DNA of 64,000 bases from Hydractinia symbiolongicarpus (lineage: Eukaryota > Cnidaria > Hydrozoa > Anthoathecata > Hydractiniidae). The stretch's first letter is position 1, and the number at the start of each line of letters is the position of its first letter. Positions 1 through 64,000 of the stretch are shown in pieces. The stretch covers positions 26,635,828 to 26,699,827 of the forward strand of contig NC_079876.1 in the NCBI RefSeq assembly GCF_029227915.1, in the 5' to 3' direction. The notes below the pieces were generated by a model. It saw only the letters and a list, made by a program, of their open reading frames with translations, searched no databases and had not been told where the DNA came from. The position numbers were made by a program, and so were the translations under genes.

Positions 1-255
1 CAGCTAGACATTTTGGGTACCTTGGTTCAGGAATGAGTCGAAACACTTGTACCCTTTACAGAAGTCCTGTCCTACTCTCTCTCTCTCTCTCTCTGTGTTT
101 GTTCAATTTTTGTGCCAATTATCTCCTTGGAAAACGGAAGAATTGTGTTCCTTTATATGAGCATATTCTTTAGATGAGCAAAACCTTTAGAATTTAAATT
201 TTAAGACTTAACTGGTCGAGTTTATCATTGTGCGTGCACTTTGTAATTTTCATTC
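1..255 (+). repeat. 3'-terminal tail of a USP-type non-LTR retroelement (family A)
   Basis: This block is recognisably the same sequence as 17466-17730 and 22765-22980. All three share a start or core like cagctagaca, a middle resembling ccttgtaaaaagggag, and an end of the form tcattgtgcntgcactttgt followed by a T-rich run. The copy at 17.5 kb follows directly on a USP open reading frame, so I infer that the block is the 3' end of that retroelement family. The copy is cut by the window edge, so its coding part is unseen. It contains a CT microsatellite at about 76-94. Confidence 0.6.
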
Positions 256-256
256 T

Positions 257-568
257 TTACTGGTGACTTTTGTGTTCTCCTCGGGTGTTTTGTTCTGTTT
301 TATGCTCTAACACCTGTATTCTGTAACACCCATAACTATCCACTGCCCTTTCAAGCTCCTTCACAGTGGCTAATGATCCTGTCTGTGATGCATTGTCCAA
401 ACAAAAGCTCATGAGGATGAAATCTCTCACGTTTTTAAATTGCCATAGTGCTGGCTGATTTTCTTGGCAATGGAAACATTTCAGGGCTGATTTACAGTAT
501 GATATTAGCTCTGAATTATTATATTGTTTAATTTCTAATGATTTAAACAATGGCATGAGTTGCACCAT
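257..568 (-). pseudogene. Tyrosine-recombinase-like fragment
   Basis: An open frame of 103 residues. The stretch FKNVRDFILMSFCLDNASQT, followed by a Tyr-Arg-Ile-Gln-Val-Leu-Glu-His-Lys-Thr motif, resembles the core of tyrosine recombinase-like proteins that are multicopy in cnidarian and fish genomes, where a His-Lys-Thr motif precedes a short variable stretch. The frame ends as it runs into the retroelement tail at 1-255, which suggests the tail was inserted into this coding sequence. The catalytic tyrosine region is absent. The family call comes from recalled similarity only; an unrelated TE protein is possible. Confidence 0.35.
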
Positions 569-1499
569 ATTTCTTTCCCATCAGCATTTTTTAACTTTTT
601 TACGATAACCGGAGATCCAGTTAGTTGTAGTAATTAAGTGGTAAAATATTCGCAGAGCTGATGCAACTCTTAACAGTAACCGATTTATATTTTGTTTCAA
701 AACTGATCAGCCCATGAACACGAATCTTTTTTCTGTCAAAATGTGAAACTAACTCATATGTATCGTTACCACTGTCTCTTAGAATGATGGTTACTTGGTG
801 TTCATGCTGTCAAGCTTGGAGCGAGTTGCCCTTGCATTCGGACTAGTCGACCAATGTAAAAATTGATCAAAAAGTGGGAAACTGTTCCAAGGTGTTACGA
901 CTAATGCTAATGACTCGTCATCCTCTACTTAATTATACTTAAAATATTTGAACTTAATATAAACAAAAACTGTTCACGGTAAGGTGCCGTAACGGTAAGG
1001 TACCGCAAAAAATTTCTTTGTTTCAGATAGGGAAAATAATCTAAAACACTAGTTCAAAAAAGTATCAATTAGTAAAAAATAAGACGATCGGACAAAAAAA
1101 GGCTGTCTCATTTTGAAACAGGTTTCAGTTTTTAAAAGTCCTCCCTATAAAAACATTAAGGCTTACTAAACACATTTGTATATTTAAGATGGTACACCGT
1201 AGTGACTCTGCGCTGCCTGGGATGTGATAGCAAAGGTTTAGTTGCATTCGAGGAGAAACGTATCGCAATTGGTTTAAGTTTTTAAAAGATCCTGGTCTTA
1301 GAATAGTGTGGTTTAATCTTATACAAAGAGTGAATAAAAAACAAATTATAATGATACGAAAAACATTTTCAAAAATGTGATAAAAGTCGTCCAATTGGTA
1401 GCACAGTAAGAAGATTAAAAAAGGAGCGAAAAGTATAATGTTTGAAGCCACGTAGTAAAGGAAACCTCCTGTCAACAGACACTCTCCCTGCAAAAAAAT
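569..1499. other. No gene recognised
   Basis: AT-rich sequence. A 122-codon hydrophobic frame lies on the minus strand at 1125-1493, but it shows no recognisable motif and no splice context, so I do not call it. A short direct repeat of the form ggtaaggtnccg occurs at about 980-1004. Confidence 0.5.
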
Positions 1500-2655
1500 T
1501 AAAAACTCTGTGTCAGATTATAAACCTCCGACAGAGCCATTTATGATAAATATGCCAGATGTTGTGATATGTCAAACAAAACAGAAGAAGGCTTTTCTGA
1601 CACACAAAGCAAAATCGAAGCGTTGCGGAAGGAAAATGAACAACCTAAAAATGTCTACAAAATGTAAATTTGTTGAACATGAGCTTTTGTCAGAACGGCG
1701 CATGTAACCACTCCATTGGTTTACCAAATGCTAGAGTTTTCAAAGGCATACTAAGATTTTTTGAATACTGGTGACAATGGAGAAAATGGGGCATTATACA
1801 ACAACCACAAGGTAAAAGGTGATTAACTGAGAGGGAGGCCCCAAAGGCTATCCCCTTTAGTAAGTTTTTTGTTGACCCTGTTAGGCATTAAAAGAAACTT
1901 CAATATTTTTGTTTTTGGTGACTGAAGAGTATGTGTTCTTCATTGGTTTGGATGAGTTTTCAATGGCAATCTCGGGACGATTGATAACACCTTCCAAAGA
2001 ATGGAGTGTGGCAGATTTCGAACTATTAAAGTTGACTGGGTGGTCAAGTGAATTCCTTGTTTAAGTTCGAGACGATATGTAATGGTTTTCTGGGTTGCCG
2101 CCGCTGGGTTCAAAGTCTACCTTTCTGCTTCACTTGTTGTCCGTAAATTAATGTATTCAGATTACAAAAGTCACACTGCAGTGAAAGTTCTGGTTGAAAT
2201 TGCACCAGGAGGTGGCTTCAATTTTATATTATCAGCCACCCTAGGAGCATATCTCATAGCAATATAGTAGTGAATAATGAATTATTATTCCCAGAACTCT
2301 GAGAGCCTGGTGATGCGATCATAGCAGATTGAGTTTTTTTTTTATAGCAGAATATGTGAATCAATTTGTTGTGGAGCTAATAATACCATCTTTTTTAAAA
2401 GGACGAAACCAGTTCAGTGAAAGGGAAGTTATTAAAAGCCAACAAATTGCTATGAAAGAATATGTGTCAAAGGAATGATACAGAGTGGAAACTTCACATT
2501 TTTGATCCAGTTATTTCTGTTAGCATGCTAGACTTTCTTACCAAGATCAACAATGTTTGTGCAATGTTAGCAAGCAAATTTTCAAGAACCAATTTTAAAG
2601 ATATAGAATGTTTCGAAGAAGAAAATCTTAACAATTATATGCATAAAAATATCTA
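1500..2655 (+). pseudogene. Decayed PIF/Harbinger-type (DDE_Tnp_4) transposase
   Basis: The reading frame changes several times, but the pieces fall in the right order for a THAP/DDE_4 transposase. About 1690-1800 resembles the helical N-terminal box (a Tyr/Phe-Tyr-Thr-Gly-type start and a FEYW-like motif). About 2130-2265 reads RKLMYSDYKSHTAVKVLVEI then APGGGFNF, matching the SNYKSHTTVKVLIGI-type block that follows the first catalytic Asp. About 2370-2480 reads IPSFLKGRNQFSE, then EVIKSQQIA, and 2490-2560 reads HIFDPVISVSMLDFLTKI, matching the C-terminal block of the family. In-frame stops and shifts make it non-functional. No terminal inverted repeats were identified. Confidence 0.6.
1911..2126 (+). 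repeat. Dispersed repeat, copy 1 (partner at 33978-34192)
   Basis: About 216 bp that aligns by eye almost throughout with 33978-34192. Both begin gtttttggtgactgaagagt and end at ctacctttct. It overlaps the transposase relic at 1500-2655, so the partner is probably a second relic of the same transposon family. Confidence 0.75.
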
Positions 2656-5258
2656 AAACGTTTTTACTGCTACGCACACAATTATAAGATATACCTTAAG
2701 AAATTAATTTTTTGTACAGCTTCTTTTTGTCATAATATCCCAATCACGTAAAAATCAATCCTTCCTTTAAGGTATATTTCATAACTTACGAGGTTATGAT
2801 ATGTTTCAAGAATTTTTTTATATGTAAAGTATCTGAAAATGTATAGATATGTTCATTCCTCCAATTTCACAGTTTCGGATAACATGAAATTTCAAGATTC
2901 GTTCTGCAATGTGTCCTAATATTTTGTGTCGAAGGAAACTCTGTGAATGGCTAATCCTTTTGATGTGCTAAATATGAAGTCACGCCATGTGCATGTGTTA
3001 TAGCAAGTTGCATTTGTACTAATACAATATAAACTGTTTTGCCTATCTATACCGAGAAATATTACCCGAGGTCAAAAGTATAGACCGAGCTTGCGACAGT
3101 TTATATTGTATTTATTAACTGATGCTATTTTCCGAATGTACGTGGAAATCAGGATGATTTCCTTAAAGATTTAATTGCGACATAAAAACCAGGTTTTGTT
3201 AAAAAAAGAAAACGTGCGATTAGAATTCATTGTTTCAATTTTTCAATTACATATACAAAGAGAAAACAAAACATTTAGAATTTTTTTAAACGTTTTTTGA
3301 ACCAAAGTTTATTCTTCATCAGAAGAAGAGTCCATCACACAAATTCTACGTCTTTTTGCTTATTGCTCATTGTGCTGATCAATGTTTATGTTAGAAACGC
3401 AGTTATTTATATGTGCACCATCGAACATGGATTTAAAATTATGAACATTTCTTGATGATGAGATGGATGTAGTGTTTGCGATATTTTGTTCAAACTGATT
3501 AGGTTTGACATGTGCTTTGGCTGTTTACTTGAAGCCATTATTTTAATGATACTTGAATCGATCATGTTTTTTTTGGAGCTTTAAAAAAGCTCTTTTGTAA
3601 AATTATAGTTATTAAAGTTTCAAGACTTGTATGTAGCTAGGTTTTTACGATTCTCTGGCAATGTGATTTGTTTGCATTTATAGCTACCATTATGGTTTCT
3701 AAGAGGTTAAAAGTTATAAAGCCAATCAGCGCTACGGATTTCCCATATTAACTGGTTAAAAGTAGCTATCAGTTAATAATTGGTCATAATACGTGTCGTT
3801 TTTATTTATGGTAATTTGATTCTTTTTTTGTTATAAACTATACACGGGTTTGGTGAAATAAGGGAAATAGTTTTTGTATTCACATCCCTGTACTGTTTCC
3901 TGCATTTAAACTCCAATATACCAAAACAACCATCCCATATAGCTTTACCATCAAGTGTAGCACCCAACACAAAATTGATGGAGACTTAACCTAATTGTTC
4001 TACAGTTATGTTTAAATTGTTCAACTTCATATTGGCTAATATCTTCGAAGTTTTTTTTAGTTTTTCGTCCAATTTTACCCAATTTGGTGCATAAAGATGC
4101 TGTAAATTTATTTTTGCGATCTAAAAACCAGTTCGGATTACCAGGTTGATTTTTTGTATTTGTTTTAATCAAGTTAACACCTTTAGAGTGAGATCCTTAG
4201 TGAAAGTGTTTATAACATTGCCCGATGATTGGAATGGAAATTGTAGATAATACAATAGGAACTCTTTTTCATCCTGTCTGTCAATGCTACAGTATGCTGT
4301 GAAATCGGGCGGCAAAACTGGACACAGATACGTGAGGTATGATCCTGATGGTAAAGTTCATAAATTTTGTCTGGCTCTGTTGAACTGGATCGGGATTACT
4401 TAATTTGGTGCACATATCTGTTCGTGTTTTATGTTTCATATGTCTTATGAGAAAATTAATATCGTCTCATCAATATTATCTATCATCAAATGTTTTTAAT
4501 TATTCGAGGTTTGTAAAGAGATGAGATAATACCCTTTTTGACTTGAACATCGTTGTGTTTTTTGTTTTTTTTCGATGAAGGACACTTGATCATCATTTTA
4601 AGGTCAGGAACCTTTTCTATTCTATCTCTGGATAGCAGAACATTCCAGACACAGGACTTTGAAGTACATCCTTTAGTTTCAACTACTCGTCGATATTAAG
4701 GAAATTTCATTTCCCGGGAATTAAATTAACTCGCGCGCCGCGTAGCTGCGAGTTTTTACTCGCCTTATCTGGTCTGGATTTTTGCGTGCCTAACGTGGCG
4801 TTTTGCCGTAAATGGCAGCTGGTAGCATGCTCCTTTTTAACGCAAGCAAGTCAACGAAATGGGATGGATGGTCGAATAATATTAGCAAGTACGAAGTAAG
4901 TAAATATTTATTTATTTGGAACTCTCTACTCATAATTATATGTGTAAAAAATACTAGGAAATACAACTTGGAACTAGATAGGTGTAAGTAACTGGTTAAG
5001 ACTTTTCAAGTAGCTTTTAGGCGATCCCCACATTTTGTCTTCTGGATGCTTTCTTTTCTTAATAAATAAAGATTGTTTTTCACCACAAAAATAAAATATA
5101 AAGCTATAGCTATATGCTGCGAAATATAATAGAACATGTGTAGCTATAACCTATGGCTAGCTAAGCTAGGCTAGAAAGTAACTTAAAAGAATATGTTATA
5201 TTTATAGCTAGCTAGCTATATTTATATATATTGATGATCTTTTTACTTTTATAAACAC
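2656..5258. other. No gene recognised; AT-rich
   Basis: A 73-codon minus-strand frame (3951-4172) and the sequence upstream of it could be transposon debris, but no motif is clear. No tRNA, rRNA or long exon was seen. Confidence 0.45.
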
Positions 5259-5322
5259 TGCCCTATAAATACTAATGGGCTATTGAAAAAGAATTCTCAT
5301 TTGCTTTACTGGCTGAGGTATA
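5259..5322 (+). repeat. Direct repeat, unit 1 (partner 5558-5621)
   Basis: About 64 bp starting tgccctataaatactaatgg, repeated 299 bp downstream with about one mismatch. The pair flanks a short tandem array. Confidence 0.85.
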
Positions 5323-5384
5323 AATTTTCTCCGACGAAAAATTTATCAGTATATATATTATTTACTCAGTGGCTATTCATACGT

Positions 5385-5540
5385 TGTACGTGACCGTACT
5401 TTAATTTTTTTTCTTTTCGTACGTGACTCTCACATACTTTATATTTTTTTCTATTTGTACGTAACATTCGTGTACTTTATTATTTTCTTTTCATTCGTAC
5501 GGGACACTCACGTACTTTGTTATTTTCCTTCTATTTTATT
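5385..5540 (+). repeat. Tandem array with tcgtacgtga-type units
   Basis: Roughly four units of about 40 bp. Each has a cgtacgtgac-like start, an acgtactttat-like middle and a T-rich end. The unit contains the self-complementary core cgtacg. Confidence 0.7.
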
Positions 5541-5557
5541 CAATCTTGCCATATTAT

Positions 5558-5621
5558 TGCCCTATAAATACTAATGGGCTATTGAAAAAGAATTCTCATT
5601 TGCTTTACTGGGTGAGGTATA
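5558..5621 (+). repeat. Direct repeat, unit 2 (partner 5259-5322)
   Basis: Near-identical to 5259-5322, ending in gaggtataa. It lies just beyond the 3' end of the minus-strand gene at 5750-8701. Confidence 0.85.
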
Positions 5622-5749
5622 ATTCGGCCGTTCTAATTAAGTTTATTTCACATTGGCAATTTTTGAATAAAATCCTTCCTTTTTATTTTAATTTCCTCCA
5701 ATGACAGAAAATATTATAACTTATTTTCTGACACAAATATAATAACAAC

Positions 5750-8701
5750 TTATCTTCTTTCCGTGATTTCTTTTTTAATCTTATTATTCACTTGTTGTGG
5801 AAGTTCAGAATATAAGTTCTTAATGTGGTTTGATACATCATGCAAAGGTTCATTTTGGAGAATTTCATATTGACCAAGGTTCAGGTCGTCCAGAGTTGTG
5901 AATGGATTGGCATACAGAAGTGCTGGCAATCTCTGCATTCCTCGCATCTCATCTTCCAATAGCAATTGCAACTGCTTCACAGGCATCTGGCATGAAAATT
6001 TAACATTCCTTTCATGCAGTTCATCAATAACATCGGATTTCTGTAGATTGTTAAGTAATTTCACTTTTCCTTGTTTGATTCGTTGCTGAGCACCCACAGA
6101 TTTCAAAACTTTGTCAATTCTTTGTTGCAAGGTGATATAACGAGTTTTAAAAGATCGCGTAATTGACTTCGACATAGATGCGTGCAGAGGACACGAATGA
6201 CAAAAGTAGTTCCCTCCCTTTTGTTGACCAGTCTCGAATTGAGCAGCTGGGGAATCTTCTTTGAATATACGGACTATGTCAGTAATTTCAATATCTTCCA
6301 CTTTCACTTTTGTTTTGAGATCTTTAAGGTCATCAACACGATCTTCTGTATAGAGCAATTGTTGATCGGTGGCTGGGCAACGTGCTAGGATATACAACTG
6401 GGGTTCTTCTATGATGGCTTGAACATTTGTTTTGACTTTAAATTTTTCGTAGTATTCATCATCTGTTAAGTGAATTGCAGTATCATAAAGTGTTAAGACC
6501 ATCATAAGAATGTGACTATGACTAGCCAATGAGGAACCATCATGCCAAAACATTAGATGTCTTCTTCTATTGAAGTGTTTCAATATTTCAATCAGTTCTT
6601 TATCTTTATAATTCATTAGATCATACGGTAACTCATTAATTTTTGTTAATTCGTGAATAACTGTGTCTCTGGTCGTGTTGTTCAAATAATCGTCAGAATA
6701 AGATTTCATATATTTTTTTTGTGTAATTAATGATTCTTTTCGAATTTTGTATAACTCTAGTTTGCGACCTGGAACACTGATTTCTTCTATACAAGTTTTA
6801 TTGTTGACAATCTGCACTCTATCAAACTTTTGAGGCACTATTAATTCACCCAAAGAGTACACACCATCCTTTATCTGCTGGTGAAGTCTTTTGTTGAGCT
6901 CTTCATTTGTTTCCTCAATAGGTATCGAGGTATCTGTTAAACCTGGCAAATTCAACCTATAAATGTAAATATATAAGTTATAAGAGTTTATCAGAGGTTA
7001 CTTTGAAGGAGTTTGTGGTACTATTTTTATATTAATATTTGGCTACTTAAAATGCTTGTGAAACAAGATTATAGCTTCATAAAACAGCCGTCACCTTCTT
7101 TTTTTTCTACGTACACGAGGAATTCCAAATTTTTCGTGTTCATTGTAGCAATATATTGTGCTGTTATTTAAACATGATTTAAATTTTGATAACTGGCATC
7201 CACTTTCCTGTAGTAGCACTTTGACTATTTGGCCAGCATTTTTGGGTACCATTCCTATATAGTAAAGATAATTAATATTGAAAACACTTCAGACATAAAA
7301 AATTTTAATTGACGTATAACCTTGCTACAATGTTCCACTTTTTTTCTTGAAAAAAGCACTTGTTGGAAAACTCAAAATCAGTTCCATATTTTTTTTCACG
7401 AAAGCTTTCAAATCGCAAAAATAAGTTACACATTTTGGCAAAAAAACTTGATCGCAAAAATATGATTCACAGGTTATTTATTTAACCCTGTTATTAGCAA
7501 AAAGGTTCCAGAACTTTCTTCAAAATTTTCATGGGAAAACAAGAATGTTTTTAAAATTTTAATCATTGTACCTTTTCCATTTTTCAATTGAAATCTTCTT
7601 GCTAAGTCACTGCAATTTATAACTACCATCATTATAACTCAAAACCTCTCTTATACATTCATCTTTAGCCCAAGTGTAGTTTTCTCTTTTACCAACATGA
7701 TCGTGTGGTCTTTTTTTCCCCTGTAAATGTTAAGGCATCAAAAGTTATTTTAAGTATTATCAACAGGTTGTAGTTTTACCAATTTTAGGACTTCTATGGG
7801 AAAAGTTTAATATAGTTTATTCATACCTCTTTAATTTTTAGGATGGTCTCTTTGGTTCGTTTTCCAGCTGCAGCTATTGGTTTAAAGCCTTGAGTTAAAC
7901 GTAACTTCTTTCGCATTCTCAACTATTGTGGCAATCCATATGCTCTAAAAAGTTAGTTTAATCTTTAGTTAACTTATGTAATAAATTTTTGTTTGTTTGT
8001 TTTTTGTGAATTGTTTGCCAAACGTATTTTTATGAATTTGATAAAAGTCATGGCTACCTTTGAATAGATGTTTCTTTCCATTGAGTTGCAATATTTTCTT
8101 TCATTGATTTGACCAGCTGTTTTGATTTTTCTAAGGTATTTTTTTTTTTTTGTATCTTGGTCGGCTGTTGACTAAAACTAACACCATACTTTTCTTTAAA
8201 ATCACTGTTTAACTTGTTAACAGCGGAATCTACAGCGTCCTTCACTCTTGTTTCTTTTGTGTTGTGTAAGTCAAACTTTTCAGCTTTGGCCTTAGCAGCA
8301 AAACTTTTGGTTGGTAGCATGCCTAAAACTGATTTTTTTGAATCATCTTGTAAACAACCTTTGCAATTTACTAAAGAATGACACTTATTTTGTGTCCCAG
8401 TGAGTTTATTCCAACTCTCGCTTGAAAATGTTTCTAAAATTGTATTTACTTTTTCAGAATGACGTTTTCTTAATCCTCGAATGGTTGTGACAATTGATGG
8501 AAAGTGTGTCCTAAAGGATTTATAACCGTTATTACCCATTTCAAAAGTCTTGTTGAATGTTGCATATTGTTGTTGAAGGATGCGCCTTTTGTAGTGCTTA
8601 TCGTGTTCACCAGGTTCTTTTTCAAGTTTTGGAGGATCAACAAATAAATTGTACGCTAATATTTTCGCATAACCACATGCGACAGGATCCAAAATAGACA
8701 T
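5750..8701 (-). CDS. Multi-exon TE-like gene of unknown family, copy 1
   Basis: Five probable exons on the minus strand. Exon 1 is 8701-~8057 (starts MSILDPVACGYAK and ends before a GTAGCC donor). Exon 2 is ~7945-7829. Exon 3 is ~7720-7640. Exon 4 is ~7255-7087 (contains VPKNAGQIVK and ends RVRRKKEG before GTGACG). Exon 5 is 6957-5750, following a TTTATAG acceptor. Exon 5 holds MFWHDGSSLASHSHIL, LYDTAIHLTDDEYY, SPAAQFETGQQKGGNYFCHSC and NEPLHDVSNHIKNLYSELP. The same blocks in the same order occur in the gene at 39436-42691, so the two are paralogues. I recognise the block pattern as one multicopy in cnidarian genomes, probably transposon-derived, but I cannot name the family or a catalytic triad. 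The paired Cys motif (CHSC) may bind zinc. A stop near the start of exon 2 means this copy may be decayed or that the exon starts later. Confidence 0.55.
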
Positions 8702-10532
8702 GATTTATGTATAATGTATATATACTGCAAATAACAGAATGAATAACATGTAAAAGAGATGACCTTTTGTTAGGATAAGTTCAAATACCAAAATTGCAGA
8801 ATACACATTTTTTATATATAAGAAACCTAGCAAAGGCTCTATTTCGAAAGGTTTCTTCACTTCTTGTCGCTTTTTTAAGGCTCGTTTTTACTAAGTTAAA
8901 TATCAATAATTTTGATAGGCACCTTTTGAATGGTGTAAATTTCTGACAGCCAATTAGAATCTTTGAACTTTTCCCTCCACATGAAATATTCCGCCATAGC
9001 AGAGATTTTAAACCAAAAGTTTCTTATTAACCAGTTTCTTGTTAAAAAATACGTGTATTTTGTTAAAAAAATTCTTTTTCTGACTTTTCGTCATCTGATT
9101 CATGTTTGTAGCATTGTTACATATATATGTATATATATATATTATTAATACTAATAAATGTGTAAAATTATTAGTTTTATTAAAAAAGGCTTTTGATTTG
9201 ATAGTCAGAATTCTATGCCAATTTCACATATATACACTTTTTTAAAAATAACCATAAAAATGTTTAACCTGAAATTGTTCTTATTATAAAATTGATTCTG
9301 CGAAAGTGTCTACATCGCTAAAAGGCGTATTTTCATATTTGTTGTGTGTGTGTCTTTTTTGTTCCAAAATAGAAAACCAGTAAAAATCAGCCTTGCAATT
9401 GTTCTTATTCTCATTTATCAGCCATTCCCAGCCTCAATGTTCTTATAAAATTGTTTTTATAAAAAAGTGTAATTTTTGTAAAAATGGCCTCAAACAACAG
9501 TATTTTATATATATATTTTATATATATATTATATATATATAATTGTCTTGGGTCATGTCTCAATAAGATATCATGTTATTGTAAACACTGTTTTAATCAT
9601 TTAAATCAGCAAATTCTATAAAAATTGCCGTCAACCTCGTCCCCAGGGCTCTGAAAATGAGAATGGTACTCCTTCCTTGGCTTTTCTCGGTTCAAAAGAG
9701 GTTTTATAATGTGGTATTCTTTTAAGTCATCTACTCAGTGAATTCTATGAATTGGAGACCCCGTAGTTCATATTTTCTCAGTATAAAAAATTGCCTTTAA
9801 CCTCGTCCCCAGGGCTATGGAAACGAGAATGGTGCTGCTTACTTGGCTCCCCTCGGTTCAAAATAAGATGTTATTTTATGGTATACTTTCAGTCATTTTA
9901 TCAGTGAATTCTATGAAATGGGGACCCCGTAGTTTTATGTTCTCTATACATATGTACTTTCTTTCTTCCTCCTTTCATTATAAGCATCGTTAAATATTGG
10001 CTAGGCTTCATTGGGGGGGGGGTGGTGCTCATTTTTTAAAATTGGACCTATATCTTGATTATACAGTGTTCATTTACAACATCCAAAAGTAAGAATTATG
10101 TATTGTTAAAATTTATAAATGTTGGCCAATGTGTTGCCCAAATTTTCTTAATTAAATAAAGCCAAAAATAATCCTATTCAAACTTTTTGTTTTGATAAAA
10201 ATATTTAGTTTCCCGCGATTTGCTACCGATTGCGAAACATCTGCTGTCTGATTGGTTCATCTTTATTTGTTTTGTCGTAAAAAACATAATGGCTGTCAGT
10301 GAAATTTTCAGGATCAGGCGCTTCGAGTTTTGAACAAGTTTTGTTTATGTGTTGAAGATTTTGGGATGGGGCTCAATTTTTTTAAAGAAAAGTGCAAAAA
10401 ATAATGGGGTAGAAAGTTTGTCAACATATTGTTTTACGTGAATGAGAACTTGCTTTAGTATTTGCAAAGAAATAAGTAGCTGGCGATCATTTCATATACC
10501 AAAGTGAAAAATGACAAATAAAATACTCGATT
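8702..10532. other. No gene recognised; AT-rich with simple repeats
   Basis: Contains TA-rich microsatellites (about 9119-9146 and 9507-9542), a tandem duplication at 9616-9945 and a G run at about 10013-10022. The only open frame (8963-9148) shows no motif. Confidence 0.5.
9616..9945 (+). repeat. Two-unit tandem repeat of about 165 bp
   Basis: Unit 1 runs about 9616-9780 and unit 2 about 9781-9945. Both contain aacctcgtccccagggct, then gagaatggt, and end near ggaccccgtag or gagaccccgtag. The units are diverged (a few tens of differences), so this is an old duplication, or two dispersed repeats lying head to tail. Confidence 0.8.
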
Positions 10533-11402
10533 TTGCAATCTGACTACGCCGTTGTGCCAGGGCAAATATGTAATAGTTTTAGATTTATTGTAAGGTACCA
10601 AAAAAGTCCAAATGTCAAGGTTAAGGAAGCTTATTCAGCTAGCCCAGACCGATATTTTGAGTTCTGTAACAGCAACTCGTCTGAAAAGCCTTTCCCAGAT
10701 TTGCCTACCCGCAAGACTGCATCAACAACTTTGCATGTAGAGCTTATAAATAAGGGTAGTACGTGCTACGCCAAATTCTATTTTGCAAGCTTTAACTGTA
10801 ACTCCTACACTTTGGTCAGAATGTGCATCTGAGTCCTCTTATGTTGCTTCTCTCTCCAAGTCTGTTTTACTGAACTTATCTCTGCTGTATACATCTCGCT
10901 CTGATATAGAGCCGTCCAACTTTCTCAGAGCTTTGCAGTGTAAGATGTGAAGCATTAGGGATGCTTCATTTAATGCTAACACCCAACAGGACGTTCCAGA
11001 TATCCTTTTACACAGTTTGAATGAATTAACAGGACCGTCAGTTATTGCAAACAATAGCATTACTAATACTTTAACAAGAACCATGTCATGCAAGTCGTAT
11101 CTCTTTTCATCTAGTTGAGAGGAGAGGATGACTATTTTGCCACTTGCTACCTCAAGTAGCGTTACTCCTTTCACTTGTTTTTCCAACCCCAAGACCTGAC
11201 TGGCAATACGTGTGGCTTTGTCCACAGTGTTCTTCCCTCCAGGATAGTACAAGAGAGATTTGTTAATTCTCTAACTAAAAAGACTTACCTGTCTCGAGGG
11301 AAGATCAGTGAAAAACAACCAATTTGTTAATTGTACGTATCACTCTGGCAACATATTGGATGTACCTTCACATCCTGCAGACCATGTATTCTTTACCAAC
11401 TA
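10533..11402 (+). pseudogene. Decayed USP (C19) domain of a retroelement, 5' part
   Basis: Translating across frameshifts gives INKGSTCYA with a following ILQAL-like stretch, then DIEPSNFLRALQ, then NTQQDVPDILLHSLNELTG. These match the Cys box, linker and QQD box of the USP in the intact element (NKGNTCYANAILQVL, VDPSNFLWALE, NTQQDVAEIL at 47370-47640). Stops and shifts are present. The domain is interrupted at the TA at 11401-11402 by the pogo-like transposon and resumes at 14543. The part upstream of the Cys box aligns weakly with the linker before the USP of the intact protein, so the copy is probably 5'-truncated near 10.5 kb. Confidence 0.75.
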
Positions 11403-11555
11403 CCTTATTGGTAAAAAAAAAGTCGGCAAAAAGTGACCAAATTTTGGCTAGGTGACTAAATTTTTTACCGACCAATTTTTTTACCGACATTTTTTTTGCC
11501 GACCGAAAATTTTTACCGACTTTTTTTACCGACTAGTAATATTTGCCGATTTTTT
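11403..11555 (+). repeat. Left terminal inverted repeat and subterminal repeats of the pogo-like element
   Basis: Starts ccttattggtaaaaaaaaag and then carries five or more copies of a (t)ttaccgac/tttgccgac motif in A/T-rich spacer. Such clustered motifs are typical transposase binding sites; that role is inferred. Confidence 0.75.
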
Positions 11556-12199
11556 GAATTACTTTTTAACCTCCAATTTTTTAGTGTTTTGACTTTCCAA
11601 AGTGATTCCAGGGATTCTAATCAAATTTAGACTTTGTCGTTTTATGAAGCCTCATCCGCAATATTATACGGAGTATACACCAAATAGCGGAGCTCCGCTA
11701 TATTATGTCTTTGTATACACTAAGTTTGAACCAATTGAACCAATAGCTTGCTCTTAAACCCACGTGAGATGATAAAAGGAAATAATTTCTCGGTTAATGA
11801 TTGGTTCAATTATTTATGACCATATTTGGTGGAGAGCTTTTTCACAGAGTTAGTGTATAATGATCCTGTAAAACCAAACCTGGTAAAGGAGAAAGAAAAT
11901 TAAAGAAGTTCTTTTGAATTCCTACTGTTTAATTTAATGCTAACAATGGTATCTTTGTAATATAAACATCAAAAACAACATAATCAACAATAACAAACTG
12001 TTCATACAAATAGCAGAGAAAAATAAGTAAATATTTTAACAACGAAAAGGGTTTTCAATTCTTTCCAAGACAGCATTAGCAGATTCCACTGCTTCTGTTA
12101 TACCAGCAGCTTTGAAGCCATTTAATATCATTTTATCTTGAGCACATAAGAATTCATAAAGTTTTGAAATCCATTTAGCATGCATCACCTTTAATTCGG

Positions 12200-13514
12200 T
12201 TAGATTAAGCGACACTTAATATCTGCAGGTCTTATGCCTTTCTCCAACTGCTGGGAAACTTGATGAGAAAACCATTCATTGTAACAATTGGAAATGAACG
12301 ATTTTGCTGGCTTGTTCAAGGTTATATCCAGTGGTTGAAACTTATTTGTTAGGTTGTGGGGCACTATTATAACTCTGCAAGAATTCTTTCGGCAAAGTTG
12401 AAGAGCTTCGTTATCCTGCCCCTTGAATGTATCCATGATTATTAACGATAGTTGCTCCTTTGGATAATTCAGATTTACCTTGACTTTATCCAGGTACGGA
12501 AAAATAATATCTTCAAATAGCTCCATTGATTTTTCAGTATTTGACCAATGATTGCTGGAAAATGTAACATTAAAGCCAGTTGGAAAATCAAACTTTGGGA
12601 GGCATCTTTTTGTTTTGCCTTCATAGATAAGTTGAATCGGGAGAAACTTACCAGTCATGTTGATAACAAAAGTAGCTGTTATTTGTCTCTTATCATCGAT
12701 GCCTTTAATTGGAACAGTTTTTGCTCCTTTTGAATTGAAAGTGTATTTTCCAGGAGACACATAAGATAAAGGAGTTTGGTCCAAATTTAATATAAGATCC
12801 TTAGGAATATCATCGTCGCTGACAACGTTGAAATGTGAGCTTTTCTTCAAGTAAAAATTGTTCACTTGGCTCGATTTTGCCGGTCGTTCCTTTTCGTTTA
12901 GACCATGCCATTGATTTCAATACATTTCTAGCCCAGCCTTCTGTAACTACAATATGACCACCGAATTCTTTAAGTTTTGATGGACAGTTTGCCTTGACGA
13001 CTCCATTACCAATTGCTATGACCATTTTTCTTGAAATAGCACCTCCAGCCTGACGTACTCCAGTTATCACATATCTCACTTTAAGCATAAGTTCGTCTGT
13101 TAAGAGGTTGGGCCCACCTTTCTTCTCGTGTACAGTAGATGAAACAGAGTGATTTTTGTTCTTCTGAATCTTTTTTTTCCAATTATTCACTGACGTTCGG
13201 AAGAAAGTATATTTTGGATACTTTTTCTTGAATTTCTCCAGTGCTGATTTGGTGCCATTCAAAAGAGCGTATTCTCCAACTTCATTCTTTATGTTGCTTG
13301 GAACTGATGAGTATTTCTTTTTGGTTTTTGATTGAACAAACGCTTTCATCTCTTTATTAATCGCGTTGATTTCTGCTCCATTAACAGTGCCAGATGCAGA
13401 AGTTAAAAACGTTGGTACTTTTTCAGGAGATTTCCCATTACAGCTTCTCGATGAAGATTTATAAAAATCTCTCAAATCTCGTACTTTAGCCATTTTGCTA
13501 TTCTTTTTTATCAA
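12200..13514 (-). pseudogene. Pogo-like DDE transposase, one frameshift
   Basis: The N-terminal part (13514-~12830; likely start at the MAKVRDLRDF methionine, ~13493) has a basic helix-turn-helix-like stretch (SALEKFKKKYPKYTFFRTSV then NNWKKKI) of the psq/CENP-B kind, then GGAISRKMVIAIGNGVV. The C-terminal part (12865-12200) carries the catalytic core: LILNLDQTPLSYVSPGKYTF (first Asp), SLIIMDTFKGQDN (second Asp) and VPHNLTNKFQPLDITLNKPA (third acidic position), the DDE_1 arrangement. The two frames overlap around 12830-12865, so one indel separates them. The protein would bind the subterminal repeats, and cut and paste the element. All three acidic residues are visible, so loss of function may rest on the single shift alone. 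The C-terminus after PADIKCRLI may be shortened. Confidence 0.85.
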
Positions 13515-13725
13515 TGTTTTTATTGATAAAGTGATGAAACAGAAAAGTTACATAATTTGATTTAACTCCTTCGCGCCTTAATTGAAATCGATCGTCTTTT
13601 GTTTTTATAACGTAACAACAAAGGTGGAGAGCAACTTATTATGTCACGATAGATTTCGAAAGCATTCGAATGTTCGAACGTGTTTTTTTGCACTCATTTT
13701 TTTCACAAGGCAAGTTCGTTGATTC

Positions 13726-14323
13726 ATGTTCGTAGAAATATGCCTTCATTCGACAGAAAGATTGCAGCCAGAGGTTATCATGTTTACAAGAACACAACGT
13801 GGAAAAATGCTGAAGCAGGTCAAAAAGTCCAAGTACAAATTGAGACTAACAAATCGTCCAAAGAATGTGATCCTTATATGTGCCATTAAAATAAAGAATA
13901 ATTTCTTTGACAACTGGATGACTGTTGGGCACATTCCAAGGGAAATTTCACGCCACTGTTTTTATTTCATCAAAGAAGGTGGAAGTATTTCTGGTGAATT
14001 GCTCTCCACCAACTACAAAGTGTCCCCGATCCCTGCAGGAGGACTTGAAGTACCGCTTTTACTTACTTTTACAGTGAAAGAAGACAGAATTTTTTTTCTA
14101 ATGAAAGACTATCAACAACCTATACGACTATGATTACACTGGCGAGAAGGAAGACAAAAAAAACGACGGAAGTGATGACGACGGCGAGAGTGACGACGAC
14201 GAAATTGATATTGTTATTAACAATGATAAGGCAGAAGGGAGTGTTGAAGAAGAGAAAAATGATGAAAATGAAGAAGAAGATAATGCGAAGGAGCCGGGAG
14301 ATGTCCAAAATATTATTGATTAA
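13726..14323 (+). pseudogene. HIRAN-like accessory gene of the pogo-like element
   Basis: Reading across two small shifts gives RGYHVYKNTTWKNAEAGQKV, then DNWMTVGHIPREISRHCFYF, GGSISGELLS, GGLEVPLLLTF, and an acidic tail of Asp/Glu runs (DDDGESDDDE, EEEKNDENEEE) ending at TAA 14321-14323. The GY-x-VY start, VGH-(I/L)-PREISR motif and GG-(L/M)-E-(V/I)-P motif are those of HIRAN domains, which bind DNA 3' ends or damaged DNA in HLTF/Rad5-type proteins. The gene is divergent from the transposase with about 200 bp between them, and lies inside the inverted repeats, so it travels with the element. It may help repair or target the ends; that is inference. Confidence 0.7.
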
Positions 14324-14397
14324 AATCATTAATACAGATGTTATTGAAATAGATTAGATTGTTGTAAAATCTTTGTTCTCTTTTAATTCAGCGGTGT

Positions 14398-14540
14398 CAA
14401 AAAAGTCGGCAATAAGTGACCAATATTAAAAAAATTAACCGGTAAAAAGTGACTAATTTTTGCTAAGTGACTAACTTTTTTGCCGACTAAATTTTTTGCC
14501 GACTTTTTTTTACACCGACTTTTTTTTTTTACCGATAAGG
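14398..14540 (+). repeat. Right terminal inverted repeat and subterminal repeats of the pogo-like element
   Basis: Mirrors 11403-11555: gtcggcaataagtgaccaat, then gtgactaac, ttttgccgac repeats and a final ttttaccgataagg before the TA duplication. Confidence 0.75.
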
Positions 14541-14542
14541 TA

Positions 14543-15350
14543 ATACAAACTAGTGGCAACTATAAATCATTTAGGCACACTAGCAGCAGGTCATTATTGG
14601 GAATTTATTAAAGATCGGAATGTAAACGACAGGGCAGTAGTTTAGGTTAAGCCATGTGAGATAAATATCAAACAGTGTATGTGTTGTTCTTTCTCAAGCT
14701 GTGAAAACGCAAGTTTCGCTTTGCAAAAGGGGGAGGATTTGTTTTCTTAGCAGTTTTATTACCTTAGCTGTTATTTTCACCGGCAGCCTACCTTAATTAA
14801 TCAAAAGAAGTCTTGTCTTTGGGTATGACGGCCCCACTTTAACCCCAGTGCAGTGAGGAGGCCAAGTTTTCTCACTTTGTCTACAGTGTTAACGATCCTA
14901 ATGTACCCACAGTTATTGTTAGAAGAAGCTTTGCAAGGGGATTTAAAATGTCTTTTTCAGGTCTTCAGGTCTCCCATTTTACCCCAGTAACTTCAGGCTG
15001 GTCCTGACATATAGGGCTGTTCCCAAGCGTCAATCATCTGTGTAAGGCTGAGTGTTAAGCTCCCGTAACACATGGAAAGCTACTGCCAGGTTTACAAGTC
15101 CCGGCGCATGGGTGGCTGTCTGCTCTTATTTATAGTTATACTTTTTTGTTCTTTCTATGTTGTATACTACTATGTAACTGTCAGAAGGTGTTTGTTATGC
15201 ATTGTGTAGAGAGGGTCTTTAGTTTAGTTACCTTGATTCTGCAGACTATCCTTGTAAAATGGGAGATCTTGCATTAAATATAGATCTGTGTAACCTCTAT
15301 AATTCAAAAAAAGAGTCAGTAGACGAGTTCCATCATTGCAGCTTGCTGTT
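14543..15350 (+). repeat. USP pseudogene 3' end plus retroelement 3' UTR (family B)
   Basis: The first ~110 bp resume the USP domain broken by the pogo-like element: VATINHLGTLAAGHYWEFIK then a CNDRAVV-like end, the catalytic His box. The 3' UTR then follows with the module cttgtctttgggtatgacgg and tgtgtaaggctgagtgtt (15039-15056), ending in the tail tcattgcagcttgctgtttt (to about 15350). The same module order is seen at 26493-27150 and 48424-48985. Confidence 0.75.
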
Positions 15351-15606
15351 TTGTTATCTCACAATCAATTAATTGAATATGTTCAACTGCAAAATTTTGC
15401 TTTTCTTTAAAGAATTTCGACCAATCAGTTAAATCAGTTGGGTTTGGCATATCAGCTTTGAGTTTCAATGGGACTGATGGAAGCATTCTTTCTACAACGG
15501 TTTCAAAATTCTGCTTTTTTGTAAGTTTTTTAAAATCTATATGAATATGTGTGTCACTAATGTCATCCTCTGTCAATATGATACACTTATGATTGAATAG
15601 AGTCAA
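15316..15606 (-). pseudogene. Coding fragment of a hAT-like(?) gene next to a retroelement 3' end
   Basis: Minus-strand frame of 96 codons with PNPTDLTDWSKFFKEKQNFA and a terminal CEITKQQAAMM just where the retroelement tail begins. An equivalent reading, GTDFTSIDDFF followed by ENEVTKQLAVMI, occurs on the minus strand at about 27140-27300, also directly abutting a tail of the same retroelement family. I therefore infer a shared gene family interrupted at the same site twice. The family itself is not certain; beyond the 26-27 kb copy lies a hAT-like stretch. Confidence 0.4.
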
Positions 15607-16230
15607 GAAAAAACTAAGTAGAGGATAACTATATGTGGTGTTGTGGTAGCTTTAATTTTTTCTACAAGATTCGATCTGCTTCAAATCAATATCGAAAGGG
15701 TTGCGAAGAGGTTGCCAGGCAAAGGTTTTAAGCACGGCAAGGAAACAAGAAGAGGGATTATCAACCTAAGGCAGGAGTAAGAGGAACTAACCAGGCAAGG
15801 CAGGCACTGCAAAAGGCATGGCATGGGCATGCACCTTAATAGAAACTCTCTCTTCTACAACATAAAGATTATATTCTCAATATAGCTATATATCATAATG
15901 ACTCACGGATTATCTGGTCGTGTGCATGATAATTTTTCCCCCAGCTCTGTCCAGGATTCTCTTTTGCATAAAAGTCATAGCCGTTAGACCAACAGAGCAT
16001 AAAATTGTTGGAACCTAACGCCATAAAAACTGCTTTCACTTTGTAATCTTCCTACCCACTGTTATACAAACCTATCTTCCAATACTTTTTGTCTATAACC
16101 AGCACCCAAGAAGACAAATAGTCCTGAGAAGTTGTCGTTATTTCTGACATAAATCCTGCGCACGAATCTGTGAACAAGTGGGTTGTTAATTTAATAAAAG
16201 GCTAATGAACAACAATATAACTTTACGTTT
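15607..16230. other. No gene recognised
   Basis: Mixed-composition spacer between two retroelement copies. It has purine-rich stretches around 15700-15830 and no frame with a motif. Confidence 0.5.
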
Positions 16231-16235
16231 TCTCT

Positions 16236-17054
16236 TTGTGTAAACATTTTTTTTTTATTTATTTATTCTGTAGACTTTCTGTCAGCAAAACAACCTCAAA
16301 GTTAGGCGAAGCATTTGTAGGTGTTCTTCAAAGTTTGGCTGTTTCTAGAAGTCCAGTTGATCCCTCCCATTTTTTGCGTCCTATGAAACATCATATCTCA
16401 GCTGCGAAGGGAAGTGCATTTAATATCTTTGCTCAGCACGACGTCCCCGAGGTTCTTGAATATCTCCTACCTGGTCTGTCATTAGACTTTCCATTTCTTG
16501 GAAGTCTTTTTAGTATTGGCATCAAGACATCAACCACTTGCAATTCATGTCATATTACCAGCTCCTCAGAAGTTATATCACCATGCATCCAACTTTCTTT
16601 GCACCCTACGTCACAATCTTCCTTAGATAATTTCTTCGAAAGCGAGGAGTTGTCAGACACCAATGCCTACTTCTGCCATGTTTGCAACGCTCATCAAACT
16701 GCTCTAGTTGAAAAAGAAGTAGTGTTGTGCGGTTCCCATCTCATTTTACAGCTAAAACGTTTTGCCAGTGCCAACGGCCTTGTGTCAAAAATTGCCTCTC
16801 GTATTACTGCTTACCCTGGTACCTTTTCCATACCTTTAACCGTAGATGGAGAAGTGAAATTTCGTAAACATTTCCAATTAAGGGCTATTATCAACCATTG
16901 CGGCAACTTAAATAATGGTCACTACACAACCATAGCCTTCGACCAAATGGTACACAGGTGGATACGTTGCAACGATAGAGCAGTAATTTTCTGTGATGAC
17001 CGCCTTATTAACAGTCACGAGTCATATGTTTTCTTTTTAGAAGAGCTGAGATAG
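16236..17054 (+). CDS. Ubiquitin-specific protease (C19) domain, N-terminally truncated retroelement copy
   Basis: An open 272-codon frame that retains most of a USP catalytic domain. SPVDPSHFLRP and FAQHDVPEVLEYLL correspond to the linker and QQD box (here Ala-Gln-His-Asp). Two paired-Cys zinc ribbons follow (CNSCH; CHVCNAH), then HLILQLKRFA, the catalytic His box NHCGNLNNGHYTTIAF, and RCNDRAVIF. The Cys box NKGNTCYAN is missing, so the peptide cannot be catalytic as it stands. A T-rich stretch ending ttattctgtag at 16262-16274 looks like a splice acceptor, so the true coding start may be at about 16275 and this could be an exon. I prefer a 5'-truncated retroelement because a tripled 3' UTR block and a family tail follow. 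The frame is intact, which hints at a fairly young copy. Confidence 0.8.
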   Translation: MCKHFFFIYLFCRLSVSKTTSKLGEAFVGVLQSLAVSRSPVDPSHFLRPMKHHISAAKGSAFNIFAQHDVPEVLEYLLPGLSLDFPFLGSLFSIGIKTSTTCNSCHITSSSEVISPCIQLSLHPTSQSSLDNFFESEELSDTNAYFCHVCNAHQTALVEKEVVLCGSHLILQLKRFASANGLVSKIASRITAYPGTFSIPLTVDGEVKFRKHFQLRAIINHCGNLNNGHYTTIAFDQMVHRWIRCNDRAVIFCDDRLINSHESYVFFLEELR

Positions 17055-17076
17055 AATATTTTAACTGGAATGAGTC

Positions 17077-17356
17077 AGCAAGGGGGCTTGACTACACTCA
17101 GTCTTGTCTTTGGAAAGTGACGACTCCACTTATTACCCCAGTCAAAAATAAAACAAAATCAAATAAAAATTAAGTTAGCAAGGGGGTTTGATCATACTAG
17201 GTCTTGTCTTTGGAGAGTGACGACTCCACTTATTACCCCAGTTAAAAAATAAATAAATAAAAAAATAAATGAAAAATAAAAAAAATATTAGCAGGGGGGT
17301 TTGATCACACATGATCTTGTCTTTGGAGAGTAACGACTCCACTTATTACCTGAGTT
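17077..17356 (+). repeat. Three tandem copies of the 3' UTR block of the USP retroelement
   Basis: Units start at about 17077, 17177 and 17289. Each begins agcaagggggyttga, continues cttgtctttggagagtgacg and ends ttattaccccagt, with A-rich spacers of growing length. The intact element at 48424 and the copy at 26493 have one such unit. Confidence 0.9.
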
Positions 17357-17465
17357 AAAAACAAAGAATAGCACAGTTGAACAGAAAGTGGTCAAAGTTA
17401 ATTTTAGGAAGATAGGGATGTCTAGTTTCTGCTGATGACCGTCCGCGGAACTCTTCGAGGTGACC

Positions 17466-17735
17466 CAGCTAGACATCCAGGGTACTTAGGTTCAGAAATA
17501 TGGGTCGAAACCTACCTGCCCTTGGTTAAAGTTCTGTTCATCTTTTCAAATGTGTTGTGTCCTTCTTATCTTTTTGTATTTTTTAATATAATCCTTGTAA
17601 AAAGGGAGAGTTGTGCTTTTAGAGACATTTTCTCTAGAGGAGTACAACCTCTAGCTTATTTCCAAAGACCTAACAGGTTGAGTTCATCATTGTGGTGGCT
17701 TGCCACCTCTTTGTGAATTTTTTTCTTTCTCTAAG
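17466..17735 (+). repeat. 3'-terminal tail of the USP retroelement (family A)
   Basis: Homologous with 1-255 and 22765-22980. Starts cagctagacatccagggtac, includes ccttgtaaaaagggagagtt and ends tcattgtggtggcttgccac. It marks the 3' boundary of the copy whose USP frame is 16236-17054. Confidence 0.75.
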
Positions 17736-17769
17736 CACTTTCGAACAAGTAAAATAGATTGCTTTTTAA

Positions 17770-18450
17770 TCTCATTCGCGACTGATGTTTTGTACCGGTT
17801 AACTTGATCGCCAGTTTGTCAATAGATCGAAGTTTCTGCGACTGTCTGCCACTCAAATTGAAATTACCAGTAAGTTGGTGGACATTGATAGAGAACTATC
17901 CAAGATTGTCCCTAAGTACTTTACGATTTTGCATTCTGTGTTTCTTCACCATTGTAATGTAACAAGAAATCTTTTCCACATTTAGTCAATCATTTAGCCG
18001 TACCAAAGATCATCGCTTCTCTTTTTTTTTTCAGATTGATCACTGATTCGTTATTAAGTAAATATGAAGCAATACACTGTAGATCTTCATTTAATTGATC
18101 TTCACTCTCAAGTGTTAGTTTTTATCTTTCACATAAATTACTGTATCGTCAGCAAAGTTCAAAGATTTTGAATTAATTAAACAATGTTCAAAGTCATTAA
18201 AATAAAACAAAAATAGTATGTGCCCCAAAGTTGACCCTTGGAGCACCCCACAAACGATATTCATACAATCAGATTTGGATTTCTCAACCATACAAAATTG
18301 TTTCCTATTGAATACATAATCTAGTCAAGTCAAACGAGTCAAGAGTAGTACCATTTATGCCCACATTTCGTAGTTTGTGTAGAAGAATTAAATGACTCAA
18401 AGTGTCAAAAGCTTTTGACAAATCAATATAAAGCACTCCAACAACTTAAA
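17770..18450 (-). pseudogene. LINE reverse transcriptase fragment
   Basis: Minus-strand translation across shifts gives VGVLYIDLSKAFDTLSHLIL then LHKLRNVGINGTT, a LQGSTLG-like turn, ILFLFYFNDFEHCL and LNFADDTVIYV. These are RT motifs 3-5 of jockey/CR1/RTE-type LINEs, including the YADD-equivalent FADD. Several stops break it. No endonuclease or 3' tail is visible here. Confidence 0.7.
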
Positions 18451-18601
18451 AAAATAATATTTTGCAAAAAACTAATCAAAACCGACCAAATATTTTTATA
18501 TATTTACAATTTAGATGAAAACTATAATAAATAAATAATGGATAAATAATAAATAAAAGATAAACATTCCCCCTCTCCCATTTTCGTATTGATTACGCAA
18601 G

Positions 18602-19736
18602 TTATGGAATCAATTGCCGACACTCTGTGCGTGAACAGTGAGAGCCATTCCATTTTTTAATCATTTGCTTAAATTTAACTAGATCTTCGCAACTCTTCGT
18701 ATGAAAAGGAAGTTTATTCCAAACTTTTGGGGCTAAACATCGCAAACTGTTTAGACCAAAGGTGCTTGTTTTTACACTGATGGTTTTTAGGTTGTTCATG
18801 TTTTGACTTCTTACTGGCCTATCAGTTTCCTCAAGAAGGAAAATATCTTTCATGAAAGAAGGACTAATGTTTCTCCGAATTTTCAATATTTCTATGCATA
18901 AATATCTGTGCCTTAGTAATTCCATATAATGTTTATTTGGGAGGCAATCAACTGGTCTTGGGTCATCATGAATAAAACTTAAAGCCCTGTTGTGGAGTTT
19001 TTCAATTTTAAAAGAGATTTCGAAGAAGAGAAATGCCAAACTAAGGGACAATAATTAAAATTTGCATACACGAAGCTTTGTGCTAAAATAGATCTTGTTT
19101 GCGAAGATTCTACATTTTTAAATCTAAATAATGCATTCAGCTGGGCTGAGGCTTTTCGACAAAGATTACTAATGTGCAAGTTGAAATTTAATTTATCATC
19201 AATTGTTACTCCTAAAAGTTTTACGGACCTTTCTGATTGTATGACTCTATCGCCAATGTTTATTTCAAGCTTCGAGTTATCAATTTTGGCTCTTGATAGA
19301 AGGATCGAATGAAATTTGTTTGGATTTGCTATCATTTTGTTATTATTTAACCAAGAAAGGGCAATTTCGGATTCCCTTTCTAAAGTCTTAATGAGATTTT
19401 TAATAGTGTTTGAATAAGCTGATATCGTATTATCGTCTGCGTAATTATGTAGGTCACTATTTACAATAAAATAAAATAAATCATTCATAAATATATTAAA
19501 ATTGATTTATATACAGCCTTGCGGAAGTTGTCAGTTAACGGGACGGTTGCCAATTCCGTTGATCTTTGTTTTCGGTATCCAAACTGTTTTTTTGATAAGG
19601 TATTATTTTGTTCAAGATAGGTGGTAAGTTGCTTGTGTACTGTTTTCTCGAGGAGTTTTGAACATACGTTTAACACTGATATCAGGCGAAAGCTGTTGTT
19701 ATCACTGACAGCTCCACCTTCGTGAATTGGAGGCAC
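18602..19736 (-). pseudogene. CR1/jockey-like LINE reverse transcriptase, internally deleted
   Basis: Three overlapping frames on the minus strand. 19736-19485 carries FRLISVLNVCSKLLEKTVHK and KQFGYRKQRSTELA (RT motifs 1-2). 19488-18979 begins DLFYF and reads LHNYADDNTISAYS (active-site ADD), then the thumb region VKLLGVTIDDKLNF. 19051-18602 is the C-terminal part ending IKKWNGSHC. The block between the KQRST motif and the DLFYF motif (motifs 3-4) is missing at about 19490-19500, so the copy has an internal deletion as well as frameshifts. Confidence 0.8.
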
Positions 19737-19739
19737 TTT

Positions 19740-21525
19740 GGCAATCTTCCATTTGTTCGGATATTAATTAAATGAATCAGTGGCTTGGACAAAGGGTAAG
19801 ATTTTGCATTTTTTAAAATTTTGCATCCTGGCAATGCCTTGCTATTGTTAGCACTAAATCGATAAAAAAAGGTACTTACGTCCTCAACCTTATTTCTCTC
19901 TGTCTTATCGCGTTCATTACACTAAGAAAATTTCCTAAAAAGTATCTCGAGATCTGACCAAAATCCTAAGTTGCTTATAAAAAAATCGTGAAATCAGCTA
20001 AATGCGGTAATGTAAATGCCTTGGCCAAATGCCGAGCCAAATGCAACCTTGTTCAGGTTGCATTTGGCTCGGTATGTTATTAATCAGCATAATGCAGAAA
20101 TGTTAATGCACCTTGTTCAGGTTGCATTTGGCCCTGTACTTCCTCCTTCACACATTCCATAATCTGTTTGTTGCAGTAAATCGAAACGATATGGTAATTG
20201 GACGATCGGTCACATGTTATAACTGCTTGAAATCGGCTGGCTAAAAGGAGCTCTGGATGTTCTTTAAAATTCAAAAGGAATTGATGGCAAAATATATAAT
20301 AAGTATGGAACTACATTCCCTGTGTTTTTGTGCAACACCTGGAATGACTTTCACCTGCTTTCGCAAAATATATTGCTCACAGAATGATTTTGCAATTAAT
20401 TGTTTGAAAACAAACTTAATTTAATCGCCAATGAATTGATAAAAATGAACTTAACTTACAATCATATAATAAAAAACATAATGAAACTACTATAAAACAA
20501 TGTAAATAATTTTTATGGAACATTCTGTTTTTTTATGCCGTCGCTTTCTTAAAAAAGTAACAAGCAGTTCACCTTTTCCCAGTTTACGTTGACCACGACC
20601 ACTTTGACCATGACCACATTGTTCACCTCTTCGCCTACGTAATATGCCTGTCCCTTGTCCGCGACCTTGTATGCCTATCCATCGTCTGCAAACATATACT
20701 TGCCCACCATCTTCGTATCTCCTTTCTTGGTTGCGTAAGGTTTGGTTCATTTGTAACACTGTTTTCACTTTAATTATAGCTACTTGCCATACTACTGGTA
20801 CTGCTACAGCTAGTGGTGTTGCTTTTAGGATGTCAATTTAAGTCCTTGGTGACAGAAAACGAAAAGATTTATTTGCTTCCAGTTTAAAAGATCGCAACAA
20901 TGCGCTAAGATTTCTCGTCTCAAGATATGTGTTCTTTACCATCGTGCAGTTTCCGAGGCGCCTTCCGTTTTTTTTCCAACTCTTTTTTGTTTCTTTCATG
21001 GCGTATGGAAGTGTACCAAGTTTGAGTCAATTCAGACTAGTTTTTTGAAAGTTTTAAAGTACCTGTAACGATGAACTTAGGACAAAGTGGTTAAAGCTAT
21101 GATGTCAACAAAACGGAAGCTTGTTGTCTACAAATGTCCTATTTATCCTCAAGATAACAAGAAATACTTTAAAACAAGTTAAATAAAAAAGTAGTAATAA
21201 TACGCCTACGCTGATACAGGCGAAACACCTGTAATAGAATGAAATAAGTAATTAATATAATGTTAAAAAATATTAGCACTCTCTTAAATTCATTTTCGTA
21301 CAAGCTTTATGTTCTGTGCTTAGTCTATATTGCCAACTCTTGCTACATTAAGTTTTTTACAAATATCCTTAATGGTGGACCTCCAAAGAACTCTATAATA
21401 AAGCACGTTAATCCAAAACAATACCATATTTCAACACGCTTTTACATGTATCTCTGTATCATGATTCTGGAATACCAACCGACCAGTCCCGTTATCAACG
21501 TCACCATCTAAAAGCATTTAAACTT
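19740..21525. other. No gene recognised; contains inverted and tandem repeats
   Basis: Short minus-strand frames (20080-20274, 20490-20768) have no recognisable family. The second is Gly/Arg-rich and low-complexity. A strong hairpin lies at 20032-20072. The rest is AT-rich. Confidence 0.45.
20032..20072. repeat. Perfect 17-bp inverted repeat (hairpin)
   Basis: ccgagccaaatgcaacc, a 7-base loop (ttgttca), then ggttgcatttggctcgg. The right arm with its loop recurs at about 20111-20135 without the left arm, within a partial tandem duplication starting atcagc. Possible remnant of a foldback or MITE-like element. Confidence 0.85.
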
Positions 21526-21526
21526 G

Positions 21527-21870
21527 TCAACCATTATTCATCCTAGACAATGCTGATCTAATATTCCTACAAATATTTGTGTGTAGAAATTCGAGTACGA
21601 CTTTTTTATTAATTGTGCAAACTTTTAATGAGCAACTGAGTCTGCGCAATGTTTTAGAGAGAAGATCCCTGTTCAATATTTCATATGCCTTGTTGAAATC
21701 CACGATGTACATAATGTAAATATTCCTGCTGTCAATCTTGTTCCATCAGTTATTACTGTCGATAGTATTTCTACCTTCACGATACCCGGCTTCCGATGGT
21801 AGTTCTCTGTAATAAGATGTGAGCGAAAACTTTGCCAATAAAACTTTAAGGCTTTAACTTTATATCATCA
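21527..21870 (-). pseudogene. LINE reverse transcriptase fragment
   Basis: The frame MYIVDFNKAYEILNRDLLSK then TLRRLSC corresponds to the RT motif with the first catalytic Asp (FxDFxKAFDxxxR). Upstream sequence to about 21870 continues the same domain with stops. It is too short to place in a clade. Confidence 0.6.
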
Positions 21871-22764
21871 TAGGGAAAATAGAAGTGGTAAAGTTCATCA
21901 CAAAAGTTATCCACATATATTAATTTTACATCCTTATGTGAGTTTCTCCTTCAGATGATTGCCACGCAATTTGTCAAAGGCGCCACTGAACAATTTGACA
22001 AAAATCGATCAAAACAATAAAACAAGGCTTCACTGATGAACAAAAGCATTGTCATATTCCTGATAATAGCTAATAGATTCATTGTCATTTTTCCGTTAAT
22101 AACCAATAGACTTTCCAGACTTAAATATATGCTCAGTCGACAGTCACATTTCAAGGTCAACTCTATTCATTTCACTTTCAATACCTGTTTTCCGCCTTGA
22201 CACCTGCTTTAAAAATAAGTTCATAATCTTATCCTTAATTGGGAAACAAAATTGTGAGCCTTCATCTTCCTCTTCCGTTAGATTTATAAATTAATCAGAG
22301 GCTTCAAAATCATTTACATTCATGTTTTACATTCCTTTGTCTCCTAAATTAGCTACTTTGCCCCAATTTTTATTGTTAAGTACCGCATTTGGAATGCCCA
22401 TTTCATTCGTTGTAGTGCAGTAATTTATTGTATTGTGTTCTTCCTTAGGTCTTCTCCCTTCAAATACCAGTATGCTTTTTTCTGTCATCTTTTTTTTTGA
22501 CAAGTTTTTTTTCGATTCTTCCTGACTTCTTTGAATCGTTAAGAGTTTCGTCTGCTTTTTGAGCATTGCAGTCGACTTTTTATTAAATTGTCAGTGTTCT
22601 ACTTGCCCGAAAAGTTAAAGTTGCTGGCAGTGTTGCTGGTGTTGATGCCGGCGTCGGTACTTATCTGTAGTCTTTACTTTAATTGGTGTCTCTCATTTGT
22701 CTAACTCTTTAGCTTTAAGCTTTAATTCGTGTATCAATCTTTCCGCGGTAATTTCTAAACTTGT
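21871..22764. other. No gene recognised
   Basis: AT-rich. A Lys-rich 79-codon frame at 22327-22566 (minus) has no recognisable motif; it may be a piece of the Mutator-like element that follows. Confidence 0.4.
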
Positions 22765-22980
22765 AAACCCTTGTACCTTTTACAGAAGTCATGTCCTGCT
22801 CTCTGCTTGTCAAAGTTTTGTTCGTATGTGACAATTAACTCCTTGGAAAAAGGAAGAATTGTGTCTCTTGGAGCACATTCTTAAGAGAAGCAAAGCCTCT
22901 AGACTTTAAATCTAAGAATTAACTGGTCGAGTTTATCATTGTGCTTGCACTTTATAATTTTTATTCTTCCTTTCTTATTT
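22765..22980 (+). repeat. 3'-terminal tail of a USP-type retroelement (family A)
   Basis: Very close to 30-250: both share ttacagaagtc, ctccttggaaaa, agaattgtgt and ctggtcgagtttatcattgt, then diverge after attctt. The shared right edge (about 252 and 22980) suggests the exact 3' end of this family. Confidence 0.75.
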
Positions 22981-23489
22981 CTTGTTAGTAACTCCTTTAT
23001 TTCAAATCTTTTTCAGCTTTGTTTTTCTTTACTTTGTCCAATTCGTTATTTAGTTTTGAATTATCCCGTAGTTTTTTGACGTTTCGAACTTCATTTTTAT
23101 GTTCAGTCAACCTTTTTCAGTTATTCTCTAGGTTAATTTAGTTAGCTTCTGAATTTTTCCTTGATGTTTTGCTTTAATTCTGGTTTATCCGCTCTTTTGA
23201 CCATTCTAGTCCAATGTTCTCCTTCTCTTGTGAGTTCTTCCCTCTCAAACAGGGTTAAGGTCTGTTTTTTCTTGATTCCTTGCTTGCATCTCCTATCTCT
23301 CGATTATGTAATAGCAACTTTGGTGCCATCTACTTTTCTAACTTTAACCTTACAAAAAAATAATTTTACCTGAGAACTACCTGTATGATTAACTGGGCAA
23401 GAAATTTTATGCTTTATAAACCATTCCATATAATCGAGAGAGGTTATTGTCTCTTTGCCTCTTTTATTTTGTTTTATTATTTACTCTGC

Positions 23490-24180
23490 GCAAGAAGAGG
23501 ATATTTGTGGGCAATGTCGATAGTTTTTTTGTAATCCTGGTTGATTGCGGTGACTACGCCTTTTTTAGCCTGCCATCTACGGCTGCTCCAGCTAGTGTCA
23601 AAGCTCACTCCAACTCGAACATAGTCAGCCGAGTTATCGCAACACAATTTTTTTTACATCTTTCACAGCTTTTTGACATATTTTTCTCAGAAATCTTTTC
23701 CACGCTTGGCTTCAATATTTCCGTATTATTTCGCCATGAAGAGCGGTACATCCGTCCGAGGTTCAAGATCGCAAGCAATTTCGCAACTGCCGCTTTTTCT
23801 CCGCCAATAATACGAAAAGTTAACGTAGCAGGGTTGATATGAAAATTTTTTTTCAGACAAACTTTTCTGGTTGAAAAAAAACTGTGATCAGAATCTTTTG
23901 AACTGCACGATTTTTCACAGCATTGGAATGCCCATTTTGTTCCCAACCCTTGTTGAAATAATTTCGTTTCTTGTATTTTTATTTTTTCCAACGCAATTTT
24001 TCCAGCCAAGATACTCTTTTACAGCTTATTCTAATATTGCCATGTCCTTAATTAAAAATCTTTTGGAGCGTTCATCCTTGTCATTGCAATCACCTTCACT
24101 TCCTTCGCTATGGTCAAAATCAAAATCATCGTCATTTTCATCTCAAATATCCTCCTCTGGGAGAACAATTTTACGGTAAC
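23490..24180 (-). pseudogene. Mutator-like transposase fragment
   Basis: Frame 24009-23605 has paired cysteines (KWAFQCCEKSC), then FHINPATLTFRIIGGEKAAV and AKLLAILNLGRMY, then SMxKxC-like helices. In the next frame, down to about 23500, it reads VRVGVSFDTSWSSRRW then KKGVVTAI, matching the VSFDGTWxxRG block that carries the first catalytic Asp of the Mutator-like transposase domain found in multicopy cnidarian genes. One frameshift separates the pieces, and the rest of the DDE core is missing. Confidence 0.6.
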
Positions 24181-25380
24181 TTAGGTTTGACTATTCGTTT
24201 TCTATCATCACGTTTACTTACCATGACGCTTTGTTATAATTATGAAGTTGATGTTTCAATTCTATGTTGAACTCTTTAGTTTTCAACATGCGACTTCGAT
24301 TTCTTTTTTTTCCCTTAAAAAGTTCTTTTGCGACATTAAATCTACCCATCTCGAAGAAAGCTTATGAACTATGCTGAATAATTTAGCTTGTTTAGATAAT
24401 AATATGCACACCGTGATCGTCAGAACTTATAGAATGTTCAAAGTGAGATTAACACATATATTTAGTTCGCTTTTTAAAAAAAAATGTGTTTGAAGCTTCC
24501 CGACCATAAGAAGTAAATCCTTTTTTAACCTACTTCCAATTGACATTTTGAAAAAAAATAATTCAGAAGTTGGTAGAGAATATCAAACTCAACATAATTA
24601 AAAAAAAATTGTATTAAAATTATATTTATACCATTACAGTATCCTTAATAATGATATTCAATAAACCTTATGTTCGATAAATAATAAAAATTATTACCTA
24701 AAAGAATATTTCGTTATTGACGAGTTGTTTTCCCTTTATTTTTTAGTTACTTAAGCTAAATAACGCTGTAATTTTTTTAAATTCTTTAAAAGGCGACCAT
24801 ACAAAGATTAAAATATTGTTGCATTTTTTGATAATATCATTAAAATGAAACTCGCAAAGCCTAAATATAGCCTTGTGTGTAATAAGGACTTGTTCTGCTG
24901 CTTTTAATTACTATTTTAGAAACATTTGGGAAGAGACAAGGGAAAAAAGACATCCTAAAGTAAAGTTGCATGTCGTGTTAGATATTTACAGAAATATCAG
25001 TCTTCAAAAGTAAAACATATTAATCACTTAAATTATCCGAGTCTGAACAAATAATGACTGAGTGGTCGTCACCATCTTCACCTTCAGAAGAAGTGTTCGC
25101 AGTGGCTTTACAACTTTGCTCTTAAATTCAATCTACATTTGTTGGTGGTTCGTACATGTTTTTACTGCGGCGCTTACACAAAAAACTATTTTCTACTGAG
25201 TTAATTACTTCTTCTCGCTCTTTTTGTGCCCAATTTGATGTTTATCAACAACAATTGTTCCCTTGTAGCGTGTTTCATCGATAAACGCTTATCACACAAA
25301 AGTTCTGTTAACAAGCTGAAAGCTCTCCACCGTTGAGTATGGTATTCTTTTCTCCTATAAGTCAAAATTTTTTTTCAAAT
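24181..25380. other. No gene recognised; strongly AT-rich
   Basis: A/T homopolymer-rich spacer. A short Glu/Asp/Ser-rich minus-strand reading at about 25030-25130 may belong to the end of the next relic. Confidence 0.45.
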
Positions 25381-26105
25381 AGCTTCAGCTTCCCAACCTG
25401 TGTAGTTTACACGTTCAAAGGCTTGAACTCTTTTACAGCGGCTTCAAGAACACATTTGCCAAAATGAGCCGATTCCTCAGAATATTTTGCTAACTCCTCG
25501 ATTTGGTCAACACCATATGAAGCATTGGCTGACCAGTTTTTTATATCAATCCATAGCATGTTTTTAAAGACGGGGTTTTCAAAATCGTCAAATTTGTGTA
25601 GAAATATTGTTTTTAAGTTGGCTAAGGCATTTTTTTTAAACGAGACCTCTATTGCTTTTTTGTCTAATCCCGTCATAACCAAGAATGGTATAGTTATTCT
25701 CTCTTTATCACTATTCGAACGATGTTTGTCCTCCACTTTTTTAAAAATGATGAAGATAGCTCTCCGTCAATGACACGGAATGAGGCACGGGGTGACTTGA
25801 AAGCGTATCTTCGTCAATAGTGTCTTGGATGTTTAAAGCTACTTCACTAACGATTGAGGAAACATTATCTCACGCGGTTATGATTGCAGGCCACCGTGAA
25901 AGAAGTCGAGTAAACACAGTTCTGCGATGGCCTACAAATCTAATCCCTCTAACTTCTAGGTGACAACAAGTGGTTCTGCCCCCAGTGTTCATCGCATCAA
26001 GAAGCCGCAATTGAAACTCAGATTTCTAATTGCGGTAACTTCCTTGCCGTACAATTGTTAAGATCACATCAGTAAATAAGTCTTCTTTTAAAGACAACAA
26101 GTTGT
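25380..26105 (-). pseudogene. hAT-like (ZNF862/KIAA1586-type) transposase relic
   Basis: Minus-strand readings give RFVGHRRTVFTRLLSRWPAI with a VSSIVSEVALNIQDTIDED continuation, then the frame 25736-25407 (ITIPFLVMTGLDKKAIEVSF; FENPVFKNMLWIDIKNWSAN; VDQIEELAKY; EAAVKEFKPLN). The R-W-V-G-(H/R)-R ... RW-P pattern and the LD-(I/L)-KNW block fit hAT-derived proteins. The reading is cut at about 26110 by a 5'-truncated USP retroelement and seems to resume at about 27140. Recognition is moderate. Confidence 0.4.
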
Positions 26106-27150
26106 CAATTGCTTGCTTAAAAAACATCATGTCCTAAAGGTACCATCTCACCCAACTGACGATGTGTCTTTCAACAACAAGTACAACTTGGTTGCTACCA
26201 TTAACCACTCAGGTACATTGGGCCTTCATGAAGGACCAACAAAACACCTGGTTCAAATGCAACGATCGCTGTATTTCTCAAGCAGACACATTCCACTTGA
26301 ATAATTCTTCGTCATACATACTTTTCTTCTCCAAAGGTTAACTTATTTGTATGTCACATAACAAATGGGGGAGGGAATCCATGACCCTAGCGATTTTATT
26401 TGCCCCAGCTGATTATTATGATTAGGTTGCTCAGTGCACCATGAAGCCGGGTTTGCTCACTCCTCTCTTTGTATAGAGACACTAAGGAGCACAGCAAGGG
26501 GGCTTGACACCATATCTTGTCTTCGGGCTTGATGATCCCACTTAATACCCCAGTCCAGTAGGAAGACAGAGTTTGCTCCTTTTGCTTTCAGGATTGACAA
26601 TCCTGCTGCCCTTGGTAATTTTAGAAGAAGCTTTGCAATGGGGTTAGATTTTCTTATCTGGTCTTCATCGTGTTACGCCAACGCATATTACCCCAGTTAC
26701 GACAGGCTGGTACTGTCATTAGGCAGGTCCACAGCAACAATTACCTGTGTAAGGCTGAGTGTTGGAGCTCCGTAACGCATGTGGAAAGCTACACCCAGGG
26801 TCCCAAGTCCTGGCGCACAGATAGTTGTTCGCTTTAACTTAAACACGTTTCGTTAAGAAAGATTTTAAATTTAGCTGTTTAAGGATATTCACGTTATGAT
26901 AAGTTTTATTTATCTCATTTGTACCTATTTAATTCATTTCGAATTGCTTTAATATTTATTGTTCTCTGTTGTGTTCTGTCGCTGTTGTATTTTTCTGCCT
27001 CTTTGCGGTCAATGTTTTTAGGAAATCCTTGCAAAAAGGGGTATTTTGCTTTTTTGAAAAATCTTTAGAGGGTTGCACCTTCTAACTATAGTAGAACCAG
27101 CTGTTATTAGAGAAGAATTATCATTACAGCTAGCTGTTTTGTCACCTCAT
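26106..27150 (+). mobile_element. 5'-truncated USP retroelement (family B)
   Basis: Begins with the USP C-terminal end: SHPTDDVSFNNKYNLVATIN then HSGTL (His box), shifted frames giving WFKCNDRCI and NNSSSYILFF at 26250-26335. The 3' UTR follows: block agcaagggggcttgacacc (26493), module tgtgtaaggctgagtgttgg (26746-26765), ccttgcaaaaagggg and the tail attacagctagctgttttgt at about 27133-27152. It lies between two halves of a minus-strand hAT-like relic. Confidence 0.75.
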
Positions 27151-27310
27151 TTTCGATTGCCTTAGCTGCTTGCTTCATTTAGCTTTTTATCTTTCCAGAA
27201 TTTTTTAAAAAATTGCTATAAAAAAATCATCAATGCTAGTAAAATCAGTCCCATTGACTGCATCCTTAACAGAATTTTCAATACGGTAATAGGCACAATG
27301 TATTTTGATA
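27140..27310 (-). pseudogene. Continuation of the interrupted minus-strand relic
   Basis: Reads IENSVKDAVNGTDFTSIDDF then F, and ENEVTKQLAVMI next to the retroelement tail, paralleling 15316-15606. It probably joins to 25380-26105 once the retroelement is discounted. Confidence 0.4.
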
Positions 27311-28447
27311 AGCCAGGGACGAGTACAGGCCACCCTAGTCATTAGGCCAGACTTTCTGCCAGAATTTACACCAACACCATCGGATCCAATATTTTTGTGT
27401 GGTAACTTCCTGATCGAGTTTTATTGACTATTTGTTTCATCAAAGATGCTGTGAATACCATTTTTTAACGAGAAATGCGTCAGTTCCATCAAACTCTAAA
27501 ATTTCTAATAGCTGTGCTTCAAAATAAACTGGGATTCCTAATCCAATAAAAAATTAATTACTGATCGTTTAGTTCGTATTCCAAACAAAACAGCGCTTCC
27601 ACTAGTCTTTTTTATATAAATTGAAATGGCGAGACAAATGTACCAGATATAAAAGAGACAAATGGCCCTAAGAATGAGGTTTACTGCTAACAAGGTTGTG
27701 ATTACTTAATACATACTGTTTCATCCTGCTCTTGTCAGAACTATTTCTTTGTCGCTACCAGTTTCCCTTGCTTGGAGACCATCTGTTAATATACTTATAA
27801 TTGAGCCATGGGTAAAGTCAGATACAATTTCCACATTTACCTAAACTGAACAATCAAAAGAGAATATCGACATTTTCACCATTAACTCAATGTTTTCATT
27901 GGTTCGCAAAATTTGAAAGAAAAAAGAAACAAAATTGTTCAAAAGATAGCGGCCACACGCTAGGTCGTTAGCGACCTATATCTGTTGTGCATAATACCCC
28001 ATGGTTACCACTCCCAAAAAAAAGAAAAAAAAAGCGAACGGTAGCAATTAAATTCACGTTATCAACATTTATGAAAGACCGCTCACGTGCGATCTATTGT
28101 AAGTTCAATAAAAGAATGATAGTTTATTTTCAAGGTTTGCATTTTTTGTTATAAACCATAATTTTTAATTAAATAAACGTTTTGCGCGTGCGATGATTCG
28201 CACGCCTGAACAAATCTGCGCGTGTGTTGGGACGTGCGCGTGCGATCACACGGCTCTCACTAAATGGTCTGAATCAACAATTTACTACCATACGTCTAAC
28301 ATGTTTGGTGTAAGATCACTTCCCCAGCACAACGTATCAGTTTGGTGAACGAGGAGAACGACCTACTCCGAACTCTTAAGAACACATCAAACCCAGTTGC
28401 GAAAAGCAACTTGCAAAACCTTTTAGAAGATATGGCCAAGTTAAGGT
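27311..28447. other. No gene recognised; pre-insertion DNA of the BEL element
   Basis: AT-rich spacer. A short plus-strand frame from 28342 (ENDLLRTLKNTSNPVAKSNL) runs up to the BEL insertion and continues for a few codons at 33734 beyond it. Its family is not recognised. Confidence 0.4.
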
Positions 28448-28452
28448 CAATC

Positions 28453-28594
28453 TTTTCTGTCTCGTACACAGAAAGAACGACTGATTGCGATAAGAGTTAT
28501 AAACGAACTGCCACAAGAAGGCCGAAGGCGCAAGAAACGTGAAGAGGACTGGGGACTAACAGAAGCGAATCTAAAAACTAAAGAAAACCTAACA
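28453..28594 (-). repeat. 3' LTR of the BEL/Pao element (142 bp)
   Basis: On the minus strand begins TGTTAGGTTTTC and ends GACAGAAAA. Compared with the 5' LTR it has six extra bases (gaagag on the plus strand). Confidence 0.88.
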
Positions 28595-28703
28595 TCCTCC
28601 CCCGCCAGGCAAAAGAAAAAGCCTAAAATAAACCGTAAAGCATAAAAAAAACCTATAAACTATAAAATAAAATAAAAAGTTTAAAACAAATGTCCACAAA
28701 TAT

Positions 28704-30056
28704 TTACATGTTCTTGACCCTTGAAATGTTTGCATCGTCAACAAAGGAAACGTCTACCTTGGATTGCTGAAAATCTTCGTTCGATTTCACTTCGAGTGGA
28801 ACGAGTTTGTTGATAGGTCGGTTGACGAATAACGTTTTTCCATTGCGTGCGTATCGAACTCTAGCAACTCGAATCTTTCCATCTGAGGAAGGCTTGATAT
28901 TTTCCACAATTCCGACTTTCCATAACGTTCGTGGCCGTTTTTCGTCGTTTATTAACACCATATTTTTCACTCGGATGGTTTCACCACTTCGTTGAAACTT
29001 GGATCGTTTTTGCGATTCGCGTAGATTTAGCAGATATTCGTTGTACCACGATTCCCAAAAATAACGTAAGTTTTTTGAGATATCAACAGATTCTTCGATC
29101 GTATAAGCTTGTGTGTTTAATTTCCTACCAAAGAGTAAGTGATTTGGTGTCAACACTTCGACTCCTGGTTCGTTGTATAAAAATGTTAATGGACGATTGT
29201 TGATTACCACTTCGATTTCCTTGAGAATTGTTAACAATTGCTCGTAATCAACTCTTTTATGTTGCAAATATTTTTTAAGACATCTCGTAGTTGATCGCAC
29301 CATTCTCTCAAACATCCCACCCCACCACGGGGCAGCTGGCAAGTTGAATTTCCATAAAATCTTTTTCTCTGCAGCAAAGAGCTGTGTTTCTTCTGAGATA
29401 AATGGCGAACCATCATCAGATATAATAACATTGGGAACGCCACGTGCACTAAAAAATCGAGATAAGCCACGGATGCATGTAGTCGCGGAATAATCAGGAA
29501 CTAAGTCCAAGTAAATAGCTCTTGTCGAGGCACAAGTAAATAAAAATATCCATGATTTATACATAAGGGTGGCCGCGTCAACAGGAGCGTAGATACTTCG
29601 AACATAAACGGGACCAGCGTAGTCCAGGCCAGTGCAAGTGAAGGCAAAAATGTCGTTAACTCGTGCAGATGGAAGATCAGGTAAAGCTGGATAAGAATAC
29701 GGTTGTCCATCGACAAATTTACAAAGTACGCATTTACGAAGGAGGAGCTTGATGTAATTTCGACATTTAGGAATTCAAAATCGTGATCGTAATTCGTTAA
29801 GTGTTTCGCGTAAACCATTATGTGCAACCGTTGCATGACAAAAATATACTAACAACGCAGTGAACGGATGGTCGGGAGGTAGCAAAATCGGAAATTTAGC
29901 GTTGTAGGAAATCGGTGCATTTTTCAGTCGTCCCTTACATCTATAGATCGTCTTGGAATACACGTAGATCTCGTGACAGTTGGTCAAAATCCGTTTGTTG
30001 CACCAAGGACTGTTGCGTATACCGGATCCATAATCGTTCAGCGTAGGCGAATTCAT
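28704..30056 (-). pseudogene. BEL/Pao integrase region
   Basis: 30056-29775 holds the integrase N-terminal part (LLPPDHPFTALLVYFCHATV then AHNG, a zinc-binding HH-CC-type start). 29564-28704 holds the core (SWIFLFTCASTRAIYLDLVP; FFSARGVPNVIISDDGSPFI; WWGGMFERMVRSTTRCLKKY) and the C-terminal BEL-type domain (NHLLFGRK; RTLWKVGIVENIKPSSDGKI). Frames are split at about 29560 and 29780. Confidence 0.88.
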
Positions 30057-30462
30057 CGTTAGTGATGGTTAAGGAGAGTTGGCGATCCTCTTTCTTCTTC
30101 TTGATATTGTCAATAAATCGAAGTGCGTAGGCGGTGACACGAATCAGTCTTCTTAAAGATCTAAACTTAACAACATTAACGCAAATCAGTTCAATTGGGC
30201 TTACCTGTGTAGTGTGACTTACTAAATGGAGTACCCCCGTCGAAGAATCACTAGAATCTCTACAAACCCAATCAATATCACTACATCCAACAACACGACC
30301 AACTTCAAACCCGCGAAAATCAACATCAGCATTTGACAAAAAAACCGGACCACCGAACCACAAATTACTGTCCTTTAACTCTGACAACAAACAACCTCTT
30401 GAGATGATATCTGCAGGGTTTTCAGTGGACGTAACATGATACCAAGAGGAAATACAAACCAC

Positions 30463-31868
30463 TTAGCGAATTTTATCAACACGGCGCTGAATATATGGCT
30501 CATAACGCTTCTGGTGATTTGTGATCCATGACAAAACAATCGTTGAGTCAGACCAACAGTAAACTTTAGATATCGGTAGAAGCGATGACAAGTGGTTAAA
30601 AATAACATCGATGTGGGTACTTAATAACCAGCATGCTTGTAACTCGAGACGAGGTATGGTTGGCGGTTTGAAAGGAGCGATTCGAGATTGTGATGATACC
30701 AATATGACACGACAATGACCCAACGCATCAATCAAACGCAAGTATGTGCAACAACCGTAACCCTTCTGGCTAGCATCACAAAATCCATGGAGTTCAACCA
30801 ATGACGCATTTCGAAAATCACCATACCATCTTGAGACACACACCTCCAAACTACCCCTCATATCCTTAATAATGGCTTCCCATTCAACCAACAAGTCTGC
30901 CGACAACCTGTCCTCCCACGAAAGTTTAGCTTAACAAACACGTTGAAACAAGACCTAGATATAACTGGATTATTGATGCCTACTGTATCGTATATCGAGG
31001 CTGTATATCGTGATAATTCTCTCTTGGTTGGTATGCTGGACACTGAAGATAAAAGCTCCTCCATAGAGAGGTTTATAATGTCGGTATCTTTGTGCCAGGT
31101 CAATCCTAACACTTTCGTAACATGATTGGATGATGGTCGATTGTTAACCATAAACTCTAAAGATTCGGAATTTGATTCAAATTTGCGTAAATGAAATGAC
31201 GCCTCGGCCAATCGTGATTTGCATGTGTTGAAAAATTTATAAGCTTGACTATCGTTATCTGCACCACTAGTTAAATCATCCACGTGTAACGATTTCAAAA
31301 ACGATGAAGCGAAATCCGGGTCAGAATTATCGTACGAATGAGCGTGAATAATCAGAGTGCTCGATAATAAAAACGGCGACGATGTTAATCCGAAAGCTAA
31401 ACGACAAATGCGATAGCTGCAAAGTTGAGCGTCCATGATGTTACTCGGAGTTACACTGTCAATATCTTCAAAATAAATGAATCTAACGAACTCGCGAAAT
31501 TCTGAGTCTAACTCAATCTTTAGAAAGGCCTTTTCGATGTCGGCGATAAAAGCAATTCTTTCGGCTCGAAAACGCAATAAAACTCCTAGTAGCGGCTCAG
31601 TCAAAGTAGGTCCTGGATGAAGACATTCGTTAAGAGATGACCCGTATGTTCTAGCGCTAGCGTCAAATACGATCCTTACTTTAGTCGTTGTTTTGTCCAC
31701 GCGTACAACCGGACGATGGGGTAAATAATGCGCTTTTTGCCAGGGAAGTTCTGTACCAATTTTTTCAATGATATTCTTATCGAGTTGTTCCTTTAGTATC
31801 GAGTTGTAATTACTTAAAAGAGAATCATCTTGAGCTAGCTTATCTCTCAAACGGAAAAATCGATTCAA
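30463..31868 (-). pseudogene. BEL/Pao reverse transcriptase and RNase H
   Basis: 31868-30858 carries RT motifs: HRPVVRVDKTTTKVRIVFDA, IADIEKAFLKIELD, FGLTSSPFLL and the active site LHVDDLTSG (His in place of the usual Tyr of YVDD). 30906-30463 carries an RNase H-like region, LHGFCDASQKGYGCC and WSDSTIVLSWI, with the first and third acidic residues. The two frames overlap by about 50 bp, implying one shift. A stretch 30462-29941 continues with the linker to integrase (WYHVTSTENPADIISRGCLL). Confidence 0.9.
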
Positions 31869-32033
31869 ACAAAGTGCATAATTATCCGAAAGAACTTCGT
31901 ACTTTAAATGGAAGCTTCACTTTATAACGACTTGTATGCTGATCAAAGGTTATAGATTTGTTATAATCGACTACATCAAATGAGTGTTCTATTTTCGACT
32001 CTTCAAGCGGAAACACATGTTCAAAATCAGAAG

Positions 32034-32737
32034 CTAGTGCATTAGTCGAATCGTTACGTTCACTTTGTATAAATAAAACATGAGATAATAAAACAGAGTG
32101 ATTTGCAGTATAATCGCGATTGGACCTTGCTCTCCTCTAACAACTTCATTTTCTATAAACGACCAATAAAAATCAGCGCCAATGAGTATATCAATACCTA
32201 AAGTAAGGTTGTTCGGATTGTTATCTGCCAACCGTAAATTTCGCAAGTGAGAAAATGTTTGTTTAGCAACGTCGATATTTTGAGAAGAAACTGGTGCGCA
32301 TATATCCTTTACAAAGCAGCTTATGTCGACTTCGGAATTATCAGAAGTTTTTAAACGCAGGGTAACCTTCTCAAGCGTTTCTTGAGAATTCTTTTTACCA
32401 AAAGTTGTATTGAGATGTTATCTTCGCCGATAGGACGCAACTGTAACCGTGATTTCAATGCAGGTGTAATATAAGAAAGTTAAGAACAGCTATCAAATAG
32501 TATTCTTGCTGATTTCGAAATGTTTTGTGCAGAAGGATTGGACACATTTACATAAGCGGTTTGCAACAAAACACTTTTAGATAAGTTACTGCCTGCGAAG
32601 CATGATGTCGATCCGGGATTATCCTTATCATCGTTTTCTTCATTATCATTAGATTGCTTTTTTGGCGCACAAATAGAAAAGTGATGTCGCCTTTGGCAGT
32701 TAAAACATTTGATTTTTGACATACAAATTTTTGCCAT
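32034..32737 (-). pseudogene. BEL/Pao zinc knuckle and aspartic protease region
   Basis: 32737-32480 has IKCFNCQRRHHFSICAPKK (CCHC-like) and ends in ARILFDSCS, the protease active-site region (Asp with Ser in place of Thr). 32246-32034 has LTLGIDILIGADFYWSFI, the protease C-terminal flap/strand. About 240 bp with stops separate the two. Confidence 0.8.
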
Positions 32738-32835
32738 GCGTCCAGATCGTAGCCAAATGAAACACAGTCTTTTCTCCTTGACTATATTACGCTGATTACT
32801 TCCAAAGAAATAAGCTTTCGCATATGTGCAGAAAT

Positions 32836-33405
32836 TTATAGTTGTTTGTTACCGTATCTTTCTTTTAGTAAATATAACGCTACTTCGTAATTATTGTTTG
32901 TTAACTTTGTACCCTCTAGTGTCGATAATTTTTGTATGGGTGACAGAGAATCATTTTTGTCAATTGCGCATTCAAAAGAATCAATAAAAGTTTCCCAATT
33001 TGAGGGTTGGCCGTCAAATGTTTTAATTTCTATACGAGGTAATTTTACGTTTGATGCTGAAGCACTTGAAATAAAGCTTCTTTCTGATGACGCAATTTTA
33101 TCGATGAAAGAATCAATCTTTCTGATTTCAGTTTTAAACATTATGCTACATTCTGTGGATAGTTGTTCTTCAGCATCTAAATCTGAATCTTCCTTGTCTA
33201 ATAAAAAGTTCATGACAGCTTCGTCCAAAGTTTTCAATTTTTCAAATTTTTCACTTAATGTATTCTTAAACGATAATATTTTAGAATAGTCCGCATTTTC
33301 GGTATCTTTGATTTTTTCTATTTCAGCGTTAGCTTTGTCAAACGCAACAAAAATGCCCCTCTTAACCGTACCTCTCGACCTTTCAGCTTTTCTTAATGTA
33401 TCCAT
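32836..33405 (-). pseudogene. BEL/Pao gag
   Basis: 189 codons with a coiled N-terminus (KAERSRGTVKRGIFVAFDKA) and the DUF1759-type core LPRIEIKTFDGQPSNWETFI, DSFECAIDKNDSL and LSPIQKLSTLEGT, then ALYLLKERYGN. The start codon lies about 190 bp inside the 5' LTR. The frame stops before the zinc knuckle. Confidence 0.85.
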
Positions 33406-33592
33406 GTTTCCTTAAGCGCAAAAGACAAAATGTAAATAAATAACGTCAAGTCAAAACAAACCTCAAAAACAACGTAAAAACATCAACCAATACCGTAGTA
33501 TACCAACTCAAAGATTCAAACAATAAAACAATAAAACCTCTCTTACCACAAACAAACCAATGTAGAGAAAGTGATCTCTCCGAGGGCTCCAA

Positions 33593-33728
33593 TTTTCTGT
33601 CTCTTGCACAGAAAGAACGACTGATTGCGATAAGAGTTATAAACGAACTGCCACAAGAAGGCCGAAGGCGCGAGAAACGTGACTGGGGACTAACAGAAGC
33701 GAATCTAAAAACTAAAGAAAACCTAACA
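33593..33728 (-). repeat. 5' LTR of the BEL/Pao element (136 bp)
   Basis: About 98% identical by eye to 28453-28594, apart from a 6-bp gap. Followed on the plus strand by the target duplicate caatc. Confidence 0.88.
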
Positions 33729-33977
33729 CAATCTGCCAGGCTTGGGCTAAGCATCCCTATTCTCGCAAACATTCAACCTTAAAAGATCCTTCACACCATG
33801 TACATTTTCAGATCTCCTTGGATTGCCGTCAGCACCAAATCTAGCTTCAGCTTGCTTCTTCTAAGCTGAAATTCAACATTATCGTAGAAGTGCTTTTTCT
33901 CCTGGGCTGAACTAAATTCTTACACAGTTTATAAGACCACTGACGGTGGGAAAGACCTTAGATTGTGAAGGCTTTTT

Positions 33978-34192
33978 GTTTTTGGTGACTGAAGAGTGTG
34001 TGTTGTTTATTGGTTAAATGGGTCTTCAATTGTAATCTCTAGACGATTGATAACTCCTTTCGAAAATGGAGCGTGGCGGATTTCGAAGCATAAAAGTTGA
34101 CTGGGTGGTGAAGTGAATTACTTGTTTAAGTTTGAGATGATATGTAATGGTTTTTTTGGGTCGCCGTTGCTGGGTTCCATGTCTACCTTTCT
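33978..34192 (+). repeat. Dispersed repeat, copy 2 (partner 1911-2126)
   Basis: Aligns with 1911-2126, where a DDE_Tnp_4 relic is readable. Similarity stops abruptly at ctacctttct on both sides. Confidence 0.75.
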
Positions 34193-34446
34193 AAGGGGCG
34201 GTTGCTTGGTCAGCCCAAGCATTACGATACGATTTCACAAGTGTTCATGTCTAAGGTCAGAAAGCTTTTTTGTTTCCAGGTTTGCTGCTTTTCATTCTTT
34301 GTCACAACCTTTCTAAGGGCTTGGTTCCAAGTCTACCTTTTTTAGCCCTGGGTTCTGTGTCAGTAGGTAAAACAACAACGATACGAATTGTAGTTGTTGA
34401 CTCTTCTTTTTCCAACGTTTAACAAAAGTTATTGGTTTTGGCGGAT

Positions 34447-34527
34447 GGTGTCAATGAATGTGGCTAGTGTCAATGAATGTGACTGGTGTCAATGAATGTG
34501 GCTGGTGTCAATGAATGTGGCTGGTGT
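34447..34527 (+). repeat. 19-bp minisatellite, four units
   Basis: Units tgtcaatgaatgtggctgg start at about 34449, 34468, 34487 and 34506, nearly identical. The next block (gtcttgcaggaggcag) is single-copy. Confidence 0.95.
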
Positions 34528-34639
34528 CTTGCAGGAGGCAGGGGTTGCCTACTCAATGACCTGCACCAGATCCCAAGAATGAGTGAATTTCACCAATCCT
34601 CATGTTTCCAGATTGATAGGTGTTTGTTCCAGTACAGCC

Positions 34640-34800
34640 GAAATCCATTAGCTTTTCGATAATCCCTGTAAAGGGGAGAATGCAGAAGTTTTCCAGTGGC
34701 TTCTTATTCTTTGAAGAGAAACCTCCTTTTTTTCATTAACATATATCTGACTTAAAAGACTAGTTATATCTGCATTGCCATGTAGTTACTCCTATTCCCT
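34640..34800 (+). repeat. Possible retroelement tail, diverged
   Basis: gataatccctgtaaaggggag followed by an ag-rich middle and ctgcattgccatg resembles the ataatccttgtaaaaaggga ... ttcatcattgtgg layout of the tail at 17575-17700. The similarity is weaker than between other copies. Confidence 0.4.
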
Positions 34801-35295
34801 TTGACAATTTTAGCTGTGTGGTGTTTTTGCGCATCTTTAGAAATATTAAGGCAGGTAAGGTGTGTCAAGTTAAGGCACTGAGAATATTGTAAACGTTTTT
34901 TGTTAGTGCCACCCCATTCTGAACATTTCGCGGTAACTTTTCGATTGTGTGTACCAGGACCTTGGTTAAGTTCAATATCAATGAATTTGGAGAACTTTAT
35001 ATATAGCTAACTTTATTTCCAAACTGATGGCTTTTATACTTATAGTTTTATTTAATTTACACTTCGTAAAATATGTGTATATCTCAACACGCCATATATA
35101 TAAGATACTGATAATTTTAAAATAGTGACTTCTGCGGTAGCCATGTTTTCAACCACCCCCTTGTCATTAACAACATCAATATGACCATATGACCGTTAAG
35201 TTGCAAATGATTGTGACAACACTGCAGTAATCTATATATAGTACATGCAATACAATTTGATAATGACATGTTTTAACAATCCCGTTACAACCTCA
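34801..35295. other. No gene recognised
   Basis: AT-rich spacer with no frame or motif seen. Confidence 0.45.
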
Positions 35296-36631
35296 CTAGG
35301 AAGTAGTAACATTGCCCTCACGGTATTCGACTATCATATTTTTTACAACTTGCTTCTGATGTTCTTCAGCCCTTCGAATGGGATTCCTATTGAGAACAGC
35401 TGTAGCATTATTTGTCTGAAGAAACTCAAAGGGAAGCAAGGGACAGCTACCTTCACACTCACATTTTTTGTTGCAGAAAGAGCAACAATTATGCCCTGGT
35501 GACAAAGGGATTATTGTATTGACATCTTCATGAAATGGAGGGAATAGAGCTGTCCTTACGCAACCTTGCGTTCATTACGAATGTAAGCCATCATAGATTT
35601 GCTTATTCTTCTCTGACCTTGTGAAAATGTGTAGAGTATTGCGTGACAAAGTCCAGTGCAAGCTCCATAATGGATAATATACTTAACATTTTTTTGTATT
35701 TACACCGTATCCCAAGGAACTTGCAGCAACTTCAAACCTGCTCACACCAGTGGGTAAAGTTTCTTTCTTTAGCATCTTTTGCACATGGTAAAAAATAAAT
35801 CCGGACAAAGACACAAAACGACAAAACAACATAACCTTAGGTGCATCAAGACCTCTTACTAAAATATTAATAACCCATCTTAAACTTTCAACATTTTCGC
35901 GGTCAGGGATGTCAACGATTGTGTCAAACGGGATGTCAAAACGAATGTTCTATCTATCACTACAAGTGGATTTGACAAATTACAGCTGCTGAATAGTTGA
36001 GTGAGATCAACATCAACTGTTGCACTGTGGGCAAGAACTGGCAAATTTTTAAATAAATATTGATCTCATCTCACTAATTCTACTAAATGCTTCACGGAAC
36101 GGTTCATCATTTCTGTTCGCTGCTACACCCTATATAGAAAATGATTTCATACTTTTGCGTTAGTTTGACACTGGTATAATCAAAATATAGATAGCTAGCA
36201 ATTATTTGTATATAAAAAATAACACATCGCAAGTTACTTTGTGAACTTCGTCCACAAGACAAACAACATTATCCACCACATATTTACTGCATAAAAATTC
36301 TCTCCACTTTAAATTATCAAGCCACGACTCTGGTGTACCAAAGAGAATATTGTACTCTCCACAACATTTTTTTTGAGATAAAGCCACATCCAACTTGGAA
36401 GCCTTCAATCCCAAAGCAAACAACGAATTTGCTGAAGCTACTTAATCTTCTATCTAAAACCTAAGGGAAGAAGATGCAGTTCAAACTTCCATAAGACGTG
36501 GGAAACACACACAACGTAGCTACGCCATTTAACACATTTAGTAGAGCCTGTAACTGTTTTGGCTTGATAGAAAATTTAAAGCTAGCTAGTGCTTGTGCAA
36601 CAGTATTAGATTCGTCTGGTAACGTCGCCAT
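35296..36631 (-). pseudogene. RecQ-like DNA helicase relic
   Basis: Minus strand from a methionine at 36631: MATLPDESNTVAQALASFKF then SIKPKQLQALLN and a decayed Walker A (FPTSYGS where LPTGYGKS is expected). 36423-36202 reads EYNILFGTPESWLDNLKWRE then FLCSKYV and CLVDEVHKV, the DEVH (Walker B) box. 35505-35296 reads HNCCSFCNKKCECEGSCPLL, the Cys-rich end seen in the multicopy RecQ-like helicases of cnidarians. Stops and missing segments separate the blocks; the helicase C-lobe is mostly absent. Confidence 0.6.
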
Positions 36632-37014
36632 GTTGAAAGTAATGATTTATAAGCGCAAAAATCAGTCCCACTATAATATAATAAGTGTGCGTAATATAAT
36701 TATTTCTTTAGGAAGTGTATCCACGGACTACAACACCTTATGTAATTATTTCGAGAGAATATAAACCAATCAGAGAGAGGCAGTCAACTATTGGCTTCGG
36801 GTTGGACCTGTCTCTCTTTTATGTGAGAGCGTAAAAAAATACAGCGCAATAGCGAAAGCAGGAAAGAGAGGCAGGTATCCTTTCTACTGCTACCTGAGCT
36901 ATTTCATCAGCCTTAATTTCAGGCATGTATCTGTATGCAGCAGCAAAAAAAGCTAACTCTGTGCATTACACACTGAACAGTTTGCATCACGTCTTCTCTA
37001 CAGCCAATATTTTC

Positions 37015-37200
37015 GGAAAGTGTCATTCTTCTATTGAGTACTCTACCTGCACCATGAATATAAAGTTGGTTAAAAACAGGAGATTGTCCCTCAGGAGGTT
37101 GAAAATCCCCAACATGACGAAAGCATGTTGGTCCACCTCCAGGTCGAAGATTTGCTGCACAGGAACCAAACGAAACTGCACTATTATATACTTACGTATA
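37015..37200 (-). pseudogene. Helitron-like fragment
   Basis: Minus strand reads VYNSAVSFGSCAANLRPGGG, then TCFRHVGDFQPPEGQSPVF then NQLYIH. This resembles the YN-AL-x-F-x-S ... G-(T/S)-L-P-x-E-G-x-x-P-x-F-A-QLYIYD block of Helitron-encoded proteins. Very short. Confidence 0.4.
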
Positions 37201-37229
37201 TTGGCTTGAAAATTTAGTGTCTGTGAATT

Positions 37230-37640
37230 ATTATTATTTGTTGTGTTAACTGCTCAAATTCACTTTGCGATGGGTAGATTCTGTATATAGTTTATCATTC
37301 ATATTATGCATCCGGTAAAATTTCTTATTGGGTCGCGCACTATCTGAAACTACAGCTATAACTGGTAACTTGTATGTAAGTTACACAATATCGCTACAGT
37401 CTCCCAAAATGTTTGCATGATTTGGTATGATGTAACTTTTTTTGTAGCAAAATATGCCAAAATAAACTTCAGGTCAGATGCAAGACCGCGGATGTGATAA
37501 ACAAGTCGACTTGGTAGAATAAGGACATTAGAATTTCGTAATTCATCATAGCAGGAAGCTGATTTAGAAGCAAGTGACAAAGAGATTCGAATTATCACTG
37601 GATGGTACTCCCTTGCATTTATTTTACACTAAATTTTTTT
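37230..37640 (-). pseudogene. P-element-like transposase fragment
   Basis: 37598-37356 reads IIRISLSLASKSASCYDELR then NSNVLILPSRLVYH, and YFATKKVTSYQIMQTFWETV, followed in another frame by LPVIAVVSDSARPNKKFYRM. These match the THAP9/P-element-type block with the first catalytic Asp (VVSDGxxxNRxFYRMH). The rest of the transposase is lost. Confidence 0.6.
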
Positions 37641-38660
37641 TTCTTTCCCAAAAGGTTTTTATAAAAAGAGATGCTTTATTAAAAGTTTTCTGACATTATG
37701 GTCTCCATGTCTGTACTAAGGGTGTTATCAATTTTTACGCTAGAAATTTTTATTTCTTTTGGAATTTTTTTATTTATTTTTTAGCTTGATGACTTATCGA
37801 CAGTGGCGCATACCGTTTAGCTGGTGTATTTATAATTGCTGTCTTTACACGTTGTTGTTTCTCATCATATCACAGTCACTGGGTGTGTGTAATTGTGTGT
37901 AATTTTTAGCCTGATTAGGACTGCTAAAATGTTATCAATATCAATTTCACATTGCACTAAATGAACTAACAAAGCATTGGATTCTACGTCTCATTAACTC
38001 AATTACACACTGCGTGAAACATGCCTGAATACGGGAAAACGGAATATTTGCTATACGGAAAATGCATTACACAGGATACGTATATATTTTCGTATTCGCC
38101 AGAATTAAAATTGTTCATGTAAATACGGAACCCGTATTCTACTAAATCCGTATGTGGTACAGCGTATCGTTCCGTATGCACGAGATTGTGGACTGAAATT
38201 TCAGGGCGCTTGGTATTCTGGAAGTACACCCCAATTTTATTCTAAAAGCGGGCGCGGGGTTTGCATTTTTGCTCTGTAAAAATTAAAAACTACTCTGAAT
38301 GTTTTTTTATTACTGAAACAAAGTAAAAACTTCAATTAAATTTCAAAATTACATATACATAAATATGTTACAAATCGAACTTAAATTCCGCCGTAGCAGA
38401 CAACACCCGCGCCAGTAATGAATCCCAATGTTGAAAATAGGCCTTAACAAAGTTGCTGAAACGTGATCATGTTTCGTGTCAAGCTCACAAACGTATGCTC
38501 GCAGCTTGTCTGATGGCTCCATCCACTACACGCGTTAAGCCAAACAGTGCACTTCCGATGAAAAACAAAAAGAATTGCTTTGAAATTAGGTTTTGGAGCA
38601 AGAATTTGCATGTTTCTTGTCATTATAAAGACATGACTAAAAAATAATTTTTCTAAGATG
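37641..38660. other. No gene recognised
   Basis: AT-rich. Between about 38025 and 38180 the short motif (t)acgga or its complement recurs around ten times (gaatacgg, atacggaa, cgtattc), giving several small inverted pairs. Confidence 0.45.
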
Positions 38661-38662
38661 AT

Positions 38663-39180
38663 TCACAACTGATGGTAAAAGTGGCTTAGCTTTTGTTTTT
38701 TTTCCATTAGATGCAATGCAATAAATGACAATTTTTCAAATTTAATTTGAACTGACAGTTTGTCCATTAGGTACCCAAGGGAATAAATATCTGTTGCTTC
38801 AGAATTGTAAGAAGCAGGCACATTTCTTAGTTCATAAGCAAGATGACGATGAATTCTGTTATATGTTTTTTGTTTTTCAGACCCAGGTTTGACAACGTAC
38901 ACTACAGGGTCATGAATGAGCATAGCTTTACCAAATTCTATTACTTTAACATATGATCCATCACGAAGTAACACATTCCTACTATGTAGATCATTGTGTA
39001 CAATGCCACGGTTGTGCATTTCTTGAACTGCTTTGCATAGTACGATTAGAACTGAAATCCATTGTTTGTGCGATAATGAATCAGCTGACATTACATCATA
39101 AAAAGTCGGTGATCTACTGCCATCAGCATTCACAATCAGTTCTATGACAATTCTACGATTTCCAATTCTTTAAAACCAGA
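38663..39180 (-). pseudogene. Protein-kinase-like domain next to the TE-like gene
   Basis: Minus-strand frame 39133-38663 plus a few codons upstream in another frame (FKELEIVEL). Seen: KAVQEMHNRGIVHNDLHSRN with VLL (catalytic loop, HND in place of HRD, Asn present), YVKVIEFGKAM (DFG replaced by EFG), HRHLAYELRN (APE-like) and EATDIYSLGYLMDKL (C-lobe Asp). The N-lobe is short and broken. The domain lies downstream on the same strand as the multi-exon TE-like gene at 39436-42691 and may be its distal part. Such HNDL/FGKA kinases are multicopy in several animal genomes. The changed DFG suggests weak or no activity. Confidence 0.6.
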
Positions 39181-39435
39181 ACGCTTCAATAATTCTTGTA
39201 TAGCAGTTTTGATACTACGAGTACTGTAAACCTTTTTAGGATACAAGAAAGTTTAATTTCCATTGAATCCAATAAGACTTTTCATGAGAGTTGTACCACA
39301 CGGTTTACGATAACGAATCTGTGTGTGACTTGGAAATTCAACATAAGAACAATTTTTCTCATGTCGGCTAAGGCTTGTCTTTTTTTCCACCGCGATCTAG
39401 GAAATGCTACTTTGGGCAAGTCGCGCAATAAATAT

Positions 39436-42400
39436 TTAAAGCAATATTTCCTGGGAATTTCTTTTCAATTCGTTCAAGTAAAGTATTCTTTGTATATCTG
39501 CCAATGTTTTGAGCAGGCATATAGCTTTATTATTTATTTTACCGTCAAGGGTTACAATTATTGTCAATAGTGATTTGCGTTTATCACATTTCCGTTGTGT
39601 TTCTTTTTGTTTATGACTAATCTCAAATGCTTCGTCAAATTTTTCCTTGTCAGCCTTTGTCGAATGGTGAAGTAGCTCCTCAAAAAGATTAGTTATATGG
39701 CCCCCAATGTCGTGCATGGGCTCCAGCATAGCGATCTCGTATTTTTCCAGGTTCAGACTTGATAGGCCACTAGTTGGATTATTTTTTAAAAGAATTGGTA
39801 CTCTTGTAGTATCCTTTAAGTGTTGTTTTAGTTCTTTAGCAAGATTTATTTTCGTTGTTGCATTAGTGGATATTTTTCTTGAGTTCAATTCCTTCTGAAG
39901 TTCCTTAGTTGACAAGGCAGCAAAGGGTTTTAGTTTACCTTTATTACTGTTTATCAGTCCATATTTTCCACTTATAACTTTATGCCGTAATTCTTGCAGT
40001 GAGTTTGATTTAAGCTGATAACTATAAGTTATATCATCCGTTTGGTATAGAAATATGTCACACGTTGGACAAAAATAATGTCCACCTTTTTGATTACCTC
40101 CTTCGAGTTGTGCTGCTGGTCCATCACCATGGAACAATCTCATTTTGTCATAAATGGTGACTCCTTCATCAGTAGTTATTGGAATATTTAGGTCTTGTAA
40201 GCATTCCACCCTTGTGTCAACATAACCTAGTTGCTCATCAGAAGATTTACATCGCCCAATTATGTACAACTCTGGACTCTCTATTTCACTTTGTACATCT
40301 ACCTTGTTTCCATAAATCTGCAAGTACTCCTTATCCGTATAGAATACTGCAGTGTCATATAAAACATTCACAGCAAACAAAATGTGGCTGTGGTTAGCAA
40401 TAGTGGAAGCATCATGCCAAATTTGTAAATTTCTTGTGCACTCGTATTGTTTCAGCTTCATTTTCAGATTTGAGTGGTCCGCACTCTGCTCTTGTAATAA
40501 CAATAAGCGTTCATTTATATCTTTTTCAGACAAACTTTCATAATAACTATCAGGCTGTGATCTCATATATTTTTTGTGCTTCAGCAGCAGTTTATTGCGT
40601 ATCTCATGCAATTTGTGTTTACGTCCTTCCACTGTGAATTCTGTTGAACTAACCACTCCATCTTTTATTGAAAATCTAGTGTATGTTTTCGGGTTGACTA
40701 AATGGCCAATTAAGATTTTTCCTGCTGCTATCTCATCATCCAGCAGTTTTTTCACCTTTGAGAAAAGCAAATAAAATCTGATACAGTTGTATATACTATA
40801 TATATTATATAAACTGGCATATTGTTGTTTAAAAGTAAGAATTACCTTTTTTGCACTGATGTCATTTGGAACCGTTGTATTTGCAACTCTTTTTAATCTT
40901 CTTCTAACGATATCTTTTTTCTCATCTTTGCCTTTATACGTTAATTTAAACCCATTTTTCGCTTTGTATAGGAGGTACTCTTTCGCTATTTGACCACCAT
41001 TTTGAGCAAACTTGCCACTTTTATTCAATATTTTGTATTTTCTACCAATTTCTGACCAGTTAACTTCTGTATTAGAATCCCATAACTTTGCCTGTAATTA
41101 AAAAGTCAGTTGAAATAAATTCACTCGAAAATTTGCTTTTCTTATCAATCTCCAGAATTGAATTTAAACCAATTTACTTCTTCCTCAAGACCACTTTTAT
41201 CCCAAGAATAGCTTTTGTAATTTTCTGCGTGATTTTTCAGAGTTTGTTGACCAGTTTCAATTTTTTTCTTCACCTCTTTTGTTCTTTTTTTTTGCTGTAT
41301 CAACAGTTTCAAATGACTGTATTTTCATTGATTTATCCCAACGTTTTAAAGATTGACGCATACTAAAACACCTAAATACATAAGTAATATATTATTTTAT
41401 AGGTAACACAAATTTATTGTAACAACTTAAATTGTATTTATTCATATTTCTGGGTTGTTTGAAAGTTAGTAACTTTTAAATCAAAATTTGTACAAAAGTT
41501 TATTAAGCTTTTATAGCATTTTTTTTCACCAAAGCTTCATTCAGAAATTGCTTCTATCAGACGCTTATCCACCAAAAAAATCTGCTCAACGTAATTTTTA
41601 GTGTTATCAGTAGTTTTACAATTTTTCACAATATATATTGTAGTATTATGAAAGATTTTAGCTTAACTGATCTTGGCATAGCAAACAAACAAAAGCTTTT
41701 TGTTAATTTTTAAAACTTGTTTTACATTATGTTTTGGTATTTTATATTGGTCAATATTTCACTTCTATTGTATATATTATATATGAAGCTTTTCCGTTAT
41801 TGTTGCTAAGAAGCTGTAACCTTACCTATCAACTGCTGTTTCATCCAAATTTTTCTGCAAGGAATTGATCACGTTTAGCTCTTTTTTCTTTTTTTTTTCT
41901 CATAAGTAGTTGGTCTTTTCTGAAGATTCAATTCTTTTACACTAGCCAAGCCTTTTGAAAAATTAACTCCAAATTTCTTCTCAAGTCCAAAATTAATAGC
42001 AGCATAGATTGTATTTGTGCAGTCTGTGAGTGTTTTTTTTGGGGTGTATTTTTTTCATTTCATTTGTAGTGTAGGATATGTTTTCCTTTCTTGCTTGGCA
42101 AAATCTCTTTGTGCTTGATGGGAATAAGGATTGCATTTCCGCATGATTTAAGGTGCATTCGTCACAAATTAGTAAATGTTTGAGTTTTTCTTTATCTTGG
42201 AGTTTTTTCCAATTAGTAGGAGAGAAAAAACTATAGTATTGGTTTTTGTTTCTTGCATTATTTCTGCTCCATTTTTTGTTTGTATTTATAAATCGCTGAT
42301 TGTTTTTTTGAAATAGATTATACTGAAGTATTTCCATGTCAAAATGATTTTGAAATAGTATTTTCATTTTTTCAAATCCCTCATCCATTGGAACAAATAC

Positions 42401-42691
42401 ACACGATTTTTGTTTGCATTTTACATTTGGTGTGGAATGTAGGTTGTTTTCGGATATCCCGCTACGAGTGATGCTTAATTGCTCATTTTCGTCAACAAAA
42501 TTCAAAAGATCTGTTGGGGTGTTGTTCAAATCAGAAATTTCGTTTAAGCTTGAATAGCCACTTTCGTTGTTGTTAAAGGACTGACTACGTATAGCAAGAG
42601 GTAAAACGAGTTCGGTATTTGATAAAATCAAATCAACAGCAGTGCGATAGTATCCACATATTCGTGGATCATGAAATGCATAATTACTCAT
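39436..42691 (-). CDS. Multi-exon TE-like gene of unknown family, copy 2
   Basis: Paralogue of 5750-8701. Exon 1 (42691-~41830) starts MSNYAFHDPRICGYYR and continues past shifts (LEKKFGVNFSKGLAS; NSLQKNLDETAVDR) to a GTAAGG donor. Exon 2 (~41363-41180) reads MRQSLKRWDKSMKIQSFETV. Exon 3 (~41091-40846) reads KLWDSNTEVNWSEIGRKYKI then SGKFAQNGGQIAKEYL. Exon 4 (~40755 down to 39436) reads RNLQIWHDASTIANHSHIL, LYDTAVFYTDKEYLQIYG, GDGPAAQLEGGNQKGGHYFC with PTC, and EPMHDIGGHITNLFEELLHH. The intron at about 40845-40756 has GTAATT and TCAAAG ends and happens to be open. Function is unknown. It is well preserved in the last exon, but exon 1 carries at least two indels. Confidence 0.6.
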
Positions 42692-43328
42692 TATTTTGAT
42701 AATAAATTAGATTATAATAAGTCAAAGTTTGTTGTGCTTTTTATTTCCCGCTATTATTCAGAAGCATTCTGCCATTATGAAACTTGAAGTTACGTCATTT
42801 ATGTTCAACTTGATTGGCTTAAATTTTAATGTTCACGTGAACAAAGCGTGTACAACAACAACTTTGGGAAGGCGCTTGTTTAAGAAAAAATATAATGGAT
42901 AGTAAGAACAAATTGAACTTTCGCAACATTTCCACGAACCCTTAACTTCTGAGAAATATTTAGTAGAGTTATTTAGCTATCAGAAAAAGTGAGCCGAAAC
43001 CCAGTAAATCACCCAAAGAAATGCTATAATTGGCGTAAAATAGCGGTTTTTTATGATTATTGTACTTTTATTAATTTATACATCAGTTCCTCAGTTTGTA
43101 AACGTGAGAGGCCATGATGTTTAACCTTATTTATACTGAACCGCAACTTGAGAATGTAGCATAGCTAGCGAATATGCCTTGAAAGCCTAAAAGTACGATT
43201 TGTTATAATACTCCTAGAAGACAGTCCCGAAGTGGAAAGATGCAGGTGCATACAAAAACTTAGCCGTCTATGGTCACACTTTCAATAAAAAAAAGAGCGC
43301 GCTTATAGCATTTCTCTGACGCAAATTA
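42692..43328. other. No gene recognised
   Basis: Spacer between the start of the minus-strand TE-like gene and the retroelement repeat. If the gene is transcribed its promoter would lie here, but no element is recognisable. Confidence 0.4.
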
Positions 43329-43616
43329 TGACATATACATTTTTTCCATTTGTGTTTGTTCTGTAACCACAGTCCGTTTATGTTGTTAGATCTGTCTTGT
43401 GTCGTATTGTTTGTGATTGAAGGATTGTTTTTTCTCTTTAAGATTTTCTCAGTGAATAGTTATAGGTCCAAGTTGGACAGTACTCAGGCTTGTAATAAGC
43501 AAGAAAGTGTATTCAGCACCTTCTTCTGGGAGCCTAATCCCAATTTTATTTACATCCACCGTCCCTGTAGACAAGATACTTCAGTGCAGCTTGCTGTATT
43601 GTAAACCTTTTTCATC
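43329..43616 (+). repeat. 288-bp direct repeat, left copy
   Basis: Identical by eye to 48698-48985 over its whole length, from tgacatatacattttttcca to gtaaacctttttcatc. The right copy is the 3'-terminal part of the retroelement, so the left copy is either the end of another, 5'-truncated copy lying head to tail, or a terminal-repeat-like structure. Confidence 0.93.
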
Positions 43617-43643
43617 TTATTGTTGACCGCAATGGTTTCAACC

Positions 43644-43719
43644 TGACACTGGGAAAGACTAGTGACACTGGGAAAGACTAGGGACACTGGGAGAGACTAG
43701 TGACACTGGGAAAGACCGG
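43644..43719 (+). repeat. 19-bp tandem repeat in the retroelement 5' UTR, four units
   Basis: Units tgacactgggaaagactag start at 43644, 43663, 43682 and 43701, the third with a gag variant. They lie between the left 288-bp repeat and the start codon at 43965. Confidence 0.92.
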
Positions 43720-43964
43720 TAAACTGTTTGCAACTGGATCGACATGACCGTTTTAAAGGACTCGATTGTGTATACTGATTTTGATTTTATTATAACCGGA
43801 CCCTAATCCACGGTACGCGTCAACGGATGAATGGCTAATGGGTTAATTAGTCGCTAGCGAATCCTCACAGTCTTGGTGCCGCTGTGAAAACTATAGCCTT
43901 ACCCTGTGCGCCAGGCAACGCAGGGCTGACAATCTTATCCTGTGCATAATCAACCCCTATAGTT

Positions 43965-46900
43965 ATGACTTCTTTTATACCCAACTTCGAAAAGAATCAT
44001 TGCAATAAACAAAATGATACAGTACTCCAAAAGCACTTGATGAAAAGCTGTAAAGTTGTTTTGGAGGATGTTTGTTCTCTCAGTGGTGCTGAAAAGCTTA
44101 AGATCACAATCTCTACTTCGGTTTCATCCCACAAAAGTAAATTGTGTCACACGGAAAAAAACAAACTTCAGAACCTCGATGAGAAAGCCCCCATTCTATG
44201 GGGTAAGATGAATGATAAGCGTTGGAGTGACTTAGACAGTGCTGTGCATAGCAAGCTAAAGGCTTGTACCAATCTATCCATTTCTGAGAAAGTTAAAACA
44301 CTCGAAACTTTAATTTACGAAGAGGCTTCAAAAATATTTGGTTGCCGCTCCTCAAATAAAACAAAAAACATTGCCAGTATTAACAGGCGTACAATACGTT
44401 CCATTAATCTGGTTAAGGAGAAAAATGTTCTGTTAGCGCAGATTGCCTCATCAACCATCAAGGAGGAACTAACTGCCTTGCAAGAACTGTTGCAACAAGT
44501 TCGAATAAAAATAAGGGTGATGCGTCGAGGTGAGAAACGCAGAAGAAGAAAGTGGAGCTTTAAGAACGCCCAAAAGGTTTTTAGGAATGATCCCTACAAA
44601 GCAGGAAAGGACCTGCTTAACCCTAAATCAGATATTCGTCTTTGTGTTGAACAGTCTGTTCTGGACAACCATAAATTATCTAGCTTATCTGATAATTTTC
44701 ACGACTCTTCTCTTCCCCTTCTTCCAGGTCTTCCACCACCTCCGCAGATCAAGAAAGCTTTCTCAGCCACATCTTTCAAATTTTCTGATTTCGCAAGTGT
44801 TTTATATACGCGTAGGAACGCCTCAGCTCCTGGGCTAAATGGCATATCTTACAAAGTGTACAAAAAATGTACGAAAATTTCATCCTTCTTGTTTAATGTA
44901 TTTAAGTGTTGTTTAAAAAATTGTGTTGTGCCTCTTCAATGGCGTCATGCCAAAGAAATTTACATTCCCAAATCCAAAACTCCTGTACCATCTAACCTAA
45001 AAGATTTTCGACCTATAGCCCTCCTAAATGTCGAAGGAAAATTATTTTTTAGTATTTTTTCAAGGCGACTAGAAACACATGTCATCCATAACAATAAGTT
45101 TATTAACACGTCTGTTCAAAAGGGGTGCATGGCGAATGTTCCTGGCTGTTGGGAACACATGTCGTCAATCTGGGCAGCTTTAAAAGATGCACGCTCTGCA
45201 AGAACTGATCTTGCCACCATTTGGTTGGATATCGCAAGTGCGTATCCCTCAATACCGCACAGATTAATCTTTTTTGCTTTGGAAAGGTATGGTATATCTC
45301 CTAGTTGGATTGCCATTGTAAAGGGTTACTATTCTGGGCTGTACAGCAAATCATTCTCCAAATCTGCTCCAAGCAATTGGCACCAGCACTTCAGGGGCAT
45401 CTTCGCTGGCTGCACCCTGTCTATCGTCTTGTTTTTATCAGGCATAAATGTTATTTTGGAGTATACGCTGGCAACATCTGTGTCATGCTACATCACCTCT
45501 AACAGAGTATCCTTACCTTTAATAAGGGCTTTTATGGACGACATAAACATCATGTCTTCTTCTGTTGCTGGAACACAAGTACTCCTTAACAGGTGCACCA
45601 CAGCTCTAAGTTGGGCCAATATGACATTTCGCGCTGAAAAATCCCGTAGTTTTGTGATCATCAAGGGGAGATCTATCAATAGCACCCCTTTTAGTGTAAG
45701 TAGCCCTGAAAACGACATTGATTTCTCACAGTATATCCCATCTATTCATGCCTCGCCAGTGCGATTTTTAGGCCGGATTATTGATTGTTCTATCTCAGAC
45801 AGGAAGTCCATCAACGAATTGGAGGAAAAGCTGATAGAAGGGCTTGGTGTCATTAATAAGTCCTTATACACTGGAGCGCAAAAACTTTGGATCTTGCAAC
45901 ATCTTTTGATCCCGCGAATTCAGTGGCCACTGTTAATATACGAGGTCTCGATGTCTGTTGCTGGGCGCCTAGAGCAAAAGGTTTCAGTGTTCATACGAAA
46001 ATGGCTGAACTTACACCGTTCCATCACAAACATTTCCCTATATGCTGACTCCTCTCCTTGCCCTCTGCCCATTAAGAGCCTCACTTCTATTTTAAAATCC
46101 GCAAAGATTAGCGGCCACCTACTTTTGCGTCACTCCAAAGATCCGATTCTGTCAACACTCGATCCATCTTTAAAGGCAGGTTCTTGGAAGGTGAGCGATG
46201 CAGTTAACATAGCTGAGGGTGAATTAAAGTACAAGACCATAAGGGGTCCTGTACAGCGTGGACGAACCGGTCTTGGCATTTGTAAAGTGGAAGTAATACC
46301 ACCAAAAACCACTCACAAGTACAGAAAGTTAATCGCAAAAACATCGGCTGAGATTGACGAGGAAAGCTATCTATCTAAGGCACTGCAACTTCAGGTGCAG
46401 GGCCAATGGACAAGATGGGAGAACTACGTAAAGTTTGATCTTTCATGGAAGAACATCCTAGCAACTCCTCCTAATCTCTTATCTTTCTGCCTGCAATCCA
46501 CTTACGATGTTCTGCCATCACCAAGTAACCTAAGGAGGTGGAAAATAAATACAGAACCATCATGTTTCCTATGTCACAAAGAAATTTGCACTTCTGCTCA
46601 CATTCTTGGTGCTTGTAAAACTGCTCTTTCCCAGGGTAGATATACCTTTAGACACGATTCTGTACTTACCCATTTGGTAGAAACTTTGAAAAAGTTCATT
46701 TTTGAGCTTCCTTCTGAACCTCCTAAAAATTGTCAAAAAATAACCTTTCTGAGAGCCGGGTCAAAGGCACATACAAAATCTAAAGTGTCAGGTATACTGC
46801 ACCTTACCAAAGATTGGAAGATTGTTGCTGACACACACTCGAACTATGTGTTTCCTAGCCATATTGCCATTTCTGAGCTTAAACCGGACCTTGTGTTATA

Positions 46901-48230
46901 TTCAAATGACCTTAAGCGCGTTATTATTGTAGAACTCACTTGCCCATGTGAGGAAAACATGAATGCTTGGCACTCCACAAAAGTTGCCAAATATTCCTGT
47001 TTAATGAATGTGATTATGGTTAATGGCTGGCAAGTTGATTTCTTCGCAGTGGAAGTAGGAGCAAGAGGATATTGTGCAAGAACCACCACTGCCTGTTTAA
47101 AAAGAATGGGTTTCACCAACAAACTTGCTTATTCCACTGCAAATGATCTCGGTAAAATCAGTATGAGGTCTTCTTTTTGTATTTGGCTGGCACGTGAATC
47201 CAATGTTTGGTCAACTGACTCCTTAATGCAATTACCCAAATCCAAGCAGGCTTTGCCCATTGTGGAGACCAAGGGTGTTTCATCTCGCCGAAAGGGGCCA
47301 TCTAAAAAGGTTAGCCAAAATAAAAATGACACTCAACCAATTAGTGTCTATAAAAACATCGGTTTTTTAAACAAAGGCAACACTTGTTACGCCAACGCCA
47401 TTTTGCAAGTATTAAGTACCATTCCAACACTCTGGTGCCAGAGTGGGTCAGAATCGTTTCATTTATCACCTATTGCGAGGTCTATTTCGCTTAACATGGC
47501 GAAGCTGAAGCAATCATTGTCACCTGTTGACCCTTCGAATTTTCTCTGGGCCCTTGAACGTCAAATGCACTCTGATGGGAAACTGGACTTCCAATTTAAT
47601 ACTCAGCAAGATGTAGCAGAGATTTTGTTTGTGGTTTTGGACGCCCTTAAGGGATTTTCCCCGATTGCTGCAGATAAAATCTCAACTGAAATCTCAATGT
47701 CCGTAAGCTGTAACACCTGCCTGTGCACCTCGGTAAATGTCGAAATGCAGGACATTTTAACACTGCCAATGACATCTAAAATCCAATCTTGTGTCAGCAA
47801 ATTTTTAGAACCGGAAATTCTAACTGATGGAAACAAGTGGTTTTGTCCGCAATGCTTTGCACATAGAGAGAGTACTAGAGAAACGCAAATCAGCAGGAGT
47901 AGTGAAATCTTATTCCTGCATCTTAAAAGGTTTTTAAAACATGGTGAACATCTGGTAAAAGACAACAGAGTTGTTGAATGTGTTTCTTTACGTGACTCTC
48001 TCCTGCAACTACCTCTCGTCAGTGATACGGACACAATGTTTAATCAGAACTACTCATTGTTAGCAACAATTAATCACTCCGGTACATTAACCGCAGGTCA
48101 TTATTGGGCTTATGTTAAGGATCCTGCCACAAATTCTTGGTACCACTGCAATGATAGAGCGGTTTGCAAATGCTCTCCACCTATTCTCAACAACAATTCA
48201 TGTTATATTCTTTGTTACGTTCGCTGTTGA
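43965..48230 (+). CDS. Reverse transcriptase / restriction-like endonuclease / ubiquitin-specific protease polyprotein
   Basis: 1421 residues in one frame. About 1-280: basic N-terminal region (MRRGEKRRRRKWSFKNAQKV at ~185-205), with no clear zinc finger. About 285-600: RT, with APGLNGISYKVYK, LKDFRPIALLNVEGKLF, TIWLDIASAYPSIPH (first Asp) and the active site FMDDINIM at about 523. About 865-883: CCHC knuckle CFLCHKEICTSAHILGAC. About 970-1010: endonuclease core LKPDLVLY then VIIVELTCPCEENM, the PD...E-x-T pattern of R2/NeSL-type enzymes. About 1130-1421: C19 protease with Cys box FLNKGNTCYANAILQVL (Cys ~1140), QQD box FNTQQDVAEIL (~1210), two paired-Cys ribbons (SCNTCLC; FCPQCFA), LFLHLKRFL, and His box TINHSGTLTAGHYWAYV (~1377), then WYHCNDRAV. 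Catalytic Cys, His and the distal NDR Asp are all present. Known NeSL elements carry an unrelated Ulp1-type protease; the USP may process the polyprotein or remove host ubiquitin (inference). Confidence 0.93.
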   Translation: MTSFIPNFEKNHCNKQNDTVLQKHLMKSCKVVLEDVCSLSGAEKLKITISTSVSSHKSKLCHTEKNKLQNLDEKAPILWGKMNDKRWSDLDSAVHSKLKACTNLSISEKVKTLETLIYEEASKIFGCRSSNKTKNIASINRRTIRSINLVKEKNVLLAQIASSTIKEELTALQELLQQVRIKIRVMRRGEKRRRRKWSFKNAQKVFRNDPYKAGKDLLNPKSDIRLCVEQSVLDNHKLSSLSDNFHDSSLPLLPGLPPPPQIKKAFSATSFKFSDFASVLYTRRNASAPGLNGISYKVYKKCTKISSFLFNVFKCCLKNCVVPLQWRHAKEIYIPKSKTPVPSNLKDFRPIALLNVEGKLFFSIFSRRLETHVIHNNKFINTSVQKGCMANVPGCWEHMSSIWAALKDARSARTDLATIWLDIASAYPSIPHRLIFFALERYGISPSWIAIVKGYYSGLYSKSFSKSAPSNWHQHFRGIFAGCTLSIVLFLSGINVILEYTLATSVSCYITSNRVSLPLIRAFMDDINIMSSSVAGTQVLLNRCTTALSWANMTFRAEKSRSFVIIKGRSINSTPFSVSSPENDIDFSQYIPSIHASPVRFLGRIIDCSISDRKSINELEEKLIEGLGVINKSLYTGAQKLWILQHLLIPRIQWPLLIYEVSMSVAGRLEQKVSVFIRKWLNLHRSITNISLYADSSPCPLPIKSLTSILKSAKISGHLLLRHSKDPILSTLDPSLKAGSWKVSDAVNIAEGELKYKTIRGPVQRGRTGLGICKVEVIPPKTTHKYRKLIAKTSAEIDEESYLSKALQLQVQGQWTRWENYVKFDLSWKNILATPPNLLSFCLQSTYDVLPSPSNLRRWKINTEPSCFLCHKEICTSAHILGACKTALSQGRYTFRHDSVLTHLVETLKKFIFELPSEPPKNCQKITFLRAGSKAHTKSKVSGILHLTKDWKIVADTHSNYVFPSHIAISELKPDLVLYSNDLKRVIIVELTCPCEENMNAWHSTKVAKYSCLMNVIMVNGWQVDFFAVEVGARGYCARTTTACLKRMGFTNKLAYSTANDLGKISMRSSFCIWLARESNVWSTDSLMQLPKSKQALPIVETKGVSSRRKGPSKKVSQNKNDTQPISVYKNIGFLNKGNTCYANAILQVLSTIPTLWCQSGSESFHLSPIARSISLNMAKLKQSLSPVDPSNFLWALERQMHSDGKLDFQFNTQQDVAEILFVVLDALKGFSPIAADKISTEISMSVSCNTCLCTSVNVEMQDILTLPMTSKIQSCVSKFLEPEILTDGNKWFCPQCFAHRESTRETQISRSSEILFLHLKRFLKHGEHLVKDNRVVECVSLRDSLLQLPLVSDTDTMFNQNYSLLATINHSGTLTAGHYWAYVKDPATNSWYHCNDRAVCKCSPPILNNNSCYILCYVRC

Positions 48231-48985
48231 TCCGCTTTTTCTTTCTTTCTTATACATTTATCATTACGTTTATAAAACCTGTACTTCCAGGGTCATGGGG
48301 GAGGAAAATGTAAATCCGAGCGGTTTTATATTACCCCAGCTAGTTCATTCGAACCAGTTTGCCGTCAATACCCAGAGGGTAAAGAGTTCAGCTCACTCTT
48401 CTCTGGTAACTTAAAAGAAGCTTAGCAAGGGGGTTTGCTTTCAGCTTGTCTTTGGGTGTAACGACCCCACTTTTTACCCCAGTTCAGTAAGGTGCCCAAG
48501 TTTACTAACTTGGTCTTCAGGCTTGACAACCCTGCTGTCCTTAGTCAAAATATGTACAGGCTGGTCCTGTCATGACAACCTCCTGTGTAAGGCTGAGTGT
48601 TGGGGCCCTGTAACACATGTGGAAAGCTACAGCCAGAGTCACAAGTTCTGGCGCACAGGAGGGTTTTATATAATTCTTTTTTTATATTATATATTTTTGA
48701 CATATACATTTTTTCCATTTGTGTTTGTTCTGTAACCACAGTCCGTTTATGTTGTTAGATCTGTCTTGTGTCGTATTGTTTGTGATTGAAGGATTGTTTT
48801 TTCTCTTTAAGATTTTCTCAGTGAATAGTTATAGGTCCAAGTTGGACAGTACTCAGGCTTGTAATAAGCAAGAAAGTGTATTCAGCACCTTCTTCTGGGA
48901 GCCTAATCCCAATTTTATTTACATCCACCGTCCCTGTAGACAAGATACTTCAGTGCAGCTTGCTGTATTGTAAACCTTTTTCATC
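48231..48985 (+). repeat. 3' UTR of the retrotransposon with conserved module
   Basis: Contains agcaagggggtttgctttca (48424), cgaccccactttttacccca, tgtgtaaggctgagtgttgg (48584-48603), the segment through acatgtggaaagctac and ctggcgcacagg (ends ~48659), then the 288-bp tail. The same blocks in the same order appear at 14700-15350 and 26493-27150, including in diverged copies, suggesting an RNA element recognised by the RT. No AATAAA signal is needed for target-primed insertion. Confidence 0.85.
48698..48985 (+). repeat. 288-bp direct repeat, right copy
   Basis: Identical to 43329-43616. It ends in ttcagtgcagcttgctgtat then tgtaaacctttttcatc, comparable with the tails cattgcagcttgctgttttg at 15336-15355 and cattacagctagctgttttg at 27132-27151. 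Confidence 0.93.
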
Positions 48986-50985
48986 AAAGTGCGAAGTTTT
49001 AGGTAGGCGATACGACCTTAGACATGCCTTAGCTCACATGAGTTGGAAATCATTTTGCCTGAAAATAGAAATAGTTATCAACATTAAAACAATTAAACTG
49101 CGTGTGTGAATTAAACTTCCTAATTTAATTAATGTCCAGATAAAGATAATCACTGGAAACTTTTCTTTTTAGAAAGTTTGCAGGAATAAACTTTCAACAA
49201 TTTGTGTTCTGTGTATTTTTTTAAATTCTTTGTTATAAAACGATTGAAAAAAAGGTGTAAATAAACTTTCTCTTTTCTTTTAAAATAATTTTTTTTGCAA
49301 GAATAAACATTCACAGTTGTTCAGACTTCCCAGCGTTGCAACACAAACCTACCAGCATAATTGCAAAAGCCTAAACCCACGTACAGGGTTGTTACTATTA
49401 TTATTACTACTCTCTTCCAATGGGTTCGACAATACACAGCTTAGTAGCTATAGTTACGAAGAATTTTACCAATAAAATAAATAAGAAAACAGTTAAACTT
49501 TGCCTAGCTAGCTATTAGTTAATACAGTACTGCAGCTTGGGAAACATTTCCCTGGTAATAAGCTAAGGAATGCAGGCATAAATCTCTTCAAGTTGGCAAA
49601 TTTTCTGTACTTAAAACAGGAAGTACTCAAAGTGAATTTAATAAGGCTTTCACCATAGGCTTTCTAAATAAATAATGGCTACTTAGAAAAAATATATTTT
49701 ACTTTACATTATGATCACAACCCTCTTAAATGCATAACAGTTTATCCCCTTTTTCAATTCTCAATAGGAGCTTTGTAGCAAAAGGAAGATATCTTTAAAA
49801 AATGCTTATCTGTAACTGTGAACTCGTGTATTCTCAAGAAAACCAAGCATTGAAAAACATTTTGTTTATAAGGGTTCTCTTGCTTATTAAGAAGTCACAT
49901 TGTTTATATGATAATGAAATTTGGCAATACAAGTCAAAATCACCATTTTTTTCTTTTCCTCTGATATAAAGCAGTTTTTTGTTAAAATGTAAACATTAAT
50001 GGAAGAATAGTTTTGTTTTGTTTACGCGCTGAAAAAACAATTTCTTGTACGAGTAGTATCAGTATTCTTAAAAAGTGTTAAAGCTTAAAGGTTAATTTGA
50101 AATTTCTTACTTTTTACACTATGCTTTGTTAATCTTGTGGCTACAATCCCGGTCAAAAATAATGGCAGTAAACCCTTTTTACACGTATAGCAAGAGCAAG
50201 ATAAGTACAAAGCCCCCTTTTCCCCAGTATCAATAAACCAGTTAGCTAGCCAACTTTATTTAAAAATTATAACAAATCTAATTGCAGTAAAATAAGCAGC
50301 TTACTTACTAAAAACTGCATTTAAAAATGTATTCTAGCTAGTTATTATGATATCTTTCTGTACCATACAACCTAAAACTTTCACACTTCAGAACAACCTA
50401 ACTTCCTTTTAAAACTGCTTTCTCACTTAAACCAAAATACAAAACGTGGTACAACGTATAAATTATGTTTTTCTCGATATTTGTAAATGTATATCCCAAG
50501 CAACCTACTTCCTTCGTTCACTTTCCTGAATTTCAAAAACTTACGGCTGCTTTGGTCGTCAAGGGAAACTTAGATTTTTCGAGAAATAGAATTACTCTAT
50601 TTTGATCACGTGATTTTGTCCAGCAAATGAATATGTTTTATGTTGATCAAATGGCATAAAATGTAAACAAAGAAAAACTCGCGGCATTTCTCAGCAAAAA
50701 AGACATGTCAGGCACATGCCAAATATGGTGTTTTCATTTATACCCTGAGCGTCAGATGTATGAAAGAATTGAGATGCCCTGAGCGTCAGGCCCATCGGCA
50801 TGTCCTGAGCGTCAGGCCTATCGGTGAACACATGTATACATGCCCTGAGCGTCAGGTAATGACTTTTATCAACATATTACTTCCATAGCCTAGTGACCTA
50901 ATAAATATCGGCAATGCTAGTACATCAATTTCTAAAACATTGTGAATTAAGTGAATATATCTGCGACAACAGTGGCTAGACCAAA
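48986..50985. other. No gene recognised; AT-rich with short palindromic repeats
   Basis: Long intron-like or intergenic spacer. Four copies of a palindromic 13-14-mer lie at 50743-50856. Confidence 0.5.
50743..50856 (+). repeat. Four spaced copies of palindrome ccctgagcgtcagg
   Basis: Copies at 50743-50755, 50777-50790, 50804-50816 and 50843-50856. The core cctgagcgtcagg has 5-bp complementary arms (cctga/tcagg) around gcg. Copies 2 and 3 share the extension c(c/t)atcgg; spacers vary from 13 to 26 bp. Confidence 0.9.
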
Positions 50986-50986
50986 C

Positions 50987-51331
50987 TTAAATCTGGTATG
51001 TCACCGGTTTGTAGAATAAGCCAGGGACCGGGGTCCAAACCACGAAATGACAAGTAATGAGCAAATGCATTTGTGAGATAAAGGCGTCCACAAACCTGGC
51101 TAAACGGATGTTAAAGCCGACTCTAAATGGATCAGTTTTTGAACTTTTGATGTTAATGTAAAGAATGTTTTTCTCCTTTGAAACACTATAATCATGCGAT
51201 GATATGTGTGTGAGAGGTCCCATTTGTGTTTGGAGAGATGTGCTCTGATATTCGCAATAGGCCAAATGCGCCATTAATACTAAGTAACACAACATAGCGT
51301 TATCGTAGTTAGGAAATTGACTATTTTCCAA
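50987..51331 (-). pseudogene. Tyrosine recombinase (Crypton/DIRS-like) fragment
   Basis: 114-codon minus-strand frame: LCYLVLMAHLAYCEYQS, then SHDYSVSKEKNILYINIKSS with KTDPFRVGFNIRLAR. The (I/L)-KSSKTD-x-(F/L)-x-x-G block is characteristic of the eukaryotic retroelement/Crypton-type tyrosine recombinase family, just after the first catalytic Arg region. The active-site Arg of the usual FLRxGE motif is not preserved, and the C-terminal HxxR...Y part is missing. Confidence 0.5.
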
Positions 51332-51565
51332 AACGACAAAATTTCTGATAGATGAGCTGGGGTAATTGGTAGGCGAAGTATAGGTATGTTAGTCAAATTT
51401 CTTTGTATACTACGCATAGTCTATTCATATTTGGTATTGTGTTATTAGCCACATTCACGGTGCGCGCTTTTGAGGTATAGCCAAACTTGTGTGCGGGGAA
51501 AAAATCTGAAAGTCGTGCGCTTCGGCAGTTCAGTTTGTAAACAAGTCAGTGTAGGTTGTGTCAAA

Positions 51566-51660
51566 ATGAAGTTTCATTGCAGTTCATTTTTGTGGTTTAA
51601 CAATTATTTATCAAAGGTCAAGATGGAAATAAACTAAAGTTTTATCGTCTACCTCGACAG
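51566..51660 (+). pseudogene. 5' part of the THAP exon of the ISL2EU-type transposase
   Basis: Starts MKFHCSSFLWFNNYLS and, after a one-base shift, reads GQDGNKLKFYRLPRQ up to the hAT insertion. The downstream side at 57481 continues PDIQRKYKMFKTTG. The FYRLPR-x-P motif is diagnostic of THAP zinc-dependent DNA-binding domains. The hAT element with one target copy accounts exactly for the break. Confidence 0.6.
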
Positions 51661-51924
51661 GGTCGGATCCAGCTATAGGCGAGGTAGGCTAAAGCCTACA
51701 TTGAGATGGAGCTATTAAAATCCTGCATATGATAATTCTATGGAGAAGCAGCTCGTGAGAGAATCGACAAGAAATATTCATAGATCGCGCGCAGTCATCG
51801 TGTACGTGAATATGTTATAGCCAGTGGCGCTTTGAATCCCGTTTGTTTACGTTGTCTCGATAATCTAACAATTTTTGTCTTTCCAATCGAGACACGCCAA
51901 TCTGCCTTAGAAAATCACTTGTCC

Positions 51925-52085
51925 TAAAACTCGCAAGTAGGCTAAAGTCTGGACAGCTGTTTTTAGTAACCGATGGCACACAGTTATTTCAACGGGGATT
52001 TCAAATTCGCGAAAACACAGTCTAGTTGCCTAGTACTTTTCACTCGCAAGTAGGCTGAAATTCAACTCGCAAGTAGGCTCAGAGG
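51925..52085 (+). repeat. Subterminal repeats of the hAT element
   Basis: The motif ctcgcaagtaggct occurs three times (about 51930, 52045, 52065), and gaggtaggctaaagcc occurs once near the left end. Possible transposase-binding sites; inferred from position. Confidence 0.6.
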
Positions 52086-52319
52086 ACTGGTGACAAAACT
52101 CAAATTCGGGTCAAAGTTCAGTGAGCCAGAGAATAGATGATCAAACATGGCTTCTAGATACTGCTCAGATATGTGTGTTTCGTGAGATTTGTGTTTCAGG
52201 TGAGTTTTCAGAGTTTTTGTTGGTTTCATATTTTATAAAACACCGGAATAATGTCATGCATGAATCATATGTCCAGCTAGCTAGGAACTTGTTAGTCTTG
52301 TTTGAGTTTATACTACCTG

Positions 52320-52359
52320 GCCTGTGGAAGACATCATCTCCCCCCCCCCCCCCCCCACA
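52320..52359 (+). repeat. C homopolymer tract
   Basis: About 18 consecutive C at roughly 52341-52358 in otherwise AT-rich DNA. Could be a sequencing-difficult site. Confidence 0.9.
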
Positions 52360-52939
52360 CTGCCAACTTATTTATGTCTACATGTAGCTAGAGTAGTATG
52401 AACAGAGTGTCGAGGAAGATTGAAAAATAGTCAGTCCAGTTGTGCATCGAGAATAGATCTTATTATTTTTAGTAATGTATAGCTAGCATCTTGAAGAAAC
52501 ATGGACTTTGAACTTATTCTACAACAACAAAAAGACATCAGAACTCGTTTCGAAGGCAACTAGAGAACTAAAAAGTTGTTTTCACCGTCGTCACCATCTA
52601 TTTTGAAGACAGATGAACTTGCACAAACTATATTCATCTCTACTGTTGAAAAATTCAAAAAAAATGTTAATCCTGCTCTCAAGCCAGTTAGGTATCAAGT
52701 TCTTTTTGTTTATTTACACATTCTCGAAGAAAGTGAGCACTTATTCTGTATGTATAGTTTCAATATAGTAGAAAACATACCTAGACCAGTAAACATGTAT
52801 ATAGCTATACAGCAAAAATAAAGTTTTGTTTTGTTTCTGTTAAAAGTTTTTTTTTACTTGTCAGTTGCAACAGTATATTTATGTGAAACACAGTAGGATA
52901 AACCACGATTAATTATAACCGGAATTTGTTCAAATGGCA

Positions 52940-53889
52940 AGATATTTTCATTGTCAATGACTGGATGCATGTTCTTCTAGAATATCTGGTCATGGTAATT
53001 GTTTGTACAGTGCAGTGTCAGTTGGTTTGGTTGGTAACCAGTCATTAGCATATGATTTGAGAGTCTTGACGTCAAAAGTTGTTCCAAAATGCTGAATTTT
53101 ATGCTGATCATCCACACTTTGAAATTATTGCAAATCAGTTGCAGTGCAAAAATTCAAAAAATCTGTTTACACAGGCTTTATCAGATCATGGTTGCAAAGT
53201 TTATACCGAAACGAAGTGTCGCATCACTGCTTTAAAAGAGGAGGCTTCATATACATCACGGAATTATAGTTGGTCATCATTTGTCTGTGTTATGGCATTA
53301 TGTAATGTTATTGAGGTAACTAACTTCCATACGACAGTATATACAGAGTAGACAAAATGTAGAATCTACTGTGGATATATATCTGGGAAATTTCTTCACT
53401 TAGTGGGGAATAGTCAAGATAGTCATGGTCCTAATGTGTTCCATATTTCTATAAAACTTTTTGAAATACACCTGAAATGGTTGCTAGTTATCATAGCTTA
53501 TGTAATTGATTTAGTTCATAGAGATATACAATATTTTTGTTTATATTAGTTCCCTATTCAGCTTGTATATCAGCCACTGGGAGATTCAAAGTTGGATTCA
53601 CTTTTCAATAACGTGTTTTCACCGAAAAAAGATGTTGAAAGTAAATCCCCATTGGTGTTATTATGGTACAATTCCTGTGTTGATCGTCCAAAGACAGTAA
53701 TGCGACCAAGTCATTTTGTTGTTTTATTGCCCCTACCAACTGGTAAAAGAAAATTGGCAAAGCATAGTTTAACCTTGGTGTCTAATCTTCCAAATATTGT
53801 GGCTGGACAACCTTCTTCACAAAAAGCAGTGAAAAAAAATCGTGTGGTTCGAAAATCAATAACATCCTACTTCAGTCAAAACTTGCTAG
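52940..53889 (+). pseudogene. OTU-like cysteine protease domain encoded in the hAT element
   Basis: Reading across shifts: ISGHGNCLYSAVSVGLVGNQ then SLAYDLRVLT, EFYADHPHFEIIANQLQ, YSWSSFVCVMALCNVIEV, then a plus-strand exon 53592-53889 (LDSLFNNVFSPKKDV; LVLLWYNSCVDRPKTV; PSHFVVLLPLP). The G-(D/H)-GNC-x-(Y/F)-x-A-(V/L) motif with catalytic Cys and the FYADHPxF motif are those of OTU-type deubiquitinases common beside cnidarian transposases. PSHFVVL carries a His in the place expected for the catalytic histidine. An intron with GT-AG ends (53890-54065) joins this exon in frame to the transposase exon. Frameshifts in the first part may be real decay or further introns. Confidence 0.6.
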
Positions 53890-54065
53890 GTATATAACAC
53901 TTTTGATGAGATAAAGGTGCAAACATTTTATTTATATCTGTTCTCATAATGGATTTTAGTAGGGAATCAATTTTTCACAACAATTTTCAAACAATTACAA
54001 ATATGGAATGATGAGTTATCAGTATGGCAATTTTTACTGATTCAATCCTTTTTTCAATTTTACAG

Positions 54066-56581
54066 AGACTGGTGAATCTTCAAAATCTCTTATCGAACCA
54101 TCCAAATCTACTGTTGAACAACCTACTGAAAATAAATCTGACGAAAAGGTAGTGGAAGTTGATCATATCCTTGAAGCTGATGTGATTAATATGATGAATA
54201 CTGATGATTCAGTAAATGATGGTGCTTTACAATTTCCTGAAGTGAACAATGCGAACATTGATTCATTTGATATAGGAAATTTGGTGAACAATGTTGCAAA
54301 AAAGGTCACTGAAAAATTAGCTTTTTTAAATTCTGTTTGGATGCCTGATGAAAACTTTCATTACCCAATCTCAAATCGACGTTTCATTCATTCTTGGTTG
54401 ACTTCTTATCCATGGTTATGTTACTCAAAAATCCATGATGGGGCATTTTGCATAAATTGTGTGATGTTCCATAATAACTCACAAAATGTTGGGAAAATGG
54501 AAAAATTGTGCAAGGAACCATTAGGAGATTGGAAAAATGCAAAGGCTTTACTTGAAAAACACCACCATAAATCTCCACATCATAAAAAGTCTGTTGTAGA
54601 TACAGCAAATTTTAAAGCTACAATGGCATCAACAGACACCAGAATTGATAGGCAGCTCAACAATATTGTGCATGTACAAATTACGAAAAATCGTGTTGTA
54701 TTGAAGTCATTGATCAAGATTCTCATTACAATGGCTCAACAATGAATTTCGTTAAGAGGTCGTGATGAGACAGATCCAACTGCACACTTTCAATCTAAAG
54801 AGAATGTAATGAGCAATTTGAGAGTCTTGGTAATTAGTAGTACTTGGTAATCCTGGTAATTTTCTGGCTTTTGTGAAACTAGCAGTAGAGTTGGAATGCC
54901 CTGCTTTGAAGGAACACATGAGTAACTGTGCCAAAAATGCTATTTATTTGTCAAAAACTATTTAAAATGAACTCCTATCTCTTATTGCAAAAAACATTGT
55001 CACCCAAGTAGTTGCACAAAAAAAAACGATCTAAGTATTTCTCTGTTCTTGGCGATGAGGCAGTAGATATAAGCAACAAAGAACAGATGCCAGTTGTGTT
55101 GCGATATATTGACAGTAAAGATGAAATTAGAGAGACATTTTTAAAGATGGCAGAATGTAAACTTGGTTTTCTGGTAAAGGGCTGTCAATTACAATAATTG
55201 ATGCTGTGGAGCAAAACAACTTGGACATGAATTATTGTAGGGGACAAGGCTATGATGGAGCAGGTTAAAATCTGATACAAATAACCATGTTTATCATTAG
55301 CTATCCATATATTTTTATCTTCATTTTGTTCTATTTTTTCAGGTGCAATGGCTGGAAAATGTTCAGGAGCATCCACATTGATTAAGAACCTATGTGTTGC
55401 AGCTGGCTGTAAGCTCCCCATGGTTGCTGATATGATGTCACAGTTTCAAGCAGTGGCATTGTTTTTTTACTGCTCGCCTGTCAGAACTCATGTCCTGAAA
55501 GGTGTCATAGAGGCTGTGTCACCTGAGATTGTCCATTCAGTAGTTTTGAATATTTGTCGTACAAGATGGGTAGCCAGGCTGGATGGACTTGACTCTTTCT
55601 GTGATTTATTACCATCTGTCATGCTCACTTTGGAGAAAATCACAGAAAATAGAGACAAATCCTTCAGTCGTAGTAACGTGGATGATGCAAGACCACCTTC
55701 TAGGCATAGTTCAGTTTGAATTCATTGCTGTGTTGGTAATTGTTCAAAAGGTTTTGGGTTACACTCGTGGTCTCACTGTGAAATTACAGAGTATTGAGTC
55801 TGATCTTGTTAAAACATCAAGTAACGTGCTTTTGTTGAAACGAACACTGCAAGTGATCAGATCAGATATTGACACCCATTTTAATAAGTGGTATGAAAAA
55901 GTTCTATCTTCAGCTACTGAGCTTGATGTTGTGGAATCAATGAAACGTCGATGCAGCATCCAGTTGTATCGAGAGAACTATGTTGCCAATGGAGTGAAAA
56001 AGTACTACAAATTGGCTGTTGCTATTCCCTTCATCGATCATATATTGCAAGAACTGGACACTAGATTTTCTATTGACAATCTCAGTGTCTACTCTGGTTT
56101 CAGCATCATGCCAACTACCATTCTTTCAGATGAGGGTCGTGTTCTTTTGGGAGACCAACCAACATGGAAAGTTGAATTTTCTAAATTTATTCAGAGATAT
56201 CGTGATGATATTCCTGCTCTGAGTAACTTGTACGCACAGTTAGATATGTGGAAAGTTAAGTGGAGAACATTCACCGGAGTGTTACCTACCACATTGCAAG
56301 GTCTGTTAAAACACACTGACAAACTTTTATTTCCATCGATACATGAAGCGATACGAATTCTAGCTACTATACCTGTCACTACTTGCACCTGTGAGAGGAG
56401 TATTTCAGGTTTACGTCGTGTGAAGACATGGATGAGGAATACAATGACAAAGGAAAGATTGAACAGTCTTAGTGTTATAATGTTCAATCGAGATGTGACT
56501 GTTGATTTAGATCAAGTTGTAGATGAATTTGCAGCTGCTAACAAACGTAGAATGACGTTTTCTAATATTTTTAGTGACTGA
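54066..56581 (+). pseudogene. hAT transposase (P52rIPK/ZMYM-type), frame-broken
   Basis: After the acceptor ttttacag at 54065: an acidic start, then PDENFHYPISNRRFIHSWLT with YPWLCYSKI and GAFCINCVMF (TTF-type zinc finger), H-rich HHHKSPHHKK, FSVLGDEAVDISNKEQM (first catalytic Asp block), a YDGAG|AMAGKCSG junction across a 79-bp GT-AG intron at 55264-55342, ICRTRWVARLD, and the C-terminal dimerisation domain PSIHEAIRILATIPVTTCTC then ERSISGLRRVKTWMR. Frames change near 54740, 55000, 55185 and 55700. The zinc finger and C-terminal region are well preserved. The segment between the STLIKN and LCVAAG readings is short relative to the family. Confidence 0.8.
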
Positions 56582-57240
56582 GTTTAAGTATTGTTTTTAT
56601 AGTTTTAGCACACCTTTTTTATATGTCACTTCAGCCATAAATTATAGGTTAAACATGGTGTACACAGTGTTGTAAATACCTATTTTCATTCGATTGTAAA
56701 CTTTATGTGTATAAAAATAAATCTATCATTTCAGTCTTTTGATGATGTTGCTGCTGTTATCTTGTATGAAATTGTATGACCAGTATGAACTTCAATATGA
56801 TGATAAATGTTTTCTTTGATATTTAGTTGAAAATTCACAATTGTAAAATGAAAGAAGTTCAAATGCTCAAACAATGGAAACAAAAGTTCAACGGTGAGTT
56901 TTTTTTTTTTTTTACCTTCTATTGTTTTGTCTTGCTGTATCATTCCTGTTTTCAACGAAACTCTTGTATTTCTGGGTTCAATTCCCAGCAGGAGTAATTG
57001 TTCATTACTGTTTCATTTCAGAAATATTAGAAAGAAAGAAATGAAAAAAGAAAGACAGACAGAAATAAGGAAGAGAGTTAGTCAATACAGTTGCCTATTG
57101 AAATAGAAAGTTTGTCCTTTTTGTTATTCAGAAGACTGTCAAAGGTGTGAAACAATTTTTCTGTGTGTCAAAATTTATTCGATTCTTTGTATTTTCTGTC
57201 ATAAAAACAACTGTATTGTCGTCATTTTTCGACACATTTA
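56582..57240. other. Non-coding part of the hAT element
   Basis: 3' UTR-like AT-rich stretch with aataaa at about 56716-56721, 135 bp after the transposase stop, a plausible polyadenylation signal. Includes a homopolymer run of T at 56898. Confidence 0.5.
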
Positions 57241-57282
57241 GAGCCATTTGAGGCATTTAGAGGGCTCTAAAAGCGTTGGCTT

Positions 57283-57395
57283 CCAGGGCTCCGCCCTGAA
57301 CTCGTTGGGGGGCTCACAACGCCCCCCAAACCCTCAGTTGTTCTGGATTGCGCCCGATAGGGCGCAATGCAACGCCCCGTTGGGGCGTTGTAAAT
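57283..57395. repeat. Cluster of four GC-rich hairpins near the hAT right end
   Basis: In about 110 bp: cagggctccgccctg; ttggggggctcacaac then gccccccaa; ttgcgcccgatagggcgcaa; and caacgccccgttggggcgttg (one base more than the shown 20 in total extent). All arms are perfect complements of 6-9 bp. GC content is strikingly higher than the surroundings. The cluster sits about 80 bp inside the right terminus. Confidence 0.92.
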
Positions 57396-57472
57396 TCAAT
57401 TATTCTAAAAAAAATTTTTTAAGAATTTTTTTATATAGGCCTACATCCAGTAATTCTCTGGATACGACCCTG

Positions 57473-58814
57473 CTCGACAGCCTGATATTCAGAGAAAATA
57501 TAAGATGTTTAAAACAACAGGAATGAATTTTAAAAATGGCTTCATATGCTCTCCACATTAAAAAGGTGGCGTAAGAAAAGGCACAGATGATTTACCAAAT
57601 ATAATTGTACCCGAAACTCAGCTAGCAAAATTGAAACTTCGCTATAGCAGAGCTAAGAAAAAATTGGATGCAGCTACCGACCCTTCAATTAAGATGAAGC
57701 TAGCTTTTAAAAATTCAAAACAAATGTTAAATGCTGCTTTAGAAATTTCCAAACATTCGCCTGTTAAAAAAAACACAAGGAGAGTGCTTATCAAAAGTGC
57801 AACACCAAGAATAAAAAGGAATTTAAACCGTCGTTTAAATTGCAAACGAAAACTGGCAAGTACAGAAGATCTCACTAAAGAAATCATTGAGGTCAATTGT
57901 ACTGTTAGAGAAATGGAGGGTGAAATTGAAATTTTAAAAACATCTTTAAGTTAATTGCAGCAAAAAATAACTACACTTGAATCTGAGAATGCTGATATTA
58001 ACAGAAATTTGCAAAGTGTACAACAAAAGCTATTTACATACGATAACATAAAACAATTTCCACAAAGGTTCAAATATTTGTGCGGCTTTGAAATAAAAAA
58101 ATTCAATCTAGTCATGGAAATTATGCAACCTTATGTACATCTTGTACCTTGGCGATTGCAAACCTAGTGCAAAAAATAAAACTGTTGATGTTGCCACACA
58201 ATTCCTTACTGTTTTGGTAATTTGTCGCCATGGAATTGATATAAGATTTATGGCTTATATTCTTGAAAAATCTGAGACAGCAGTTCAGCGAATTTTTGAT
58301 GCCTGGGTAATTTTCCTTGCTACGTTATTCAATCGTATCAAATTAAAACCCAGTCATGGTTATTTGTTATGAAAAATGCCAAAATCATTCACCGAAACTG
58401 ATCATGGTCTCACAGATATTGTTATTGATGCAACCGAATTCAAATTTCAGCATGCCTCAAATTTTGAATTAAACAGTTTAATGTTTTCAAATTACAAAAA
58501 CACAGTCACTGGCAAAGCACTGATTGGCATTTCACCACATGGTATGGGCTTATTTTTCAGTGATATTCCCAGGATCAATTTCGGACTCAGAAATTACTGA
58601 GAAAACTGGTATTCTGGAATTTGTACAAGAAGAGCATGAGGTTATGTCGGACAAAGGCTTTTCAATCCAAGAATTATGTACAAGTAAAGTATCACTTAAC
58701 AGGCGGAAACAAAAAAATAATCCTCAATTCAGTGAAGCAGAAATCCAAGACAATTTTTTACGCGTATACACGTTAAAAGATTTATTGGCCGTGTCCGAGA
58801 TTGGACTATATTGA
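57473..58814 (+). pseudogene. ISL2EU-type (PIF/Harbinger superfamily) transposase, broken by a hAT insertion and shifts
   Basis: Continues the THAP exon after the hAT element (PDIQRKYKMFKTTG, then a GFICSPHF-like end), then a Lys-rich coiled segment from 57631 (EEI-like heptads; QQKITTLESENADINRNLQS), CGFEIKKFNLVMEI, SETAVQRIFDAWVIFLA (helix-turn-helix box), IVIDATEFKFQHAS (first Asp), FSNYKNTVTGKALIGISPHG, FPGSISDSEITEKTGI and VMSDKGFSIQELC (second Asp). The third acidic residue block (LNRRKQKNNPQFSEAE...) is partly visible. Stops at 57952, 58165 and 58371, and a shift at about 58580, make it inactive. Confidence 0.8.
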
Positions 58815-59045
58815 ACAATGTTTGGCCATTAAATAAAATGGATCTCCTTAGTTCTACTTGGATAATGCTTTGCCATATTGCAAATATAACAACGCCTTCA
58901 ATTGGCCCTAAAGAGTAGTTTGATCTGTTATCGTCATTTTTCTTTAAACAGTGCGTAAAAAACGTACTCTTTCCTAGTGGAGGTATTGTTTTATTTAAGT
59001 TTGTTTTTGTATATATTTTTTACTAAAGCATAATGTTTTTTAAAG
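58815..59045. other. Spacer between convergent genes of the ISL2EU element
   Basis: The transposase (plus) and nuclease (minus) genes converge here. No further gene seen. Confidence 0.5.
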
Positions 59046-60499
59046 TCATATGGTATTAAAATCGTCTATAAATTCAACAGTTTGTACCGATTTAGTGCAA
59101 GTTTTGACGTAAGTCCTGAGTGATTTTAATGCTTTAAAGTCCAAATTTTTTTCTAAGAGTGCTTTTCCAAGTTGTTCCAAAACTCTTGTCTCTGTGTATG
59201 GCCAATCATATATTTTTTGATCATTTATAATACTGTCGCAAATAAGTGTTATGATGTCCAAAAGCAGATCATCCCTTTTGATGAGGAAAAACGTACCATT
59301 TTGAGTCTCAGGATGGTAAGAAACCAAAACACAAAATTTCGCGTCTGTGCATGACATCTGCAATTGACATTGAACAAAATAATTTGGAAAGGAATTCAAA
59401 GATTGAGTTGGGCCATCTGAATTCTTTACTCGAGTTTTAATTTCGACCAATAAAGCACATGGGCCAAAAGCGTCAGGGTACCATATCTTTTGTTTACTGG
59501 ATGCGTGAAGAATCCACATGTTTCTGTTGAAGCTTTGGAAATTTTTTCAAAATATTTTATCCCTTCTGCTTCGTATGTTCTCACAATATTTTCAATTCCA
59601 TCCAATAAACCTTCGTCGCTTGCTCCACTTTGTACAATATTCCAATATTTTTAAAACTTTTCCTGCCCGTATAATCCCAACAATGATGGTAATCGGTTTC
59701 CCGTAATCATAAATTTGCTAGCCTTGTGTCATTTTTCTGAAGTCTGACAAACATCAATGTAATCAGAACCGCATGGCTTCGGATCAATTAGAAAACTGAT
59801 ATTTAATTTGATTGGGTTTAAATTGTTTTGTTTACAAATAGCCTTGCAAATTTCTTGTGTTGAGTTATTTTGTATGTCGTATGTTGTAGTAGCCGTTTCA
59901 ATATGTATAGCAAACAAATTTTGCTCCAGAATTTGCTGCACTGTAATTTTACTACACTCAGTATCTTGTACACTTGACAACAAAGAAGTACCTTCAGGCT
60001 CAACTTGAAACCCTGTGCGGTTTTTGATTTGTTCCACTTTCAGCGGTTCAATCCCTAACACATGACTTTTAAAAACTTCTTTACTAACATACTTATGGTC
60101 AGCTAAATAATGAAGTTTGTAGGTATAACACAAATGCTCACCCACTGAAGTTTTACGTCCAATTTCTGATTGAGAGAGAACAGTGCAAACATGTTCTGAT
60201 ACAGGCTTTTCTAGATCTAACTTTGCATTTAGGTCCTGGATTATTGAAGAAACATTTCTTTTAAAGTAGGATTTGTCAGAATCTGCAGCACTAATAGCCA
60301 TCTGCTTGTGTTTCTTCATACTAGCTGATTTTAGATTAATATCCTTTAATGGTATCATGGGGATAGATCCTTTTGAAATTCTGCGAAGTTTTTCTGTACA
60401 TGTTAATTCGAGTATTTTCTCTTTGGTATCAGTCAGAACATCACAACATAGTCCACTAGCTCCCACAGAGCAGACACGTGTCTTACGCTGTGGTACCAT
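59046..60499 (-). pseudogene. YqaJ-like nuclease gene of the ISL2EU element
   Basis: 60499-59729 encodes the N-terminal part, starting MVPQRKTRVCSVGASGLCCD. A middle stretch at 59520-59730 is in another frame, and 59519-59046 holds the nuclease core: YPDAFGPCALLVEIKTRVKN (PD ... E-x-K), then YFVQCQLQMSCTDAKFCVLV with SYHPETQNG and FFLIKRDD. This D...EIK...Q-x-Q-(L/M)-x-x arrangement is that of YqaJ/lambda-exonuclease-like enzymes, which ISL2EU transposons encode alongside the transposase. Orientation is opposite to the transposase and convergent. The key Glu-Ile-Lys triad is intact; at least two frameshifts break the gene. Confidence 0.7.
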
Positions 60500-60539
60500 T
60501 TTGCTCAGAGTCAGAAAAAAACTACAGCTGATATTGTAG

Positions 60540-61792
60540 AGACCAGTCTTTCGCAGCGGTATTTCGGGTTAGCATGAGTAGCGACATTACTTTACTGGAA
60601 GCCGAAATAAAGCTATAATGGAGCCATTTTGTGCAGATAGACTATGTATATTAATGTATAGATATAAATTTATACTTAATTTAGGAAATAACATTTTTGC
60701 GCTAAAAAACATTCCCGTTCTGATCTCCGAGCTTAAAGGAAGTGGGAAAATACTAAACAAAGTCGCGGGAAATTGCACGTCCAGGAGAAATACAGAGAGT
60801 TTGCAAATATCATAGAAAAAAAGCCAAAGTATGCATTTTTTTTAATAATCAGATTAATCGCCAAAAAAATACTGCTCGCTAATTACCGCTACTAATCTAA
60901 TCTGTTGTTAGAATGCCCGAACCCATTACTTTGTCCCGTTTTCAGTTTTATTTTACATTTTTTGAAGGTTTTTGTAATTTCTGCTGCCATTATCATCGTG
61001 TACATAAGATTTTTTAGCGTTGAAAATAATGTGCATACAGGAATCGTTGTTAAGCATTTAGTAAACACGACTTAAAAGTACCACAGAAATCATGTCTTAG
61101 AGGGGAAGACATTTAATTTAATCAACAACTAAATGATTTTGATATCTTTTGATGCCTAATAAATCTGTCCGAAAGTTTAAATGATATGCTGAATGTCCGA
61201 AATTGCTTTTAAAAAGTTGCGAGGGTTGAAGTTATAGGGAAAAATATGCCGTTACTAAAACATGTTCGTTTGATCGTATTTTTAAATATTTAGTGAGATT
61301 ACATGACACTGCGCACTGCTAACTTATCTAAATTTATTCAACAAAAAGGCTTATTTAACACCATGTTATTATGTTCTAATATGATTAGCAAGTAATCCAA
61401 CTCAATCGAAATGTCTAAAAGAAATAGTTGTCATGTACGGAGAGCAAATAAAAAAGATATATCACGGAATAAGGACAAGTTCATCAAAAAGGTACTTATT
61501 TTCTTGTATGAATCTCTCCTTCTACTGTTGCGAGAGAAATATTGGTATGATACATATTGTAAAACACTCAAATCTATGTGCAGGCATGCAATGGTTGCGG
61601 AAATCAAACAAAAACACTTTTTTATAAGAAGGCTGGGATTTCCTCAAAAATCTAACCTCAATCATTTTTAAAGTATCTTCACGAACCAGGTATTGTAAGT
61701 TAGAAACTTAAAAAATTAAGTTACTTCCATTAAATAATAGTAGTGTATTATATATTATTCGATAGTCGCTTGCCTGTCGAATAATTATTTGT
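60540..61792. other. No gene recognised
   Basis: Presumed right end of the ISL2EU element, then intergenic DNA. I could not identify matching terminal inverted repeats. The 86-codon frame at 61411-61671 has no motif. Confidence 0.4.
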
Positions 61793-61860
61793 CTAAGTCA
61801 GTTTTTGATAGCCTGATATAATATACTTGATATTACATCAGGATATATAAACTGACTTAG
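61793..61860. repeat. Imperfect 68-bp hairpin just upstream of the host gene
   Basis: Outer arms ctaagtcagttt (61793-61804) and aaactgacttag (61849-61860) are perfect complements. Inner arms cctgatataata (61812-61823) and tattacatcagg (61831-61842) pair with one mismatch around an 7-base loop. It ends 49 bp before the start codon at 61910, so it lies in the promoter or 5' UTR. Confidence 0.9.
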
Positions 61861-61909
61861 AAACCAAATATTTAAGTATGAATTATATCTTTTTTTTAGA
61901 TTAATTAAC

Positions 61910-62756
61910 AATGATGTCTCAACAAACAGGCAGTAACCCTTCGGGCCATTTAAAAATGCTCGGAATACTTCAATATTTGGTAAGACCACCATGTGTTGCG
62001 CGTAGAATACCCTTTGAAAAATGAAATTTTGTTTGTTTGTTTTATTTTACCTTTTTTGTTTTGAATGCAAAATATCAGAAAAAGTTATTGATATCTGTGT
62101 TAATCTTTTTCCTATCAATTCATCTTTACGACCCATCCGCCTTTTTTCGTATATAAGCTATAAACTCCAGAGGCAAGGGAAGTTTTTGGATTCTGCTTCA
62201 GTAATCATTACAACTCGACTTTTTTACCATTAGGAATCGTTTTGATCATTACTGGTGTCATTACATTTGTTTGCGGCATAAGTATTTATGCAACTCTGCG
62301 TATTGAAGGGGTTCCAATAAATCAACATGGCACATCTGTAGTGGCATCAATATGGATCGTTATCACTGGTATACAGTGCGTGTTGATGCGATGGAAATCA
62401 CGCAATTTGAGTTTTGTTGGAATTTGCAATACATTTGTGGTAATTACTAGCGGTATAGTATTTGTCGCTACAGCAACATCGATAGTTGGACTCTCGTAAG
62501 TAAGAAATAAATCTACAAGATGAACGTTCCTTTTTCTTTCAACATTACATAAATACGTTCGATTTTTAGAAAGTACGCTGATTGTGAAACTAAATTAGGC
62601 TTTTACAACATCCAATGTGTTAAAAGATATGAATATGGATTAGCTGTGTACGCAATTCTTCTGGTGTTGCATCTCGCTCAAATGGTAGTCGCTCTGACAG
62701 CAACAGTGTATGGGTTCAGAATACATAATTGCTGTATTGAAAATCGAGGTTGGTGA
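61910..62756 (+). CDS. Four-transmembrane protein, MS4A/CD20-like, three exons
   Basis: Exons 61910-61979, 62234-62495 and 62570-62756. The introns have GTAAGA...TTAG and GTAAGT...TTTAG ends, phases 1 and 2 agree, and the spliced length is 519 nt (172 residues plus TGA). Residues ~15-45 (MLGILQYLGIVLIITGVITF), ~58-75 (SVVASIWIVITGIQCVLM), ~82-110 (FVGICNTFVVITSGIVFVAT) and ~135-160 (LAVYAILLVLHLAQMVVALT) are hydrophobic helices. The loop between helices 3 and 4 has two cysteines (YADCETKLGFYNIQCVKRYE), typical of the MS4A large extracellular loop. The start LK-x-LGILQ...G-x-x-x-I-x-x-G also fits MS4A. A tetraspan of another family (claudin-like) is the alternative. The frame is clean, unlike its neighbours, so this is the best host-gene candidate. 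Confidence 0.82.
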
Positions 62757-63263
62757 ACTAATATAAATGTAAGCACCAATTACTGCTAAAGTTGAAGCTT
62801 ACCTTCTGCCAAAAAACAAGTTGATTTCATATAAAAGAGCTTTAAACGTTGTCTAAAAATGTTTTTATCATTTTATAAAATCTTTATTGCTTTCCGAGCT
62901 AGTTATGCGGAATTGTGACATTATCGATTACATACTCAGAAACAATTGCTGGTAAAAATAATAATCAGGATAACTAAACATTAAACTGGAAAGGTGATAG
63001 CATATTTACATCACCACGTACCTTGATGAACCCTTAAAACAGCACCTTATTGAATTTTCGCGCCCGAAGGCGTAGGAAATTCTTTAAAACCGTCGTTTTT
63101 TTCTTTCGAAGCATTTTTTGAGAAAAAATCGACCCTGGGATTTTACGTTCCTCTGAGAGGAGGATAGTATTGGTATAACTGACTAACTAACTAACCCTGT
63201 CCCAAACGGACAATTGCAACGTCACAGATTTAAACTTCGTACCCAAGCTCCCTAAGTACTGGG
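62757..63263. other. Downstream region of the host gene; no further gene
   Basis: AT-rich. Around 63060-63200 a distinct block (gcgcccgaaggcgtagg ... gactaactaactaaccctgt) may be a dispersed repeat, but no second copy is in the window. Confidence 0.45.
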
Positions 63264-63910
63264 AAGTCATTTAAATGACGTTTCAGGCCAAAATTGGTAT
63301 TTGTTTTTGACAAAATTTGGCACAGTTAACAAAAAAGTATGCTGAACATAATGGTGCCATCTTGATTTTGATTTTTGTCACCTAAATTTCATTTTAGGCC
63401 AAAATTGGTCCAAAAACTAAAACTACTTTATTTTCAACAAAATTTGACACAATTAACGTATGCTGAACATGATGGTAACATCAAAATTTTGGTTTTTTGC
63501 CACCTTAAATGTCATTTTAGGCCAAAATTGGTCCAAAAATTAAAACTACTTCATTTTTAACAAAAATTGGCAAAGTTAAAAAAAAGTATGCTGAACATAA
63601 TGGTGACATCAAAATTTTGATTTTTGTCACCTAAATGCCATTTTAGGCGAAAATTGGTCCAAAAATTAAAACCACTTCATTTTCGGACAAATTTGGCACA
63701 GTTAACAAATAAAGCATGCTGAAAATGATGATGATACAAAAGTTTGATTTTTTGTCACCTAAATGTCATTTCAGGCCAAAATTTGTCCAAAAATTAAAAT
63801 TACTTTATTTTCGACAAAAATTGCCACAGTTAATAAAAAAAGTATGCTGAAAATGATGGTCACATCAAAATTTTGATTTTTTGTCAACTAAATGCCGTTT
63901 AAGACCATAA
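63264..63910 (+). repeat. Tandem array, about five units of roughly 111-128 bp
   Basis: The anchor aggccaaaattggt (or a variant) occurs at about 63285, 63396, 63519, 63645 and 63773. Each unit reads aaatgtcattttagg, then aaaattaaaactactt, aaaaattggcacagttaa, agtatgctgaacataatgg and tcaaaattttgattttt. Units are diverged by several percent and by small indels. The array stops at about 63910. Confidence 0.93.
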
Positions 63911-64000
63911 ACGTTTCAATCGCAAGACTTTCAACCATAAATGATAGGCTGTATTTTTTGTTAGCAATTTCTTTTAAAATGAGTTTATTATGACACGTTT

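Follow-up and report, generated by a model that had tools for sequence, protein, structure and literature searches.

A non-LTR retrotransposon of Hydractinia symbiolongicarpus whose protein is fused to a C-terminal ubiquitin-specific protease

The fusion protein

The window analyzed here is a 64,000-nt stretch of Hydractinia symbiolongicarpus DNA (NC_079876.1), and all the features described below lie on its plus strand. At positions 43965..48230 it carries a single open reading frame, delineated from the open frame itself, Pfam and AlphaFold2, encoding a 1421-residue fusion of a reverse transcriptase (RT), a restriction-like endonuclease (RLE) and a ubiquitin-specific protease (USP). An earlier note, made from the letters alone, had described this frame as uninterrupted over 1421 codons, which was borne out: the nearest 5' in-frame stop lies closely upstream, at 43947, and none separates the USP part. 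The motifs that it had named (the FMDD of the RT, a CCHC knuckle, PD...ELT, and the Cys box, QQD, His box and NDR Asp of the protease) were also located as claimed. The RT domain (44964..45776, residues 334-604), identified by Pfam (RVT_1, E 8.3e-16), alignment and structure match, contains FMDD at residues 523-526, with D525 and D526 kept in 87/87 non-gap rows of an alignment of 94 rows. The CCHC zinc knuckle (46563..46616; C867, C870, H879 and C884) was recognized by motif and alignment, the Pfam zf-RVT hit at 823-887 being below its cut-off. The RLE region (46767..47210, outer limits approximate) presents PD974-975, E990, K1006 and Y1010, with the ELT sequence at 990-992, and is followed by a linker (47211..47348) predicted to be disordered from the low confidence of the AlphaFold2 model (pLDDT below 50, model residues 840-880).

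The USP domain (47358..48218, residues 1132-1418) was defined by Pfam, alignment and structure match. A C19 peptidase had been expected at residues 1130-1421, and Pfam found UCH (PF00443) at 1132-1418 with an E of 5e-32, covering the whole profile (1-254/254). All the sequence features of this peptidase family are present: the Cys box (C1141), the QQD box (1214-1216), the two-CxxC finger, and the His box with its Asp/Asn (H1379, N1396/D1397). What the earlier description called 'two zinc ribbons' is a single finger, made up of the CxxC pairs C1249/C1252 and C1294/C1297. Pfam detected no Ulp1/C48 domain, the protease being a C-terminal UCH with the USP fold, and no C2H2-like N-terminal finger was found in the protein, the USP sitting after the RLE. 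The AlphaFold2 models (mean pLDDT of 84.4 for the fusion protein and 93.2 for the USP alone) matched R2 and USPs in a structure search, the R2 match spanning model residues 1-832. Sequence and models together show the fusion, the predicted RT, RLE and USP folds and the kept catalytic residues, and support the identification of the element as a non-LTR retrotransposon of the RLE type to which a C19/USP protease has been joined, the latter being a complete and apparently working deubiquitinase.

Extent, age and untranslated regions of the element

The frame at 43965-48230 stood as the coding part of the element, but its true extent proved to be larger, approximately 43329-48985. A 288-nt direct repeat at the 5' end (43329..43616) is identical in 288/288 nt to the 3' terminal repeat (48698..48985), which has homologous counterparts at the 3' ends of older copies. 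Between them and the frame lie a 5' leader (43617..43964), holding a 19-bp tandem repeat of 3.8 copies at 43644-43716, and the inner part of the 3' UTR (48231..48697), partly common to the older copies. At least three of the latter are found close by, namely A/B (10774..15354, interpreted as a single copy that a DNA transposon interrupts at roughly 11404-14495), C (16278..17356, its USP part within an open frame at 16236-17054) and D (25953..27154). All are 5' truncated, as in RLE-type non-LTR retrotransposons, and hold only USP parts and 3' UTR.

The 288-bp repeat is most likely the element's own 3' end, and its sequence is read as a partial head-to-tail duplication. A long target-site duplication, for which R9 is the comparison case, was rejected given the matching sequence at the 3' ends of copies A/B and D. 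A 22-nt block, TCANTRCAGCTWGCTGTWTTGT, occurs at four places in the 64 kb, each an element end (shuffle mean 0.00), and at the same four when three mismatches are allowed (shuffle mean 0.04), the block having been taken from the very copies in which it was then counted. Alignment of the whole repeat to copy A/B scored 83, the best in the window, against a shuffle maximum of 69, while copy D scored 64, level with unrelated places and inside the shuffles (maximum 75), so that the homology at the 3' end of copy D is carried by the 22-nt block only. The stretches 3' of copies C and A gave no match to the whole repeat. LTRs are probably not involved: a TG...CA plus TC structure can be traced in the repeat, yet the protein is of the RLE type and no short duplication was found flanking the repeats, where only matches of up to 10 nt at unmatched distances were seen. 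Pfam found no integrase domain in the 1421-residue protein. The element appears to be intact, recently inserted and potentially active, in line with the earlier suggestion of a live element, and it is probably young, since its repeats are identical and P0004, a gene model of the same species, is 97% identical to its protein over 780 columns.

An 85-nt block of the 3' UTR (48578..48662) is shared by three copies and could fold into four helices in a cloverleaf-like arrangement. Across these copies 96% of cells pair, a level not above that of column shuffles (101/500 as high, with three sequences), and the same applies to covariation (109/500 as high, three sequences); compared with shuffles, folding gave a z of -2.9 in the intact copy and of +0.2 and +0.2 in the other two, so the fold is suggestive only. 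A known ribozyme or RNA family was rejected, as Rfam returned no match at gathering score in the 64-kb window, and in 43000-49200 gave a single match at the level of chance (DicF, E 2.1). In addition, a 12-nt stretch of the leader (43903..43914) is complementary to 48648-48659 in the 3' UTR. It is the sole such match among the matches listed, at searched lengths of 9 to 16 nt, and is a candidate for a possible 5'-3' pairing.

Relatives and history of the fusion

In an RT tree built without Repbase references, the element falls to the same side as elements from fish, lancelets and bivalves, and the named relatives in a second profile search were mostly fish, lancelet and bivalve proteins. The lineage may sit on the HERO side of the tree; P0126, a Tetraodon polyprotein, is presumably HEROTn or Zebulon, which would make these relatives HERO proteins. 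The HERO clade is characterized by an N-terminal zinc finger, an RT and an RLE, with nothing after the RLE; the element differs in that no finger was found and a USP follows the RLE. HERO-type proteins (PMC9004415) share with it the RT-RLE core, and no USP was found among the HERO-side proteins P0102-P0218, which are separated from the USP group by fully supported branches. R2 (PDB 9dou, 9nl3, 8gh6) is about 20% identical to the element protein and, compared with R2, the main USP group yielded no N-terminal zinc finger (0/36) and carries the C-terminal USP in addition. Basal USP members possess N-terminal fingers similar to those of HERO-type proteins, USP presence going together with loss of the DNA-reading fingers in the main group.

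These sequences show the fusion to be an old, conserved group, most likely with one gain in the history of the lineage. The catalytic Cys/His/Asp and the four zinc cysteines are retained almost throughout the alignment, with USP identity falling to 20%, and part of the triad is missing there in two members that do have a USP (P0059 and P0079). The USP diverges faster than the RT-RLE part (mean identity among members of 0.32 vs 0.51), which would also fit an arms race or weak constraint. Six related long proteins (P0067, P0072, P0074-P0077) have no USP, which indicates that it is dispensable in some kin. Independent captures were set aside in favor of a single one, which stays short of proof: P0041 is outermost in the USP tree, which includes only three USPs taken as cellular, but inside the main group in the RT tree. 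Pattern scans for relatives' DNA gave 29 matches in genome contigs and 20 in viral contigs, none of them confirmed. The earlier note was unaware of the fusion as an old conserved group.

Proteases in RLE-type elements were already known: in the part of PMC4640811 available, the nematode elements NeSL and Utopia-1_TSP carry an Ulp1-like (C48) protease. The note had named such an Ulp1-like protease; the likeness lies in an RLE-type non-LTR element with a cysteine protease that removes ubiquitin or ubiquitin-like proteins, but theirs is N-terminal and that of the present element is a C-terminal C19 USP, a different deubiquitinase fold. The two gains are most likely independent, because different proteases were acquired at opposite ends of the protein. 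Unlike the cellular USP2, USP8 and USP15, the element's USP is part of an RT protein, and when four transposable element members were compared with three USPs taken as cellular, the spacing from the QQD box to the first CxxC was longer in the latter. The spliceosomal Prp8 ends in a deubiquitinase-type Jab1/MPN domain, a different protease fold that is reported inactive. Prp8 also has an RT plus an RLE-like domain (according to the accessible part of PMC5678591, in which Jab1/MPN is not named), an analogy only, convergent at most. No USP or UCH fused to a non-LTR element was found in the literature searched, which included the available portions of PMC4640811, PMC11067881, PMC12220107, PMC7650587, PMC5678591 and PMC9004415, with Repbase and most subscription journals outside the search; the word 'ubiquitin' is absent from the main text of the Hydractinia and Hydra genome papers.

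Possible roles of the protease

We know of no established reason for a LINE to carry an enzyme removing ubiquitin or its relatives. Conservation of the active site among diverse members, together with the presence of an intact copy in Hydractinia, a genus with laboratory models, makes the question testable. The explanation we favor, to which we would give an even chance, is that this is a recent copy of an old RLE lineage whose USP is a working deubiquitinase acting in cis to protect the insertion complex or its surroundings; we infer its enzymatic activity, its substrate and this protective role. Briefly, insertion would proceed by target-primed reverse transcription, as in R2, with the RLE nicking the target DNA and the RT copying the element RNA starting at the 3' end. 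The USP, on its flexible linker, would strip ubiquitin in cis, either from the complex of the element's protein and RNA or from proteins at the nick, and the complex would thereby escape proteasome marking or removal before insertion is completed.

A tentative second possibility is that the USP has its substrates in the chromatin or repair machinery of the target site, deubiquitylating histones H2A/H2B, PCNA or other such proteins close to the nick, so that the site is opened or repair is blocked, and that it may have assumed part of the targeting once done by the lost N-terminal zinc fingers. However, USP folds are too alike for the substrate to be deduced, no nucleosome-binding extension was seen, and finger loss may mean only a relaxed target choice; fingers were also not found in the USP-less P0086 group (0/5), so they can be lost without a USP. 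Action in trans against a host restriction factor or immune signal, as many viral deubiquitinases are thought to exert, is unlikely: giant-virus USP-like proteins top the viral structure matches (58 models with an E of at most 0.001, including proteins other than USPs) and the faster evolution of the USP agrees with it, but fusion to the RT, rather than existence as a free protein, favors action near the complex. Rather improbable is the proposal that the USP is itself the targeting module, the fingers having been dropped after its gain, and that it docks on ubiquitylated nucleosomes or a replication/repair factor and deubiquitylates them while the RLE nicks; if true, the retrotransposon would be reading a protein mark rather than a DNA sequence.

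The earlier suggestion of polyprotein processing fared poorly. The protease does sit in a polyprotein-like ORF, and viral proteases often both process polyproteins and deubiquitinate, but USPs cleave after ubiquitin, and the RLE-USP linker contains Gly-Gly in 1/29 members and R-x-GG in 0/29, with no ubiquitin-like domain above the Pfam cut-off (only a sub-threshold APG12, E 0.042). Since, moreover, R2 already works as a full-length RT-RLE protein, we regard maturation of the retrotransposon protein by its USP as very unlikely. A passenger role for the USP, as a domain captured from a host and maintained only because it is harmless, is scarcely credible, as related proteins without it do exist but neutral drift would not keep the triad and the zinc cysteines nearly always intact at such low identity.

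The C-terminal USP has a counterpart in position. Four HERO-type proteins (P0121, P0133, P0141 and P0171), on a separate tree branch, have an enzyme-like NADAR domain in place of the USP, directly after the RLE. This separate gain suggests, from sequence comparison, that the place repeatedly takes up enzymes, which may act on host modification systems.

Conservation of the protease across the family

The best named match to the element's 1421-residue protein (ORF 43965-48230) was P0004, an H. symbiolongicarpus gene model of 853 residues with 97% identity over 780 columns. Its alignment includes a gap resembling a wrongly predicted intron, and it departs from the element at residue 780, ahead of the restriction-like endonuclease (RLE) and the ubiquitin-specific protease (USP). 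Two further models from this species, P0051 and P0071, are more distant. In the Hydractinia genome, about 60% of the repeats are unclassified and LINEs represent 7% of all repeats, according to PMC11067881.

A first protein search (5285 candidates) yielded 98 matches; in a second, scoring was restricted to the 7988 candidates with most words in common, and the best 120 of 417 matches were considered. A USP profile built from 29 aligned proteins matched 71 of the 94 proteins P0001-P0094 (the query and 93 matches), and two of 119 new proteins among those best 120, namely P0100 and P0101. It also matched P0096, P0097 and P0099, which lack a fusion to reverse transcriptase (RT). Many family proteins are encoded on short contigs, and two USP-element proteins (P0033 and P0066) are filed under Pseudomonadales MAGs, a bacterial label most likely reflecting eukaryotic contamination.

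The USP was covered over more than 150 of its residues in 67 of the 94 aligned proteins. With gaps excluded, the catalytic Cys was found in 72 of 72 rows (a count that includes an artefact, P0090), the His in 67 of 72 and the Asp in 64 of 66, and the four zinc cysteines were kept in 66/68, 67/68, 67/67 and 66/66 rows. The triad exceptions among the 67 covering rows were P0059, P0079 and P0090, the last being an alignment artefact in which the profile finds no USP. Several of the other 27 rows carry the start of a USP or stop earlier. In six long proteins (P0067, P0072 and P0074-P0077), the sequence stops 1-32 residues past the end of the RLE match, so that the USP seems genuinely absent from them; Pfam did not find UCH in the three scanned (P0067, P0072 and P0077). 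Four USP-group proteins (P0039, P0040, P0049 and P0057) have a very long N-terminal part, their core beginning at residue 625-837. Pfam scans of P0039, P0049 and P0057 named no domain ahead of the RT.

History of the fusion

A FastTree phylogeny of the RT-RLE core, computed over 790 columns with 118 of 198 usable proteins, contained one group of 73 proteins with a support of 0.995. A USP is borne by 62 members of this group. The nearest outsiders were eight USP-less proteins (P0086-P0089 and P0091-P0094, the P0086 group), beyond which lay fish, lancelet, bivalve and unnamed proteins from the best 120 of the 417 second-search matches, designated here, with a label of our own, as HERO-type. IQ-TREE, run on 50 representatives, concurred (SH-aLRT of 96 for 28 USP proteins plus five USP-less kin). 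On this tree the USP label needs three changes, at least two by the starred branches, and none of 500 shuffles was as low; the pattern of presence would fit one gain and two losses.

Across the 54 proteins that have both parts, RT-RLE and USP distances were correlated (r 0.88, a value reached by none of 1000 permutations), and the TE-borne USPs (27 representatives) split from the USPs taken as cellular with 100/98 support, which, judging from these sequences, argues for a single, ancient capture, with three cellular USPs in the comparison. The different placement of P0041 in the RT-RLE and USP trees, and the small number of cellular USPs, advise caution on this point. The four TE members inspected share a shorter stretch ahead of the first CxxC than the three USPs taken as cellular.

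In R2-like elements, N-terminal fingers assist target choice. A scan for C2H2/C2HC-like fingers ahead of the RT found them in none of 36 main-group USP proteins (from P0001-P0064, with at least 200 residues before the core), but in all nine basal kin counted, among them the USP-bearing P0065, P0100 and P0101. The tenth of these kin, P0041, was left out, presumably for its short N-terminus. Of 97 HERO-type proteins (from the best 120 of 417 matches), 60 had fingers, and none of five P0086-group members did. Since basal USP bearers have fingers and main-group members none, it seems that the USP was gained first and the fingers were dropped later. The P0086 group shows that fingers may also be lost without a USP.

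Relatives and possible role of the protease

An N-terminal Ulp1-like protease occurs in the nematode RLE non-LTR elements NeSL and Utopia-1_TSP, as stated in PMC4640811; in contrast, the Hydractinia USP is C-terminal. Protease-bearing elements of this type were thus already known, and a C-terminal USP is a variant for which a limited search of published papers found no description. In at least four HERO-type RT-RLE proteins (P0121, P0133, P0141 and P0171), which form one FastTree group, the C-terminus is a NADAR domain; Pfam was run on three of them and gave E 8e-26 to 3e-33. This independent fusion of an enzyme at the same spot strengthens the view that the C-terminal position takes up enzymes. 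The C-terminus of Prp8 has a deubiquitinase-type domain, on an RT-RLE build as in the USP element, although this is an analogy only. The similar build of Prp8 is described in PMC5678591.

Given its domain make-up, the element would insert by R2-like target priming. The tethering of the USP to RT-RLE favours an action near the complex, and our first-ranked proposal, held with about even confidence, is that the USP would protect the RNP or the insertion complex in cis. The second-ranked possibility, that the USP works on chromatin or repair proteins bearing ubiquitin, is rather improbable, and an effect on host defence in trans, ranked third, is more doubtful still. Polyprotein processing, proposed in the earlier note, is poorly compatible with the RLE-USP linker: this spans 38-88 residues in 29 members, of which a single one contains Gly-Gly and none contains R-x-GG, making self-cleavage unlikely. 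That the USP is a mere passenger is argued against by an active site kept up across the family.

Element ends and neighbouring repeats

An identical direct repeat of 288 nt (43329-43616 and 48698-48985) flanks the element. A target-site duplication was rejected, as the same 3' block follows the 3' UTRs of two older copies, A/B (10774-11400 and 14544-15354, plus strand, split by a DDE transposon) and D (25953-27154, plus strand); the repeat aligns whole to A/B, and only its end block stands out in D. Because older copies carry this block, the repeat most probably represents the 3' end of the element itself, with its 5' copy forming a partial head-to-tail duplication. Bibillo and Eickbush reportedly described, in 2004, end-to-end template jumping by the R2 RT, which would yield such a duplication at the 5' end; Zebulon is a tandem pufferfish element. 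A search beyond the repeats revealed no target duplication.

An 85-nt block of the 3' UTR (48578-48662, 26740-26824 and 15036-15118) is 80-86% alike in three copies and able to form four helices in a cloverleaf-like arrangement, which, with three sequences, is suggestive of a folded RNA, possibly the part recognised by the RT. The 5' leader contains 12 nt complementary to the end of this block. The window was seen to contain four insertions of USP elements, all on the plus strand, and the three older ones are 5' truncated. Within copy C, at 17077-17356, a 3' UTR module of ~66-83 nt, of the GCAAGGGGG...CTTGTCTTTGG...CCCCAGT type, is present three times in tandem, with fewer occurrences in other copies.

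The DNA transposon within A/B (11404-14495) has ACCGAC-type repeats at its ends and a DDE_1 domain at 12200-12862 (minus strand). LTR-type remnants at 28704-31865 (minus strand) include DUF5641, an rve integrase and an RVT_1 piece barely below the cut-off. An open frame at 55583-56578 carries a hAT dimerisation domain, and a satellite-like tandem array (unit of 128 bp, 4.6 copies) occupies 63310-63907.
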